The notes under the pieces: model-generated
The model's database searches: none
Seen by the model: only the letters and a program-made list of their open reading frames with translations
Told to the model about the DNA's origin: nothing
Source: Lantana camara
Lineage: Eukaryota > Streptophyta > Magnoliopsida > Lamiales > Verbenaceae
Direction: 5' to 3'
DNA length: 64,000 bases
NCBI GenBank assembly: GCA_037501455.1
Contig: CM074855.1
Location: forward strand, 34,133,001-34,197,000
Part shown: piece by piece, positions 1 through 64,000 of the stretch
Numbering within the stretch: position 1 is the stretch's first letter
Layout of the letters: every line of letters starts with the position of its first letter
Translations under genes and position numbers: made by a program

Positions 1-1842
1 CATTTCAGCCCCAAACCCCCCTTGAAACCGAGCCAATCCTCCTCTCTCTCTCCCAAAACTGATCGGTACAAGGGAGCAAGGAAGAAGAAGAAGCCTTTTG
101 GCCAACCTTATGTTTTGAGCTCAAATCTTCACCCAAGCTTCTCAAATTTGAAAGGTAAGTTCATGGTTGTCATCTTCACTCTCTCTTCTCTCTTTTATGT
201 GTTCTTGAGTTCATTTCCATGGTTGGTTGTTGAGTTTGGGCAAGCATGTGAATAGTATATGTTGGAAGATTTGATTGATTCCTACTCCTTTCATGTTTCC
301 TTGAGATTTGTTGTTGATAGTATGCTCCTAGGACTTGTTTCTTAGCAATTGTTGCTTTTCCTTGCTTGGTAGTTGGAGTTTGGGGGGTTGGGTTTTGTTT
401 TGGGGTTGCTGAGTTACTGTTGAGCCGTCTGCATTTTTCTGTACCGTGACACGGGCGTGTCACCTTTTGAGTTCATTGCTCGTTTTCTGTACCGAGACAC
501 GGGGGTGTCTCGGCTTGCCTTGTTTCGGTGACACGGGCATGTCACTTCCGGGTTCTGTTGTTCGTGTTTCTGTACTGAGACACGGGGGTGTCTCAGCTTG
601 CCCTTCCCGGGGGACACGGGCGTGTCTCCTAGGAACTCTAGTTTCGTTCGTTTTGCTTCCTTTCCGTTATTTCTTGTTGTTTCTTCTTGCCTCGTTTATG
701 ATATATGTCCGATTATGCTTTGAATGCTCATAAATGATCTAAATGTGGACTCATTTCATATCATTTGCATCATAACCATACATACACATGTACCGAGCGT
801 CAATGTAGTTCATATTGAGTCTAAGAGTATTCCTCGTTGTTTGACTTGTTCAGAGGTTCTTCCTGTTGAGGACGAGCTTGCTCCGTAGGTGCCCGGTTTC
901 CTCTTTTGACTCCGCTTCGTTCGTTGCCAAGGTGAGGTTTTGTTCTTTTAGTTACTCGACCTACGACCCTATTTGATTTGAAACCTCGCATGTGAATACG
1001 TATAGTATATGGTAAATAAGTGTATGATACTTATGTTGCGGGATTTGTCCCATCTGTTATAATAGTTTGAAAACGTTTTGTATAAGTATATAAGTTATTT
1101 TGCTTTCGTTTGAAAAGTTTAGTTTGGTGCAAGTGTGTGTGTGTGTGTAAGCGAGATGTGGCTTTGAAAGATAAGCTTTGAGATATGTTTGTGTGACTTT
1201 TGTGAGCTGTTTGGGCCCCGGAGTGTGGTATGGTAATCTCGGGACGACCGAGGGGTCGCCGAGCTCTCCCATCAACACCTTCGTTTGAGAGTTTCACCCA
1301 ACCTTGGGAGTTTGAGGAAGGGTGTTTCTCTTGAGCCGGCGGAGGCAACCGCCGAAGGTTTCAAGGAAGTAATTAAACCTTGTCTCGTCTGTGTATGTGG
1401 ATAGTTAAGGCCGATCAACCCTTCTATCAACCGGTGTTGGGGATGGATTCTGATTTGTTTTGCTTTGCTTTGTTCTTCGTATTTGGAAGTTGGGGATGTG
1501 TGTGACTCATACTCGCCGAGTTGGTTAAGCTTTATATGATCTACGGAACGAGAGCGGATTCTTAATTCACCTAAAACTTGGAGTCTTGTTTTGCCCTTTC
1601 CCCACTTTTGAAATGTATATGTGATCTTGGGAGATATGTTTAGCTTGAGAATTGCTTTAATTGCTTCCGCTACTCTGATTTTAATTCTTGCAGTTCTTGA
1701 GGGTCTAGGCCGCCTAGCGAGGGTGTGAGTTTTGTGTGTCTCCCGTTCGCTATGGTCTGATACGGGTGCGGACTTCCATTTCGATACTCGTGTTGGACCT
1801 TAGTGCGGGGGATGTGGCACCCTTCGCTCTGGGGGTGTTACA
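1..1842 (+). repeat. 5' LTR, partial (first ~600 bp outside window)
   Basis: Base 1 corresponds to base 7149 of the 3' LTR and the match runs to the terminal GTTACA at 1842. It carries the palindrome array (446-629), a short GT run (1134-1148), donor-like GTAAGT at 155 and GGTGAGG at 931, and the closing CGCTATGG ... TTAGTGCGGGG box. Relative to the 3' LTR it lacks exactly one 34-bp segment inside the palindrome array. Confidence 0.95.
446..629 (+). repeat. palindrome array in 5' LTR (five dyads)
   Basis: Five hairpins with a 4-nt GGGG or GGGC loop are centred at 454.5, 502.5, 536.5, 585.5 and 619.5. Spacings are 48, 34, 49 and 34 bp. Stems are GTGACAC/GTGTCAC or GAGACAC/GTGTCTC, so the variable base pair changes on both sides. 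The first hairpin looks like a fusion of hairpins 1 and 2 of the 3' LTR. Confidence 0.85.
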
Positions 1843-1850
1843 TCCTGGCG

Positions 1851-1866
1851 TGGTATCAGAGCTCTC
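1851..1866 (+). other. primer binding site, tRNA-iMet type
   Basis: TGGTATCAGAGC begins 8 bp after the LTR end. This is the usual complement of the 3' end of plant initiator methionine tRNA and would prime minus-strand DNA synthesis. Confidence 0.85.
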
Positions 1867-2051
1867 GGTTGCAAAACCAGAGCTCTGGAGTCGTGTTGAG
1901 TCTGTCTAGGTCGTTCGGTATAGGAGTATGTGACTATTTACATTCATTCACATCTCTACTTGACTTATTTGCTTAAATTGGTGATAATTGACTTCATGAT
2001 CATGAACTGAACTCCATGCATCGATATCTTCTTGATTTGTGTATTTTCAGG

Positions 2052-3698
2052 ATGCCTCCAAGAAGGAGAGCAGATAGGGAACAGACTCCTGATCTTAATC
2101 AACCCCCTCCACAAGCACCTCCACCTCCTCCGATGAATGCTGAGAATATTGTGCAGGCCCTTCTGAACCAGCTTCAGCAGAACCAAAGGAATAATCCACC
2201 ATGGGAAGGACAAGGTGGGCAAGTAACTCCGGCCTTTAAGGAGTTCAGAAACAACAATCCGCCGAAGTGGTATGGAGGAGATGACATCCAAGCCGAGGAG
2301 TGGTTGTCGGAGGTTACGGGAATTTGGGAAATTTTCCCCGCTCCTTCGCATGAGAAAGCTGTTTGTACGGCCCGGTTTGTTCAAGGTCCCGCATCCAATT
2401 GGCTCAAAGCTATGAGAGCTCGATTGGAGAGGAATGGAGAGGAATTCGATTGGGAAAGCTTTGTGAGAGAGTTTCGTCATAAGTATGTTCCATCAAGCGC
2501 TCGTGAGAGAAGGTTGCAACAATTTACAGAACTGAGACAAGGGAATCGCTCGGTTGAAGAGTATATTCTGGAATTTGAGAGACTTACACCGTACGCCCCG
2601 CACATCACCAATGATGATACTCAGAAGGCCCGGAACTTTATTCATGGTTTAAGATATGAAGTCCAGGATGCTCTTAAGGCGGCTACAGTGGATACATGGG
2701 AGAAGGCTACGAGGAAGGCAATTAAGGTGGAAGCCAACAACAAGAGATTGAGGCCGACTTACTCTTCGGGCCAAGGTTCGAGCTCTAATTTGGGGAAGAG
2801 GCCTGTATCCTATAGTGGGCCTCCGGTCTTCAAACCCCAAGGTCCTACTACTTCAGTCAAGAAAGCTCGACCTCTGGTACCGACGGCACTAGCTTTACCG
2901 GCCCCGATTCAGTGTAGTTATTGCAAGGGTCCCAACCACACCGAGGAGAATTGCCGGAAGAAATTGAGAAGATGTTATAAATGTGGAGAGCCTGGCCATA
3001 TGATCAGTACTTGTCCTCAAGTGAGAGCACCTCAGCCTCGAGTTCCTCCGCCGTTGAATGTGATGCCTCCGAGAGCACCGATCCAAGCGAGAGCCTATGC
3101 TTTGGAGGGCGAGGAAGAGAATGTAGAGGTGGATGCCAATGCCGTTGTTGAAGGTACTATCTACATTCATGGCATTCCATTGCATGCATTGTTTGATCCG
3201 GGAGTAACGCATTCATTTATTGCTTCCCGGCTTGCTTCTACTCTTCCCTTGCCTGTTGCTTGCCTAGATGATTCCTTTATTGTTTCTTCTCCCCTTGGTG
3301 CTACTTTGTCTATGAATTGTGTTTACCGAGGTTGTCCGGTGGTTGTGGAAGATCATGAGTATCCGGCAGATCTGATCAAGATGCCTATCAAGAAGTATGG
3401 GGTAATTCTGGGAATGGACTGGTTGTACCGTTACCGAGCCATGATGGATTGTTTTGCTAAGAGGGTGACTTTGGGTTCTACGGTCTTTGCGGGTCAGAGG
3501 TTGAAGACCTGCCCGTTTATTTCCTTCATGGAAGCAAGTAGACTGTTTCGGGACGGTGCGACGGGCTATGTGGCCTACCTTTTGAATAAGCCAAAGGATC
3601 AGGCCAAGCTCGAAGAGACGGAGATCGTGAAGGAATTCCCGATGTGTTTCCGGAGAACTTGGGATCTTTACCTCCGGATCGGGACGTCGAGTTTGTGA
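2052..3698 (+). pseudogene. gag-pro: Gag-protease polyprotein of Tekay-like element, frameshifted at the 3' end
   Basis: The reading frame is 548 codons long from the ATG at 2052, which directly follows an acceptor-like TTTTCAG. A proline-rich N-terminus is followed by a retrotransposon Gag domain (about residues 80-185), two CCHC zinc knuckles (about 288-301 and 307-320, both C-x2-C-x4-H-x4-C), and a retropepsin-like domain (about 365-520). The active-site motif reads D-P-G-V (codons near 3189) where the family has D-S/T-G-A/S; the downstream ILGMDW motif is intact. After about 3636 the protein leaves the conserved frame and stops at 3698, while the conserved sequence continues in the frame starting near 3644. 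In this clade gag and pol are normally one frame, so a one-base loss is the simplest reading. Gag packages the RNA; the protease is probably inactive. Confidence 0.9.
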
Positions 3699-6265
3699 TA
3701 GATCTCTATCCCGGAGCAGAACCGTATGCGAAATCTCCCTATAGGATGGCTCCAGCCGAGTTGAAGGAGTTGAAGATGCAATTGGACGAGCTCTTAGAGT
3801 GTGGTTACATTCGCCCGAGCACTTCTCCGTGGGGTGCTCCGGTCCTGTTTGTAAAGAAGAAAGACTGGACTTTGCGTATGTGTATTGACTACCGTGAGCT
3901 GAACCGGTTAACGGTTAAGAACAAATACCCGCTCCCTCACATTGAAGAGTTGTTCGACCTCCTGCAAGGTTCGAGGGTTTATTCCAAGTTGGACTTAAGG
4001 CAAGGGTATTACCAGTTGCGTATCCGGGAGGGAGATATACCGAAGACGGGTTTCAACACGAGATATGGGCATTTTGAGTTTGTGGTCATGCCTTTTGGTC
4101 TGACCAATGCCCCAGCCGCGTTTATGGATATGATGCACCGAATATTCCGGCCTTACCTCGATAAATTCGTGGTCATCTTTATAGATGATATTCTGGTGTA
4201 TTCGAGGTCCGAAGAAGAGCACGCGCGGCATTTGAGCATTGTCTTGTCTACACTTCGGGAACACAGATTGTTCGCCAAGTTCAGTAAGTGCGAGTTCTGG
4301 TTGGATCGAGTTTCCTTTTTGGGTCACTTCATTTCAGGGAATGGTATAGAAGTGGATCCGGCGAAGATCGAAACGGTGATGCTTTGGAAACCACCGAAGA
4401 ATGCCTCGGAAGTGAGAAGTTTTCTCGGGTTGGCAGGATATTATAGACGCTTTGTGAAAGATTTCTCGAAGATTGCTTCCCCGTTGACCCGGTTAACTAA
4501 GAAAGAGGTGAAGTTTGAGTGGGATGAGGCGTGTGAGAAGAGTTTCCAAACCCTTAAGGAGAGGTTGACTACTGCACCGGTTTTAACCCTACCCGAAGGT
4601 TCGGAAGGCTACTCAGTTTACACCGATGCTTCGAAGGAAGGTCTCGGTTGTGTGTTAATGCAGAATGGTAAGGTTGTAGCCTACGCCTCAAGGAAGTTAA
4701 AGGATCATGAGAAGAACTATCCCACTCATGACTTGGAACTCGCCGCAGTGGTGTTTGCTTTGATGAAATGGCGGCATTACCTTTATGGAATCACTTTTGA
4801 AGTGTTCACCGACCACCAGAGTCTTAAGTATCTGTTTACCCAGAAGGATTTGAACGTAAGACAGAGGAGATGGATGGAGACACTCGAGGATTATAATTGT
4901 AAGATTCAGTACCATCCGGGTAAAGCCAATGTGGTGGCGGATGCTTTGAGTAGGAAAGTGAATGTTTCAGGTTTGGAAGCAGGTTCTAGTAGACAGGGTT
5001 CAGTGGTTCTGGTTTCAGAGGCTCGATTGGCTAATATTTCGGTTCAGCCGGTTTTAAAGCAGAGATTGATAGAAGCTCAATCTATGGATCCAGAGATTCA
5101 GAAATTGATAGCGAAGTCAAGGATTGATCCTGAAACCGAGTTTGGATTTGATGATTCAGGATTGTTCAGGTTGAAGGCTCGGGTTTGTGTTCCGAAAGAT
5201 TTTAAGCAGTTGGTACTTGATGAAGCCCACAAGTCAGCGTATGCAGTACATCCCGGTACCACCAAAATGTACAAGGATCTAAGGACTTTATACTGGTGGA
5301 ACGGCATGAAGAGAGACGTTGCTAACTATGTTAGGAGATGTCAAACATGCCAAGTGGTGAAAGCAGAACACCAGAAACCGGGAGGAACTCTCCAACCACT
5401 TCCAATACCCGAGTGGAAGTGGGAGCAAGTGACAATGGACTTCGTGTCCGGCTGGCCAAGGACCAAAGGAGGTTCCGATGGAATTTGGGTGATTATTGAT
5501 CGGTTGACGAAGTCGGCGCATTTTCTTAAGGTGAAGACGTCCGATAAGGTTCCTAAGTTGCCCCGGTTATATCGGAAGGAGATTGTTAGATTGCATGGTA
5601 CCCCGATCAGCATTGTTTCAGATAGAGATCCTCGGTTCACATCCAGTTTTTGGCAGGAATTACAGAAGTGTTTGGGGACGAAGCTCCACTTCAGTACTGC
5701 ATTTCACCTACAGACGGATGGCCAGTCAGAAAGGCTAATAAGGTATCTTGAGGACATGCTTCGTGCTTGTGCCTTAGATTATCAGGATTCGTGGGATGAA
5801 CAGTTGGATTTGATTGAATATGCCTACAACAACAGCTTTCAGTCTTCTATTGGGATGGCACCATATGAGGCGTTATATGGAAGGAAATGTAGATCCCCTC
5901 TCTTTTGGGATATTGATGAATGGAGGTGGACCAAAGATGGAAAGCTCGAGAGAGCTAAGAAACCTAAGGAAATTCAGGATACCATCAAGAGGGTGAAAGT
6001 GATTAAACAGAGGTTGAAAGTGGCTCAAGACCGGCAAAAGAGTTATGCAGATAGGAGAAGACGACCCTTAGAGTTCGAGAAAGGAGATAAGGTCTTTTTA
6101 AAGGCATCTCCTAGAAAAGGGTATGCTCGGATTGGTAAAGGCGGGAAGCTTAACCCTCGCTATTTAGGCCCCTATAAGATCCTTGATCGAGTTGGGAAAG
6201 TAGCTTACAAACTTGATTTACCGCCGAGTTTGACCGGGATTCACAATGTGTTCCATGTCTCGTAG
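3644..6265 (+). pseudogene. pol: Pol: reverse transcriptase, RNase H, integrase
   Basis: The open frame has 873 codons; its first ATG is only the first methionine after the frameshift. The reverse transcriptase carries the catalytic FIDD box (near 4178) and the [14 protein letters not shown] segment. RNase H has its acidic residues in TDAS (near 4621), DLELAA, TDHQS and ADALSR. Integrase has an HHCC zinc finger (HKSAYAVH near 5228 and CQTC near 5341) and a D, D, E core in TMDF, SDRDPRF and QSERL (5437-5740), then a GPY-type module (NPRYLGPYK near 6150). The frame closes at TAG (6263-6265), a position where the protein clearly continues in the same frame, so this stop separates integrase from its chromodomain. 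Confidence 0.93.
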
Positions 6266-6514
6266 CTTCGGAAACATTACCCCGATGAGTCTTCTATTCT
6301 TCCAGTTGAGAAAGTTCAGTTAGAGCCGGATTTGACTTTTAAGAAGTATCCAGTTCAGGTGTTGGATCGAAAGATGCAAGAGTTGAGGAATAGACAGATC
6401 CCTCTTGTGAAAGTCTTGTGGCGTGATCAAGAATCCGAAGAAGCTACTTGGGAGACCGAGGATAAGATGAAACAGTTGTATCCGGATCTTTTCAAGACCT
6501 CGCCTCGGACCTGA
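6266..6514 (+). pseudogene. chromodomain tail of integrase, cut off by an in-frame stop
   Basis: This continues in frame with pol after the TAG at 6263. About 83 codons end at 6514 and include a chromodomain-like segment with the pattern LVKVLWRDQ ... ATWE. In chromoviruses this domain guides integration toward particular chromatin. Without readthrough the integrase would lack it. Confidence 0.85.
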
Positions 6515-6528
6515 GGACAGGTCCTTTT

Positions 6529-6542
6529 GAAGGAGGGAGGTT
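6529..6542 (+). other. polypurine tract
   Basis: The purine run AAGGAGGGAGG directly precedes the 3' LTR start TGTAACATCCCG and is the expected plus-strand primer. Confidence 0.85.
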
Positions 6543-9024
6543 TGTAACATCCCGACTGATCAGACTTTTCAGGTAACCTCTTATGTGCGCTATTTAGTAG
6601 TTCTTTAAGTGATTATGTGATATTAATTGTCAACGTGGGTCATTTGAAGTTATTTGAACTTAATTGCTTTGGTATGGACTTGTTTAACTTGAGCGTTTAA
6701 CTTTCCTTCACCTTGTATTTTGCTCGTTTTAGATTCGTAATTAATTCTGATTTTTGTGAATTCGCGTTATGTGTTGATAATATGCCTTATGGACTCGTTT
6801 ATATGCTCGTTATATGTTTTGGTATTTGTTTTGGTTGCCTTTTTGGGTTCGTTTTGGAGACGGGACCTAAAGGAGGCTAAAGAGCACTTAGTGCACCTTG
6901 GGTTCCGAGACACGTATCTTGAGCTCGGGAATTCAGATTCGAATTCCGTCACCTCCATTGAACTCGTTTCGACGATTCGGGTTTAATGGAACAAACCTCA
7001 CATTTTTCTAAGCTCATTAAGACCTTCGTATTTCAACCGTAACGAGCCCCTTTTTGTTTGGAAGTTATCCTTTGACCTAATAGACCTTGTGGACCCCACC
7101 TTAACCCAACCAAGCCCTTAACCTTGGAATACACTTGAGTTAGCTAACCATTTCAGCCCCAAACCCCCCTTGAAACCGAGCCAATCCTCCTCTCTCTCTC
7201 CCAAAACTGATCGGTACAAGGGAGCAAGGAAGAAGAAGAAGCCTTTTGGCCAACCTTATGTTTTGAGCTCAAATCTTCACCCAAGCTTCTCAAATTTGAA
7301 AGGTAAGTTCATGGTTGTCATCTTCACTCTCTCTTCTCTCTTTTATGTGTTCTTGAGTTCATTTCCATGGTTGGTTGTTGAGTTTGGGCAAGCATGTGAA
7401 TAGTATATGTTGGAAGATTTGATTGATTCCTACTCCTTTCATGTTTCCTTGAGATTTGTTGTTGATAGTATGCTCCTAGGACTTGTTTCTTAGCAATTGT
7501 TGCTTTTCCTTGCTTGGTAGTTGGAGTTTGGGGGGTTGGGTTTTGTTTTGGGGTTGCTGAGTTACTGTTGAGCCGTCTGCGTTTTTCTGTACCGTGACAC
7601 GGGGGTGTCACGGTTTGCCCTTTGTTGGTGACACGGGCGTGTCACCTTTTGAGTTCATTGTTCGTTTTCTGTACCGAGACACGGGGGTGTCTCGGCTTGC
7701 CTTGTTTCGGTGACACGGGCATGTCACCTCCGGGTTCTGTTGTTCGTGTTTCTGTACTGAGACACGGGGGTGTCTCAGCTTGCCCTTCCCGGGGGACACG
7801 GGCGTGTCTCCTAGGAACTCTAGTTTCGTTCGTTTTGCTTCCTTTCCGTTATTTCTTGTTGTTTCTTCTTGCCTCGTTTATGATATATGTCCGATTATGC
7901 TTTGAATGCTCATAAATGATCTAAATGTGGACTCATTTCATATCATTTGCATCATAACCATACATACACATGTACCGAGTGTCAATGTGGTTCATATTGA
8001 GTCTAAGAGTATTCCTCGTTGTTTGACTTGTTCAGAGGTTCTTCCTGTTGAGGACGAGCTTGCTCCGTAGGTGCCCGGTTTCCTCTTTTGACTCCGCTTC
8101 GTTCGTTGCCAAGGTGAGGTTTTGTTCTTTTAGTTACTCGACCTACGACCCTATTTGATTTGAAACCTCGCATGTGAATACGTATAGTATATGGTAAATA
8201 AGTGTATGATACTTATGTTGCGGGATTTGCCCCATCTGTTATAAGAGTTTGAAAACGTTTTGTATAAGTATATAAGTTATTTTGCTTTCGTTTGAAAAGT
8301 TTAGTTTGGTGCAAGTGTGTGTGTGTGTGTAAGCGAGATGTGGCTTTGAAAGATAAGCTTTGAGATATGTTTGTGTGACTTTTGTGAGCTGTTTGGGCCC
8401 CGGAGTGTGGTATGGTAATCTCGGGACGACCGAGGGGTCGCCGAGCTCTCCCATCAACACCTCCATTTGAGAGTTTCACCCAACCTTGGGAGTTTGAGGA
8501 AGGGTGTTTCTCTTGAGCCGGCGGAGGCAACCGCCGAAGGTTTCAAGGAAGTAATTAAACCTTGTCTCGTCTGTATATGTGGATAGTTAGGGCCGATCAA
8601 CCCTTCTATCAACCGGTGTTGGGGATGGATTCTGATTTGTTTTGCTTTGCTTTGTTCTTCGTATTTGGAAGTTGGGGATGTGTGTGACTCGTACTCGCCG
8701 AGTTGGTTAAGCTTTATATGATCTACGGAACGAGAGCGGATTCTTAATTCACCTAAAACTTGGAGTCTTGTTTTGCCCTTTCCCCACTTTTGAAATGTAT
8801 ATGTGATCTTGGGAGATATGTTTAGCTTGAGAATTGCTTTAATTGCTTCCGCTACTCTGATTTTAATTCTTGCAGTTCTTGAGGGTCTAGGCCGCCTAGC
8901 GAGGGTGTGAGTTTTGTGTGTCTCCCGTTCGCTATGGTCTGATACGGGTGCGGACTTCCATTTCGATACTCGTGTTGGACCTTAGTGCGGGGGATGTGGC
9001 ACCCTTCGCTCTGGGGGTGTTACA
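6543..9024 (+). repeat. 3' LTR, complete (2482 bp)
   Basis: It runs from TGTAACATCCCGACTG to GGGTGTTACA with short terminal inverted repeats TGTAACA/TGTTACA. Near identity to 1-1842 implies a recent insertion. It contains six dyads (7592-7811) and the shared 3'-terminal LTR box. Confidence 0.95.
7592..7811 (+). repeat. palindrome array in 3' LTR (six dyads in three pairs)
   Basis: Hairpin centres are 7602.5, 7636.5, 7684.5, 7718.5, 7767.5 and 7801.5; spacings are 34, 48, 34, 49 and 34. Loops alternate GGGG, GGGC, GGGG, GGGC, GGGG, GGGC. Stems include CCGTGACAC/GTGTCACGG, GGTGACAC/GTGTCACC, CCGAGACAC/GTGTCTCGG and CTGAGACAC/GTGTCTCAG. The fourth has one mismatch and the sixth one G-T pair. 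Confidence 0.9.
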
Positions 9025-9850
9025 CTTTGCACCTCCATAAAACAAGGTGGTCCTTCTTAAGGGCGTGATCCCACAAGCAAGCCTTAGAGGAGTCAGGTTG
9101 ACACTCCCACTGTCGGTAGGACTCATCGGCTTGGAGTATTTTACTAATCATGACTTATGTGAAATAAGGCTCGTTTCATGAACCATTTCACCTAAATGGT
9201 AGAGTCCTAAAGTCACCAGGTTTAGGGGAGTTCTCATATATGCACAGATAAAGTAAACGCATACCAAACAAGAGCATATAAAGAAGTTTTGCCTTAATTC
9301 GTTATTTTATTCAAAGATTGTCTGTGATTACAATAAGGAAAAGTACAAAGCGGATATACAATCGGCTTTCTAGGGCACTATTCCTAACACATGCTTGGAG
9401 TACATTCGAATTTGATTTGAGAAAAATGTCGGATTCACGGACTTGATGCCTTGTTGCGGACTGGACGCTTTAATTTGTTGATTTCCACGAATAAAATGAA
9501 GAACACCTTGAATCTTGCTTCGATCGATTTGATTTGACTTGAGTTTGTTGAGGAGAGCAACGCCAAAACAATACTTCAATACTTCGATTCCAGATTGAAC
9601 ACCGAAGATATTGAATCCCACGAAAACACCGTGGAAAACGCGGGAGAATGCTGAAAATTTTCTTTCTCCTTGCTTTGTTGCTTACTCCTTCGTATCTCCG
9701 AGTTGTCTGAATTATGATTTTTGGCTTGTAAAATGCCTCTATTTATAGGTGTAGGAGGGGCAATTTTTTCCATAATCACCAAGAGATGATTTCATTCTGA
9801 TTGGTTTTCATCGATTTCGTAATATCTTGTATAAATTAAAATATGTGATT
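9025..9850 (-). repeat. probable antisense LTR and leader of an unidentified retroelement
   Basis: Read on the minus strand this has a promoter-like TATA segment (9741-9747), a transcribed-looking leader, and TGTTAGGAATAG (ending at 9389), which resembles a copia-type LTR start. No protein domain is recognisable. The Tekay-like element inserted at its left edge, so its other half may lie upstream of the window. Confidence 0.35.
9741..9747 (-). promoter_or_regulatory. TATA-box candidate
   Basis: The minus strand reads CCTATAAATAGAGGC, a close match to plant TATA boxes, pointing into the leader that runs toward 9390. Confidence 0.4.
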
Positions 9851-10051
9851 TGATTTCTAGAATATTACATTTAACTTTCTTTATTTGGCTTGATTTGATT
9901 TTATTTCTAAATATAAATTTTAAACATTTAAATATATATTATAAATATCAATTAATTGACTATTTAATTATAGGAATTTTTTTTAATTAAATCCCTAAAA
10001 TTAAAATAGAAAATATAATTTTGATATTTAACATATATCTAATTCACACGT

Positions 10052-10221
10052 TGTTAGGAAATAGGAGTAGATATGGTATAATTGTTGTTTTCCCTAATTA
10101 ACGAGATTTGTCAATCCCTGACTTGTAGGGATTTCTAGCTATATTACTCTTGTCTCAGCTGTTACCCTTACACAATTACAATGAATCAATGAATAAAATT
10201 CCTACTCTCTACAAATTAACA
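10052..10221 (+). repeat. short LTR of a Ty1/copia element (170 bp)
   Basis: It starts TGTTAGGAAATAGG and ends CTACAAATTAACA, directly followed by a PBS. The small size suits Ale/Retrofit-type copia elements. I see no second copy in the window, so the element is incomplete at its 3' side. Confidence 0.6.
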
Positions 10222-10234
10222 TGGTATCAAGAGC
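10222..10234 (+). other. copia PBS
   Basis: TGGTATCAAGAGC abuts the LTR end and is the usual variant complementary to initiator methionine tRNA in copia elements. Confidence 0.6.
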
Positions 10235-10440
10235 AGTGTTAACCTTCTTGGGACTCAGCTCTAAATCATCATCGTCCCTATACCTTTCTCTGCCACACAG
10301 GAATAATAGAGGGGTTCCCCCAAACGGATATTCACCTGATCAGAGGTCCCGATCAAGCAGATACCCAGTGGGGAATATGGTCAGGGGGAGTATGTCAGAA
10401 GTATCAAGAGCTTTTGTGGGGAACGTCTATCGAGAGCGGA

Positions 10441-10899
10441 TCCCAAACTCTATACAGGAGGTTGTACAAGATGAAGCATGGTGGAAGGTTATGAATGTTG
10501 AAATGGACGTTCACGGTCAAATACAAAGCAGATGGTGCCGTGGAACGATATAAGGCCCGCCTTGTAGCAAAAAGGTACACCCAGACATACGGAATCGACT
10601 ACTCTGAGACTTTCTCCCCGGTAGCAAAGTTAGACACAGTCCGGGTTCTTTTGTCCGTTGCAGCCAACCAGGACTGGCCACTTCACCAATTCGATGTGAA
10701 AAATGCTTTCTTACATAGTGATCTGGCGGAGGAAGTGTATATGGAAGCACCATCGGGTTTCACCGACCAGTTTCAGGAGAACGAGGTGTGCAGACTCAGG
10801 AAAGCACTTTATGGTCTCAAACAGTCTCCGCGAGCATGGTTCGGGAGGTTTACAATGGCAATGCAGAAATATGGGTTTAGACAAAGCAACTCTGATCAT
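10441..10899 (+). pseudogene. Ty1/copia reverse transcriptase fragment with internal deletion
   Basis: The first part (frame through 10494) ends in IPNSIQEVVQDEAWWKVMN, the usual entry to copia RT. The conserved sequence then resumes in another frame at WTFTVKYKADG and continues through RYKARLVAK, DYSETFSPVAK, FDVKNAFLHSDL, VYMEAP and LYGLKQSPRAW. About 20 residues between the two parts are missing. Similarity stops after NSDHT near 10897, before the YVDD catalytic box, and unrelated sequence follows. Gag, protease and integrase are absent between PBS and RT. Confidence 0.8.
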
Positions 10900-11575
10900 A
10901 CCTCACGGATCCAGATCTGTTCTGTTTTACTCAATCCAGAAATATGGGTTCAGAAATATGCAGAAACACAGTTCCACCGTCGGATCGACCTAGATCTGTT
11001 CTGTTTTACTCAATTCTTTTTCGTTCGTCGGGATCCGCCCAGATATGCTGCCACTCTCACGGATCTACGGTAAGTTTCATCACCAATCTTCCAGATCTAC
11101 TGGCATCCTCCCAGATCTAGCGGATTTCTCTGTTTACAGATGATTTCTTTATCTGTTTTTTTCTTTTTGGTATGTTTTCTTTCGTTTCTTCCGTATGGAA
11201 GCTTTATCCATTCCGTATGGAAGTTTTGTCCCTTCCGTTTGGAAGTTTAGTTTTATCTTTTCCTGTGTTTATCCGGGAAATTTTCTGGCCGAGTTATCTG
11301 TTGTAGGCCCAGCTATCTGTACTCAATTCGGAGAAAAAGCGACTGTGGAACTCCATCCGCATCAGATCGAGATCAACTTGAGAGGACCAATCTTCAAAGA
11401 GTCCTTTTCTTTTACTAATTGTGATGCTAATATAATAGCTCACAAATCTGTTGGAATTGCGGCCTGCGTTAATTTTTTTGTTGTTGCTTCTTGTATTCTT
11501 CTTATTGTTACTCATGATTTGCTATAATATTCCTCTTTGAGGGTTTTTTTGGTTGTCAAAAAAAGAATACACAAT
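10900..11575 (+). other. patchwork, possibly remnants of a LINE
   Basis: It contains two copies of AGATCTGTTCTGTTTTACTC (10914 and 10993), several AGATCT sites, and a GGTTGTCAAAAAAAG end near 11555 that resembles plant LINE 3' ends. A 110-codon frame (11195-11527) has a weak RNase H-like tail (CDANIIAHKSVG). Identity is uncertain. Confidence 0.25.
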
Positions 11576-12824
11576 TTAATTTATAAAGTATTTAAAAGAT
11601 TTTGGCTCGGAAAGTTAACTAAAACAGTCGTGGATAATTGGTATTTATTAGTAATTATTCATTATTATTATTATTATTGTTAGTAAACAAATTGCTCACC
11701 CACATTGAGAAAAAAATAGTCATTAAATTTTATTTCGTAAAAATAAATTTTATTTAAACTATGAGTTCAATTGAGCACAATTTGGACAAATTTAACTTTG
11801 CCATTTTTTATAATCGGATTCTGTCATGAAATAATATAGAGAATCAATTCATATTTTCTTCAAAAAAAAAAAAAAAAAAAAAAATCAATTCATGTTTATT
11901 GCCTAAATAAAGAAAAAGAGAAATAGCGCCAAAATTATTCTTTTGTCAAAAAGTTGCGCCAATTTTGATTGGTATCAAAATTTTGCCTCTAAAATTTGAC
12001 TTCAATTTTTACTTCTAAAAAAAAAAAAAAAAAAAAAAAATTGGCGCAAACTTCTACCTCCAAAATCTCCTTTCTTTCTCTTTAAAATGTCATAGGCAAA
12101 TGATGAGAGTCTAAATTTAATCAAAACTCATAGCAATAAAAAATCACATTTATCCTTCATATCTTTCCAACCACATTATGGGTCGATTCATTTTTCCAAG
12201 TCCCCTTTAGGCATTTCCCTTTTCTCTCCCTTTTAATCAAATTGACTCTTACCATAAATCATACAAAATTGGATTCCCATTTCATTTTTATTTAATTATT
12301 TTTCGATGAAAAATCAATTTGCCTTCTATTACGAAAAACTTTGCATTGTGTATCATCATTACCGCTTGTTACATTAATTTGTCGATTCACCATGAAGATA
12401 ACAATTTGTCTAATTAATTTGCACCATGTGCATTTTATTATTATCGTTTTTCTATGATTTAATATGCAATATTGTGATGTTTGTGTTTGAGAGTGTGGAT
12501 TATATCGGAGAATTTGAAAAACTGTTTTGTGTTTTAAATGATATTTCTAAAAGGCAATATATAAATTCAATACCTATTTTTAGTAATGTTGGACAGAACT
12601 ATAATGCTATGATAACATTTGCTTTCATTTAGGATTTTTAAGACCTCTTTTTAAATATTATATTGATTATTGAATTATGAAAGAACTTAAATTTTCGGAC
12701 AACATAAATTTATCTTTAAAATTAAGTCAAAGTCTACGAACTTAATTTGAAAAATTATTTTTATTTCATAAATATAATTATTGATATTGCTTCATTGCTA
12801 TTATGCATATCTATAATGTTTGTA
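11576..12824. other. AT-rich non-coding stretch
   Basis: No gene or complete element is recognised. It holds two A runs (about 11863-11884 and 12018-12040) and a 13-bp inverted repeat, TTGCGCCAATTTT (11954-11966) with its complement (12037-12049). Confidence 0.5.
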
Positions 12825-13212
12825 GCTGTAGTTAGTTGATACCGACTAATCAAAATTTGTTATTAAGAGTATATTTTTTACCAACTAATTTGATGGTTGA
12901 TAGCAGTAAACTTAAAGTACTTCTAGTGACCACTCAACATTTGGTCATTAAAATGGTTGTAATTGGTAATTTTCTATAGTGACCATTGATAAGCGTTGCT
13001 AAAATATTTTAGTTTGGTTGTTGTACTATTATCCATGACTTTCGGGATTTAGCAACCAACTATAGCTACCAAATATTAAATGGTCGCTAAAGAATTTATG
13101 TAACTTGCATCCAGTAACAAAATAGTTTTTGGTCTGTGTACGTTTATGTGTAGCGACCATTTTTCCATGGTTGCTGAGAATTCGTTTGCTAAAACTAAGA
13201 TTTCTTGTAGTG
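12825..13212 (+). mobile_element. CACTA-type DNA transposon fragment (right end)
   Basis: It ends GATTTCTTGTAGTG at 13212, the complement of the CACTACAAGAAATC terminus of plant En/Spm elements. Upstream sit repeated subterminal motifs in both orientations (GTGACCA, TAGCGACCAT, TGGTCGCTAAA, TAGCAACC). No left terminus was found, so the left border is approximate. Confidence 0.55.
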
Positions 13213-13461
13213 TTATACAACTACATAAAAAAAATTATTAATAATTATTTCACAAATTAATTATTTTGGTACAATAATTATGCTACGATCGATCTGACAA
13301 TTTTTAAAAAAAATTAAAAAGTACTTTTTCCACATAAAAATAAATAAAAATGATTTATACCGACTACAATTAACAGAGAGAAACAAGAATAGAGTGAAAG
13401 AAATTTTGAGGAAAAAGACTACAGAAAATAATTAAATAATAATTAACGGAAATTTAGAGTT

Positions 13462-14359
13462 TTTTTTTTGTGGAAACCGGCAAGGAGCCGTAGGGTCATC
13501 CCTCCCCCCCATGAATGAATCAGCCAAAGCCAAGAAAGCAATACAAATGTTCATGATCCAGAGATCATTGAGACTCGAGATACAAAAGTGCCCTCTATCC
13601 TAAAAAATCAACATAAAGCTCCTAAGGGCAATGTTATGAAAATGCCAAAACAAACTGTGACAATACTCCCAAATCCGGCATGAAATCAAACACAGTACAT
13701 GCAATGGATTATGGCCCCTCTTGCGAAACGTGATCGGATCATCTGTTGGCCTCAGAGAGGTGCCCAATCTTCCGGGCAATACTGAGTGTCGATGTAGCAC
13801 TCATTCAGCAACGGATGATCGCATGTTTATCGTTAGCGTCCTCAGGGCTGCGCGAGTCAGTGTTCGGTTGGTATCAGACAGTATGTACCAAAAGGCTGTC
13901 AATTCCATAGTTACAAACTGGCCAAGTTGTAAAGCCACTACACTCCTGGAAGTCCCCTTCATGTTGTCGGCCTCCGCCACACCTGCGACACAAGCTTTCC
14001 TCTTCCCAAATGACAAAGATCAAACACTTATACGTGCAATACCAATTATTTAACTTAATCCTATGTAAAGTAGTAACAGTGTGAAATATATTACCTGGCA
14101 TGTGCATGTTATCCCATTCCAAAGCCTTCATCTTCAAATTTGCTCTTATTTTGTTACTAGCTTTCTGCGACAACGTAACACTTATCATCCACCCTTTTTG
14201 CATCGAAACGCCGCCAATCCTCATCTATCCACTCTAGTGAAACCCCTCAGACGATGCGACATAATCTCTTCCGGATACCCCCAGTCTGTTTGTAGGTCCG
14301 CAGCCCGTCCTGCCAGCCAGTCCGCCGCTGTGTTTTCCTCTCGGTAAATGTGCGACATT
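13462..14359 (-). mobile_element. 5'-truncated LINE with 19-bp TSD
   Basis: TTAACGGAAATTTAGAGTT occurs at 13443-13461 and 14360-14378, flanking the insertion exactly. On the minus strand the element holds the last ~45 codons of ORF2 (RNase H end), a ~760-bp 3' UTR ending GCCGGTTTCCAC, and a poly-A tail (T run from 13461). Its 3' UTR resembles that of the full-length LINE at 19131-34243, so both belong to one family. Confidence 0.9.
14221..14359 (-). pseudogene. C-terminus of LINE ORF2 (RNase H end)
   Basis: Minus-strand translation gives MSHIYREENTAADWLAGRAA and a tail ending RGFTRVDR, then TGA at 14221-14223. It includes the final RNase H aspartate (AADWLAG) and matches the other LINE (HIYREGNAAADWLAGRAA near 20170). 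Only the end of the domain remains because of 5' truncation. Confidence 0.8.
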
Positions 14360-14634
14360 TTAACGGAAATTTAGAGTTAACTCATTAAATGATGTTTGAA
14401 TTTTGAGTATACACACCAAGCCAAAAAAAAAAAATTTAGTGCAATCCCTATTTTAAAATATAATTTTTTGCTTAACTCCCTAATTATTCTAAAATGATTT
14501 AATTATCATTCATTTAACCATGTTGTTGAATAACACGACAATTCCTCAAAATTCAGATATAATTCTACAAAAACATAATTTTATACTTCATTTTCAAAGA
14601 AAAATTCTTCATTTAATAATTATGTAACATTATA

Positions 14635-15706
14635 CACTACAACAAATTATCAAATTCGCAACGATTTTTTTAGCAACAATTTTATTTTTGTTGTAAATAA
14701 TTATGTTTTGGCAACGAAAAGTAATTTTCGTTGTCTTTTTTCTTACTTATTTAGCATGAAAAAAATATTTCGTTGCCAAAGTTATGTGTCTCTCAACCGT
14801 CACTTTTAAATCTTATTTGGCAACAATTTTGACAAATTGCAACAAAAACTTTTGTAGTAAAAGCACAACTCTTTTGGGAACAACATGAAATCGTTGCCAA
14901 TAATAAATTTCTGCAACAAAATATAATTGTAGCTAATAATGCCCTTTGTGCAACGAAATTTGTCGTTGAGAATTCTTGTAAAAAATTAGCTACGGTATCT
15001 AATAGTTGCTAAATATTTAACTTTTTCCAACAAAATATTTTGTTGCGGTTGTATCCTTTTGGGCGACAAAATATATCGTTGTTAATACTTTCATAGATTA
15101 GCAACGATTATTATTGTTGAAAAATATTAAGTACTTTTGGCGACAAAAACTTTTGTGGCAAACACATATTTAACAAAATTATAAAAACCAAACTAATTAT
15201 ATAATAAATTTTCTTTTTGTAAACATTACATCTAGCTAAGTTGGTTTGTGTTGTCAACCCGAGTTCGACTCCTGCAAAGAACACAATTAAATAATATATT
15301 TTTAAACGACATTTGGCAACAAAATTTATATTGTTGTTGTAGGAAAATATATTTAAGCACGAAATTTTTTTCGTTGCAAAAATATCGTTGTAAATAACAA
15401 TAAATTATAACTTTAAAACAATTTATTAGCAACGAAATGTTCAATTTGCCTACAAAAAAATATATAATTAGCAACAACAATATTTGTTGTCTTTTTGAAT
15501 CACATTTTGCAACGAAAAGCATATCGTTGTCAATTTTACATGTATATGCAACGATATTGACTTTTCGTTGCCATGAACTTTTAGTAACGAGGATTTGCCA
15601 ACGAAGCCGGCAACAAAAATATTTTGTTGTGAATAGAATTGGCAACGAAAAAATATACTTTTGGCGACAAAAATATTTGTTGGTAAAAATGAAATTTTTT
15701 GTAGTG
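14635..15706. mobile_element. non-autonomous CACTA element (1072 bp), TSD ATA
   Basis: The left terminus CACTACAACAAATT (14635) pairs with the right terminus AATTTTTTGTAGTG (to 15706). ATA flanks both ends (14632-14634, 15707-15709), the 3-bp TSD expected for CACTA. The whole body is filled with short subterminal-type motifs in both orientations (GCAACGAAA, TTCGTTGCC, TTTGTTGTC). There is no transposase. Confidence 0.88.
15233..15283 (+). other. tRNA-like (SINE-head-like) relic inside the CACTA element
   Basis: TAGCTAAGTTGG (15233-15244) fits the Pol III A box and GTTCGACTCC (15263-15272) the B box. The 18-bp gap between them is too short for a normal tRNA (about 30 bp or more), so this is a shortened tRNA-derived relic. 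Confidence 0.45.
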
Positions 15707-16345
15707 ATAATTTCTCAAAATTCATATATAGTGCTCAAAATTCAAAAGTAAAAACTTCATATCAAGATAAAAGTTCTTAATTTAATATCTAATTGTCATA
15801 ACACAATAATTCTTCAATATTTAGATATAATTCTACAAATTCAAATATTAATATTTCGTATTAAGAGAAAAGTACTTCATTAAGTTATTTTATTCTGTAT
15901 AACACAACAATTCCTTAAAATTCAAATATATTTATACAAACACAAATGTAAATACTTCATATTTAGAATAAAATTCTTCATTTAACTCCTCATTGCTAAA
16001 TAACATAATAGTTCCTTAAAATTTAAATATAGTTCCACAAAAAATTTAAATATAATTCCACAAATGTACAAGAGAATACTTCAAATTAATATAAAAGTTC
16101 TTCATCCAACTACAATACCGTTGTGTAACACAATAGTTTTTCAGATTTTAGATATAGTTCTGAAAATTCAAATTTAAGTGCATCATATTAAGATAATTAA
16201 GGGTAAAATAGATAAGTTAGTAGGTAGTTTATAAAAAATAAAATCTCAATTTAGGAAGTAAACTAAAAATTTATTTGAAGTGGGGAGTGAACTAAAATTT
16301 TTTGGTCAAATAGGAAGATTTTTCAAAAAATCCCTTAAATTAAAC

Positions 16346-17533
16346 TAAAAAATATTACATTAAGATAAATTTAAATTAGATCCAAAAATGGTAAATCTAA
16401 TAATTTCACGCTCTATTGAACAGTAACTTTCATAATTATTTTTGACGTAATGATATGTAAATGTAATAAATCAGGAAAAAAACAGTAAAAAAGAAAAAGA
16501 AAGAGAAGGTCACGCTAATTTAAAAGAGCACATGAAGTAACAGTTATTTGGTTGCTTAATTAACGGGATTACGCATGGAAAAACGTCTGGATAAATCGAA
16601 TAATGACAATTATGTTTGAACTAATTACATCTAGACTTAAGTGGTGGAACGAAACTATTCCTTAATTGACAATTCTCTTGTTAGTATATAATCACGAGCA
16701 GGTGATTAATGTCTCACAAATGAAAGTCACTTTACTTTTCGGTGGGACTTCTAAATTATTCTTCGTGGAAAAACATCTTTGTGGAATATCTTAGTCTTTC
16801 ACTTTACCGTAGGTTGGGGGATAATATTCCTTCGATAAATATTTTTAAAAATATTATTTTATTAGGTTTAATTGTATTATAGTTAAAAATTTGTGCCAAA
16901 TATTATATGGGACAATTATTATTTGAGAGTTAAAAAAAAAAATTGTAATATTATATTTATGTTGTATTGTGATGGTATTCCATTTTTGTTTTTCCATAGA
17001 TTACCGAGGATAATCGACTCCATTAAAAACCTGGAGCAAAACCTTATCGTTAGGCTCATTGTCCTATTTATTCATGTGCTAAGTTGCAAAACTAACATTT
17101 TTATTGTTTCGCCCGAAATGAAACTAAAAAGATAATAATCTTGAAATTTAAAAGTAAAGAGTATCAGCCAACTCAATCTCGGTTAATTCTTTGTTAACTT
17201 GATCTTTACTTTTCTCAGGTGATTATGAATTTATATCTGTTCTCTTTTTATTATTACCTGATTAATTCCTTATATTTTCATATTTTGTTCCGGAATCCTT
17301 TTTCTTACACACTATATTAGTGTTAATGTCCCTTGGCTAGCTCTAGGACATCTCACTATCCCGGAGCACTATAGAGCTCGGCAGCTCGCATATATGCAAG
17401 CCCATGAACTCAATTCTCTTTACCTATCGTAAAACTGACCACGTTGTCTTGTTGTGTAACATCTCATCCAAAAAAGGAAAATGAAAAATAAATGTGATTT
17501 TTAATGAATATTTTAGTTACAACTAAAAAGAGA
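16346..17533. other. AT-rich non-coding stretch
   Basis: No gene, repeat border or RNA was recognised. A slightly GC-richer piece at about 17330-17460 ends TGTGTAACATCTCATCC, which looks like an LTR start, but no partner end was found. Confidence 0.4.
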
Positions 17534-17716
17534 CCCGAAAATATCCTCCGTTGACTTTGGTCAATTTTTTTATTCTCATGTTACGCTTGGGGTTAATTAT
17601 AATTAATTATACTAATATAGGAGTCAAATGTAATATTTTTAATAAAATTTTTCAACTGTCATTTTTTGACAAAATATGTCCATTATAATAGCTATATTCC
17701 TTGTTCAGTTACAATT
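17534..17716 (+). repeat. left arm of a long inverted repeat
   Basis: ATATCCTCCGTTGACTTTGG through GTTCAGTTACAATT is matched, with substitutions, by the reverse complement of 34264-34372 joined to 19037-19130, that is, the right arm before the LINE split it. It may be a foldback-type transposon or two opposed MITE copies. Confidence 0.65.
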
Positions 17717-18171
17717 TATTGATATTAAATTAAATATTTATTTTATTATTAATTTTAAAGTGAGAAGTAATAATTAATTAGTTATAGCTAAAGATCAATT
17801 AGAAGTATAATTAATTTTAGTGACTTTATTATTGATTTTTTTTTATTTAGGTTAATGAAAAAAATTATTAATTTAAAATTAGAAGTTAAATTAGTTTCTG
17901 TATAAATATAAGTTAATTGTTAATAATTATTAAATAAAAATTAATTATAAATTGAAATTACAAACTTTTGATTGATAATATATATGTTAAAATTTTCATG
18001 TAAATATAAAAAAAAGATCCTCTTACATATATATACTTAGTAAAATTTTCTGTGTTGAATCGTTTCAATTAGAATGTTAGATTGGATTGGATTTTGAGTG
18101 AATTTATAATTTTTTGTTATAGTGAGGATAATTTGGAGCTTTGACTGCATGGTACAAATTGTAATTTTCAT

Positions 18172-18833
18172 TAGGGATAAACGCGGTCGGTTTCAGTCTG
18201 TTTAGGTGTATAAAATCTACCCGATATATTTTAGGCGAGTTCCTAATAACTTAAACAGTTGCAGTTTAAATTTTATTGTCAACCAAGCGGTGTGGGTCGG
18301 TCGGTTTTAAAAATCTAACCGTGGGTTTGGCGGATTGACACTTTGTTAAACCTTTTATTTTAAATCAAAACATATAAAGCATTATTCAAAATCTCAAACA
18401 AGTCTCGGTATCAAATATTTTGATAATAAATTGCAAGTTGCAATTTCAAAATTAGGAAGTACAATTCTTGTAATTTGGTAATTTATTTTGAATTTCAATC
18501 TTTTGGTTTTGTTTTAGTCATAGTACAGCCGGCAAAAGCAAATCCTAATTAGTTTAAATCTTTATTAATGAATAATTAAGAATTTAATTAAGGGATGTTG
18601 CACCTTTTCTGGCTACTTACGTAAAGGCTTAATTAATGGTATATATATATATATATATAGGTAGCGGGCGGATCGGGTGTGTAGCGGGTTTAATCTTTAA
18701 GATCCACCATCCAACCAAATTTTTGCGGGTTTCAATTTTTTAAACTGTTAAAAAAAACTAAAATTGAAAAACCGCCGAATCTCGGGCGACTCGATTAGGT
18801 TTGGGCGGGTGGTGAGGTTTATGTTCACCCCTA
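18172..18833. mobile_element. non-autonomous hAT-type element (662 bp)
   Basis: It starts TAGGGATAAACGCGGTC and ends GTTCACCCCTA, the TAGGGGTG-type terminus of plant hAT elements. Flanks are ATTTTCAT (18164-18171) and GTTTTCAT (18834-18841), an 8-bp TSD with one mismatch. The body is rich in GCGGGT/CGGTCGG motifs and holds a (TA)n run near 18639-18658. There is no transposase. Confidence 0.75.
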
Positions 18834-19036
18834 GTTTTCATACTTTTGAGTTAGTTCAAATGTTGTTACGAACAAGTATCTATTATAAAATACTAAATTT
18901 CTTAATAATAATTATTTAAGTGAATTAGGATAATGTATTAATTAAAAATAAGACTTATTAATTTAAAGCAAACATGCGGGAATTATATAAATTAAAGTAA
19001 ATATATGAAGTCAAATAAAATATGAATGAAGTGTAT

Positions 19037-19110
19037 AATCAATTGTAGCTGAAAGAGGAATATAATTGTTATAAAAGCTATATTTTGTCAAATGGCAATT
19101 AGAAATTTTT
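19037..19110 (-). repeat. right inverted-repeat arm, inner part
   Basis: The reverse complement (AATTGCCATTTGACAAAATA ... TATTCCTCTTTCAGC) matches 17645-17716. It is separated from its outer part by the LINE insertion; the 20-bp TSD at 19111-19130 lies within the arm. Confidence 0.6.
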
Positions 19111-20036
19111 TTATTAAAAATATTACACTTTAAAAAAAAAAAAAAAAAAAAAAACCGGCAACGAGCTTTAGAGTTATTAACGAGGTCCCCACCTCATATA
19201 TAAATCAACTAAAGCCAAGAAGGTGATACAGATGTTCATGATCCAGGGATCAGTAAGACTAGAAAAACAGAAATGTCCTCTTAAAACAGAAACAGAGATA
19301 TATCCCCTAGGGACAGTGTCTTCAAAGTGCCTACCCATACAACTACTATACATCCCAAAACAGCGCGTATACTCCCAAGAGTAGTGCATATGATTCTGGC
19401 CCCTCTTGCCGATCGTGATATTCGGATCCTCCGTTGGCCTCGTTAAGAGACGCCCAATCATCCGGACAGTGTATATGAGTGTCGGTGTGGCAGTCATACG
19501 GCAACGGTTGATCGCCTGATCATCGTTGGCGTCCATAGGGCTGCGCGAGTCATTAATAGGTTGGTATCGGACAATACGTACCAAGTGACCATCAAATTCA
19601 TAGTTGCAGACTGGCCAAAAAATAAAGCCATTGAAGCTCCGTTGTGTATTCTAATACATCTCCTGCATGAACAAACGAATCTCGGCCAAGACAAGATTAA
19701 GGGTAATACTAGCTCTCAACATCAAATTCCAACTAAATATAATAAAATGGTAAACCTGTATGTCCCCATGAATTACATCAGGCTTGCTCTCCTTGTCACA
19801 ACTCCAGCAGCCTATACCACTACCTTTCCTCTTACCAAAAGGCAAGATCATATACTTTTTCATGCAATACTGGGTATAATTTGAGTCATTCTTATTCAAA
19901 TTAAACATAATATGAAGACTGAGCGTGAACCACATACCTGCCCCATGCCTATAATTCCAATTCCATGCCTTCATCGTGCTCTTCGAAAGATGCGAAAAGC
20001 ACCTTAATTTACACCATTTGTCACTTCTCGTTATAC

Positions 20037-21669
20037 TCAAATGAAACGAAACATCGCTAACCCCCATTTGTCCACTCTGGCGAGACCCCGCAGCCACTGC
20101 TCCATATTTTCTTCCGGATAGCACCAATCCATCTGCAGCTCCGCAGCCCTTCCAGCCAACCAGTCCGCCGCTGCATTGCCTTCTCGATATATGTGTGAAA
20201 TTTTAGCCTCGAAATCCTTGCTCAACCTCTTAATCTCCGAGATTTTCCTATTTATCTCCGCGTCTCCGACAAACCCCCTTTTTAATATGTGGATAACCAC
20301 CTCAGCGTCAACCTCGATCCAAATTCTCTGACATCCTATAATCGCTGCCCTTTTGATGGCCTCCGCCACGCCACTGATTTCCGCTACAGTGTTCGAGGCA
20401 TGTCTAATAGCTTTGCTAAAGGCATCGATTATATTTCCCTCATGGTCTCTGATTAAGCCTCCTATACCTGCCAGCCCCGGATTGCCCAGTGAAGCTCCAT
20501 CGGTATTAATTTTGAACCAACCACACGGTGGTCGTTTCCATTGTACTTTGATGCACCTACTCAATTTCATCTTCTCCACACACACCCCTAATTTTCCTGC
20601 TACAGATATATCTCCTCTCCACTAGCTCCTTGCAAGTCTTCTCATGCCATGTAAACGAGATATGTGTGTCAAAATTTGTCTATTAATGTTATAAATGGAA
20701 AAAAATTTACCCTCAAACTTACATAAATTACGTTGTCTCCATAAATACCAAAGTATGAGGATACGGATTACCATTCGGATGTGGGAGTTAGAGCTGTACA
20801 TAGACGAGGAAGCCCAATGTTGTAGTGCTATCACCGGTGACTCCGTATCGCACGTGTTAATCCTGAAATTCTCCTCAAAGGGACCCCATACCTGTCTTGC
20901 TCGTCCTCCTTTTAGGAAGAGGTGACCTCGTGTTTCCACTTCTGCACAGTACATGCACTTCGACACCAAGGTCATACCTTTCCTTTGAAGGCGTTCATCC
21001 GCCGCAACGAAATCATTGATCAACCTCCAAATGAAAATAAGAATTGTGGGTGTAAGCTTGGTCGTCCATATTGCTTTAAGAAGAGCCAAAGTCTCATTTC
21101 TGCACCGGATCAGTTCCCAAGCTCTTCTAGAACTGAAAGTCCCATCGTTGTTCCTTTCCCAAACTGCCGTATCCCTGCTCCCGGACCTAATTAGGTATTG
21201 CTCGATAACCTCCGCCATATGCTGGCCGACTTTCTCCATCAACTTATCCTTGTTCCACATCCCGTCCCTGTAAAGCAAGAAACTGTTTCCGACCCTAGTT
21301 GGTTCTGCAGAATTTCTCTCAAAGATTGATTAGTTAACCACTTGTCATTCCAAAAGGAGATCCCCCCATCACCTATAATCCAAGTAATATACTTCTCAGC
21401 CCGCTCTCTAATTTTACATAGCCTTTTCCAAATATGTGAGTGTCGTATGGAATATGTTGCGTGTGAAGGGTGCTCATTGCCACAATATTTCTTGATCATA
21501 TAATTTGCCCAAAGTGACTCTCCCGTGCGTAGCCTCCACCACAACTTCCACCTGAAATCTTCCACTATATCTTGTAATCTCCTCACCCCGAGCCCACCCT
21601 CCTCCACCGGATAGCATAACTTCTCCCACTTGGCCCAATGTAGCTTCTTTTTTTTTTCGAGAAAGAACC
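20037..21669 (-). pseudogene. LINE ORF2, C-terminal half: zf-RVT region and RNase H
   Basis: Three frames are joined by frameshifts between 21670 and 21607 and around 21278-21239. The first holds GGLGVRRLQD and WIIGDGGISFWNDKWL. The second (21278-20622) holds AVWERNNDGTFSSRRAWELI and a Cys/His segment near CMYCAEVETRGHLF, then a TAG at 20622-20624. In the same frame RNase H follows (about 20530-20130) with acidic residues in INTDGAS, EISGVAEAI, VEVDAEVV and AADWLAG. The normal ORF end is at 20037. RNase H would remove RNA from the RNA-DNA hybrid, but the gene is dead. Confidence 0.85.
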
Positions 21670-23407
21670 CTAGAAAAAGGCATTCATCATGACATCTATC
21701 CCCCGTAAAACCCCTAGAGGCGGGTCAATTATCTGAATCGTATGCTTCGGGACGGAATATAATGTTGATTTGATCAGTTGCAGTCTCCCCCCGTGTGATA
21801 GAATACTCGTCTCCCATCCATCAATCCTTGCCCTGATTTTCCCAAGCAAGTTTTCGAACAGAACCGTTTTCCTCCTTCCTTTGTATAAGGGAGCCCCTAA
21901 ATAGATGATTAGAAGCTCTCCTTGTTGGAATCCAAAGATATCCTTCACCATCCTACTTGCCTCCTCATCTCTATTCCCCACCAGAAAGGAACTTTTTGTA
22001 GCATTTACCTTTTGTCCTGATTTTGATTCATACTCCTCAATTGCCAATTTGATTAGTTCCAAACTAATTCTACGACTATTAGTGAAAACCATCGTATCAT
22101 CCGCATAAGCTAGGTGCGAAACTGGAATTGAGCAATTGGCATGATATCCGTATTTTTTGTCCCTATCCGCTACCCTGTTAAGATAAGAATATAGATAATC
22201 ACCTGCTAAAACGAACAACGAAGGTGAAAGGGGGTCACCTTGACGAAGCCCTCACGTGGAATGAAAAATTCCTTCCGAAGCTCCATTCACAAGGATAGAA
22301 AACCAACAGTTACTGATGTTATTTCTAATCCATTCCACCCATCTACTCGGGAAGCCCTTTCTCTCCATGATCTCATATAAAAAATTCCATTCAATTCTAT
22401 CTTAGGCCTTTTCCATATCCGATTTCAGAACTACATTCTTGTCCCTACGTTTATTGTCTAAAGCATGGATCATCTCCTGGGCCAAGAGGATGTTGTCGCT
22501 TATGAGCCTTCCTTTGATAAAACCACATTGGTTTTGAGCTACTGCTCTTGGAAGTACCTTTTCCATTCTATTATTAAGAATTCTAGATATGATCTTGCTA
22601 GAAACATTGCAAAGGCTAACAGGTCTATAGTCGCTCTAGTTCATCGGATTCTCCTTCTTAGGTAGAATCACTATGGACGTGGCAGTGTACGCCCTCGGGA
22701 TGCTTACACCTTTACTGAATTCCTTCACCATCTGAATTACTTCTTCATTGATTATTCCCCAAAATTGTTGGTAGAACTTTGGGCCAAAGCCATCCGGGCC
22801 CGCTGCGCCGTTTGGATTTATCTCAAACACCGCATTCTTGATCTTCTCCTCACTGATCTCTACTTCAAGCATTCTGCTATCATCGGTGCTGATCACTTTT
22901 TGAACCTCCCCAATGGAATCATTCGTCGGTACCGAAATGAGCAGTTTTTCAAAGTACTCTCTAGCCGAGGTTCTAAGCACAGCCGGGTTAGATATTTCCT
23001 CTCGGTTCACCCAAACTGTTCTTATTTGCCCTTTAAATCTCTTCTTCTTAACCATGGAGTGGAAATACCTCGTGTTTCGCTCGCCATCTACTATCCATTT
23101 ACAAGTTGTCTTCTGCCTCCAGAAATCTTCCTCCATCAACAAAATTCTATTTCTCTCTGCTAATATTCTATTTAACTCCATCAAGTTGGCTTCCGATGGC
23201 TGATCATCATATCTTGCCTCCGCTTCTAACACTCTATTCTCAATCTCCTTCACTCTATCAAAAATGTTACCAAAGGTTTTCCTGTTCTAGACTTTTAAGT
23301 GCTTCTTTAATCGGACAAGCTTTTGATGCAGTCTCCATATCCCTTGATCCTCAACGGGTTCCTTCCAGCTTTCGGATATGACCTTAGCAATATCCTTATG
23401 CCGTAAC
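21670..23407 (-). pseudogene. LINE ORF2, reverse transcriptase
   Basis: Continues the endonuclease frame across the LARD A insertion. RT landmarks are NGAAGPDGFGPKFYQQFW near 22800, the GLRQGDPLSP block near 22230, and the catalytic YADD at about 22096-22107. In-frame stops lie at 23287-23289 (TAG), 22636-22638 (TAG), 22402-22404 (TAA) and 22252-22254 (TGA). Two of the TAG stops sit where related proteins have tryptophan, and the TGA where they have arginine. Confidence 0.88.
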
Positions 23408-24361
23408 TGTAACGCCCCGATTTTCAGACAGTCAGGTACGCTCGACACGTGTGAGTTTCGAGCGTTAGGATCTTATTTTATTATTTTTATTTATTCAATT
23501 TATAAGTGTTATATTAATTTTATAAATTGTGATCCAACCTGATTACGTGAAAATATATGAAATGTATGCCAACTTGGGAATTATGTTCCATATTGAAGTT
23601 ATTGTTACGTTAATTAATTGCCGAATGTATCTTAATTGCTTAATTGTCCTTAATTGTCCATTTACATAAATTAGAGGACCAAATTGCATGATAACCATTG
23701 AAGACTAGATTGATCATTTCCCAAACTTGATATACTCAATTGCATGATTTATGGAGTTGGAGGATTACATCATAAATACCACATATTTCCCCCAAGTGTA
23801 TCGATATATGCATCTCTTCTACAACCATCATCTTCATTTCATGCCAATCATCTCTTTTTGCTTTCATTCTCCACCGAACCAAAACCTCCAAAAAGGGAAG
23901 AGGAGATTTCATCAAGTTTATCAAGAGAGATATGGTTTTGGGAGCTCATTCATCATGCTAGCTTCATCATCTTCTTCTTCTATTTTCTTTCAAGGTAGAG
24001 ATGGAGATATATGATTTCTTGAATTAACATGTGAAGCTAGGGTTGAGATTCCTTTCATTCCATGAGTTGATATGATGCATATATTGTGATGTGGGGAGTG
24101 ATTTATGTATGTATCGCTTGAAATCATGAAGATTGGAGCTTGATTGCTCATAGGATTCTTATAGGTTTAATTGATGAATTTGGCATGATCAAGCATGAAA
24201 CAAGTGTTGGTATTGCGTTTTATTGCACTTTAAGCATGTATATATGTTTCCTTCTATGAATTATAATATATGGAATGGATTATGAGTGTTTTGGGAGCTT
24301 TGGGAGCTTGGTTCGTAGCTCCCCTGTTCTTCTCCCCTGTTTTCTGAACCTTCTGTGTAAC

Positions 24362-24563
24362 GGGAACGGCCGTTCCCATCCCCTTTACAATTGGGGAACA
24401 GCCGTTCCCATTATTTGAATAATGTGTCAGGCGGCGAGGACGGGAACGCCCGTTCCCACTTTGTCGCACAGACGGGAACGACCGTTCCCATCTTCGGGGA
24501 GCCGTTTCGGGACTGGGGAACGGCCCTTCCCATTTTGTACTAAAGCCTGGAACGGCCGTTCCC
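24362..24563 (+). repeat. palindrome array in LARD A 5' LTR (six dyads in three pairs)
   Basis: 16-bp dyads lie at 24362-24377 (GGGAACGGCCGTTCCC, perfect), 24394-24409, 24442-24457, 24474-24489, 24516-24531 and 24548-24563. Centre spacings are 32, 48, 32, 42 and 32 bp. Most deviations affect one or two central positions. Confidence 0.93.
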
Positions 24564-25055
24564 AAGCCACTGGAAGTGCAGAAAGTTTCTGCACAAAATT
24601 ACAATTTTAGCCCCTCGTTCCAATGGCTTATTTGACCCCAAATTGCTATTATATGATTGATTATATGTTGAAACAACATGTTATCATGCTACATTGTGTA
24701 TTGCTCGATGTCTCGTGTATGATCATGCCGTGCGTCAGTATATGAATAATATGCTTGAATTGTGGTCTCATGCACGTACATTGTCCCGTTTCTTGTCCAG
24801 TTGTTCTCCAGGGCGAAGATTGTGGATCATGAGCACGTTCACGCATTCACGAGTCGTGTGTCGCCTGTCAGGTGAGGTTTAATTTCTAGTTATATAGAAC
24901 CCATATGACCTTTACGTGGGTTTTGGCCAAAGGTATTTATATTTATAATTTCATGAAAGTACTTATCATTTCAAGCATGTTATTGTTCATAAATCAAGCA
25001 AGTAGGTCATGTTAGTATGCACAAATCAAGCATGTCATGTCATCAAGCAAGTCAT

Positions 25056-25350
25056 GTGTTCTCCTGGCCAGGTTCTCCTTAGGGAGGGCGCTGGACCGGT
25101 CCTCGGGCCGGTGATTGTCCGTCCAATCACAGGAAGAACAATACCATATCGTGTTCGTGTGTTCTCTTGGCCAGGTTCTCCTTAGGGAGGGCGCTGGACC
25201 GGTTTTAGAGCCGGTGGTTGTCCGTCCAACCACAAGAAGAACAAAGGCCTATCGTGTGCATGTGTTCTCCTGGCCAGGTTCTCCTTAGAGAGGGCGCTGG
25301 GCTGGTCTTAGAGTCGGTGGTTGTCCGTCCAACCACAGGAGAAACAACCC
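25056..25350 (+). repeat. three tandem 103-bp repeats with covarying hairpins
   Basis: Units start GTGTTCTC at 25056, 25159 and 25262. Each holds a hairpin with loop TCCGTC: GTGATTG/CAATCAC (25111-25130) in unit 1 and GTGGTTG/CAACCAC in units 2 (25214-25233) and 3 (25317-25336). Units 1 and 2 also have ACCGG ... CCGGT. Confidence 0.9.
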
Positions 25351-26073
25351 ATCGTGTTACAAGCAAGCCATGTAGTGATTGCATGATCTCCATTCCATGA
25401 ACGTGTTCTATGACTACACTATTGCATGATTGCAGGATAATTGAGTTGCGTGATCACCTAATAATTAACAAGCAAGCAAGTATGTTTATCGATTGCAAGA
25501 AAAGAACAAGAACTTAATATTGATAGTTGTATTCTCGGGCGAAGTTAGATTATTATTGAACTTGTATATTTACATTTTATAAACCTTCACCCGAGAATAT
25601 GACTTGCATGTTATCTGCGCTAATATATATTTAAACCCCTCACTCGGTCTTCACAGACTGACACCTCCACCTTTCAGGTTACTGCAGGTGCGTGCTAGGC
25701 GGGAGTTGAGTCGAGTTGAGTCCAGTTCATGTAGTCATGTCATCCGTGGTTCGTGTATTTATTTAGTATGAAATTGTAATTATTGTTATTGCTAAATTGG
25801 AGATGATAATGTATTGACATGATAAGTTAGAATATATTTGTTTGGAAAACGAGAAAAGACATGAATGATAAATGGAAATAAGTGATAGTGTTTACATTAT
25901 GCTTCCGCTTTATCTTATTGCACGTTGTAGTTATCCCGCCTAGCTTGTCGAGTATTGCATTGTCACCCGTTCGCTATAGGTTGGTTCATGTACGGATTGA
26001 CCATTTCGTATGTGAATTGACCTATAGTGCGGGGGTGTGGCACCTCCACGTGTCCGGGGTGCTACATCTTAGG

Positions 26074-26085
26074 TGGTATCAGAGC
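26074..26085 (+). other. LARD A primer binding site
   Basis: TGGTATCAGAGC lies 8 bp after the LTR end, same type and spacing as in the Tekay-like element. Confidence 0.85.
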
Positions 26086-27481
26086 CCGGTTGCAAAACCG
26101 AGGTTCTCGTGTCGTGTCGTGTCGAGTCTAGGTCGTACGGCATAGGAATTACTTGACAATTTGAGAGTCTTGCATATTATTTGAATGTCCTGACCTATTT
26201 GAACTCTTTGAATTGATTGAAATACTTGATAACTTGTGTTCTTGTATTGATTTACGTTATTAACTGCCAATATATTTACCTTGAATTGCCTGAAAGTATG
26301 CGATCAACGTGTTTTATTTTAAACATTGATGGACTAATGTTGCTTTTATATTAACTTCTCATTTTGACATCAACTATGTGACAATTACGTGACATGAACA
26401 CGCTTCACCCACATGCATTTATTTGCAAAGTAAGTTGTGAGTGACAGGTTTTGGGAAATGTATGAATCGAGACCGGAGAACTTTTAAAAATAAGAGGATG
26501 ATCAATCGCTTGAACCAAGTGGCAATGCGGCCAACCAAGAATGGATACCAAGATCGAGCACAACATTCCTATGGTGCCAGGTTCTTCAATGCATTCATAA
26601 GCACGTGCATCGTAATTATTAATTAAATGGCTTTTCATTTATAAATGTCGTTCTAATTGTATTTGAAATTTCCTACTTGATGCTTTGGAGACATGATCAA
26701 ATTATTTACTTTCTTTACCTTTCTTTATTTATATGAATATCTTCAAAGTGATATAATTGTTCTAACGTGTTGCATTGTAAATTGTTGGTAGATTGCTACG
26801 TGCATTGACATTTTAACCATCATGCATTATTTAGTGTTTATTGTTAATAGGCTCTCCCTACACTCTACACAATCCTTGCTTTTATTCTTACCGACTCGAA
26901 ATTAAAGAAAAGGTTCTGAATTATTGGGTATCATGGCTGGAATTGGGTCATTTGATTTCGCTTGGAGATTAAAAATATTTGGGACCGTGAGAATTATTGA
27001 TCCAGGATTTAGTAGGAGTCGGGGTATGAAATAAATATTGGAAAATTTTGGAACCGGAAAATGATGATAAGTTCAAGCAGATAAATGTTCAGTGGGTCTT
27101 TCAACCTTTAGAAATTAATCAGCATTTTGGGGTTCAGTAAGGGTAGGAAAAAGAACTTGTCTTGCTCTGAATCAGGGTGTTCACTTGGCAAATGTAAAGC
27201 TATAAGCAGTAGGTGGTAAGTACAGGATATGACATTTTCACGAGTAACAGAAGGGTTGTGGGATGCTGGAAAATTTAGTATCAAAACAAAGTGGTGACAG
27301 TTAGGGAGCTTCAAGTTAAGTATGTTGCTAGCAGAAAGAATTAGAAAAGGATCCTCAATCCAAAATCTTGATTAATAACAAGTAGCACAAGGAAAAGGTT
27401 ACGGGAATTGAGTCAGCAGAGAAGCTTGCAAGTGGAAAAGGACAGAATAAATGGAGTGAATAAGAAAATTTATATTTTCTT

Positions 27482-27492
27482 AAGGGGAAGAG
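27482..27492 (+). other. internal polypurine tract candidate (central PPT)
   Basis: TTCTTAAGGGGAAGAG nearly repeats the 3' PPT context CTTAAGGGGGAGAG at 29170. LARD B has the same at 46180-46190. It could prime a second plus-strand start or mark an old junction. Confidence 0.5.
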
Positions 27493-28834
27493 CCGGCCTG
27501 AAAATAATTTTAGGCCGGAAATTCGATAGCACTCGAGGAAGTTGGGAAATTCTAAGAAAACCGATTTTTCCTGGAAACCTCTATCAGAACCATGTGAAAG
27601 AAGTTTCAAATTAGCTAAACTTTTTCTCCCTCTTACCTAAAAGAAAAGTCCCATCATCGACAGTACCTTTGTGCCATCATCGATTTCAAGAAAGTGGGTA
27701 CACCGTCTGCAATTCTCCGACAACTTCCGGATATCATTTGACTCAGTAAATAAAAATGATGCAGTTGGGTAATGCTCGGAAGTAATTTTCAGTTTTAGTA
27801 GATTAACTCTGACAAGAGTTTTCTTACGAAGTTATTACTTATACCCTAGAGATGCCGGTAATAGCACATCGTGCTCTCATCCGGGTTGTCGCCGTCACTT
27901 CCATAAGTATATCAGTTTACCATGAACACTTCAGAAAGATGAAAGACTGCTTGATCCTCTCTTTCAAGATATTTCGCAGAGTTGGTAGGTAGGTCATCAA
28001 ATTTCAGGGGTCAAAGGAAGACGTTTCACTAGGACTTGACTTCTTCGGTATCTATGCAAGTGTGCTTGCTGAATTACTCTCACGGGATGATGACCTTGAT
28101 TCCTTTATAGTAAATAGCCGCCGTATTGTTAACTAAGGGAGTAAGAGCTCAACTTTCAGATTGCAAATAAGGAGTCAAGAATGTTGCTTCGGGAAAAGGT
28201 TTACTTTAATTACTGAGGTCGGAGAAATGGTAACACCTGTTTCTCTGTTGGTTGGACAAGAGTTGCTTGGAACACAAGTCAGTCTTTCAAGCTTGAATGG
28301 GCAATTACTCTCTAACAAGAAAACCAGGGTTATTTTCACTTCGTAAACCAGAAAGTAAATGTGAGAATTAGTGCAAGAAGGGTTCAACCGGTGAATCTGA
28401 GATTCAAACGGGTATAAAGATGTGGTGGTTAATGATGATTTACGGAGTATGTTAGAAATAGCACCAAGGCAGAGACGGTTATCAGAAGTGGGAATGTTGA
28501 GCCGTAACGGTATCGAGCAAGAGAAGTCTCAACTAAAGGATCAAGTACTCAACCGAAATGTTTCCACGCAAGAACGTTAATCTTCGGTGAATGGTACACT
28601 CAATCATGCATACCACGTGCACCATTATTTAATCAGTATTTGTTTATTATTTTCATATTCTTATACATGATTCCTTGTTTATTAATATTATTTCATTGCT
28701 CCATATATAATTCCTTGACTGTTATTACTTGTTTACATGAACCATTATCTTTAAATTATAAAGTTTTACGTGAGCCTTGCGTGATAATTGCAATTAATTG
28801 TTTAAGTGCTTGCTTGAATTTCATTTCGAGTGCG

Positions 28835-28940
28835 TGAGAGACGGGGATTCTCTCAGGGTTGTCAGGAGACGGGGCTCTCTTGTTACTTGCTCGAGAGACG
28901 GGGTTCTCTCGTTAATTGTTTGAGAGACGGGGCACTCTCA
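28835..28940 (+). repeat. hairpin cluster GAGAGACGGGG...CTCTC
   Basis: Hairpins TGAGAGA/TCTCTCA (28835-28855), CGAGAGA/TCTCTCG (28892-28911) and TGAGAG/CTCTCA (28921-28940) lie about 250-350 bp before the 3' LTR, with a weaker one near 28864-28880. The closing pair differs but stays paired. Confidence 0.8.
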
Positions 28941-29171
28941 GTATTTTCAACTACTTGTCAACTTGTTTTAGTGGAAGGTTAGATTTTCTTTCGAGTGATT
29001 AGACTCCGGAAGTTGAGGGTCGTGATCTCAACCATTGGAAGACTTTGTGGAATGAAGATCTCTTTCAAACTAATCCCTGACGGGGAGTAGCTAACCCACG
29101 TGGGATGAACATGTAAGAGCTAATTAAAATTCCAGGAATTCAGGACTTGGAATCCGAGGACGGATTCTCTT

Positions 29172-29184
29172 AAGGGGGAGAGAG
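29172..29184 (+). other. LARD A polypurine tract
   Basis: AAGGGGGAGAGAG immediately precedes the 3' LTR at 29186. Confidence 0.85.
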
Positions 29185-29185
29185 T

Positions 29186-31844
29186 TGTAACGCCCCGATT
29201 TTCAGACAGTCAGGTACGCTCGACACGTGTGAGTTTCGAGCGTTAGGATCTTATTTTATTATTTTTATTTATTCAATTTATAAGTGTTATATTAATTTTA
29301 TAAATTATGATCCAACCTGATTACGCGAAAATATATGAAATGTATGCCAACTTGGGAATTATGTTGCATATTGAAGTTATTGTTACGTGAATTAATTACC
29401 GAATGTATCTTAATTGCTTAATTGTCCTTAATTGTCCATTTACATAAATTAGAGGACCAAATTGCATGATAACCATTGAAGACTAGATTGATCATTTCCC
29501 AAACTTGATATACTCAATTACATGATTTATGGAGTTGGAGGATTGCATCATAAATACCACATATTTCCCCCAAGTGTATCGATATATGCATCTCTTCTAC
29601 AACCATCATCTTCATTTCATGCCAATCATCTCTTTTTGCTTTCATCCTCCACCGAACCAAAACCTCCAAAAAGGGAAGAGGAGATTTCATCAAGTTTATC
29701 AAGAGAGATATGGTTTTGGGAGCTCATTCATCATGCTAGCTTCATCATCTTCTTCTTCTATTTTCTTTCAAGGTAGAGATGGAGATATATGATTTCTTGA
29801 ATTAACATGTGCAGCTAGGGTTGAGATTCCTTTCATTCCATGAGTTGATAAGATGCATATATTGTGATGTGGGGAGTGATTTATGTATGTATCGCTTGAA
29901 ATCATGAAGATTGGAGCTTGATTGCTCATAGGATTCTTATAGGTTTAATTGATGAATTTGACATGATCAAGCATGAAACAAGTGTTGGTATTGCGTTTTA
30001 TTGCACTTTAAGCATGTATATATGTTTCCTTCTATGAATTATAATATATGGAATGGATTATGAGTGTTTTGGGAGCTTTGGGAGCTTGGTTCGTAGCTTC
30101 CCTGTTCTTCTCCCCTGTTTTCTGAACCTTCTGTGTAACGGGAACGGCCGTTCCCATCCCCTTTGCAATTGGGGAACAGCCGTTCCCATTATTTGAATAA
30201 TGTGTCAGGCGGCGAGGACGGGAACGCCCGTTCCCACTTTATCTCACAGACGGGAACGACCGTTCCCATCTTCAGGGAGCCACTTCTGGACTGGGGAACG
30301 ACCCTTCCCATTTTGTACTAAAGCCTGGAACGGCCGTTCCCAAGCCACTGGAAGTGCAGAAAGTTTCTGCACAAAATTACAATTTTAGCCCCTCGTTCCA
30401 ATGGCTTATTTGACCCCAAATTGCTATTATATGATTGATTATATGTTGAAACAACATGTTATCATGCTACATTGTGTATTGCTCGATGTCTCGTGTATGA
30501 TCATGCCGTGCGTCAGTATATAAATAATATGCTTGAATTGTGGTCTCATGCACGTACATTGTCCCGTTTCTTGTCCAGTTGTTCTCCAGGGCGGAGATTA
30601 TGGATCATGAGCACGTTCACGCATTCACGAGTCGTGTGTCGCCTGTCAGGTGAGGTTTAATTTCTAGTTATATAGAACCCATATGACCTTTACGTGGGTT
30701 TTGGCCAAAGGTATTTATATTTATAATTTCATCAAAGTACTTATCATTTCAAGCATGTTATTGTTCATAAATCAAGCAAGTAGGTCATGTTAGTATGCAC
30801 AAATCAAGCATGTCATGTCATCAAGCAAGTCATGTGTTCTCCTGGCCAGGTTCTCCTTAGGGAGGGCGCTGGACCGGTCCTCGGGCCGGTGATTGTCCGT
30901 CCAATCACAGGAAGAACAATACCGTATCGTGTTCGTGTGTTCTCTTGGCCAGGTTCTCCTTAGGGAGGGCGCTGGACCGGTTTTAGAGCCGGTGGTTGTC
31001 CGTCCAACCACAAGAAGAACAAAGGCCTATCGTGTGCATGTGTTCTCCTGGCCAGGTTCTCCTTAGAGAGGGCGCTGGGCTGGTCTTAGAGCCGGTGGTT
31101 GTCCGTCCAACCACAGGAGAAACAACCCATCGTGTTACAAGCAAGCCATGTAGTGATTGCATGATCTCCATTCCATGAACGTGTTATATGACTACACTAT
31201 TGCATGATTGCAGGATAATTGAGTTGCGTGATCACCTAATAATTAACAAGCAAGCAAGTATGTTTATCGATTGCAAGAAAAGAACAAGAACTTAATATTG
31301 ATAGTTGTATTCTCGGGCGAAGTTAGATTATTATTGAACTTGTATATTTACCTTTTATAAACCTTCACCCGAGAATATGACTTGCATGTTATCTGCGCTA
31401 ATATATATTTAAACCCCTCACTCGGTCTTCACAGACTGACACCTCCACCTTTCAGGTTACTGCAGGTGCGTGCTAGGCGGGAGTTGAGTCGAGTTGAGTC
31501 CAGTTCATGTAGTCATGTCATCCGTGGTTCGTGTATTTATTTAGTATGAAATTGTAATTATTGTTATTGCTAAATTGGAGATGATAATGTATTGACATGA
31601 TAAGTTAGAATATATTTGTTTGGAAAACGAGAAAAGACATGAATGATAAATGGAAATAAGTGATAGTGTTTACATTATGCTTCCGCTTTATCTTATTGCA
31701 CGTTGTAGTTATCCCGCCTAGCTTGTCGAGTATTGCATTGTCACCCGTTCGCTATAGGTTGGTTCATGTACGGATTGGCCATTTCGTATGTGAATTGACC
31801 TATAGTGCGGGGGTGTGGCACCTCCACGTGTCCGGGGTGCTACA
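29186..31844 (+). repeat. LARD A 3' LTR (2659 bp)
   Basis: Same length as the 5' LTR at a constant offset of 5778, with only scattered substitutions by eye, so the insertion is recent. All structural motifs recur. Confidence 0.95.
30140..30341 (+). repeat. palindrome array in LARD A 3' LTR
   Basis: Six dyads at the same relative positions as in the 5' LTR. A few substitutions fall inside (the fifth reads GGGAACGACCCTTCCC) and between dyads; spacing is unchanged. Confidence 0.92.
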
Positions 31845-31849
31845 GTAAC

Positions 31850-32571
31850 CACATGTTTTGAAACCTAAAGGCTGCCGACACCTTCTCCATTGACTCCGAG
31901 CATTCAAAGAGCAATGGGCAGTGATCAGAGGTACTCCTCGCCAGATGCTTGACTGACATATCTAGGAAAGTATTGATCCACTTCCCAGACACCAGAATTC
32001 GATCAAGTCTTTGCCACAGCCCTCCCTTCTCCCATGTGAACTTGGCGCCTTTGAATGTAGTTTGGACTAGTCCCGTTTCTTGAATAAAAGTATTAAACTC
32101 GCTCGTAGCCGATAAATCCGGTGGTCTCCTGCCCCCCTTTCTCTCCTCCGAACTTCGTATGATGTTGAAGTCGGCCCCTATGATCCAGCTTTCATGAGAA
32201 AGGTCCTCCTCCCTGAAAACGTTCCATATATCCCACCTTCCCACTGTATCACTTTCTGCATATATGATAGTAAGCATGATCGGTTTAGCCCATCTCACAC
32301 ATGAGAGTCTCAAGTGAAGGTACTGTCTTGCGTCTTTAAGAACTGTGACCTCCACATCTGCAATGCACATAAACCATATATGGTTAGAAATATTCGCACA
32401 AACTTTATTGAAATTAAATTTAAAACAAAAGTAACTAGAGTCCAAAGAGATCATCGGCTCAATGATGGCCATGAAAACCAATTTCTTACGCCGCCTGTAC
32501 TCCTTGAGAATACACTGCCTTCCCTCGTTACGTATTCCCCTAATATTCCAAATGACCCCTCTTATCATCAT
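31850..32571 (-). pseudogene. LINE ORF2, N-terminal endonuclease (APE-like)
   Basis: Starts at ATG 32571. Exonuclease/endonuclease/phosphatase landmarks in order are IWNIRGI (about residues 7-13), IEP (near 37), IIGADFNII (near 133), LDRILVSG and the SDHCPL histidine-aspartate motif near 220. This domain nicks target DNA for target-primed reverse transcription. The frame runs without a stop to the LARD A insertion point and resumes at 23403 on the far side. The domain itself shows no stop. Confidence 0.9.
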
Positions 32572-32732
32572 ATCCGACTTCCAGGTAAGGCCGACGATCT
32601 CAACGTTCTTTTAGAGGCCATAGTGTTGCGAGTTGGTAATTGTTTCTGTTTCTTCTTTTTCTTTTCCACCACTTGGAAATTTGGATCCGTTTGTTCTTTA
32701 TCCATAGAGTTGGACCTGGAATACAAAGCCAC

Positions 32733-34138
32733 CTATTTCAGTGTATCTTGGTCATCCTCCTCAAATTCATTGACATCGCTTCCATTTTCTGAGGTTTGTG
32801 TCATGATCATTTCATTGTTCTCCTTCTCATTTGTGTTCACCGACAAACCCACCAGGTTACTCCATGCTTCATTTAAGTCGTGTACCCCCGCCGGTAGAAC
32901 CACAGCCAGAGAATTTTCATCCAAGTTCTTTTCTGCGTTGCTAGTCTCAGTTGCAGGCTCCAACTGAACATCTTTTGTCTTGTAATGTTCAAATTTGCTT
33001 TGAAAGTTTCCTTCTCTTTGCTATTTTTTTCAGTGTTGGTGACTTCAGTTTGCTGCAGTTCTTCTAAAGCTTCCCATATTCCAGTTTCTTCTACCTCAAG
33101 TTGCCTTGAACCGCCCAGTTGTGTTTTCTCCTTGCTCACTTTCTGTACTTTCTCTCTCCTGTTCTCATTTGTTTCATGGTTCTTTTTAGCAAAAGTTTGT
33201 TGGACCCATTGTTTCGTACCCCCCAGATTCTGGGCAGTATTAGTAGCTGAAACCTTTTCCATCTCTAACCTTTTCTCCTGTATGAGGTCCCTGAGGTCTC
33301 CAACTTCCTTGCTTTCCATCCCATTTACCATTTCGTTGTTCCCATCATGATACTTTTTCTGATCATGTCCTAATTTGTTGCATCGTGTATAGTAGGGAGG
33401 TATTTTCTCATATAGGATTTCTTGGATGTGCGTCCCTCCATGGTAAGTTAGAGATAACTTCTCTTTTCTTGGCTTGAGTAAATCGATTTCCACGCAGAGC
33501 CGTGCCATAGAGGGCCTCTTTGCGTCCAGCGTTCCCTCATCAAAGAAAAACGACTCCCATATTTGTTCTGCAATATCCAGAAGGGTTTCTTCCTTGAAAA
33601 ACTATGATTCCAGGCCCTCTAACCGAAGCCACACAGGAACGATTGATGGCTCAATTTTGGGATTGAAAGTGGGAGTCCACTTGAACACTCTCATGGGAAA
33701 ACCATCAAAACCATGGAATTTCTTCAGCCAAATACGATTAAAATCCTCTTGGTTATCCAAACGGATGAGAACATGTTTGAAATTCAAGAGTCCAAGTTTG
33801 AATTCCCCCGATAGCTGTAGGTTCATGAAAAGCTTATGTAATCTCGCCATGGTAGGATATCCATGGGAGAATTTACCTACTAAGGCAAACTGGAAAGGCT
33901 TCGAAAGCTCTGTGATCTCCTCATCCGAGTACAAGATATTCGTGATTCCGTTATGCTCCGTGATCTTGCCATATCGACGGCTATTAGGGTCTCTTGTGAA
34001 AAGGTGAACCTTTCCTGCAGCAGTTTTGACTGGTTGTCTCCTTGCTATAGTTTTTGTGTATGTGTTGTTAGCTTTGGTAGCCGCTGCGTAGCTTTGTTGC
34101 ATGTTATTCCCCTGTAACTGTCCATCCCCAGTTTCCAT
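32733..34138 (-). pseudogene. LINE ORF1, DUF4283-like with zinc knuckle
   Basis: The likely start is the methionine at 34138 (METGDGQLQ). It contains the DUF4283-type region of plant LINE and Gag-like proteins (LVGKFSHGYP, FNRIWLKKFHGFDGFPMRVFKW) and VWLRLEGLES, where a TAG (33602-33604) interrupts; the frame continues to a degraded zinc knuckle (YYTRCNKLGHDQKKYH near 33380). A frameshift near 32970 moves the acidic tail into another frame ending at 32733. ORF1 would bind the LINE RNA; this copy is broken. Confidence 0.82.
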
Positions 34139-34263
34139 ACTTGGGATGATCAGCGCCGGCGGCGTAACCCAATCTGCCTCAAAATGCCGACAAAAGTTGT
34201 AGAACCCTAGCCGCCAGAGAGAACCTCTTGTTTTCACATATTATTATTAAAAATATTACACTT

Positions 34264-34372
34264 GACCCAATATTAGTATAGTTAATTACAGTTAACCCTC
34301 AAGGATAACATGAGAAATAAAAAATTGACAAAAATTAACGGAGGATATTTTTGAGTTTTTATTAAAAATTTT
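34264..34372 (-). repeat. right inverted-repeat arm, outer part
   Basis: The reverse complement matches 17534-17640 (shared ATATCCTCCGTT, CTCATGTTA, TAATTA ACTATACTAATAT). It continues the arm interrupted by the LINE. Confidence 0.6.
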
Positions 34373-34901
34373 ACTGATATCAACGATTTTTAAACGAAAA
34401 TATGGATAAAATATAATTATTTATTTTCTAAAGAGTGATATTTATAATTTAATCTAAAAATTATGATGAATTATAATTACTCATCTAATATAGGCGCTAA
34501 GGGGGCGGCCGCAGACATATGACCCCCTAATCTGCACTTGCATGTGCTCAACTTCTTTCTCTGTCTTCTGCGGCAGCTACTTTAACAGTAGAAACTATAT
34601 ATTTTTGCAGCAACACAATCTATCTATAGATAATCCGTCATTTACGTACTTTTCTGATATATTTGAAGTACAAAAATTCAGACCATCTTTGTTAGTTCAA
34701 CTTCAAGAGGGATTATTTGTTGACACTAACAAAAGGAGTTCATAACAAACATTTGTGCCGGTTACCTCACTTTTTGGATTTTCTCTCTAACTATATTAAT
34801 TAGTAAAGAATTGGAACATTTTTTTTTTTGGTCAGATAATTGGAACATTTCATTTGTCTAATATTTAGTTCTTCATTTTGAAAATATTTGCAATTATATA
34901 C
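34373..34901 (+). other. unassigned stretch with one 67-codon frame
   Basis: It contains a GC-rich GGCGCTAAGGGGGCGGCCGC segment (34493-34512) and an open frame at 34542-34745 with no recognised similarity. It could be a captured gene fragment. I cannot assign it. Confidence 0.25.
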
Positions 34902-37622
34902 TGTAGCACTCGGAACACCGAGATGCCACACCCCCGCACTATAGCTCAGTCCACATACGAAATGGATGATCCATACATGAACTAAGACTATAGCGAACGG
35001 GTGACAAAAGAAAATAAACCTCTAGCTAGGCGGGACTAACCCTCATTTAATACGAACATGCATAATAAATAAAACGGAAGCATAAGGTGCACGCATTTCA
35101 TTATCACCCTTCAAGTTCAACTTCATTACTTACATATACAATTCAACCCTTCCAAAACCAAAGCTTAACATACATAAGTACCAAAAGCTATAACAATCTA
35201 TATATGCTTCATTAATGTACAAGAAAATGAGGAAGACAAGTGCCAGACCCAAAATAAAGACCAACTCCCGCCTAGCACTAAACCTGCAAAACTGAAAATG
35301 TGAGGTGTCAGTCTATGAAAGACTGAGTGAGGGGTTTAAATAGATATTAGCGCAAATAACATGCAGGTCATAATCTCGGGTAAGGTTTTAATAAAATAAA
35401 CAATATAGGTTCAAGATGTAATACACTTTGCCCGAGATTACAACTATCAATATTAAACACTTTAATAACTTTCATGCTTTCAATCAGTGGCCCTGGCGAG
35501 TGAAGGCAATTCTCCAACCTTACACCAATAGTGAACATTACATGCTTGTTTAATTATCATGTGATCATGCAATTCAATTATAGTGCACACGTATCAATTT
35601 CACGAACTCTTTTACTCTGGGTGATGGTGGGTTTGCAAGACCCTAACCATCCATGCTACGTACGTCAGGAGCATGACTCCCACGTACTGGATTCCTTCCT
35701 CCATCAAAACTCCTGGTGGATTCAAGGGTCATCCCAAAGTTGTGAGGATAGTGCAAGAGTTACACGCCAACCCTTGCTTCCTCGGTTGACTCAATACACT
35801 ACCCTTAGGCCCAAAGTGAACATGCTACTCGCCACTACACTATCACAATTCAATCACGATACATGCATTGCTTTGCATGAACATGACTTGCTTGCTAATC
35901 ACTTGAAAGTTTAGAAATGATTATATATAAATATATATACCTTTTTGGCCTAAAACTTCACATAAGGGTTATATGGGTTCTATAATAACTAGCAATTAAA
36001 CCTCAGCTGTGCCGACAATTAACAAGGATACAACTATGAAGCGTGCTCCTCGTCAACGGGAAGAAGATCTGTGTAAAAAGGGACAAGTGTTCGTGAGACA
36101 CGACTCGCATGAACCATTTACGACGCACGGCAAAGTCATGATCAGTAAGTCATTCAATAACACTTAAGGAATGTCAAATAAAAGCATAATTATTAATTAA
36201 ACAAGTATATATATCATATAATTCACATATGGATCCAAGAGAGTTAAAGGAATGTAATAAGAGAGGTTTTGGTGAAGTTTGGTAAAAACGGACAATTTTA
36301 GGAAACGTACATGCTGAGGTAAAACTGGAACATCTTTAATTATAGAAGTGGGAATTGAGTTTTGTTTATTGGGAATGAAACTAGACACAAAGACCTTTCG
36401 GATGATATATGGCTCGTTTTCTAGTTCAAAGTGAGGAGAAAATGGCATAAGCTTGAAGTTAAGCGAGTGCAGTTTGTCGGGATAATAGCGACACCTAAAA
36501 GAATTGATCATATCTCACAATATAAAAATGATATTGAGGTGATTACAATTGGAGGTTATTTTAGACTTCAATAGATTTCCAACGGTTCAAAAATCAGGTC
36601 AATCAGAGTTTTTATGAGGGAGAAACTCCCGTTTGAAAAATGGTCTGAAAGCAGAAATGGGAGTGTGAAAACCTCCTGTAACAGTGCTAAACGGGCTTTT
36701 GGTGCCTGAACTAGAAAGCCACACGGCCGTTTGGGAGTATTCTGCCCGAAAAAACAGGGGAACAAACAGGGGAGTCGTGGGAGATGGCTCCCAAACCATA
36801 TATACACCAAATCAATGCAAGAAATCAACTCAAATCTATTAGATAACATGTATATAACTCATATACTTCATTTATAGATCAAATAGACCATCAATATGCA
36901 TCAATCAATAAGAAACCATCATTTAAAACCCATAAAAATCATGTAATCTAATCTCCCATGTAAACCAAGATTTCATGCAAGCTATGAAGTGTAATACTCC
37001 TAAACATGCTTCTAATCACTTGTAAACAAGTTATCACATAATAGTCCCCAAACCCTACTCCACCTATGATCCATGAATTCATGCTAATTCAAAATATACC
37101 TTGAGATGAGAAAGAAATGGATGAAATGATGAGATGAAGATGATGCTTCCACTTATAAATTCTTCCTTGGATTATAGCTTGAAATTTGAGATGAAATCTT
37201 CCCTTCCCTTCCTTGGTGATTTGATCGGTTTTTAGCGTGTGAGTGTGTGTGCTCTTGATGAAAATGTGAGGAATGTAAGGATAGAGATGATATGTATATG
37301 TTATATTATAAAACCTCAACTATAATGTATGACTCACCCCTTTTTGCAATTAAGTCCCTCCAATGTTTAAACTAATGCAAACAAGTTTCATTCCATGGAA
37401 AATGATCAAATAACTCCGATTCATTTCATGCAATCAAGTCCACAGTTTTAAGAAAGGATCAAGTAAGGTCATATATGAACAATTACTCACATTATCAATT
37501 AATTTATATAAATCTCATATTAACAATAATTTCATATAAGTTTATGAAAACTTAATGCATATAATGTTATGAAAATTATAATTTAACATATAATGATTGA
37601 ATGGAAAAACCGGGGCGTTACA
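34902..37622 (-). repeat. solo LTR (2721 bp), TSD TATAC
   Basis: On the minus strand it starts TGTAACGCCCCGG and ends GAGTGCTACA. TATAC flanks it at 34897-34901 and 37623-37627, so it arose by LTR-LTR recombination. It shares the TCAGTCT/AGACTGA hairpin (35308-35326), the AATCTCGGG hairpin, the acceptor-like TTTTTACACAG (36070) with the GACGAGGAGC block, and a degenerate dyad pair near 36694 and 36726. Confidence 0.93.
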
Positions 37623-39477
37623 TATACACTTCACATCATGCTTTTCTTGGATTTAGAATAAGATACCTATCATTGAGCAGAGTGATCAGTCTCACACTAA
37701 ACTGTAGTATTACACATTCTTAGAAGTAAGAACAACTAATCAAAATTTTAAAATTGTTCTATATCGAAAATTAAGATTTCGAACAATTAATATTTGAATA
37801 AAATGAATAAATTTCTTTTACTCAATTAGATCATCGGATGGTATGATCTATTCAATCCTCACCTTTTGGTGCACAGACGTAATCTATATCTATCTATGTC
37901 TATATATATTATGAAAGTGCGAGTTAGGTTTTTTGGTTTCTTGAAACTTTGAGATCGGCCAAAATACCCTTATTGTAAGTCTTTTAGTAAAATACAATTA
38001 AGGATATTTTTGTAAAATACTAAATTAATACATAAATATTCTTTTTGTGATCGACCAAAATGCCCTTATTGTAAGATTTTTAGTAAAATACAATTTAGGG
38101 TAGTTTTGTAAAATACTAAATATATAAATATTCTTGCAGGATATTTCGTTCTAATCAAACTCTTAATTATCTTCATGTAATTCTAATCAAAATATAATTG
38201 TATAAATATTTCTTTAATTATAAAACACTATATAATTATAATCTTATAAGATTTTGAATAAATTAATTCTAATAGTATTAATTATATCTATAAGCTTATG
38301 AATAAATTAATTCTAATAGTATTCTAATATTATGTCTTGTATATTATAAAAACACGAGTTGAATTATTATTTTTCTTACAAAATATAGATCGTTTAAAAT
38401 ATCCTTATAATAATTATGTCAATAACTATTAATTAAGGATAATGATGTAAGTACATGTTTTAAATTATTAATTTAATTATATTTAAAAAACACTTATTAA
38501 CGTAGGACTTTTGGTAGAATTAAAATTTCTCGAACTTACATAAAAAAGATTTATAGTTCAACAAGAATTGTTTTAATATTAATAGAAATTGTTCATTTTT
38601 TAATTTTAAGGCCTATAATTTAAAATTTTATAATAAGATATATCTAACGAATTAGAAACAACCAATTGATTCACTTTATAAAGTTTAATAAATTTTGGTA
38701 ATTATATAAAATAAATTATTATTTAAATTGAGTGAGTTACATAACATAACTTTCAATAAATCAATTCTAATGTAATCCTAATTATCTAAGTTCATAAACT
38801 TTCTTAAATTATAATTATAATATAATTATATAAACTTATCTAATTAACAAAATAATATAATTGAATGATTTACGTAAAATATTTTTCAATGAATTAATTA
38901 ATCCTAATGTAATATTTTTTAATTAACTAATACTAGTGTAATTATAATTATCTAAATCTAACTAACCATATAACCTAAATAAATAAAAAAAAACTAACAA
39001 TATAATCTTTCTTCAGTTTATATAATAAAATATAAATTAAATATATAAAGTACAAATAGAGTTTTTGGTTTCTTATGACTTAATATACCACAATTTTTAA
39101 TTGCAGGTCGTCAGACCAAAATTACTTTAAATTAAAAATTCTAAGGAGACTTAATGTGTGTACATATAAAAACAAGATATAATCTAATTTTATAAATAAT
39201 TTTTATAATATTTGATTAAACATTCCTTGAATTTTTTATATAAATATACTCTTTTAATTATTTCTACTATAGATACAAAATCAATTATAAAAAAATTAAC
39301 ATAAATCTTAAATAATACTCATTAAAAAAATACAGACATGAAAATGAAAGGCAAAATCTAATGGCAAAAAGAATATAAATAAGAGATAAAGAATAGTTAG
39401 TTAAAAGAAGAATTACTTGATTTTAATGTATATACAAACGCATATCAAAATTAAGGATAACTGTGAAATACCTTTAC

Positions 39478-39640
39478 AGATATATTTATAAAGGACATGA
39501 CAAAGTGAGAATGAATATCGCGTACAATGATAAACAAAATTTTGAAATTTAGATTAAAAATTTTAAGATGCTAGATTGGGTGTCAGCTCAATAAATAATA
39601 TGGAGAATATTTAAATTTAATTTGAACAAAATTGATTCAA
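39478..39640 (+). pseudogene. Helitron Rep/helicase-like domain remnant
   Basis: The frame reads RYIYKGHDKVRMNIAYNDKQ, matching the KYIYKGHD segment of plant Helitron Rep domains, then a stop and a frameshift lead to KMLDWVSAQ-like sequence. The same block in Helitron 3 is better preserved. It would have initiated rolling-circle replication; here it is debris. Confidence 0.6.
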
Positions 39641-40015
39641 CAGCTATAAATTTAGATCTTTATTTTCCAAAGTAGTAATACACGACTTATTGGCCGAATC
39701 AAAATTTGAAGGACTTTTTGTCTTGGATCATTGCTCCAAAACAATGGTCCTTGAATAGTTTTCAATGTGTTCGAAAAGCGAAAAAATAAAAAAAAAAAAT
39801 TACAAAGAATTTCCAGAGCATTATGCATGAGATAACCAAGGTAAATATATTCAAATGATTTAGGTAAAAAATTGATGGTAGAACACAACAAACTATTGCA
39901 ACAAGAAGAGATTATTTGGTTTTAAGAGTCGAGAATTAATTAGCTCCAATTCAGTGATAAACCTAACATGTTTCTTTCATCTCTTATCCATAACGAGAAA
40001 AAGGAGCAATCAGAT

Positions 40016-40770
40016 GAATGCTCTCAAAATAGGCAATGAATGGGTAACCAATAATGATCAATTGAAGGGGTGCTCAAATTGAATCTTGAAAAGGCATGCG
40101 ATAAAATCCAGTGGAATTTTCTAAGAAAAATTTTAAATTCCTTTAAATTCCCAACCAAAAATATCAATATCATTATGAACAAAATGTAGAGGATGCAACC
40201 GGAAATTTTAAAGATGGTGAACCGATGGAGGTTGTACGGATGTGTGGCGTTAGATAAGGCAATCACTCTCGCCTTATTTCTTTGTACTCTTCATAAAACA
40301 ACTTACATATATGATTGAGAAGACTATTTTAGCCGAACTTGGAAGCCAATTATGGTATATTAGAGAAGCCCTCATATGTCAAACTTTCCTTTTGCAAACA
40401 ACTTAATTAGGGGCCAAAGCTACTGTAGAGCAAAGTGCATTCTAAGTGTGGTTAAGGCGTTTTGCAAAGCATTGGGCCTCAAATTAAACTTCAGCAAATC
40501 ACACGTGTTGTTCGCGCCTTATGTGTTAAATGATTTAAAGCAGTTGGTTACTAGAATTCTCGGCATAAAAAGTATAGACAGCTTAAGTAACTATTTCGGG
40601 GTGCAAATGAACTTTAGCTGAAACTATAATGAGCATTTCTCGATTGTGATTAAAAGAGTCGAAAAGCTTCTCTTTGGATAGAAAGCCAAAACGACAAACC
40701 TTTTCGGACAAATGACACTTATTTAGTCCATCACAATCTCGATCTCCATCTACCACATGCACACAAATTG
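40016..40770 (+). pseudogene. LINE reverse transcriptase remnant (upstream part)
   Basis: Decayed RT of a second LINE lineage, with KACDKIQWNFL-like and CKALGLKLNFSKSHVLFAPYVLNDLKQL segments (40460-40560). Stops and frameshifts are frequent and the catalytic FVDD equivalent near 40395 is lost. Solo LTR D interrupts it at 40770; it resumes at 53981. Homologous to 62380-63432. Confidence 0.7.
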
Positions 40771-42665
40771 TGTAATACCCCGGAGCGGAGTGCGCCACAT
40801 CCCCCGCACCAGAGCCCAACACGTGATACGAAATGAGGACTCCGTCCACGCATCAAGCCATGACGAACGGGTGACAAAAAAAAAATCCAACCTAAGCTAG
40901 GCGGTTTAAACCCTACCCAGAGCGCGCAAGAAACAAAATCGCGGAAGCCATCAAATAAAAACTCATAGTATGCAAGCACATATCATATCTTGTTCTCCAT
41001 ATAACACTTATACAATTTTAGACACAAGGAAAAAATACAAAACTGAATCCCAGGACAGAACTAAGAAGCATATTTATACAAATATCAAACTAGGCAAAAT
41101 ACAATGCATGTGACTCAAGCTATCCTCAACCTCGACTCAAAGACAACCGCCTAGCCCCAATACCTCAAAACGGGTACCTGCAAACTCAAAACAATGGGGG
41201 AAAAAGAGAGAAATAATAAGGGCCAGTCCTAGAGACTGGTAAGGAGGCTAACACACGCACCCATACATATATATAAGAACAAAGCATATACAAAGCTAAA
41301 AGGGGGGGTTCATGAACCGAGCACGGTTTTTGCATTCTAAAACATTTCACCCCGTGGTAATAGATATATATAAAGAAAGAAGTTTGAGGCCGAAAGCCAA
41401 AATCAATCATGTTTTAGAGTTTAGAAATCCGCCCCCGTTTCACAACCATAAACACATACATAACGTACCGAAAGCTTAAAATCCAACCCACTGCTCCATA
41501 AGCAAAGGCGAAACGGAAACAAAATAAATCATAAATCAATCCCACCTCCTCACCGTTTGGGGAAGAGAGGTGCCCCTCTCAACCCCCACATATATACATA
41601 ACATGAGTCGGGGGATCCCGCCCGCTCCTTCGACAGGGCATGACACATGCACCCGTTGGCATAAGAGAACCCGCTTTCCCCTCGACCACCCGAGGTTGAG
41701 CCAAGCCTCCCGTTGGTGGAGTCGTGTTGAAGAGAGAGCCCGGCGACCCCATGGCCGACCCGGGATCACATACCACTTCTCCGGGGCCCAAACTTACACT
41801 TACACATATCAAACTTACACTTATGAAACGAAGCTTATACACAAGTCATATCACACTTATACACACTCACACTTATCAAAGCTTTGCAAAGTAAACGAAA
41901 ATAGTGCTTAGATACATATACAAGCGTTTTTAAAGCCTCATAAACAACGGGACAAATCCCACAAAATATGTATCAAACACATATCTATACATATATATAT
42001 ATATATAAGTCGCATGCGGGTTTGAAATACAAATAGGGTCTTAGGTCATAATAACTAAAAGGAAAGAAAACGTCACCTTGACGACCAACCGAACCCACCC
42101 AAGGAACCACCTCTACAACCTCGAGACAAACCTAAGAACAAAAGCAAAGAGCAAAGGACAAGCTTAGACTCAGCATGAACCAATTAGACGCTCAACATAT
42201 GTATATGGGTGGAAATGATGCATATGAAATGCAATAAGATAACACTTAGGTCACATGACATCATATCGAGACATATTGGAGCATAACTCACATATTTCAC
42301 GTTCATGAACATCATGCAATGCATATAACATGTTATATAACAAATTAAGAATGCATACAACTCATACCAAGGCAAGGGAAAATCATACAAGGCAAGAAAA
42401 TAAGTCATGAAGTCATACGTGCACATAAGAGGGCATTTAGATCACATAAGGCACGTTTCACGTCCAACGAATTTACAAACTTAACACAACGCATATAACA
42501 CATAATTCTAACATACAACATACCCAATTCAAGCAATGAGAAGCCATAGCATCACATATCATTCATATAAACCAGCATTCAACACCTTAGGAACAAGGTA
42601 GGAGAGGGAAACGAACAAAACGGACAAAGAAACAATGTTCGGATAAGAAAACTCAAGTTTTCCAG

Positions 42666-42795
42666 ATCCAAGGCCGTGGATATTTTCAAAAGGGGAGATC
42701 CACGGCCGTGGATCTGGGGACAAAAATGTCCCTGCTGCTGGACTCCTATCCACGGTCGTGGATTTGATCAAAGCCAAAAATCCACGCCCGTGGAT
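42666..42795 (-). repeat. palindrome array in solo LTR D (four dyads in two pairs)
   Basis: 16-bp dyads lie at 42666-42681, 42698-42713 (ATCCACGGCCGTGGAT, perfect), 42748-42763 and 42780-42795. Centre spacings are 32, 50 and 32 bp. The sequence differs from the LARD A and Tekay-like dyads. Confidence 0.93.
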
Positions 42796-42918
42796 CGGCT
42801 TCCAGTGACCAAAACTCGATTTTTAGCCCTCAAACTCACAAGGAACCAAAACCAAACCATACTAACATCAAACCAACACAATATACAAGATATATGCATC
42901 AAATATTCAAAGGTTTAT

Positions 42919-44739
42919 TGTAACGCCCCGATTTCCAGTTATCCAGGTACGCACGACACGTGTGATTTTTCGAGAGTTAGGATTTATTTAATTCTTTCGT
43001 TTATTAAATTCTTATATTTCATGAAAATTATATGAATTATATTTCAATGTGTTCACGTGAAAATATATGAAATTCGTGACAATTTGAGAAATATTGCATG
43101 ATTTGGAAATGATTGTTACGTGAAATAATTGTTGAACGTGATTTAATTGCCAAATTGTGCCTACATGATCTTTCTTTTAAATTCAAGGACCTAATTGCAT
43201 GATTATTCATTAGACTAAAGTGATCAATTTTCCATGAAAGAGAACTTAGTTGCATTACTTAATAATTTGAAGGACTTAAATGCAAATTTAGACATTTCAT
43301 CAAATTAAAGAGATGAATCATGCAATCTTCTTCACCCTTCTACACATTTCATACCAACCATTCTCATCTCCATCTCTCTCTCGGTCTAACACCAAAGAAG
43401 GAAAGAAAAGTGGGATTTCACCATCATCATCAAGCTATTTTCCATCAAAATTTCATACCATGAAGTTCAAGCATCTCATCTCATCTCTTTTTCCTCTTTC
43501 TTAAGTTATTCACCGGGGTGGGGATTACTGATCAATGAGCACCTTCACGCATCCTTGAGTTGTTTGTCGCTTGTTAGGTGAGGTTTAATTTCTAGTTACA
43601 TAGAACCTATACAACACTTATGTGAGATTTCGGCCAAAAGGTATTTATATCTATAATTTCCAAGAAATTTACTCATGATTACAAGCGAGCCATGTTCATG
43701 AAAAGCAAGCCATGTATCGTGCATGTTTTGGCGAGTAAGTATGATTGTTCACTTTGGGCCGTTAGTGTATGAGCCAACCGGGAAAGCATAGGGCTGACGG
43801 GTAACTCTGTACTCCCCTCATCATGTGGGATCACCTCTGAATCCTCCAGGAGGTTTGGTGGAGGAAGAAATCCGGTGCATGGGAGTCATGTTCCTGACAT
43901 ACACCATGTCGTGGATGGTGAAGGCTCGCAACCTTCCCATCATTGGAGGGAGAAGGAGACTGGGGACGGGTCCGGCACCACGGGCTGTCCTCAGGTTACT
44001 GTATTGATTGCACTTATTGACTGTATTGATTGAATACACTACCACACTACTACACTGTAACTGAATTGCATGATCACCTGTTAACTAATAAAGCAAGCAT
44101 GGATTGTTTACTTTTGGTGTAAGGTTGGAGATTTGTCCTCACTCGCCGGGCCACGTATCGCATGAAGTGAATTTAATGAATTGTCAAATTTGATAGTCGT
44201 ATTCTCAGGCGAAGAATATTCCATTCTTGAACTTATATTAGTTTCCTTTCTAAAACTTTACCCGAGTCTATGACTTTCATGATAATTGCGCTAATATTCA
44301 GTTATGCCCTCACTCAGTCTTCATAGACTGACGCCTCCAACTTTCAGGTTCTTGCAGGTACATGCTAGGCGGGAACCGAGTCGAGTCCAGTCTTTGTATT
44401 CGAGTCGTGCACGGTTCATTTATTTATTGCTGCATATGAACTATTGTTATTGTTATTCATTACGTATTTTGGAGATGAAAATGTATTGATATATGGACAT
44501 AGTTGAAAATAGCATGCTATCGATGTTGGTATTTGATATTGAACATATTATGCTAATACTTTATTTTTGACGAATTATGAAGCGATTTTGTGGTTTGGGG
44601 TTAGTCCCGCCTAGCTAGTTGTCATTTTATTTTATTGTCTCCGGTTCGCTATAGTTTAGCTCATGTATGGGTCGTCCATCTCATATGTGGATTGAGCTAT
44701 AGTGCGGGGATGTGGCATCTTTGCGCTTCGGGTGTTACA
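42919..44739 (+). repeat. LARD B 5' LTR (1821 bp)
   Basis: Starts TGTAACGCCCCGATTTCCAG and ends CGGGTGTTACA. It lacks the palindrome array; the upstream CTCTTTCTTAAG joins almost directly to the ATTCACCGGGGTGGGG block that in LARD A follows the array. It keeps GGTGAGG (43577), the perfect hairpin TCAGTCT-TCAT-AGACTGA (44314-44331), CTTTCAG (44347) and the CTATAG terminal box. Confidence 0.94.
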
Positions 44740-44746
44740 TCTTAAG

Positions 44747-44758
44747 TGGTATCAGAGT
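44747..44758 (+). other. LARD B primer binding site
   Basis: TGGTATCAGAGT lies 8 bp after the LTR, as in LARD A. Confidence 0.8.
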
Positions 44759-45720
44759 CCAGTTGCAAAACCGAGGTTCTAGTGTCGTGTCGTGTCAAGT
44801 CTAGGTCGTACGACATAGGAGTTGATTGTTAATTTGAGAATCTTGCATTTTATCTGAATTCCTTGATCTACTTGAATTCTTTGAATTAATTGTATTACTT
44901 GATAAGTTGTGCATCACATGGATTTTGTTTATAATTGTCAATTAATTGACCTTATATTACTTGAAGATTTACATGTCCAATGTGTTTCATTGTCAATTTT
45001 GTTGAATTAATTGTTGCTATTTGCAACAAATTCCTGTTTTAGTGACAATTATGTGACATGAGCATGCCTTACCCACACGCATTTATTATCAAAGGAAGTT
45101 GTGAGTTATAGGTTGTGCAAGTGATATCAAACCACGACCAATCGTTCGATAACTTCAGTCTACTACAAAATTTCTTCTTTAACTTGGGAAGGAAAAATTC
45201 ACGTTTAAGGATTACCAATTATGGTGTGGTTGAATTGGAAGATATGGAGCAACAAATGGAACCCATAAAGAGGGGTAAAATAATAACTAGGGCGAATACC
45301 GAGACCACTATGGGAGATCAATTCTTTGAGAAATACCGAGATATCAACGATATGAAAATAGAGGCATTTGAATTCAAGAAGTACAATTTCGGATCATAAA
45401 GCTACAGAAAGGACTACCAAGGAAATTTTGGATCAAGAAATAAGTTATGGAAGGTTCGGGAACCATTCGGACATTGATAATCGGGAAAGTGTAGGGTTCA
45501 AGAAATTTCCAAATCAAGTCATGGAAATGTCCGAGTTGAAGCCGAAGAAATTTGAAGATTTAAGAGACTGTGAAAAAATTTGAGAACGGTCAATGGCTCG
45601 AGACAAGCATGTAATTTGACCGACAAGGAATGGATATCGAATTAAAGCCTAGCATTACTACGGTGATAGGTTCAATGCATTAATAAGCATGTGCATCATA
45701 TATTAATTAATTACCTCTCG

Positions 45721-45766
<46 letters not shown>
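45721..45766. repeat. TA microsatellite
   Basis: A nearly pure TA/CATA run of about 45 bp within the LARD B internal region. Confidence 0.9.
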
Positions 45767-45768
<2 letters not shown>

Positions 45769-46179
45769 GCCATAATTGTTATTCAAGATTGCATACTTGA
45801 TGTGCTAAGTACGTGTTTAACTTAGTTAAATTATTTAAATTTCTCTATTTATACTCATATCTTTAAATTAATATAATTGTTCCAACGTGTTGCATTCTAA
45901 ATTGGTTTTAAGTGTAATATGTACATTAACATTTTAACCGGCATGCATTATTTAGTGTTTATTGTCAATAGGCATTTTCTTAAATCCTCGCCTCAACCAA
46001 GGTTGTATTGAATTAAGGGAGTGGAAGAAATTTACGTTTCGGTATTATTGGGGTTATTCACTTGGAACAAGGATCATTAAATATGTGGCTTAACTAAAAA
46101 CGTAGATTTCAAGAGAAGTGAGTTGGAGGAATTGAGAAGTGGTAAACCAGTTCAAGGAATTAGAAAATTCTATTTTCTT

Positions 46180-46190
46180 AAGGGGGAGAG
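46180..46190 (+). other. internal polypurine tract candidate in LARD B
   Basis: AAGGGGGAGAG in the context TTTTCTTA, matching the LARD A internal site. It lies about 1.6 kb before the 3' LTR once solo LTR C is removed, against 1.7 kb in LARD A. Confidence 0.5.
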
Positions 46191-47206
46191 CCGGTCTGGA
46201 AACAAATCAAAGCCAGAAGTTAGACCTCACCCGGGAGAGTTGGAACTTCCGGAAAACTGATTGTTTCTGGGAATCTCTATCAAAACCATGTCAAAGAAGT
46301 CTTCAATAACTTAAACCTTTTCTCCCTCTTACCCGGAGAAAAGTCCCATCATCGACAGTATCTCTTTCTTTACTACTGTTCTCAGAATGCGGGTTTCTTT
46401 GTTTTATGATTCCCTCGTAGCCTCGTATATCAATTGACTCAGTAAATGGGAAAGGATTCAACCTGGTTATATTTGGGTGGTAAAACTTGAATCTTGATCT
46501 CTCTTGTTAATGAAATGCAAGCTGGTATAAGTCCTCTATCAAGACCAAGAAGTAGGCACCAACGGGATGAATATTAGTACAAAAATTTCCACAATAAGCA
46601 GAAAGGGAAGAAAATGCAGGGTAGAAGTTGAAAGTGAATAACCAAATAAGTGGAGGTACAAATGTTATTGATTTTGAGTGTGGTATTGGTGGTGGAAATG
46701 AGCAAGAAAATGATTTCCATGAGTTGATTGGGCATACCTTGATCAAAGATGAGAATCTTACAAGGATGATGACTATTATTCAAGATCTACGCGGAATAGC
46801 TAAAAAATAATGATATCGGAGTCAAGTCAACCGAGGATAGAAATGGAATATTTAGAGAATACTTGGTAATTAATGGGACAAGACGGCGCAGATAATCAGT
46901 GATAGTAATTTGAATTGCAAGATTAAACACCGTCGGTATTATTTCGGGAACCATCCAGATTCATTCTTTCTTGGATACAAAAGATATTGATGTGTACGTA
47001 TTTCAAGCCTTAGGGAATTTCAAGAAATTGGAAATGAGTATAAATTGTGGGAAGAACGAGTTAGTTAAGTTAAAGCCAAGTATTCATTTAAGAGCCGAAC
47101 GTTTGGGCTGTGATGCTAAGAAGGATAAAGAATTCAGTGCGGGGTGAAGATTGAGGGATTATCGGGTTATATACATCGAGCATTTGATACATGATAATAC
47201 AGTGAG

Positions 47207-49728
47207 TGTAACGCCCCGGTTCCAGATGAACAGGTAAGCACGCCACGTGTGAGATTTTGAGTGTAGGATTTATTTTAAATCTTTAATTTTATATTTTTCC
47301 TACATGACTTCATATATTTTTATAAAATTCATGATATATTATTTATGTGAATTATATGATTTCATATCATTGGAAAATTATTTCATGTCACGGAAAAATA
47401 TTTGTTACGTAAAATAATTACCGGGAGTGATTTAACTACAAAAATTGTCCTTACATGTTCATTTCTTGAAAATTTGGGACTTAATTGCATAACTTTTCGA
47501 GGACTTGATTGATCATATTTCGAAACCCTACATCATTGATTGCATGACTTGAACACTTGAAGGATTAAATTACAATTTGAACATTTCACAATTTTCAAAA
47601 TGGATGAATCACGACATATATCTTCCTTGAGCTTCCTTCTTCATTTTTTTCATCCAAATCCATCGGTCCATTTGCTTCCTTCCTCACTGAACCTTAAGCC
47701 AAAAATAAAGAAGAAATTTCAACCATTTTTCATCAAGAATTTCAAGAAATAGTGCAAGATTTGAAGCGTGATCATCATCTCCATCTTACTTCTTCATTTC
47801 TTTCATTTCAAGGTGGGTACTTGCATGGCTTGATGATTTTGCTCAAGTATGGATGGGCTAGGGTTTGAGAATTTATAGCATACCTGGATTAGTTGTTGTT
47901 TGAGGCATGATTACATGATCATAACTTGGTTATAAGTATGAAATCTTGGAAATTTGAGCTTGAATGATCAAGAGAAGCATGAACTTGGAAACTTGAATTC
48001 TTAATGATTTCTCATGATTTATGTGTTTAAGTGATATATTATCATGTCTTGAACATATATGCATGTATATTACCAGAAATTATTGGTTTTATTGATCAAA
48101 CTTAGGACTTTGCTGCCTTGTTGATTTTTCCCGTAGACATCCCCTGTTTCTGCTCTGTTTTTCCAGTTGCAGAAGCTGGGAATGGCCCTTCCCGCCTTAA
48201 GGCATTATGGGAACGGTTGTTCCCACTCTTTTAAATCAAAGCAAGCTGGCGAACCTGGGAACGACAGTTCCCATTTTGGCCTGCGTGCCGGAAGGGCCGT
48301 TCCCTGCTAAGGTATACTTTTGAAATTTAAAACGTTGGCACGTTTTCGGAAGGCATGGGAACTGCCCTTCCCATTTTCAAAGGGAAGCCGGAACGGCCGT
48401 TCCCATCCGTCTGACAGAAGAAAAGCTACTGCATAAAAATTGATTTTTGGGGTTTTAATCCAATGCATTCTTTGATCCCAAATTGCTATTATATGATTGA
48501 ATACATGTCAAAACAAGATAATTTCATGCTACATTGTTCATTGCTCGTCATCTCATTGCATTTTCGCCGTTCGTCCTATTTGGTCCATTTTGAGTCATGT
48601 CTAACGTATACATGTCGTGTTTGCACAGGTCACGATGCCGTGGACGAGGAGCAGGCTCCTTAGAGCATATCCTTGTTTTATTTTGTAGCAAAGGTGAGGT
48701 TTTCTTCTAGGTACATAGAACCTTACAACCCTTATGTGATGTTTGAGCCAACCGGGAAAGCAAGGGCTGACGGGTAACTCTTGAGCTATCCTCACCTCAT
48801 TGGGATCACCCCCGAAGCCACTAGGAGATTGGTGGTGGAAGGAGTTCCGTGCGTGGGAGTCATGTTCCCGACGTACACCATGTCGTGGATAGTTGGGCCT
48901 TGCAAACCCACTATCACCCGGAGGAAGAAGGAGACTGGGGACGGGTCCGGCACCAAGGATTGTCCTCGGGTTATTGCATGTTTCAAGCATGATTATGTCT
49001 AATCGAGCACTAAATGAAATGCATGATCACGTATTGAATAATTCAAGCAAGCACGTATTGTTCACGTTGGTGTAAAGGTTGGAGAATTGCCCTCACTCGC
49101 CGGGCCACATGATTCATGAAATTGACAAGATAAAATGTTAAATCGGATAGTTGTAATTTCGGGCAAAGAACAAGCTATTCTTGAACTTTATATTTATTTC
49201 ATTTCCAAATCTTCACCCGAGACTATAACTTGCATGTGACGTGTGTTATGTATATATATATATTGCCCCTCACTCAGTCTTCGGTAGACTGATACTTCAC
49301 TTTTCAGGTACCCGGTCGTGCTAGGCGGGAGTCGAGTCAGGTCTTGCATTTCCCTGAGTCTAGCATTGTATCTTCATGTATAGAACTTTTGGGCATCTCA
49401 CGTTATGATCATTATTACTACATTTTAGATACTTGGACATGTATGTTATATAAGAGAGATGATAATGTATTGATAGTTAATGTTGGTACCTACTATGTAT
49501 ATATTTTGGTAAATATGGTACCTATACGTATTAATTGAAATGCTTCCGCTTTTAATTTCATGTCTTGGTTTTTGTATGTTGGGGAGTGTCCCGCCTAGCT
49601 CGTTATTTTCTTGATTGTCACCCCGTTCGCTATATGTTCGGTTTATGTACGGATTGTCCATTTCGTATGTGGATCGGGCTATAGTGCGGGGGATGTAGTG
49701 CCTTGGGGGTTAGGGTGCTACATCTACA
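47207..49728 (+). repeat. solo LTR C (2522 bp), TSD GTGAG
   Basis: Starts TGTAACGCCCCGGTTCCAG; GTGAG flanks it at 47202-47206 and 49729-49733. GGTGCTACA occurs at 49722 and a second TACA at 49728; the TSD places the end at 49728. Motifs in order are AAG/GTGGGT (47812), the dyad array, TTTGCACAG (48628), the GACGAGGAGC block, AAG/GTGAGG (48693), the TCAGTCT/AGACTGA hairpin (49274-49292) and TTTTCAG (49307). Confidence 0.9.
48178..48404 (+). repeat. palindrome array in solo LTR C (six dyads in three pairs)
   Basis: Dyads lie at 48178-48193, 48209-48224, 48257-48272, 48289-48304, 48357-48372 and 48389-48404, all variants of GGGAACGGCCGTTCCC. Centre spacings are 31, 48, 32, 68 and 32 bp. Confidence 0.92.
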
Positions 49729-50287
49729 GTGAGAAGATATCTCGACTATGGAATCAAGTACTCAACCGAATTGTTATACTGCAAGCACTCCGATCAACGG
49801 TGAACGGTACACATAAACATGCATATCACATGCATCATGTATTTTACTCGTACCATATATGATTCCTTGTTTATTGTTAATTTACTTTTATGTGACGTAA
49901 CTGATAACTTTTACTTGCTCCTTACATGATAGTTGTGAAATATTTATCTAATTGCTCGCTTGAATTTTATTTCGTGTGCGTGAGAGACGGGGATTCTCTC
50001 AGGGTTGCTCGAGAGACTAGGTTCTCTCGTCGGTTGTTTGAGAGATGGGGCACTCTCATTATTACCTGCTACTTGTCGACTTATTCAAGTGGAAGGTTAG
50101 AGTTTCTTTCGAGTGTTTAGGTTCCGGGAAGTTGAGGGTCATGATTTAACAACATTGGAGGGACCCCGTGAAGACCTCTTTCGAACTAATCCCTGACGGG
50201 GAATGGCCAACCCGCGTGGGATGAACACGGGAGAGCCAATTAAATTCCAGGAATTCAAGACAACGGATCTGGGGACTAGATCCTCTT
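49729..50287 (+). other. LARD B internal region, downstream part with hairpin cluster
   Basis: It continues the LARD A-like sequence (ATCAAGTACTCAACCGAA). Hairpins TGAGAGA/TCTCTCA (49981-50001), CGAGAGA/TCTCTCG (50010-50029) and GAGAG/CTCTC (50040-50057) correspond one to one to those in LARD A. Confidence 0.8.
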
Positions 50288-50300
50288 AAGGAGGAGAGAA
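50288..50300 (+). other. LARD B polypurine tract
   Basis: AAGGAGGAGAGAA directly precedes the 3' LTR at 50302. Confidence 0.8.
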
Positions 50301-50301
50301 T

Positions 50302-52144
50302 TGTAACGCCCCGATTTCCAATTATCCAGGTACGCACGACACGTGTGATTTTCCGAGAGTTAGGATTTGTTTAATTCTTTCGTTTATTAAATTCTTATAT
50401 TTCATGAAAATTATGTGAATTATATTTCAATGTGTTCATGTGAAAATATATGAAATTCGTGACAGTTTGAGAAATATTGCATGATTTGGAAATGATTGTT
50501 ACGTGAAATAATTGTTGAACGTGATTTAATTGCCAAATTGTGCCTACATGATCTTTCTTTTAAATTCAAGGACCTAATTGCATGATTATTCATTAGACTA
50601 AAGTGATCAATTTTCCATGAAAGAGAACTTAGTTGCATTACTTAATAATTTGAATGACTTAAATGCAAATTTAAACATTTCATCAAATTAAAGAGATGAA
50701 TCATGCAATCTTCTTCATCCTTCTATACATTTCATACCAACCATTCTCATCTCCATCTCTCTCTCGGTCTAACACCAAAGAAGGAAAGAAAAGTGGGATT
50801 TCACCATCATCATCATCATCATCATCATCAAGCTATTTTCCATTAAAATTTCATACCATGAAGTTCAAGCATCTCATCTCATCTCTTTTTTCCTCTTTCT
50901 TAAGTTATTCTCCAGGGCGGGGATTACTGATCAATGAGCACCTTCACGCATCCTTGAGTCGTCTGTCGCTTGTCAGGTGAGGTTCAATTTCTAGTTACAT
51001 AGAACCTATACAACACTTACGTGAGATTTCGGCCAAAAGGTATTTATATCTATAATTTCCATGAAATTTACTCATGACTACAAGCGAGCCATGTTCACGA
51101 AAAGCAAGTCATGTATCGTGCATGTTTTGGCGAGTAAGCATGATTGTTCACTTTGGGCCCGAGGGTTAGTGTATGAGCCAACCGGGAAAGCATAGGGCTG
51201 ACCGGTAACTGTGCACTCCCCTCATCATGTGGGATCACCTCTGAATCCACCAGGAGGTTTGGTGGAGGAATAAATCCCATGCGTGGGAGTCATGTTCCTG
51301 ACGTACACCATGTCGTGGATGGTGAAGGCTCGCAACCTTCCCATCATTGGAGGGAGAAGGAGACTGGGGACGGGTCCGGCACCACGGGCTATCCTCGGGT
51401 TACTGTATTGATTGCACTTATTGACTGTATTGATTGAATACACTACCGCACTACTACACTGTAACTGAATTGCATGATCACCAATTAAATAATAAAGCAA
51501 GCATGTATTGTTCACTTTTGGTGTAAGGTTGGAGATTTACCCACACTCGCCGGGCCACGTATCGCATGAACTGAATTCAATGAATTGTTAAATTTGATAG
51601 TCGTATTCTCGGGCGAAGAATATTCCATTCTTGAACTTATATTAGTTTCCTTTCTAAAACTTTACCCGAGTTTATGACTTGCATGATAATTGCGCTAATA
51701 TTCAGTTATGCCCCTCACTCAGTCTTCATAGACTGACGTCTCCATCTTTCAGGTTCTTGCAGGTACATGCTAGGCGGGAACCGAGTCGAGTCCGATCTTT
51801 GTATTCAAGTAGTGCACGGTTCATTTATTTATTGCTGCATCTGAACTATTGTTATTATTATTCATTACGTATTTTGGAGATGATAATGTATTGATATATG
51901 GACATAGTTGAAAATAGCATACTTTCGATGTTGGTATTTGATATTGAACATATTATGCTACTACTTTATTTCTGACGCATTATGAAGTGATTATGTGGTT
52001 TGGGGTTAGTCCCGCCTAGCTAGTTGTCATTTTATTTTATTGTCTCCCATTCGCTATAGTTTAGTTCATGTATGGGTTGTCCATCTCATATGTGGATTGA
52101 GCTATAGTGCGAGGTTGTGGCATCTTTGCGCTTCGGGTGTTACA
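50302..52144 (+). repeat. LARD B 3' LTR (1843 bp)
   Basis: Nearly identical to the 5' LTR apart from substitutions and an expanded CAT/TCA repeat near 50802-50830. It keeps TTATTCTCCAG (50915), the acceptor-like sequence that follows the array in LARD A. Confidence 0.94.
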
Positions 52145-53980
52145 TTTATGCCCTAATTAGTGCAAGAACCGAAGCTAAAATGAGGAGAGGGAAGAGATGT
52201 GTCACATATTCATGATCAAGCAAATTCATCTGTGGCATGCTCATAAATCCTAGACCAAAGCTCAAACCAAGTTAATGGATTCAACACCAAAGCATCACCA
52301 AATCATCACCTTATCAGGCCCTAACATGCAGCAACAAAACTGATCTCAATCATGCAAGAAAACGAAGCAAGCAAAGACATGAATGCAAGTAGGCCATTCT
52401 CTTCAAGTTTGAGGCTAAAACAGGGGATAAAAGCTTGGAAACACATAGCTAACATGTAGAGCAACTCAAATACTTCATGTTCATGCAAATTCACACGAAA
52501 TGGAGCTCAAGAAGTCATCAAACGAAACAAAATTCTGACAGCAGTTCAAACCGGGAAGAGCAGGATATATTCTCACATTTGGAACTGAAATGAAGCATGA
52601 AATCAAGGCAAAACAAAACTTATTCATAGAGTAACATGTGGGACAAATAACCATGCATTAATACACGAAATTGGATGCAAGAATCCATCAAACAAACCTA
52701 AAAAACATGACAACAATTCGGTGAAAAGGAGCAGATTTGCAGCAGTTTATAAGGTCCAAGAACTCAAGTTTTCAGCCAAAAAGAAGTATGAAATCAGGGA
52801 AAAACAAAGCATATTCGTAGAACAACATGTATATTACATAACCAAGCATTAGCACACGAAATTGGAGGCAAGGATTCATCAAAAACAACTCAAAAACGTG
52901 ACAGCAGTTCATACAGGTAGAACAGTTCGAAATTCCATTTTCATGGTTAAAAGCTCAAGGTTTCATTCAAGTTATCAAATAAGAAATAACCCTAGCACAT
53001 CTGGCATGAAGTATAGATCAAGAATGGAAGCAAATAAGTTCATATAATCACCAAAGAAGCATCAATTCAGTCACAAATTCAAGCTAAGGCAAAGAAGCAA
53101 GAAATGACCTCTAACTCTTCCTATTCATGCCATCTCCCAAACTCAAATTATATCTCAAGTAAAACATGAAATTCATGGATCTAATTCATCATATAATCAT
53201 GGAGAATTCAAAAATCTACTTACCTTCAAGAGTTGATGAAGTATGGAAGAGATCATGCTCCAAAATCTCAAAACATGGATGAGGGTTTCTTTTTCTCTTC
53301 TCTTCTTCTTGGATCAGCAGCTTTTCCTCTCTCTTGGGGGTGTGAGGATCGAAATATGGCTGATAAGGGAGAGAGAGGTGAGTCAAGGTCATATAAACCA
53401 AGGTTAAGGCTTAGGTATGGTTAGTTTGGGCCCAAAAAAGTAAGACTAGTCAAAGAAGGTAGCTTTGGTGCAAGCTGCTCGTTCCGGGTGAAAAACGGGG
53501 GTCCAAACGGGCTTAGAAAAATACCAAACTTGGTTCAAAAGTTTCCTTTCTTCGTTACGAGTCCGACGCTTCTTCCGAAATTCGAATCCGAATTCCCGAG
53601 CTCCAGAACACGAGGCGCGCTAAAACTAGTTAGGCCCTTATGTCCCTCGTCAAATACTTGAGGTTTAAAACCTCGACAAACGAACCCGAAAACTCAAAAC
53701 GAGTATGCAAACACATTCATAACTCACATATATCACACATACCAAAATTTCACAAAAATCGGAATTGAATTCCGGCACATAACGAGCAAATTACGAGAAT
53801 GCAAACTTAAACGTTTAAAATTCAAAGTCCATAATATAAACAATTAATTTCATATAATTTAAAATAATCATATAATCATTAAAATAACACTCAATTACAT
53901 AATTAAATAATTTAAATGCGCATATAACCCTCTTGTTACGGCGTACCTGGAAATCCGAACGATCGGGATGTTACAAATTG

Positions 53981-54990
53981 GCTCCCCAATCACGTGTGAG
54001 ATAAACTTGATCGACTCAAGCACAACTTTCTTTAGGTGACTGATATAACAAAGAAACAAACCCATTTCGTAGTGTAGAAGAAGTTGAATAGAAAGAAGCA
54101 AGAAGGTGGATTGGGTCTTAGAAAAGCCTAAAAAAATATGTAGCAATGCTCGTCAAAACAGGTTGGTGAATGCTCAACAAGGAAACCACGGTGTGAAACT
54201 AGATACATAAGAAAAAATATTTAAAAGTGGAGGATATTCTTGATCGAATATAAGCCTCAACTTATGGTTTCCCGAGCATGGAAGGGGATAGTTAGAAACA
54301 CTTGAATGGTGGAGCCATTTTGTAACTGGAGGATTAGGAACAATGAAGGGACGTTTTTATGGAACAATAGATGGTTATCACAAAACAAACTAGCGGACAT
54401 CTTTGGAGATAACATTTATGAGGAGTATAAAGATCTTATGGTATGTAATCCCACTGACACAGATAAAAACTAAAACCTGAATAAGCTGAAAACATTGTTG
54501 TCCAAGGAGGTTGTCAATGAGATACTTAGTGTCCTAATTGTATTGCATGATAACGGAGATAAGAGAGTTTGAATTGGATAGAGTAACAAAGAATTTTCCT
54601 ATAAAACGACATATAGTTTGCTTATGGTGTTGGATGAGACATGCGAGAAAAATTGAAAATGAATTTGGAAATTATCTCACCCACAAAAGTTTGAGATTTT
54701 TCTATGACTTCGCCAACATGATAGCTTGCTTACGAATGTACCGAAGTATGATACAAAATTTGGGAAAAGTAACGTATGTACAAGTTGTTGTACAGGACAT
54801 GAATAGATGGACCACGTATTGAGAAGTTGTTTCGCACTCCAGTGTAGGACAAGATTGTTAATGCACAGACTGAACGAAATCTTTGTGACTTGTGAGGGTC
54901 GGACGGGCTGAAAGAGAGTTTCAATAGCAAATTTGAGAGTAATACGTTACCGAAATATCCTGAATGAATTTTCTTGATCGTAGCGCTTTA
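53981..54990 (+). pseudogene. LINE ORF2 remnant, downstream zf-RVT region
   Basis: This continues 40016-40770 after solo LTR D. In several frames it reads WRIRNNEGTFLWNNRWLS (near 54330), NKEFSYKTTYSLL (near 54585) and a cysteine-rich CTSCC segment (near 54775), as in the region after RT in plant LINEs. There are many stops and frameshifts. Similar sequence in Helitron 3 stops at the LTR at 63433. Confidence 0.65.
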
Positions 54991-56539
54991 GAATTTTTGG
55001 AAAGCATGGAGACGATGAAACTATCAAAATATTATAAAGCTTAGAAGTATCACTTTTCGCGACATAAAGTCAACAGTAATAATGATATACCAAAATTATA
55101 ATTTGTCAAGATTATGGAATAAAAAAGAAAAGAAAAATAATAATATTCCCAATTTAAACGATGGAATCGAAGTCGGAATTATAGAAAAAGATTAAGTGCA
55201 AAAGCTATAGTTTTGAAAGTGAATATAACTTTTACATTTTGAATGGTAACAAAAAGATTCTTCAAAATTTTAAAAACTAAAAATAATCATAAATATATTA
55301 AAGAAAATCAAACAATAGAAGTAATAAAATATATTTAGTTAATATATATATTTTATATGATTTTTTAGGTTTTTGTCTATATTTTTATACATGTCTTTTT
55401 ATTTATTAAATATATTTGAAAGTTATAAACTATTACTTATACTTAAAAGCTAGAATTATTTAGACAAATTATTATACATTTTAAACTTTTTTTTAATATA
55501 ATAATATAATTTCAAATATATTTATTTTTATTTATTTGAATGTTTTGCTACTTTTAAACTTCTACTTATTGTACATGATTTAAAGGAGAGATTTCATATA
55601 AATATTTTTATATGTGTAGCTTGAAAAGATCAAGATGGTTCATTAAAATTATTATTATATTTATTTAATCAAATTAGATAGTTTTAATATTCTAATTTAT
55701 TCAATGAATATAATAGCCAAACTTATTTAAATAAAATTAAATGATCGTTTCACTAGTATTTATAAAAGTACGAGTTGGGTTTTTAGTTTCTTGAAACTTT
55801 GTCATCGCCCGAAATACCCTCATTATAAGAGTTTCAATAAAATACAATTAAGGGTAATTTTGTAAATTACAAATTTGATACATATAATTATTGTTTCACG
55901 ATATCTCATTCTAATCAAACTCTTAATTATATTTATCACATTCTAATCAAATATAATTGTATAAATCTTTCTCTTATTATAAAACACTACATAATTATAA
56001 TTCTATAAACTTTTCAATAAAGTAATCGTAATATTATTCTAACTATCTTGATTAAACTAATAAATCTTCAATCTCGTATGTTTAGAGAAGGAAAAGTGGA
56101 AAACCGTGCAACTTAATAAAAAACATTGTCATATTATCAATTCTAAAAAAAACAAGAAACACACATGCAAATTGTATTTTCTCACGATAATGCATTTAAT
56201 AATTAATATTAAACTTGAGGGTGACTTCGTCAATTCACATTAAATATTATTATTATATTTAAATTTTTTAAAAATACTTATTTGAGTAAAAATAAAATTC
56301 CTTAATAAGTTATAAAAAAACAACTCTTTTAATCTATAAAAAAACATATAGAATATCATAATAACTAGTCTTTCTAAAATTAATATATTAACTATAAGTT
56401 ATATTATAAGATCTTTATATATTTAAAAATAAAATTAATAATATAAGGACAAATATTTTCCATGTTCTACATAAATGCATATTTTTACTATTAAAATTTA
56501 TTGCTACTTATTGATTGATAAAAACGATATTACTTAATT

Positions 56540-58535
56540 GTATAACTAAAGATAAAAAGAAAATATATAAAATAATATATTAAATAGTGTAAAAAATAAA
56601 ACATAAATTTAATAGATAGAAACGAGTATAAAAATGAAATACAAAAATACAGATAGAATTTTGGAACGCTTCTATACAAACCGAGCATAAGATATATAAC
56701 TTAGACTTTTTTTTTAATAATAATTATTATTATTTTTTTACAAATAAAACTATTATGAAATATATCTTCTACAATAGAAGAAAATTTGACATGAAAAAAA
56801 AAAATTCAAATAAAAAAGTGATAATAGTTAACATTGAATAAGAATATAAAGGATGAGAATTGGAAGAGTTAAGATTTAAATAAAGTTGAATTTATTCAAT
56901 AACATCAAATTAAATAATTAAATTAAATTGAACAAAGAACTTATTGATTATTGATTTTGACGCTAAATAAATTAAATAGTTAAAGTGGATAAAGGTCAAT
57001 TATGTCAATTCACAATATGAACCAAAAGGCGCACTACGATACTTATAAGTACCTTGAATGCATGTATGCGTACAATGATCGTAATTTATGATATTTATAA
57101 GAGTATGATGCGTGATTATGACATATAAGAATATTCGAGCACATTTAATATGCAATTGAAATCATACGATAGCATATATAAGATCATTCGCATACTTTCA
57201 AACATAGTATGGTACATTAGGAACGTACGAGAAGTAAGTATAAAAACGAGGCTAAAGTTAAAATGAGACATGAAGGAAAGCAGAACCACGACCTGGGAAG
57301 AAAAATATAGGTGACGTCACATGACCGTGGAACATTGATAGAGAGTCTCCCCGCAAAGTTTCAAGGCCAGGGAATAATGGGGGCTAGAACTATGTCCCAA
57401 GTAATTATACAATTAAAGATAAAAGAGAAAATATATGAAACTATATTAAAGAATGTGAAAAAAAATGTTTTTAATAGCTAGAGATGAGTATAAAAACGAA
57501 ATACAAAAAGACAGATGGAATTTTGGAATACCTCTGTACAAACCGAACACAAGACGTATGAGTAGACTGAAATATGAACCGAAAGGTGCACGACGATTCT
57601 TATGAATACCTTGAATGCATGTATGCGTGCAATGATCGTAATTTACAATATTCATAAGAGTATAATGCGTAATTACGACATATAAGGACATTCGAGCACC
57701 TTTAATATATAATTGAAACACGGCAGCATAAAACATCATTCACATACATACAAACATAGTATGACACATTAGAAACATACGAGAAGTAAGAACAAAAATG
57801 AGATTAAAGTGAAAATGAGTCATGAAAAACAACAAGACCACGACGTGGGAAGAAAAATAAGGTGACTTCCCATGGCCGTGGGATATTGATAGAAAGTCTT
57901 CTCACAAAGTCCCAAGGCTTGAGAATAAATTTGTTCATAATTTCTCTAGCCATGGGGGCCAGAACAGAATGTCTCCCCCTATGCCCCACAACCATGAGAC
58001 AAAATAGTTTAAAAGTTCTTCGTGTTGAGGACGTTCTAGAAACATCAGAAAATAGGGGGTTTAGAGAATATCACCACAGAGTGGCTATGCCACCCCTCCA
58101 AAGGCAACAACAACACATCTAAAAGCTTGCGAATGATCATACAACATTCATTTTGCCACATTAGAGACAATGAAACATAATAACACATGCTTAACACCCC
58201 AAAACCACCAAAGCCTTAACCTCTATTAATGTAGGTGTTAAAAACTCCAACCCCCAACTCCTCAATTACAAAATTCATGCAATAAACTTCATATTGAATA
58301 CATAAGAGGCATCTAATACAATTTACTCTAACCTAAATACCATTTTCCAAGATCCACAAATATTGTAGTTCATATGCCATAAATCATATACACACATTCA
58401 AACTCCACGAAAAGAACCTCAAGATAAAGAAAAGAAGAATGAGAAGAACAAATTTCATACCATGAAGGATTACAACATGTAGGAAGATGAATGCTTGAAC
58501 TTGAAATAGAGAAACTTTGAAGCTTACTTTTGTTG

Positions 58536-58588
<53 letters not shown>

Positions 58589-59000
58589 GGAGGGCGGAGA
58601 AAGAAGATATTTCTTTATCTACTTTGTGTAATAACAAGTTCACACCGATTAATTTTTAAGTAAGAATAAAACAAACGGGCTCGAAAACATACAAGGTCAC
58701 AATCATCAGATTTGATTTAATGTACCAAGTCCAATGACGAAGTCGGAATCAAAGTTCATCTCCGTAAGTTGCTAAAAATAACCTAAGTATAGTTAGGCCC
58801 CTAAACTTTTAAAAAATAACAAATTAGTCCAACGTTCGTTTTTAATATAATCTCAATACTTTAAATGAGTTGCAATTAAGGACATTTATACTCGTAAAGC
58901 ATATCATTTCACATTATTCATGTAACTATCATATAATTCATTGAAAATCATGAATATTCATATAATTCGAGAATATATAATTCCTTGCCTCAAAATTTGG
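56540..59000 (-). repeat. decayed antisense LTR with internal duplication
   Basis: 57015-57390 is repeated with changes at 57572-57965 (TGAATGCATGTATGCG, TTCGAGCAC, CACGAC), and 56550-56700 at 57415-57570. Degenerate dyads occur at about 57291, 57324 and 57366 and at about 57843, 57875, 57917 and 57949. No terminal TGTAAC or TSD is certain. Confidence 0.45.
58541..58596. repeat. GA microsatellite followed by a G run
   Basis: (GA)n of about 40 bp is followed by about a dozen G. Assembly errors are likely in this stretch. Confidence 0.9.
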
Positions 59001-59079
59001 AACGCAATGTACTTGACCATTAGTAAATGAAACAAGAAAAATAAAAAAGAATAAGTTAAGAGGGAAAAACATTTCATAT

Positions 59080-59290
59080 TGCATCTACATGCATCTTAGC
59101 TATGTGTTTCATTTTAATTAATTTAATTTGCATTATAACATAAAGTGTTTAAATTTATTGCTACAATGTTAGGTTAGGTCAATGAGACTTGTGTTGCTTG
59201 CGTAAATGTGTTGCATCTACATGCATTATAACTATGTGTTTCACTTTAATTAATTTATTTTGCATGATAACTTCAAGTATTCGTAACATG
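59080..59290. repeat. ~125-bp tandem duplication
   Basis: TTGCATCTACATGCAT...CTATGTGTTTCA...TTTAATTAATTTA occurs at about 59090 and again at about 59213. Confidence 0.7.
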
Positions 59291-59506
59291 TGTTATTTGT
59301 GTAGTTTGCAGTTTATTAGATGTTATTATGATTCATAATTTGATATAGATATTTTATACAAATAATCATAAATGAGTAATTTTTCAAAATTAAAGTGATC
59401 CATTAAATATTTAATTATATTTATTTAATTATGTTAAACACTATTAATATTTAAATTTATTAAACAATCATACAAAATAGTTAAATTTATTTAAAACTAA
59501 CTGATA

Positions 59507-59534
59507 AACGTGCAACACACGTTGATTTCGCTAG
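59507..59534 (+). other. Helitron 3' terminal hairpin and CTAG
   Basis: A 6-bp stem AACGTG/CACGTT with loop CAACA, 7 bp, then CTAG. The next Helitron head follows without a gap. Confidence 0.8.
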
Positions 59535-59792
59535 TATATTATAAAAACACGAGTTAGGTTTTTGGTTTCTTGAAACTTTGTGATTGGTCAAAATACCCTC
59601 ATGGTAAGACTTGGTAAAATAAAAATTTGATACGTAAATATTCCTTCTCAGGATATTTCAATCTAATCAAACTCTCAATTATATTTTCAGGTAATTCTAA
59701 TCAAAATATAATTGTATAAGTCTCTCTCTAATTATAAAACACTATATAATTATACTCTTATAAGATTTTGAATAAATTAATTCTAATATTAT

Positions 59793-59890
59793 TCTAATAT
59801 TATGTCTTGTATGTTTAGGAGAAGTAAACACTATATAATTCCAACTCGAACGGTTTTCTTTCTCCTAAACATACAAGACATAATATTAGA
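59793..59890. repeat. 31-bp perfect inverted repeat
   Basis: Bases 59793-59823 (beginning TCTAATATTATGTCTTG) are exactly complementary to 59860-59890, with a 36-bp spacer. Weaker pairing extends outward on both sides. Confidence 0.9.
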
Positions 59891-61479
59891 TTTAATTTAT
59901 TTAAAAGCTTATAAGATTATAATTGTACATTGTTTATAATTTAAAATATTATAATAAGAGATATCTATCGAATTGGAAGATAATAAATTGATTCAATTTA
60001 TTAATTTTAATAAATTTTGGTAATTATGTAAAATAAAATATTATGTAAATTGAATGAGCTATATAAGATAATTTTCGACAAAATCAATCTAAGTGAAATT
60101 CTGATTACATTGTGATTGATCAACACTATATATTATGTTAACAATATATATTTATATATATTGTATTTATATATTTATATTTAAGTATTCCTTGTGTTTA
60201 TATTTTTATATTGTTAAACAAGTGTTCTTCTTAGTTTGTTACTTCCTCTATTTTAGGATAACTATCGAAATATGATTGATGAGAAGATGAATTTTACATA
60301 TAAAATAGTTACGAAACAATTCTACATGATTGATGAGAATATACGAAGTAAGATATACTGCTGCCTTTAATAAATAAAAATGATGTCATTTAATTATACA
60401 ATTAAAGAAAAATAGAAAATATATGAATATTTTTATTTATTAATAAATAAAAATGATATATGAATATTTGCATTTATTAATAAATAAAAAATGATGTCAT
60501 TTAATTGTACAATTAAAGAAGAAGAGAAAATATATCAAACTTTTAGAGAGTGTACATGAAAAAGAAAAAATAATTTTTATAAATAGAGGCAAAATTTGAG
60601 GGAATGAAAGAAAAATACGTACTTAAATAGTCAACTGAGATATCAAAGTTCATATAATAGATAAAAGTTGAGCAAATGTTAGAAACTCATTACTAATTGA
60701 AAAAAATGTACGATAATTCTGAATTGGAGGTCATCAGACCAAAATTATATTAAATTAAGAATTCTAAGGAGACCAAATGCGTGTGCTTATAAATTTTTTT
60801 ACTTAAACATTCCTTGAAATTTTATATAAATATACTCTTTTAATTATTTCTATTACATATATAAAATCAATGATAAGAAAAATAACATAAATCTTAAATA
60901 ATACTCTTTAAAGAAATATAAATAAAAAAATGGAATGCAAGATCAAATAGCAAAGAGAGAAATAAAAAAGAGATAATAGATAATTAGTTAAAAGAAATAA
61001 TTACTTGATATAATATATATACACACATTCATAACAAAATTAAAAGACACACCAAATAATTCTTTTACTTGATTCAATAATGATGAATTTTGCAAATAAA
61101 GTTCTTTCACATGAAAAAAAATGCATGTATTTATTGATCTTATTATGTTCTACTTAGTTTTTTGAGTAAAGTTACAAGATTTGAAATATCAATTATTTAA
61201 TAATGAGATATTTGGAAGGTAGCCACACATGTCCATGTAATCGAGTTTTAAAAGAGACGGTTGCTATACTCTCATATTTTGATAATCTTGATATCATAAA
61301 TATAAAATTACAACACAAGAGCAACTTGATCAATTCATTTGTGTCGAATTTTTTTATTAGAAAAAGAATCTCGAAGTTTATGAGTTATTAGTTATAAAAT
61401 ACATGAAACATAAACCATGTGAATGATAAAAACTTAAATAATTCTTGTATGACGGATGAAGAATGTAAATATTATTACA

Positions 61480-61990
61480 CATGTCCATATTGTGAAAGCA
61501 CAATATAAGGTAAAGATGGATATCAGATCTATAAAAGGAGAAGAATTAGAGTAATGGTTCAAGTTTGCAATGCATAACTTTATAACTAATATATAATACC
61601 TTATAATCCATATCTCTTATTAACGTATAATTCTCACATTAACTTCATGATCTTTTATAGAGTGGCAACTGATAAATATCTTTATAAATATATTTACAAT
61701 GGGTATGAGAAAATGAGAATTAATATCACGTACAATATTAAACAAAACTCAGTAGATGAGATTGAACAATTTCAAAATGCTAGATTGGGTTTCAGCTCAA
61801 GAACCAATATGGAGAATTCTTTAATTTAATTTGAATGAAATTGATCAAGTAGTTATCGATTTAGATCTACATGTTCCAAAACAACAATACGTGAATCAAA
61901 ATTTGAAGGGTATTTTAACTTGCGATCCTTGCCCTAAACAATGATTAATTAACAATTTTCAATGTGCTTGAAAAGCGAAAAACAAGAATT
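61480..61990 (+). pseudogene. Helitron Rep domain remnant
   Basis: In one frame it reads DGYQIYKRRR, then YIIPYNPYLLLTYNSHINF, then KYLYKYIYNGYEK and FQNARLGFSS, matching in order the Helitron_like_N region (DGYP-YRRR, VPYNPYLL-KYNCHINVE, KYLYKYIYKG, ARW). In-frame stops lie near 61580-61595, and the ATG at 61647 begins the longest clear stretch, ending at 61829. The helicase part is not recognisable. The protein would nick and replicate Helitron ends; this copy is dead. Confidence 0.8.
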
Positions 61991-62379
61991 TTTTTAATAA
62001 AGAATTTCCAGGGTATTATGTATGAGACAAGAAAGGTAAATATAGAAGATATTTGGAGAAACAATTGATGGTGGAATGTAACAAACTATTGAAATAAGAA
62101 GAGATTATTTAATTGAAGTTGAGAATTAATTGGGTCCAATTTGGGAATAAACATACACGTTTATTTTATCTTAATCATAACGAGAAGAAGAAGGAATCAG
62201 AGAAATTGTGTCAAAATAGGTGATGACTACACCAACTGAAGCAACATATTTGGGAGTACTACGCCAAACTATTTAGTAGAGATACCACGGAAGAGATGAC
62301 AAATCTTGGTATTAGCTTGCACCAACGACCTGAGGTGGGAATAGAAAGATAACTTGACAAGAACGATCTCAAATGAAAA

Positions 62380-63432
62380 AAATCTTGTGGGTAGTGAAGA
62401 GCATGCACCTGTATAAAGTGTTGGGAGCAGATGATTTCCAAGCTTACTTTTTTCAAATCTATTGGGATATAGTAGGAGATTCAGTGGTGAAATTCATTAA
62501 TAATTGCATGGAGAGAGACGTACGATAAAGTCCGGTGGGATTTTTTTAAGTAAAACTCTAATTTTTTTTTCATGTCCCAACGAGAATCATCAATATCATT
62601 ATCAGCGGAATGAAAGGGGATACAACCAGAGATTCTATAGAAGGTTAGGGTGAAGCGATGAAGGCTGTATGGATAACGTGCGACATTAGATAAGGCAATC
62701 CACTCTCGCCTTATTTGTCTGTGCTCTGCATGGAATGACTAACGTATATGATAGAGAAGGTCATTTTGGTCGAACACTGTAAGCCAATTATGGTACGTCA
62801 GAGAGGCCCTCACATCTCACACTTGCTTTTTGTGGACGACATAATATTGGGAGCTAAATCTACGATGGATGGAGCGATATGCATTCAATGTGTGGTTGAG
62901 GCGTTTTGCAAGGCGTCAGGCCTCAAATTTAACTTCAGTAAATCACATATATTGTTCGCATCTTATATGCCAAATGATTTAAAGCATACAAATTACTAGA
63001 ATTTTAGGCATGGAAAGTACAGATAACTTAAGGAATTATTTAGTGGTGCTAATGAACTTTGGCCAAAACTATAGTAAGTTTGTCTCAACTGTGATTGAGA
63101 GTCTCGGAAAGCACCTCTTGAGATAGAAAGCCGAAATGCTAAACCTTTCCAGACGAATGACACTTATTCAGTCTATTACGAGCTCAATCCTCATCTACCA
63201 CATGCACACGAATTAGCTCCTCAATCACGTATGCGATAAATTTGATCAACTAAATAGCAGCTTTCTTTAGGCAACTAATATAACAAAGAAAAGAAATCAT
63301 CTTGTAGGGTGGAAGAATGTGACTAGAAAAAAATGAGAAGATGGATTAGGTCTTAGAGAAGCCCGGAAAAGCAATATAGTGATACTCACTAAAATGGGAT
63401 GGAGAATGCTCAACGAAAAGATGACGGTGTGG
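62380..63432 (+). pseudogene. LINE reverse transcriptase remnant
   Basis: The upstream part reads VLGADDFQAYFFQIYWDIVG (near 62425), corresponding to the PG-DGF RT block. A later frame (62748-62999) reads GPHISHLLFVDDIILGAKS, with the catalytic FVDD at 62829-62840, then CKASGLKFNFSKS. GNPLSPYL precedes it near 62695. Stops and frameshifts are common. An LTR interrupts it at 63433. Confidence 0.8.
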
Positions 63433-64000
63433 TGTAGCACCCGGAACGCCGAGATGCCACACCCCCGCACCATGAGTCTAGCTCACACATGAAATTAGTA
63501 GTCCATATATGAACCGGACTCATGGCGAACGGGTGACAATAAAAAAAAAACTCAAAAGCTAGGTGGGTACCCTCAAAGACTACCAATAAACAATTCAAAA
63601 CAATAAAAGCGGAAGCAATAGCAATCAATACTTATAGGTACCATATTTACATATTTACTTATAGATACCAACATTTATATAATAGTAGGTACCAACACTT
63701 ATCAATACATTATCATCTCCTATACATCATACATGTATAATAACCCAAAACCACTAACATGATAAGCCGAAAATACCAAGAACATGAAAATGCAATGCTA
63801 GACTCAACTCGACAACTGGACACGACTCGGACTCCCGCCTAGCACGCCACTGACAGTACCTGAAAAGTGTGAGGTGTCAGTCTACCACAGACTGAGTGAG
63901 GGGTTTATAAATAAATATTCGCGCAAGTAACGTGCAAGCCATAATCTCGGGTAAGGGTTTGGAAAATTTACGCTCAAGTAGGAATGCATATATAGTTAAA
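63433..64000 (-). repeat. LTR, partial, antisense (runs off window)
   Basis: Starts TGTAGCACCCGG, the complement of an LTR end, after TGTGG (63428-63432, candidate TSD). It shares the CGCCATGAG box region, the hairpin TCAGTCT/AGACTGA (63877-63895) and TAATCTCGGG near 63940. Closest in appearance to the solo LTR at 34902. Confidence 0.85.

Follow-up and report, generated by a model that had tools for sequence, protein, structure and literature searches.

The paired palindromes in the LTRs of LARD A, an element of Lantana camara, are real and strongly preserved, and they sit inside a segment of the LTR that, as splice-like sites and precise absences from related copies strongly support, behaves like an intron removed from the LTR transcript by the spliceosome. 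This position inside an intron was absent from the preliminary description of the same DNA. Covariation and strand bias support the view that the dyads act paired in RNA, and we propose, with a probability of roughly 0.4, that the array consists of paired RNA hairpins in a spliceosomal LTR intron, whose job would be to let full-length RNA escape splicing and/or leave the nucleus.

Paired dyads and their preservation

The window is the whole 64,000-nucleotide stretch analysed here, and the LARD A LTRs, the dyad arrays and the coding frames of a second element, E1, lie in it as follows.

23408..26066, + strand: 5' LTR of LARD A, 98.9% identical by self-BLAST to 29186-31844; it starts with TGTAACGCCCCG and ends with TGCTACA
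29186..31844, + strand: 3' LTR of LARD A, from self-BLAST, with GTAAC directly after it
24362..24563, + strand: six-dyad array of three pairs in the 5' LTR of LARD A, steps 32, 48, 32, 42 and 32
30140..30341, + strand: the same six-dyad array in the 3' LTR of LARD A, same steps
447..627, + strand: five-dyad array in the E1 5' LTR, shorter by one 34-bp unit than the array of the E1 3' LTR
7595..7809, + strand: six-dyad array in the E1 3' LTR, steps 34, 48, 34, 49 and 34
36687..36734, - strand: single degenerate pair in a minus-strand LTR, step 32
42666..42795, - strand: four-dyad array of the atccAC type in a minus-strand LTR, steps 32, 50 and 32
48178..48404, + strand: six-dyad array of the gggaAC type, as in LARD A, in an LTR inside the element E3, steps 31, 48, 32, 68 and 32
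2016..6511, + strand: E1 coding frames, with gag-protease at 2016-3698, RT, RNase H and integrase at 3644-6265 (stop) and a chromodomain at 6266-6511

The two LTRs of LARD A are offset by 5,778, and a GTAAC target-site duplication flanks the element directly upstream of the 5' LTR and directly downstream of the 3' LTR. A primer-binding-like TGGTATCAGAGC lies downstream of the 5' LTR, and the internal part (26067-29185) holds no ORF of at least 130 aa in the ORF list. With LTRs, primer-binding site, target-site duplication and no long frames, LARD A is a complete non-coding, non-autonomous LTR element. The host genome (1.27 Gb) contains GGGAACGGCCGTTCCC at 15,128 places, compared to 0 for the reversed control.

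E1, judged by its frames, is an autonomous Ty3/gypsy element of the chromovirus type with gag, protease, RT, RNase H, integrase and chromodomain, and we take it to belong to Tekay/Del rather than to another chromovirus clade. Its Chromo domain scores above the cut-off but lies behind a stop codon; at 6263-6511, the integrase frame stops just before the chromodomain frame. The integrase zinc-binding domain is above the cut-off, while the integrase core rve is below it (22.2 vs 32.6). The gag relatives scored are mostly 26-36% identical, with the best in Henckelia and Primulina among the 7,997 candidates sharing most words.

Recomputing the dyad centres in the LARD A 5' LTR (24369, 24401, 24449, 24481, 24523 and 24555) confirmed the coordinates and the 32/48/32/42/32 spacing of the preliminary description, as well as the repeat of the array in the 3' LTR, where the centres run from 30147 to 30333 with identical spacings. 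The six dyads had been called 16-bp palindromes, but only the first is perfect, while the other five each have one mismatched pair of eight; one dyad of the 3' LTR has two. The same pairing had also been claimed for four other LTRs with different palindromes. Paired arrays are indeed present there, but their steps range from 31 to 34 and one of the arrays carries the palindrome class of LARD A. E1 dyads are of the type tgac/agacAC..GTgtca/t, with a step of 34 rather than 32, and the difference between the E1 LTRs (446-463 vs 7594-7645) is exactly one 34-bp dyad step, which looks like the outcome of recombination or slippage between two dyads. Dyad scans found no array in the LTR pair of E3 (42917-44744 and 50300-52148).

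The comparison of dyad spacing with shuffled sequence that had been suggested earlier was run on the window and on host loci with a core-free search, which required six Watson-Crick pairs around a free centre, with G-C making up three or more of them, and used 20 shuffles. The window held 28 dyads against a shuffle mean of 4.0, a roughly sevenfold excess, and 7 pairs at 31-34 bp, where none of the 20 shuffles had any. Twenty host loci were taken at set positions, and the 19 readable ones (L024 is all N) gave 80 dyads compared to 15.25 shuffled, a roughly fivefold excess, and again 7 pairs at 31-34 bp, with none in any of the 20 shuffles; in both samples, the dyad and pair counts are not independent because the copies are related. 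An array with a 30-35-bp pair occurred in 8 of the 19 readable loci, and a ninth, L023, was doubtful and dropped. Steps were 32, 43, 32, 43, 32, 43 and 32 in L019; 33, 38, 31, 43, 32, 43 and 31 in L003; and, after a first step of 58, 32, 38, 32, 49, 32, 38 and 32 in L028. Across 87 pair units (69 distinct), the within-pair step was 32 (60 units), 34 (12), 31 (9) or 33 (6), a distribution in which only the spread is informative, since arrays were kept only with a 30-35-bp step, and which excludes L023 and two clusters of L017 (30-bp steps occur in both loci); no array had to be dropped for unknown orientation. Between-pair steps are variable, from 37-38 to 68 bp and more. The unit of the array is the pair of dyads. 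A rule of three helical turns, as originally proposed, is weakly supported: one family uses 34 bp and the gaps between pairs vary. A strict 32-bp helical rule was not upheld, with steps running from 31 to 34 and the E1 family at 34.

Dyad arms fall into the families gggaac, tgacac/agacac, atccac, cgaaac and ccaaac. Two families can share one array, as gggaac and atccgc do in L001 and L003, and more broadly gggaac pairs are mixed with atccac/atccgc pairs in single arrays of L001, L003 and L028, where the spacers of the atccac/atccgc type (ttttcc..ggaaaa) are self-complementary. Two paired-dyad patterns had 0 matches in viral contigs.

Comparison of related LTRs revealed that stems are the best preserved part of the array in two of three subfamilies. 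In subfamily 1 (n=3), stems were 0.991, loops 0.917, within-pair spacers 0.82 and between-pair spacers 0.72 identical, and subfamily 2 (n=8) gave 0.983, 0.876, 0.82 and 0.73, respectively, while flanks in both were 0.68-0.75 identical. The contrast was weaker in a third group of mixed membership (n=6), whose dyad map is less certain and in which stems were 0.895, within-pair spacers 0.919 and flanks 0.836-0.855 identical. Among 48 distinct dyads, 89.6% of cells were paired vs 63.9% shuffled, two-sided changes affected 76 cells vs 24.5 and covariation was 0.621 vs 0.173, with 0 of 500 shuffles reaching any of these figures, all three of which are inflated by the relatedness of the sequences. 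The outer four arm pairs each occur as two to four Watson-Crick types in this set, in which neither the number of pairs with a two-sided change nor that of further pair types was above shuffles. In E1, coordinated arm changes reach beyond the 16-mer (ccg..cgg and ctg..cag).

One ancestral tandem repeat had been named as what would refute a selected architecture. When single LTRs were compared internally, arms were 0.79-0.94 alike, and in 4 of 5 arrays the within-pair spacers were only 0.30-0.39 alike (0.44-0.47 at the best shift). Divergent spacers beside similar arms disfavour a uniform tandem repeat for LARD A, S48, L020 and L019, while E1, whose spacers are 0.67 alike, is nearer to a recent 82-bp tandem repeat. 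The idea of a selected architecture with changing sequence is thus supported by stems far better conserved than flanks in two of three subfamilies, by covarying arms and by differing spacers.

A probable intron around the array and its proposed losses

The apparent introns and spliced junctions in the window are as follows.

23995..24800, + strand: intron 1 in the LARD A 5' LTR, holding the array; 806 nt, CAAG/GTAGAG ... GTCCAG/TTG, supported by splice-like sites and by E3, L049 and other copies that precisely lack it
29773..30578, + strand: intron 1 in the LARD A 3' LTR, 806 nt
7303..8035, + strand: intron 1 in the E1 3' LTR, 733 nt, AAAG/GTAAGT ... TTCAG/AGG, predicted from its sites
24872..25677, + strand: putative intron 2 in the LARD A 5' LTR, CAG/GTGAGG ... 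CTTTCAG/GTT, from splice-like sites only
43498..43511, + strand: spliced junction TTCTTAAG/TTATTC in the E3 5' LTR, intron 1 precisely absent
50897..50910, + strand: the same spliced junction in the E3 3' LTR

E3 is a complete element in the window, with both LTRs and TTTAT duplications at either side. Aligned to the LARD A LTR, it lacks one single block that starts with GT after AAG, ends with AG and includes the whole array, and its match to LARD A resumes at 24799, on the AG. L049 skips exactly the same intron, matching positions 1-587 of the LARD A LTR at 87% and the sequence past the intron at 91%. We found 155 matches to the junction pattern YAAG/TTRTTCTCCAGGG in the host genome (reversed control 0), one of which is E3's own 3' LTR. 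Of 26 matches fetched, 24 read as intronless junctions with widely different exon-1 ends; for the first six of these, an alignment to the LARD A LTR was made as well. The other two (L062 and L064) read as intron copies with the acceptor mutated to AAG, which brings the true number of junctions somewhat below 155. The exact E3 junction has four matches, two of them E3's own LTRs and two without a BLAST match to the E3 LTR. Among the 100 places listed, 31 neighbouring same-strand junction pairs are no more than 12 kb apart. In 20 of these listed pairs the distance is 4.8-5.05 kb, close to the 4,972 expected when the 806-nt intron is subtracted from the LARD A offset of 5,778. Four junction matches about 3.29 kb apart at G000:C5:68220997-68230874, and three about 4.9 kb apart at G000:C4:94210941-94220782, are arranged as in tandem LTR-internal-LTR arrays.

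In many families, the array has candidate donors and acceptors on its two sides. In 37 arrays, many of them related and one (L036) misoriented in the count, the best donor scored higher on the sense strand in 29 and the best acceptor in 31, using approximate splice-site weights; the top score does not always fall on the inferred site, and the best acceptor of LARD A lies elsewhere. Together, the DNA displays a GT...AG segment with exon-end consensus on the transcribed strand and its precise absence from presumed RNA-derived copies, as expected of a spliceosomal intron. Absence of the splicing type at exact boundaries also suggests that the array is transcribed. A GTGAGG-type donor of putative intron 2, following CAG, TAG or AAG, recurs in LARD A, E3, L011, S48 and E1. 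Inside this putative intron, three head-to-tail copies of about 103 bp lie at 25052-25358 and again at 30830-31136 in the LARD A LTRs; each could, by eye, form a hairpin, and one stem pair is changed on both sides between copies (gattg/caatc vs ggttg/caacc). The E1 leader, counted from the window start, contains 36 ATGs unspliced and 6 spliced. A role for upstream AUGs was considered and set aside, since intron ATG counts of 16 and 14 are near the expected 11.0 and 15.4.

The 25 intronless rows, E3 included, form 20 groups at 88% identity. A midpoint-rooted tree of exon 1 plus upstream sequence was built from these and three rows with the intron (28 in all; L062 and L064 left out; long branches flagged for L048 with L050 and L065). 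In this tree, the intron state changes three times, as forced by well-supported (starred) branches, and three is the largest number possible with three intron rows. LARD A adjoins the intronless L049 at 100/99, L037 adjoins an intronless copy at 95/83, and six intronless rows make up one clade at 100/99. By counting alone, gains of the intron fit as well as losses. Two observations lead us to prefer loss: the missing block ends exactly at splice boundaries, and in more distant LTRs of the window and the loci (E1, S48, L020, L005, L013, L019 and others) the array is flanked by splice-like sites. Loss by splicing is therefore the probable polarity. If the state changes are read as losses, spliced RNA would have been retrotransposed repeatedly and some of the products would have multiplied. 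Lineages without the array seem to multiply, which suggests that the array is probably not required for transposition.

Probable RNA pairing and possible functions

The covarying base pairs that mark a conserved structured RNA are present in the 48 distinct dyads. A DNA dyad would also covary, so the case for RNA comes from place and strand bias: the centre GACC is found in 40 copies vs 2 for GGTC, and GGGG/GAGG in 36 vs 0 for CCCC/CCTC, all counted in related copies. A loop starting with G is a less clear sign of strand, as it occurs in 46 of 48 distinct dyads but would also occur in 37 of 48 read on the other strand. Arms that covary with free sequence around a strand-biased centre favour RNA over a symmetric DNA site. 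Dimeric sites, cruciforms and RNA hairpins had all been offered as options in the preliminary description, and of these RNA hairpins fit best. The mispair test does not separate RNA from DNA, as G.U and A.C are equally frequent among distinct dyads (6 vs 6; 23 vs 9 copies), counted with the orientation of L036 confirmed by BLAST.

Predicted RNA fold energies are below those of shuffles (z of -3.80 for E1 and -7.51 for LARD A), as they would be for any palindrome. E1 folds mainly into local hairpins, and in the minimum-energy fold of LARD A, the dyads pair with one another rather than forming local hairpins. Local and cross pairing score equally in 34 of 43 pairs, with 7 favouring local and 2 cross pairing, and in two pairs (L019 and L034) mismatches are matched only across the pair. 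The cross folding of LARD A and the cross-only matches in L019 and L034 suggest that a two-state module is possible. Pairing of within-pair spacers was 0.465 vs 0.402 shuffled (0.368 to 0.509 with a sliding centre) and is clear only in the atcc family.

Our proposed mechanism would operate in Tekay-like Ty3/gypsy elements and their non-coding relatives (LARDs), whose LTR transcript would carry the intron in its 5' part. Each 16-nt dyad would fold into a hairpin with a 6-bp stem and a 4-nt loop, and a module would consist of two hairpins spaced 31-34 nt. Splicing would take out all modules together, leaving the unspliced RNA as their only carrier, and the intron would be inherited through unspliced RNA only. 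The hairpins would let full-length RNA with working splice sites escape splicing and/or exit the nucleus. Copies with failed stems would lose the intron by splicing and return to the genome intronless, a process that would by itself filter the surviving intron copies for intact stems. Since the array seems dispensable for transposition, a job tied to the intron is the most economical, and the multiplication of an arrayless clade is as expected if the array matters only with the intron present. A related reading, in which hairpin pairs block splicing from genomic RNA, the module maintains itself and failures become the precisely intronless LTR lineages, strikes us as somewhat unlikely; if this self-preserving intron were true, each independent loss would be a natural record of one failed escape from splicing.

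We also considered a packaging or dimerisation signal, in which a Gag zinc knuckle would bind G-loop hairpins, or two RNAs would pair, and the place in the intron would mark unspliced genomic RNA as in retroviral leaders. The array does lie downstream of an inferred splice donor, the E1 gag carries a CCHC knuckle, nearly all distinct dyads have a G-starting loop and non-coding LARD A has kept the array. In GGAG and GGUG tetraloops, the G is described as bound by retroviral NC, and paired GACG hairpins and palindromes are described for gammaretroviral signals (PMC7599994, PMC5874298). However, the many intronless, arrayless copies, with 155 junction matches and six copies in one clade, make the array seem dispensable in cis for transposition, and the alpha-retroviral L3 dimerisation hairpin is described as lying upstream of the donor. 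Since arrayless copies multiply, the array is apparently not strictly required in cis for encapsidation, though it may aid it. Packaging as the sole function is weakened by the intronless lineages, and we regard a packaging or dimerisation role as unlikely.

A DNA-level intronic enhancer, with dyads as dimeric host-factor sites 32 bp apart on one helix face that raise LTR transcription, is in our judgement improbable. Loss of such an element would be tolerated, the AC....GT core is common to the dyads of the window, 32 bp is near three helical turns, and upstream of the TATA box, Sirevirus LTRs have arrays of palindromes that share a CGG-CCG core and for which a regulatory role is proposed (PMC2829016). 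On the other hand, the outer four arm bases vary freely yet stay complementary, which a single dimer half-site has no need of, one family is spaced at 34 bp, and the centre sequences are strand-biased. Finally, it is very unlikely that the dyads are a host target or by-product without benefit to the element, either foldback templates for small RNAs, which palindrome clusters of maize Sireviruses attract (PMC10760457), or recombinogenic palindromes kept alike by gene conversion, as the E1 5' LTR, exactly one 34-bp unit shorter than the 3' LTR, might suggest, since conversion would homogenise the spacers too, yet these are 0.30-0.39 alike in 4 of 5 arrays, and conversion is not an obvious source of coordinated arm changes.

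Comparison with known systems

What sets this case apart is an apparent intron in the LTR itself of abundant elements, with strongly covarying paired hairpins and three state changes in a small tree. If our reading is true, the genome keeps a record of whether spliced or unspliced RNA was copied, and the split between translation and replication pools would be testable from DNA alone.

The closest known arrays are the repeated motifs in the LTRs of Ty1/copia Sireviruses, which lie upstream of the TATA box and are called Sirevirus-specific (PMC2829016); Sirevirus LTR palindromes are also the subject of Bousios 2016, as cited in PMC10760457. Both systems have short LTR palindrome arrays with a core that is alike across families and outer bases that vary, and the CGG-CCG signature of Sireviruses resembles ACGGCCGT of the present dyads. 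Our arrays share the palindromic LTR array but not the Ty1/copia Sirevirus element, since E1 is Ty3/gypsy with a Chromo domain. Unlike the Sirevirus motifs, they are hosted by chromodomain Ty3/gypsy elements and lie in an inferred intron instead of upstream of the TATA box, and their fixed 31-34-bp pairing is absent from the motif account in PMC2829016.

Plant LTR retrotransposons are generally without introns according to a 2025 review, which names Ogre and EVADE as exceptions (PMC12786077), and BARE splices within its coding region, with spliced BARE copies not amplifiable from genomic DNA (PMC3735527). The literature accessible to us, mainly open-access and including PMC2832683 and PMC6317226, contained no report that we could find of an LTR-internal intron in plant chromoviruses. 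As in Ogre, EVADE and BARE, one element would give rise to both spliced and unspliced RNA, which makes a division between translation and copying plausible (PMC12786077, PMC3735527, PMC6317226). However, as these elements are described, the Ogre intron lies between reading frames and the BARE intron inside the coding part, whereas the present intron occupies the LTR itself, so that an element lacking it lacks it in both LTRs. Unlike in BARE, apparent spliced copies are found in the genome.

The proposed hairpins also recall retroviral packaging leaders, described as having tandem hairpins, G-containing tetraloops and palindromes near the major splice donor (PMC5874298, PMC7599994), but here, unlike in those leaders, many copies lack the array and at least one arrayless clade appears to have multiplied. 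In function, inferred in our case, a parallel would be export elements such as RTE and MTE, structured RNAs described as letting full-length retroelement RNA exit the nucleus (PMC12786077).
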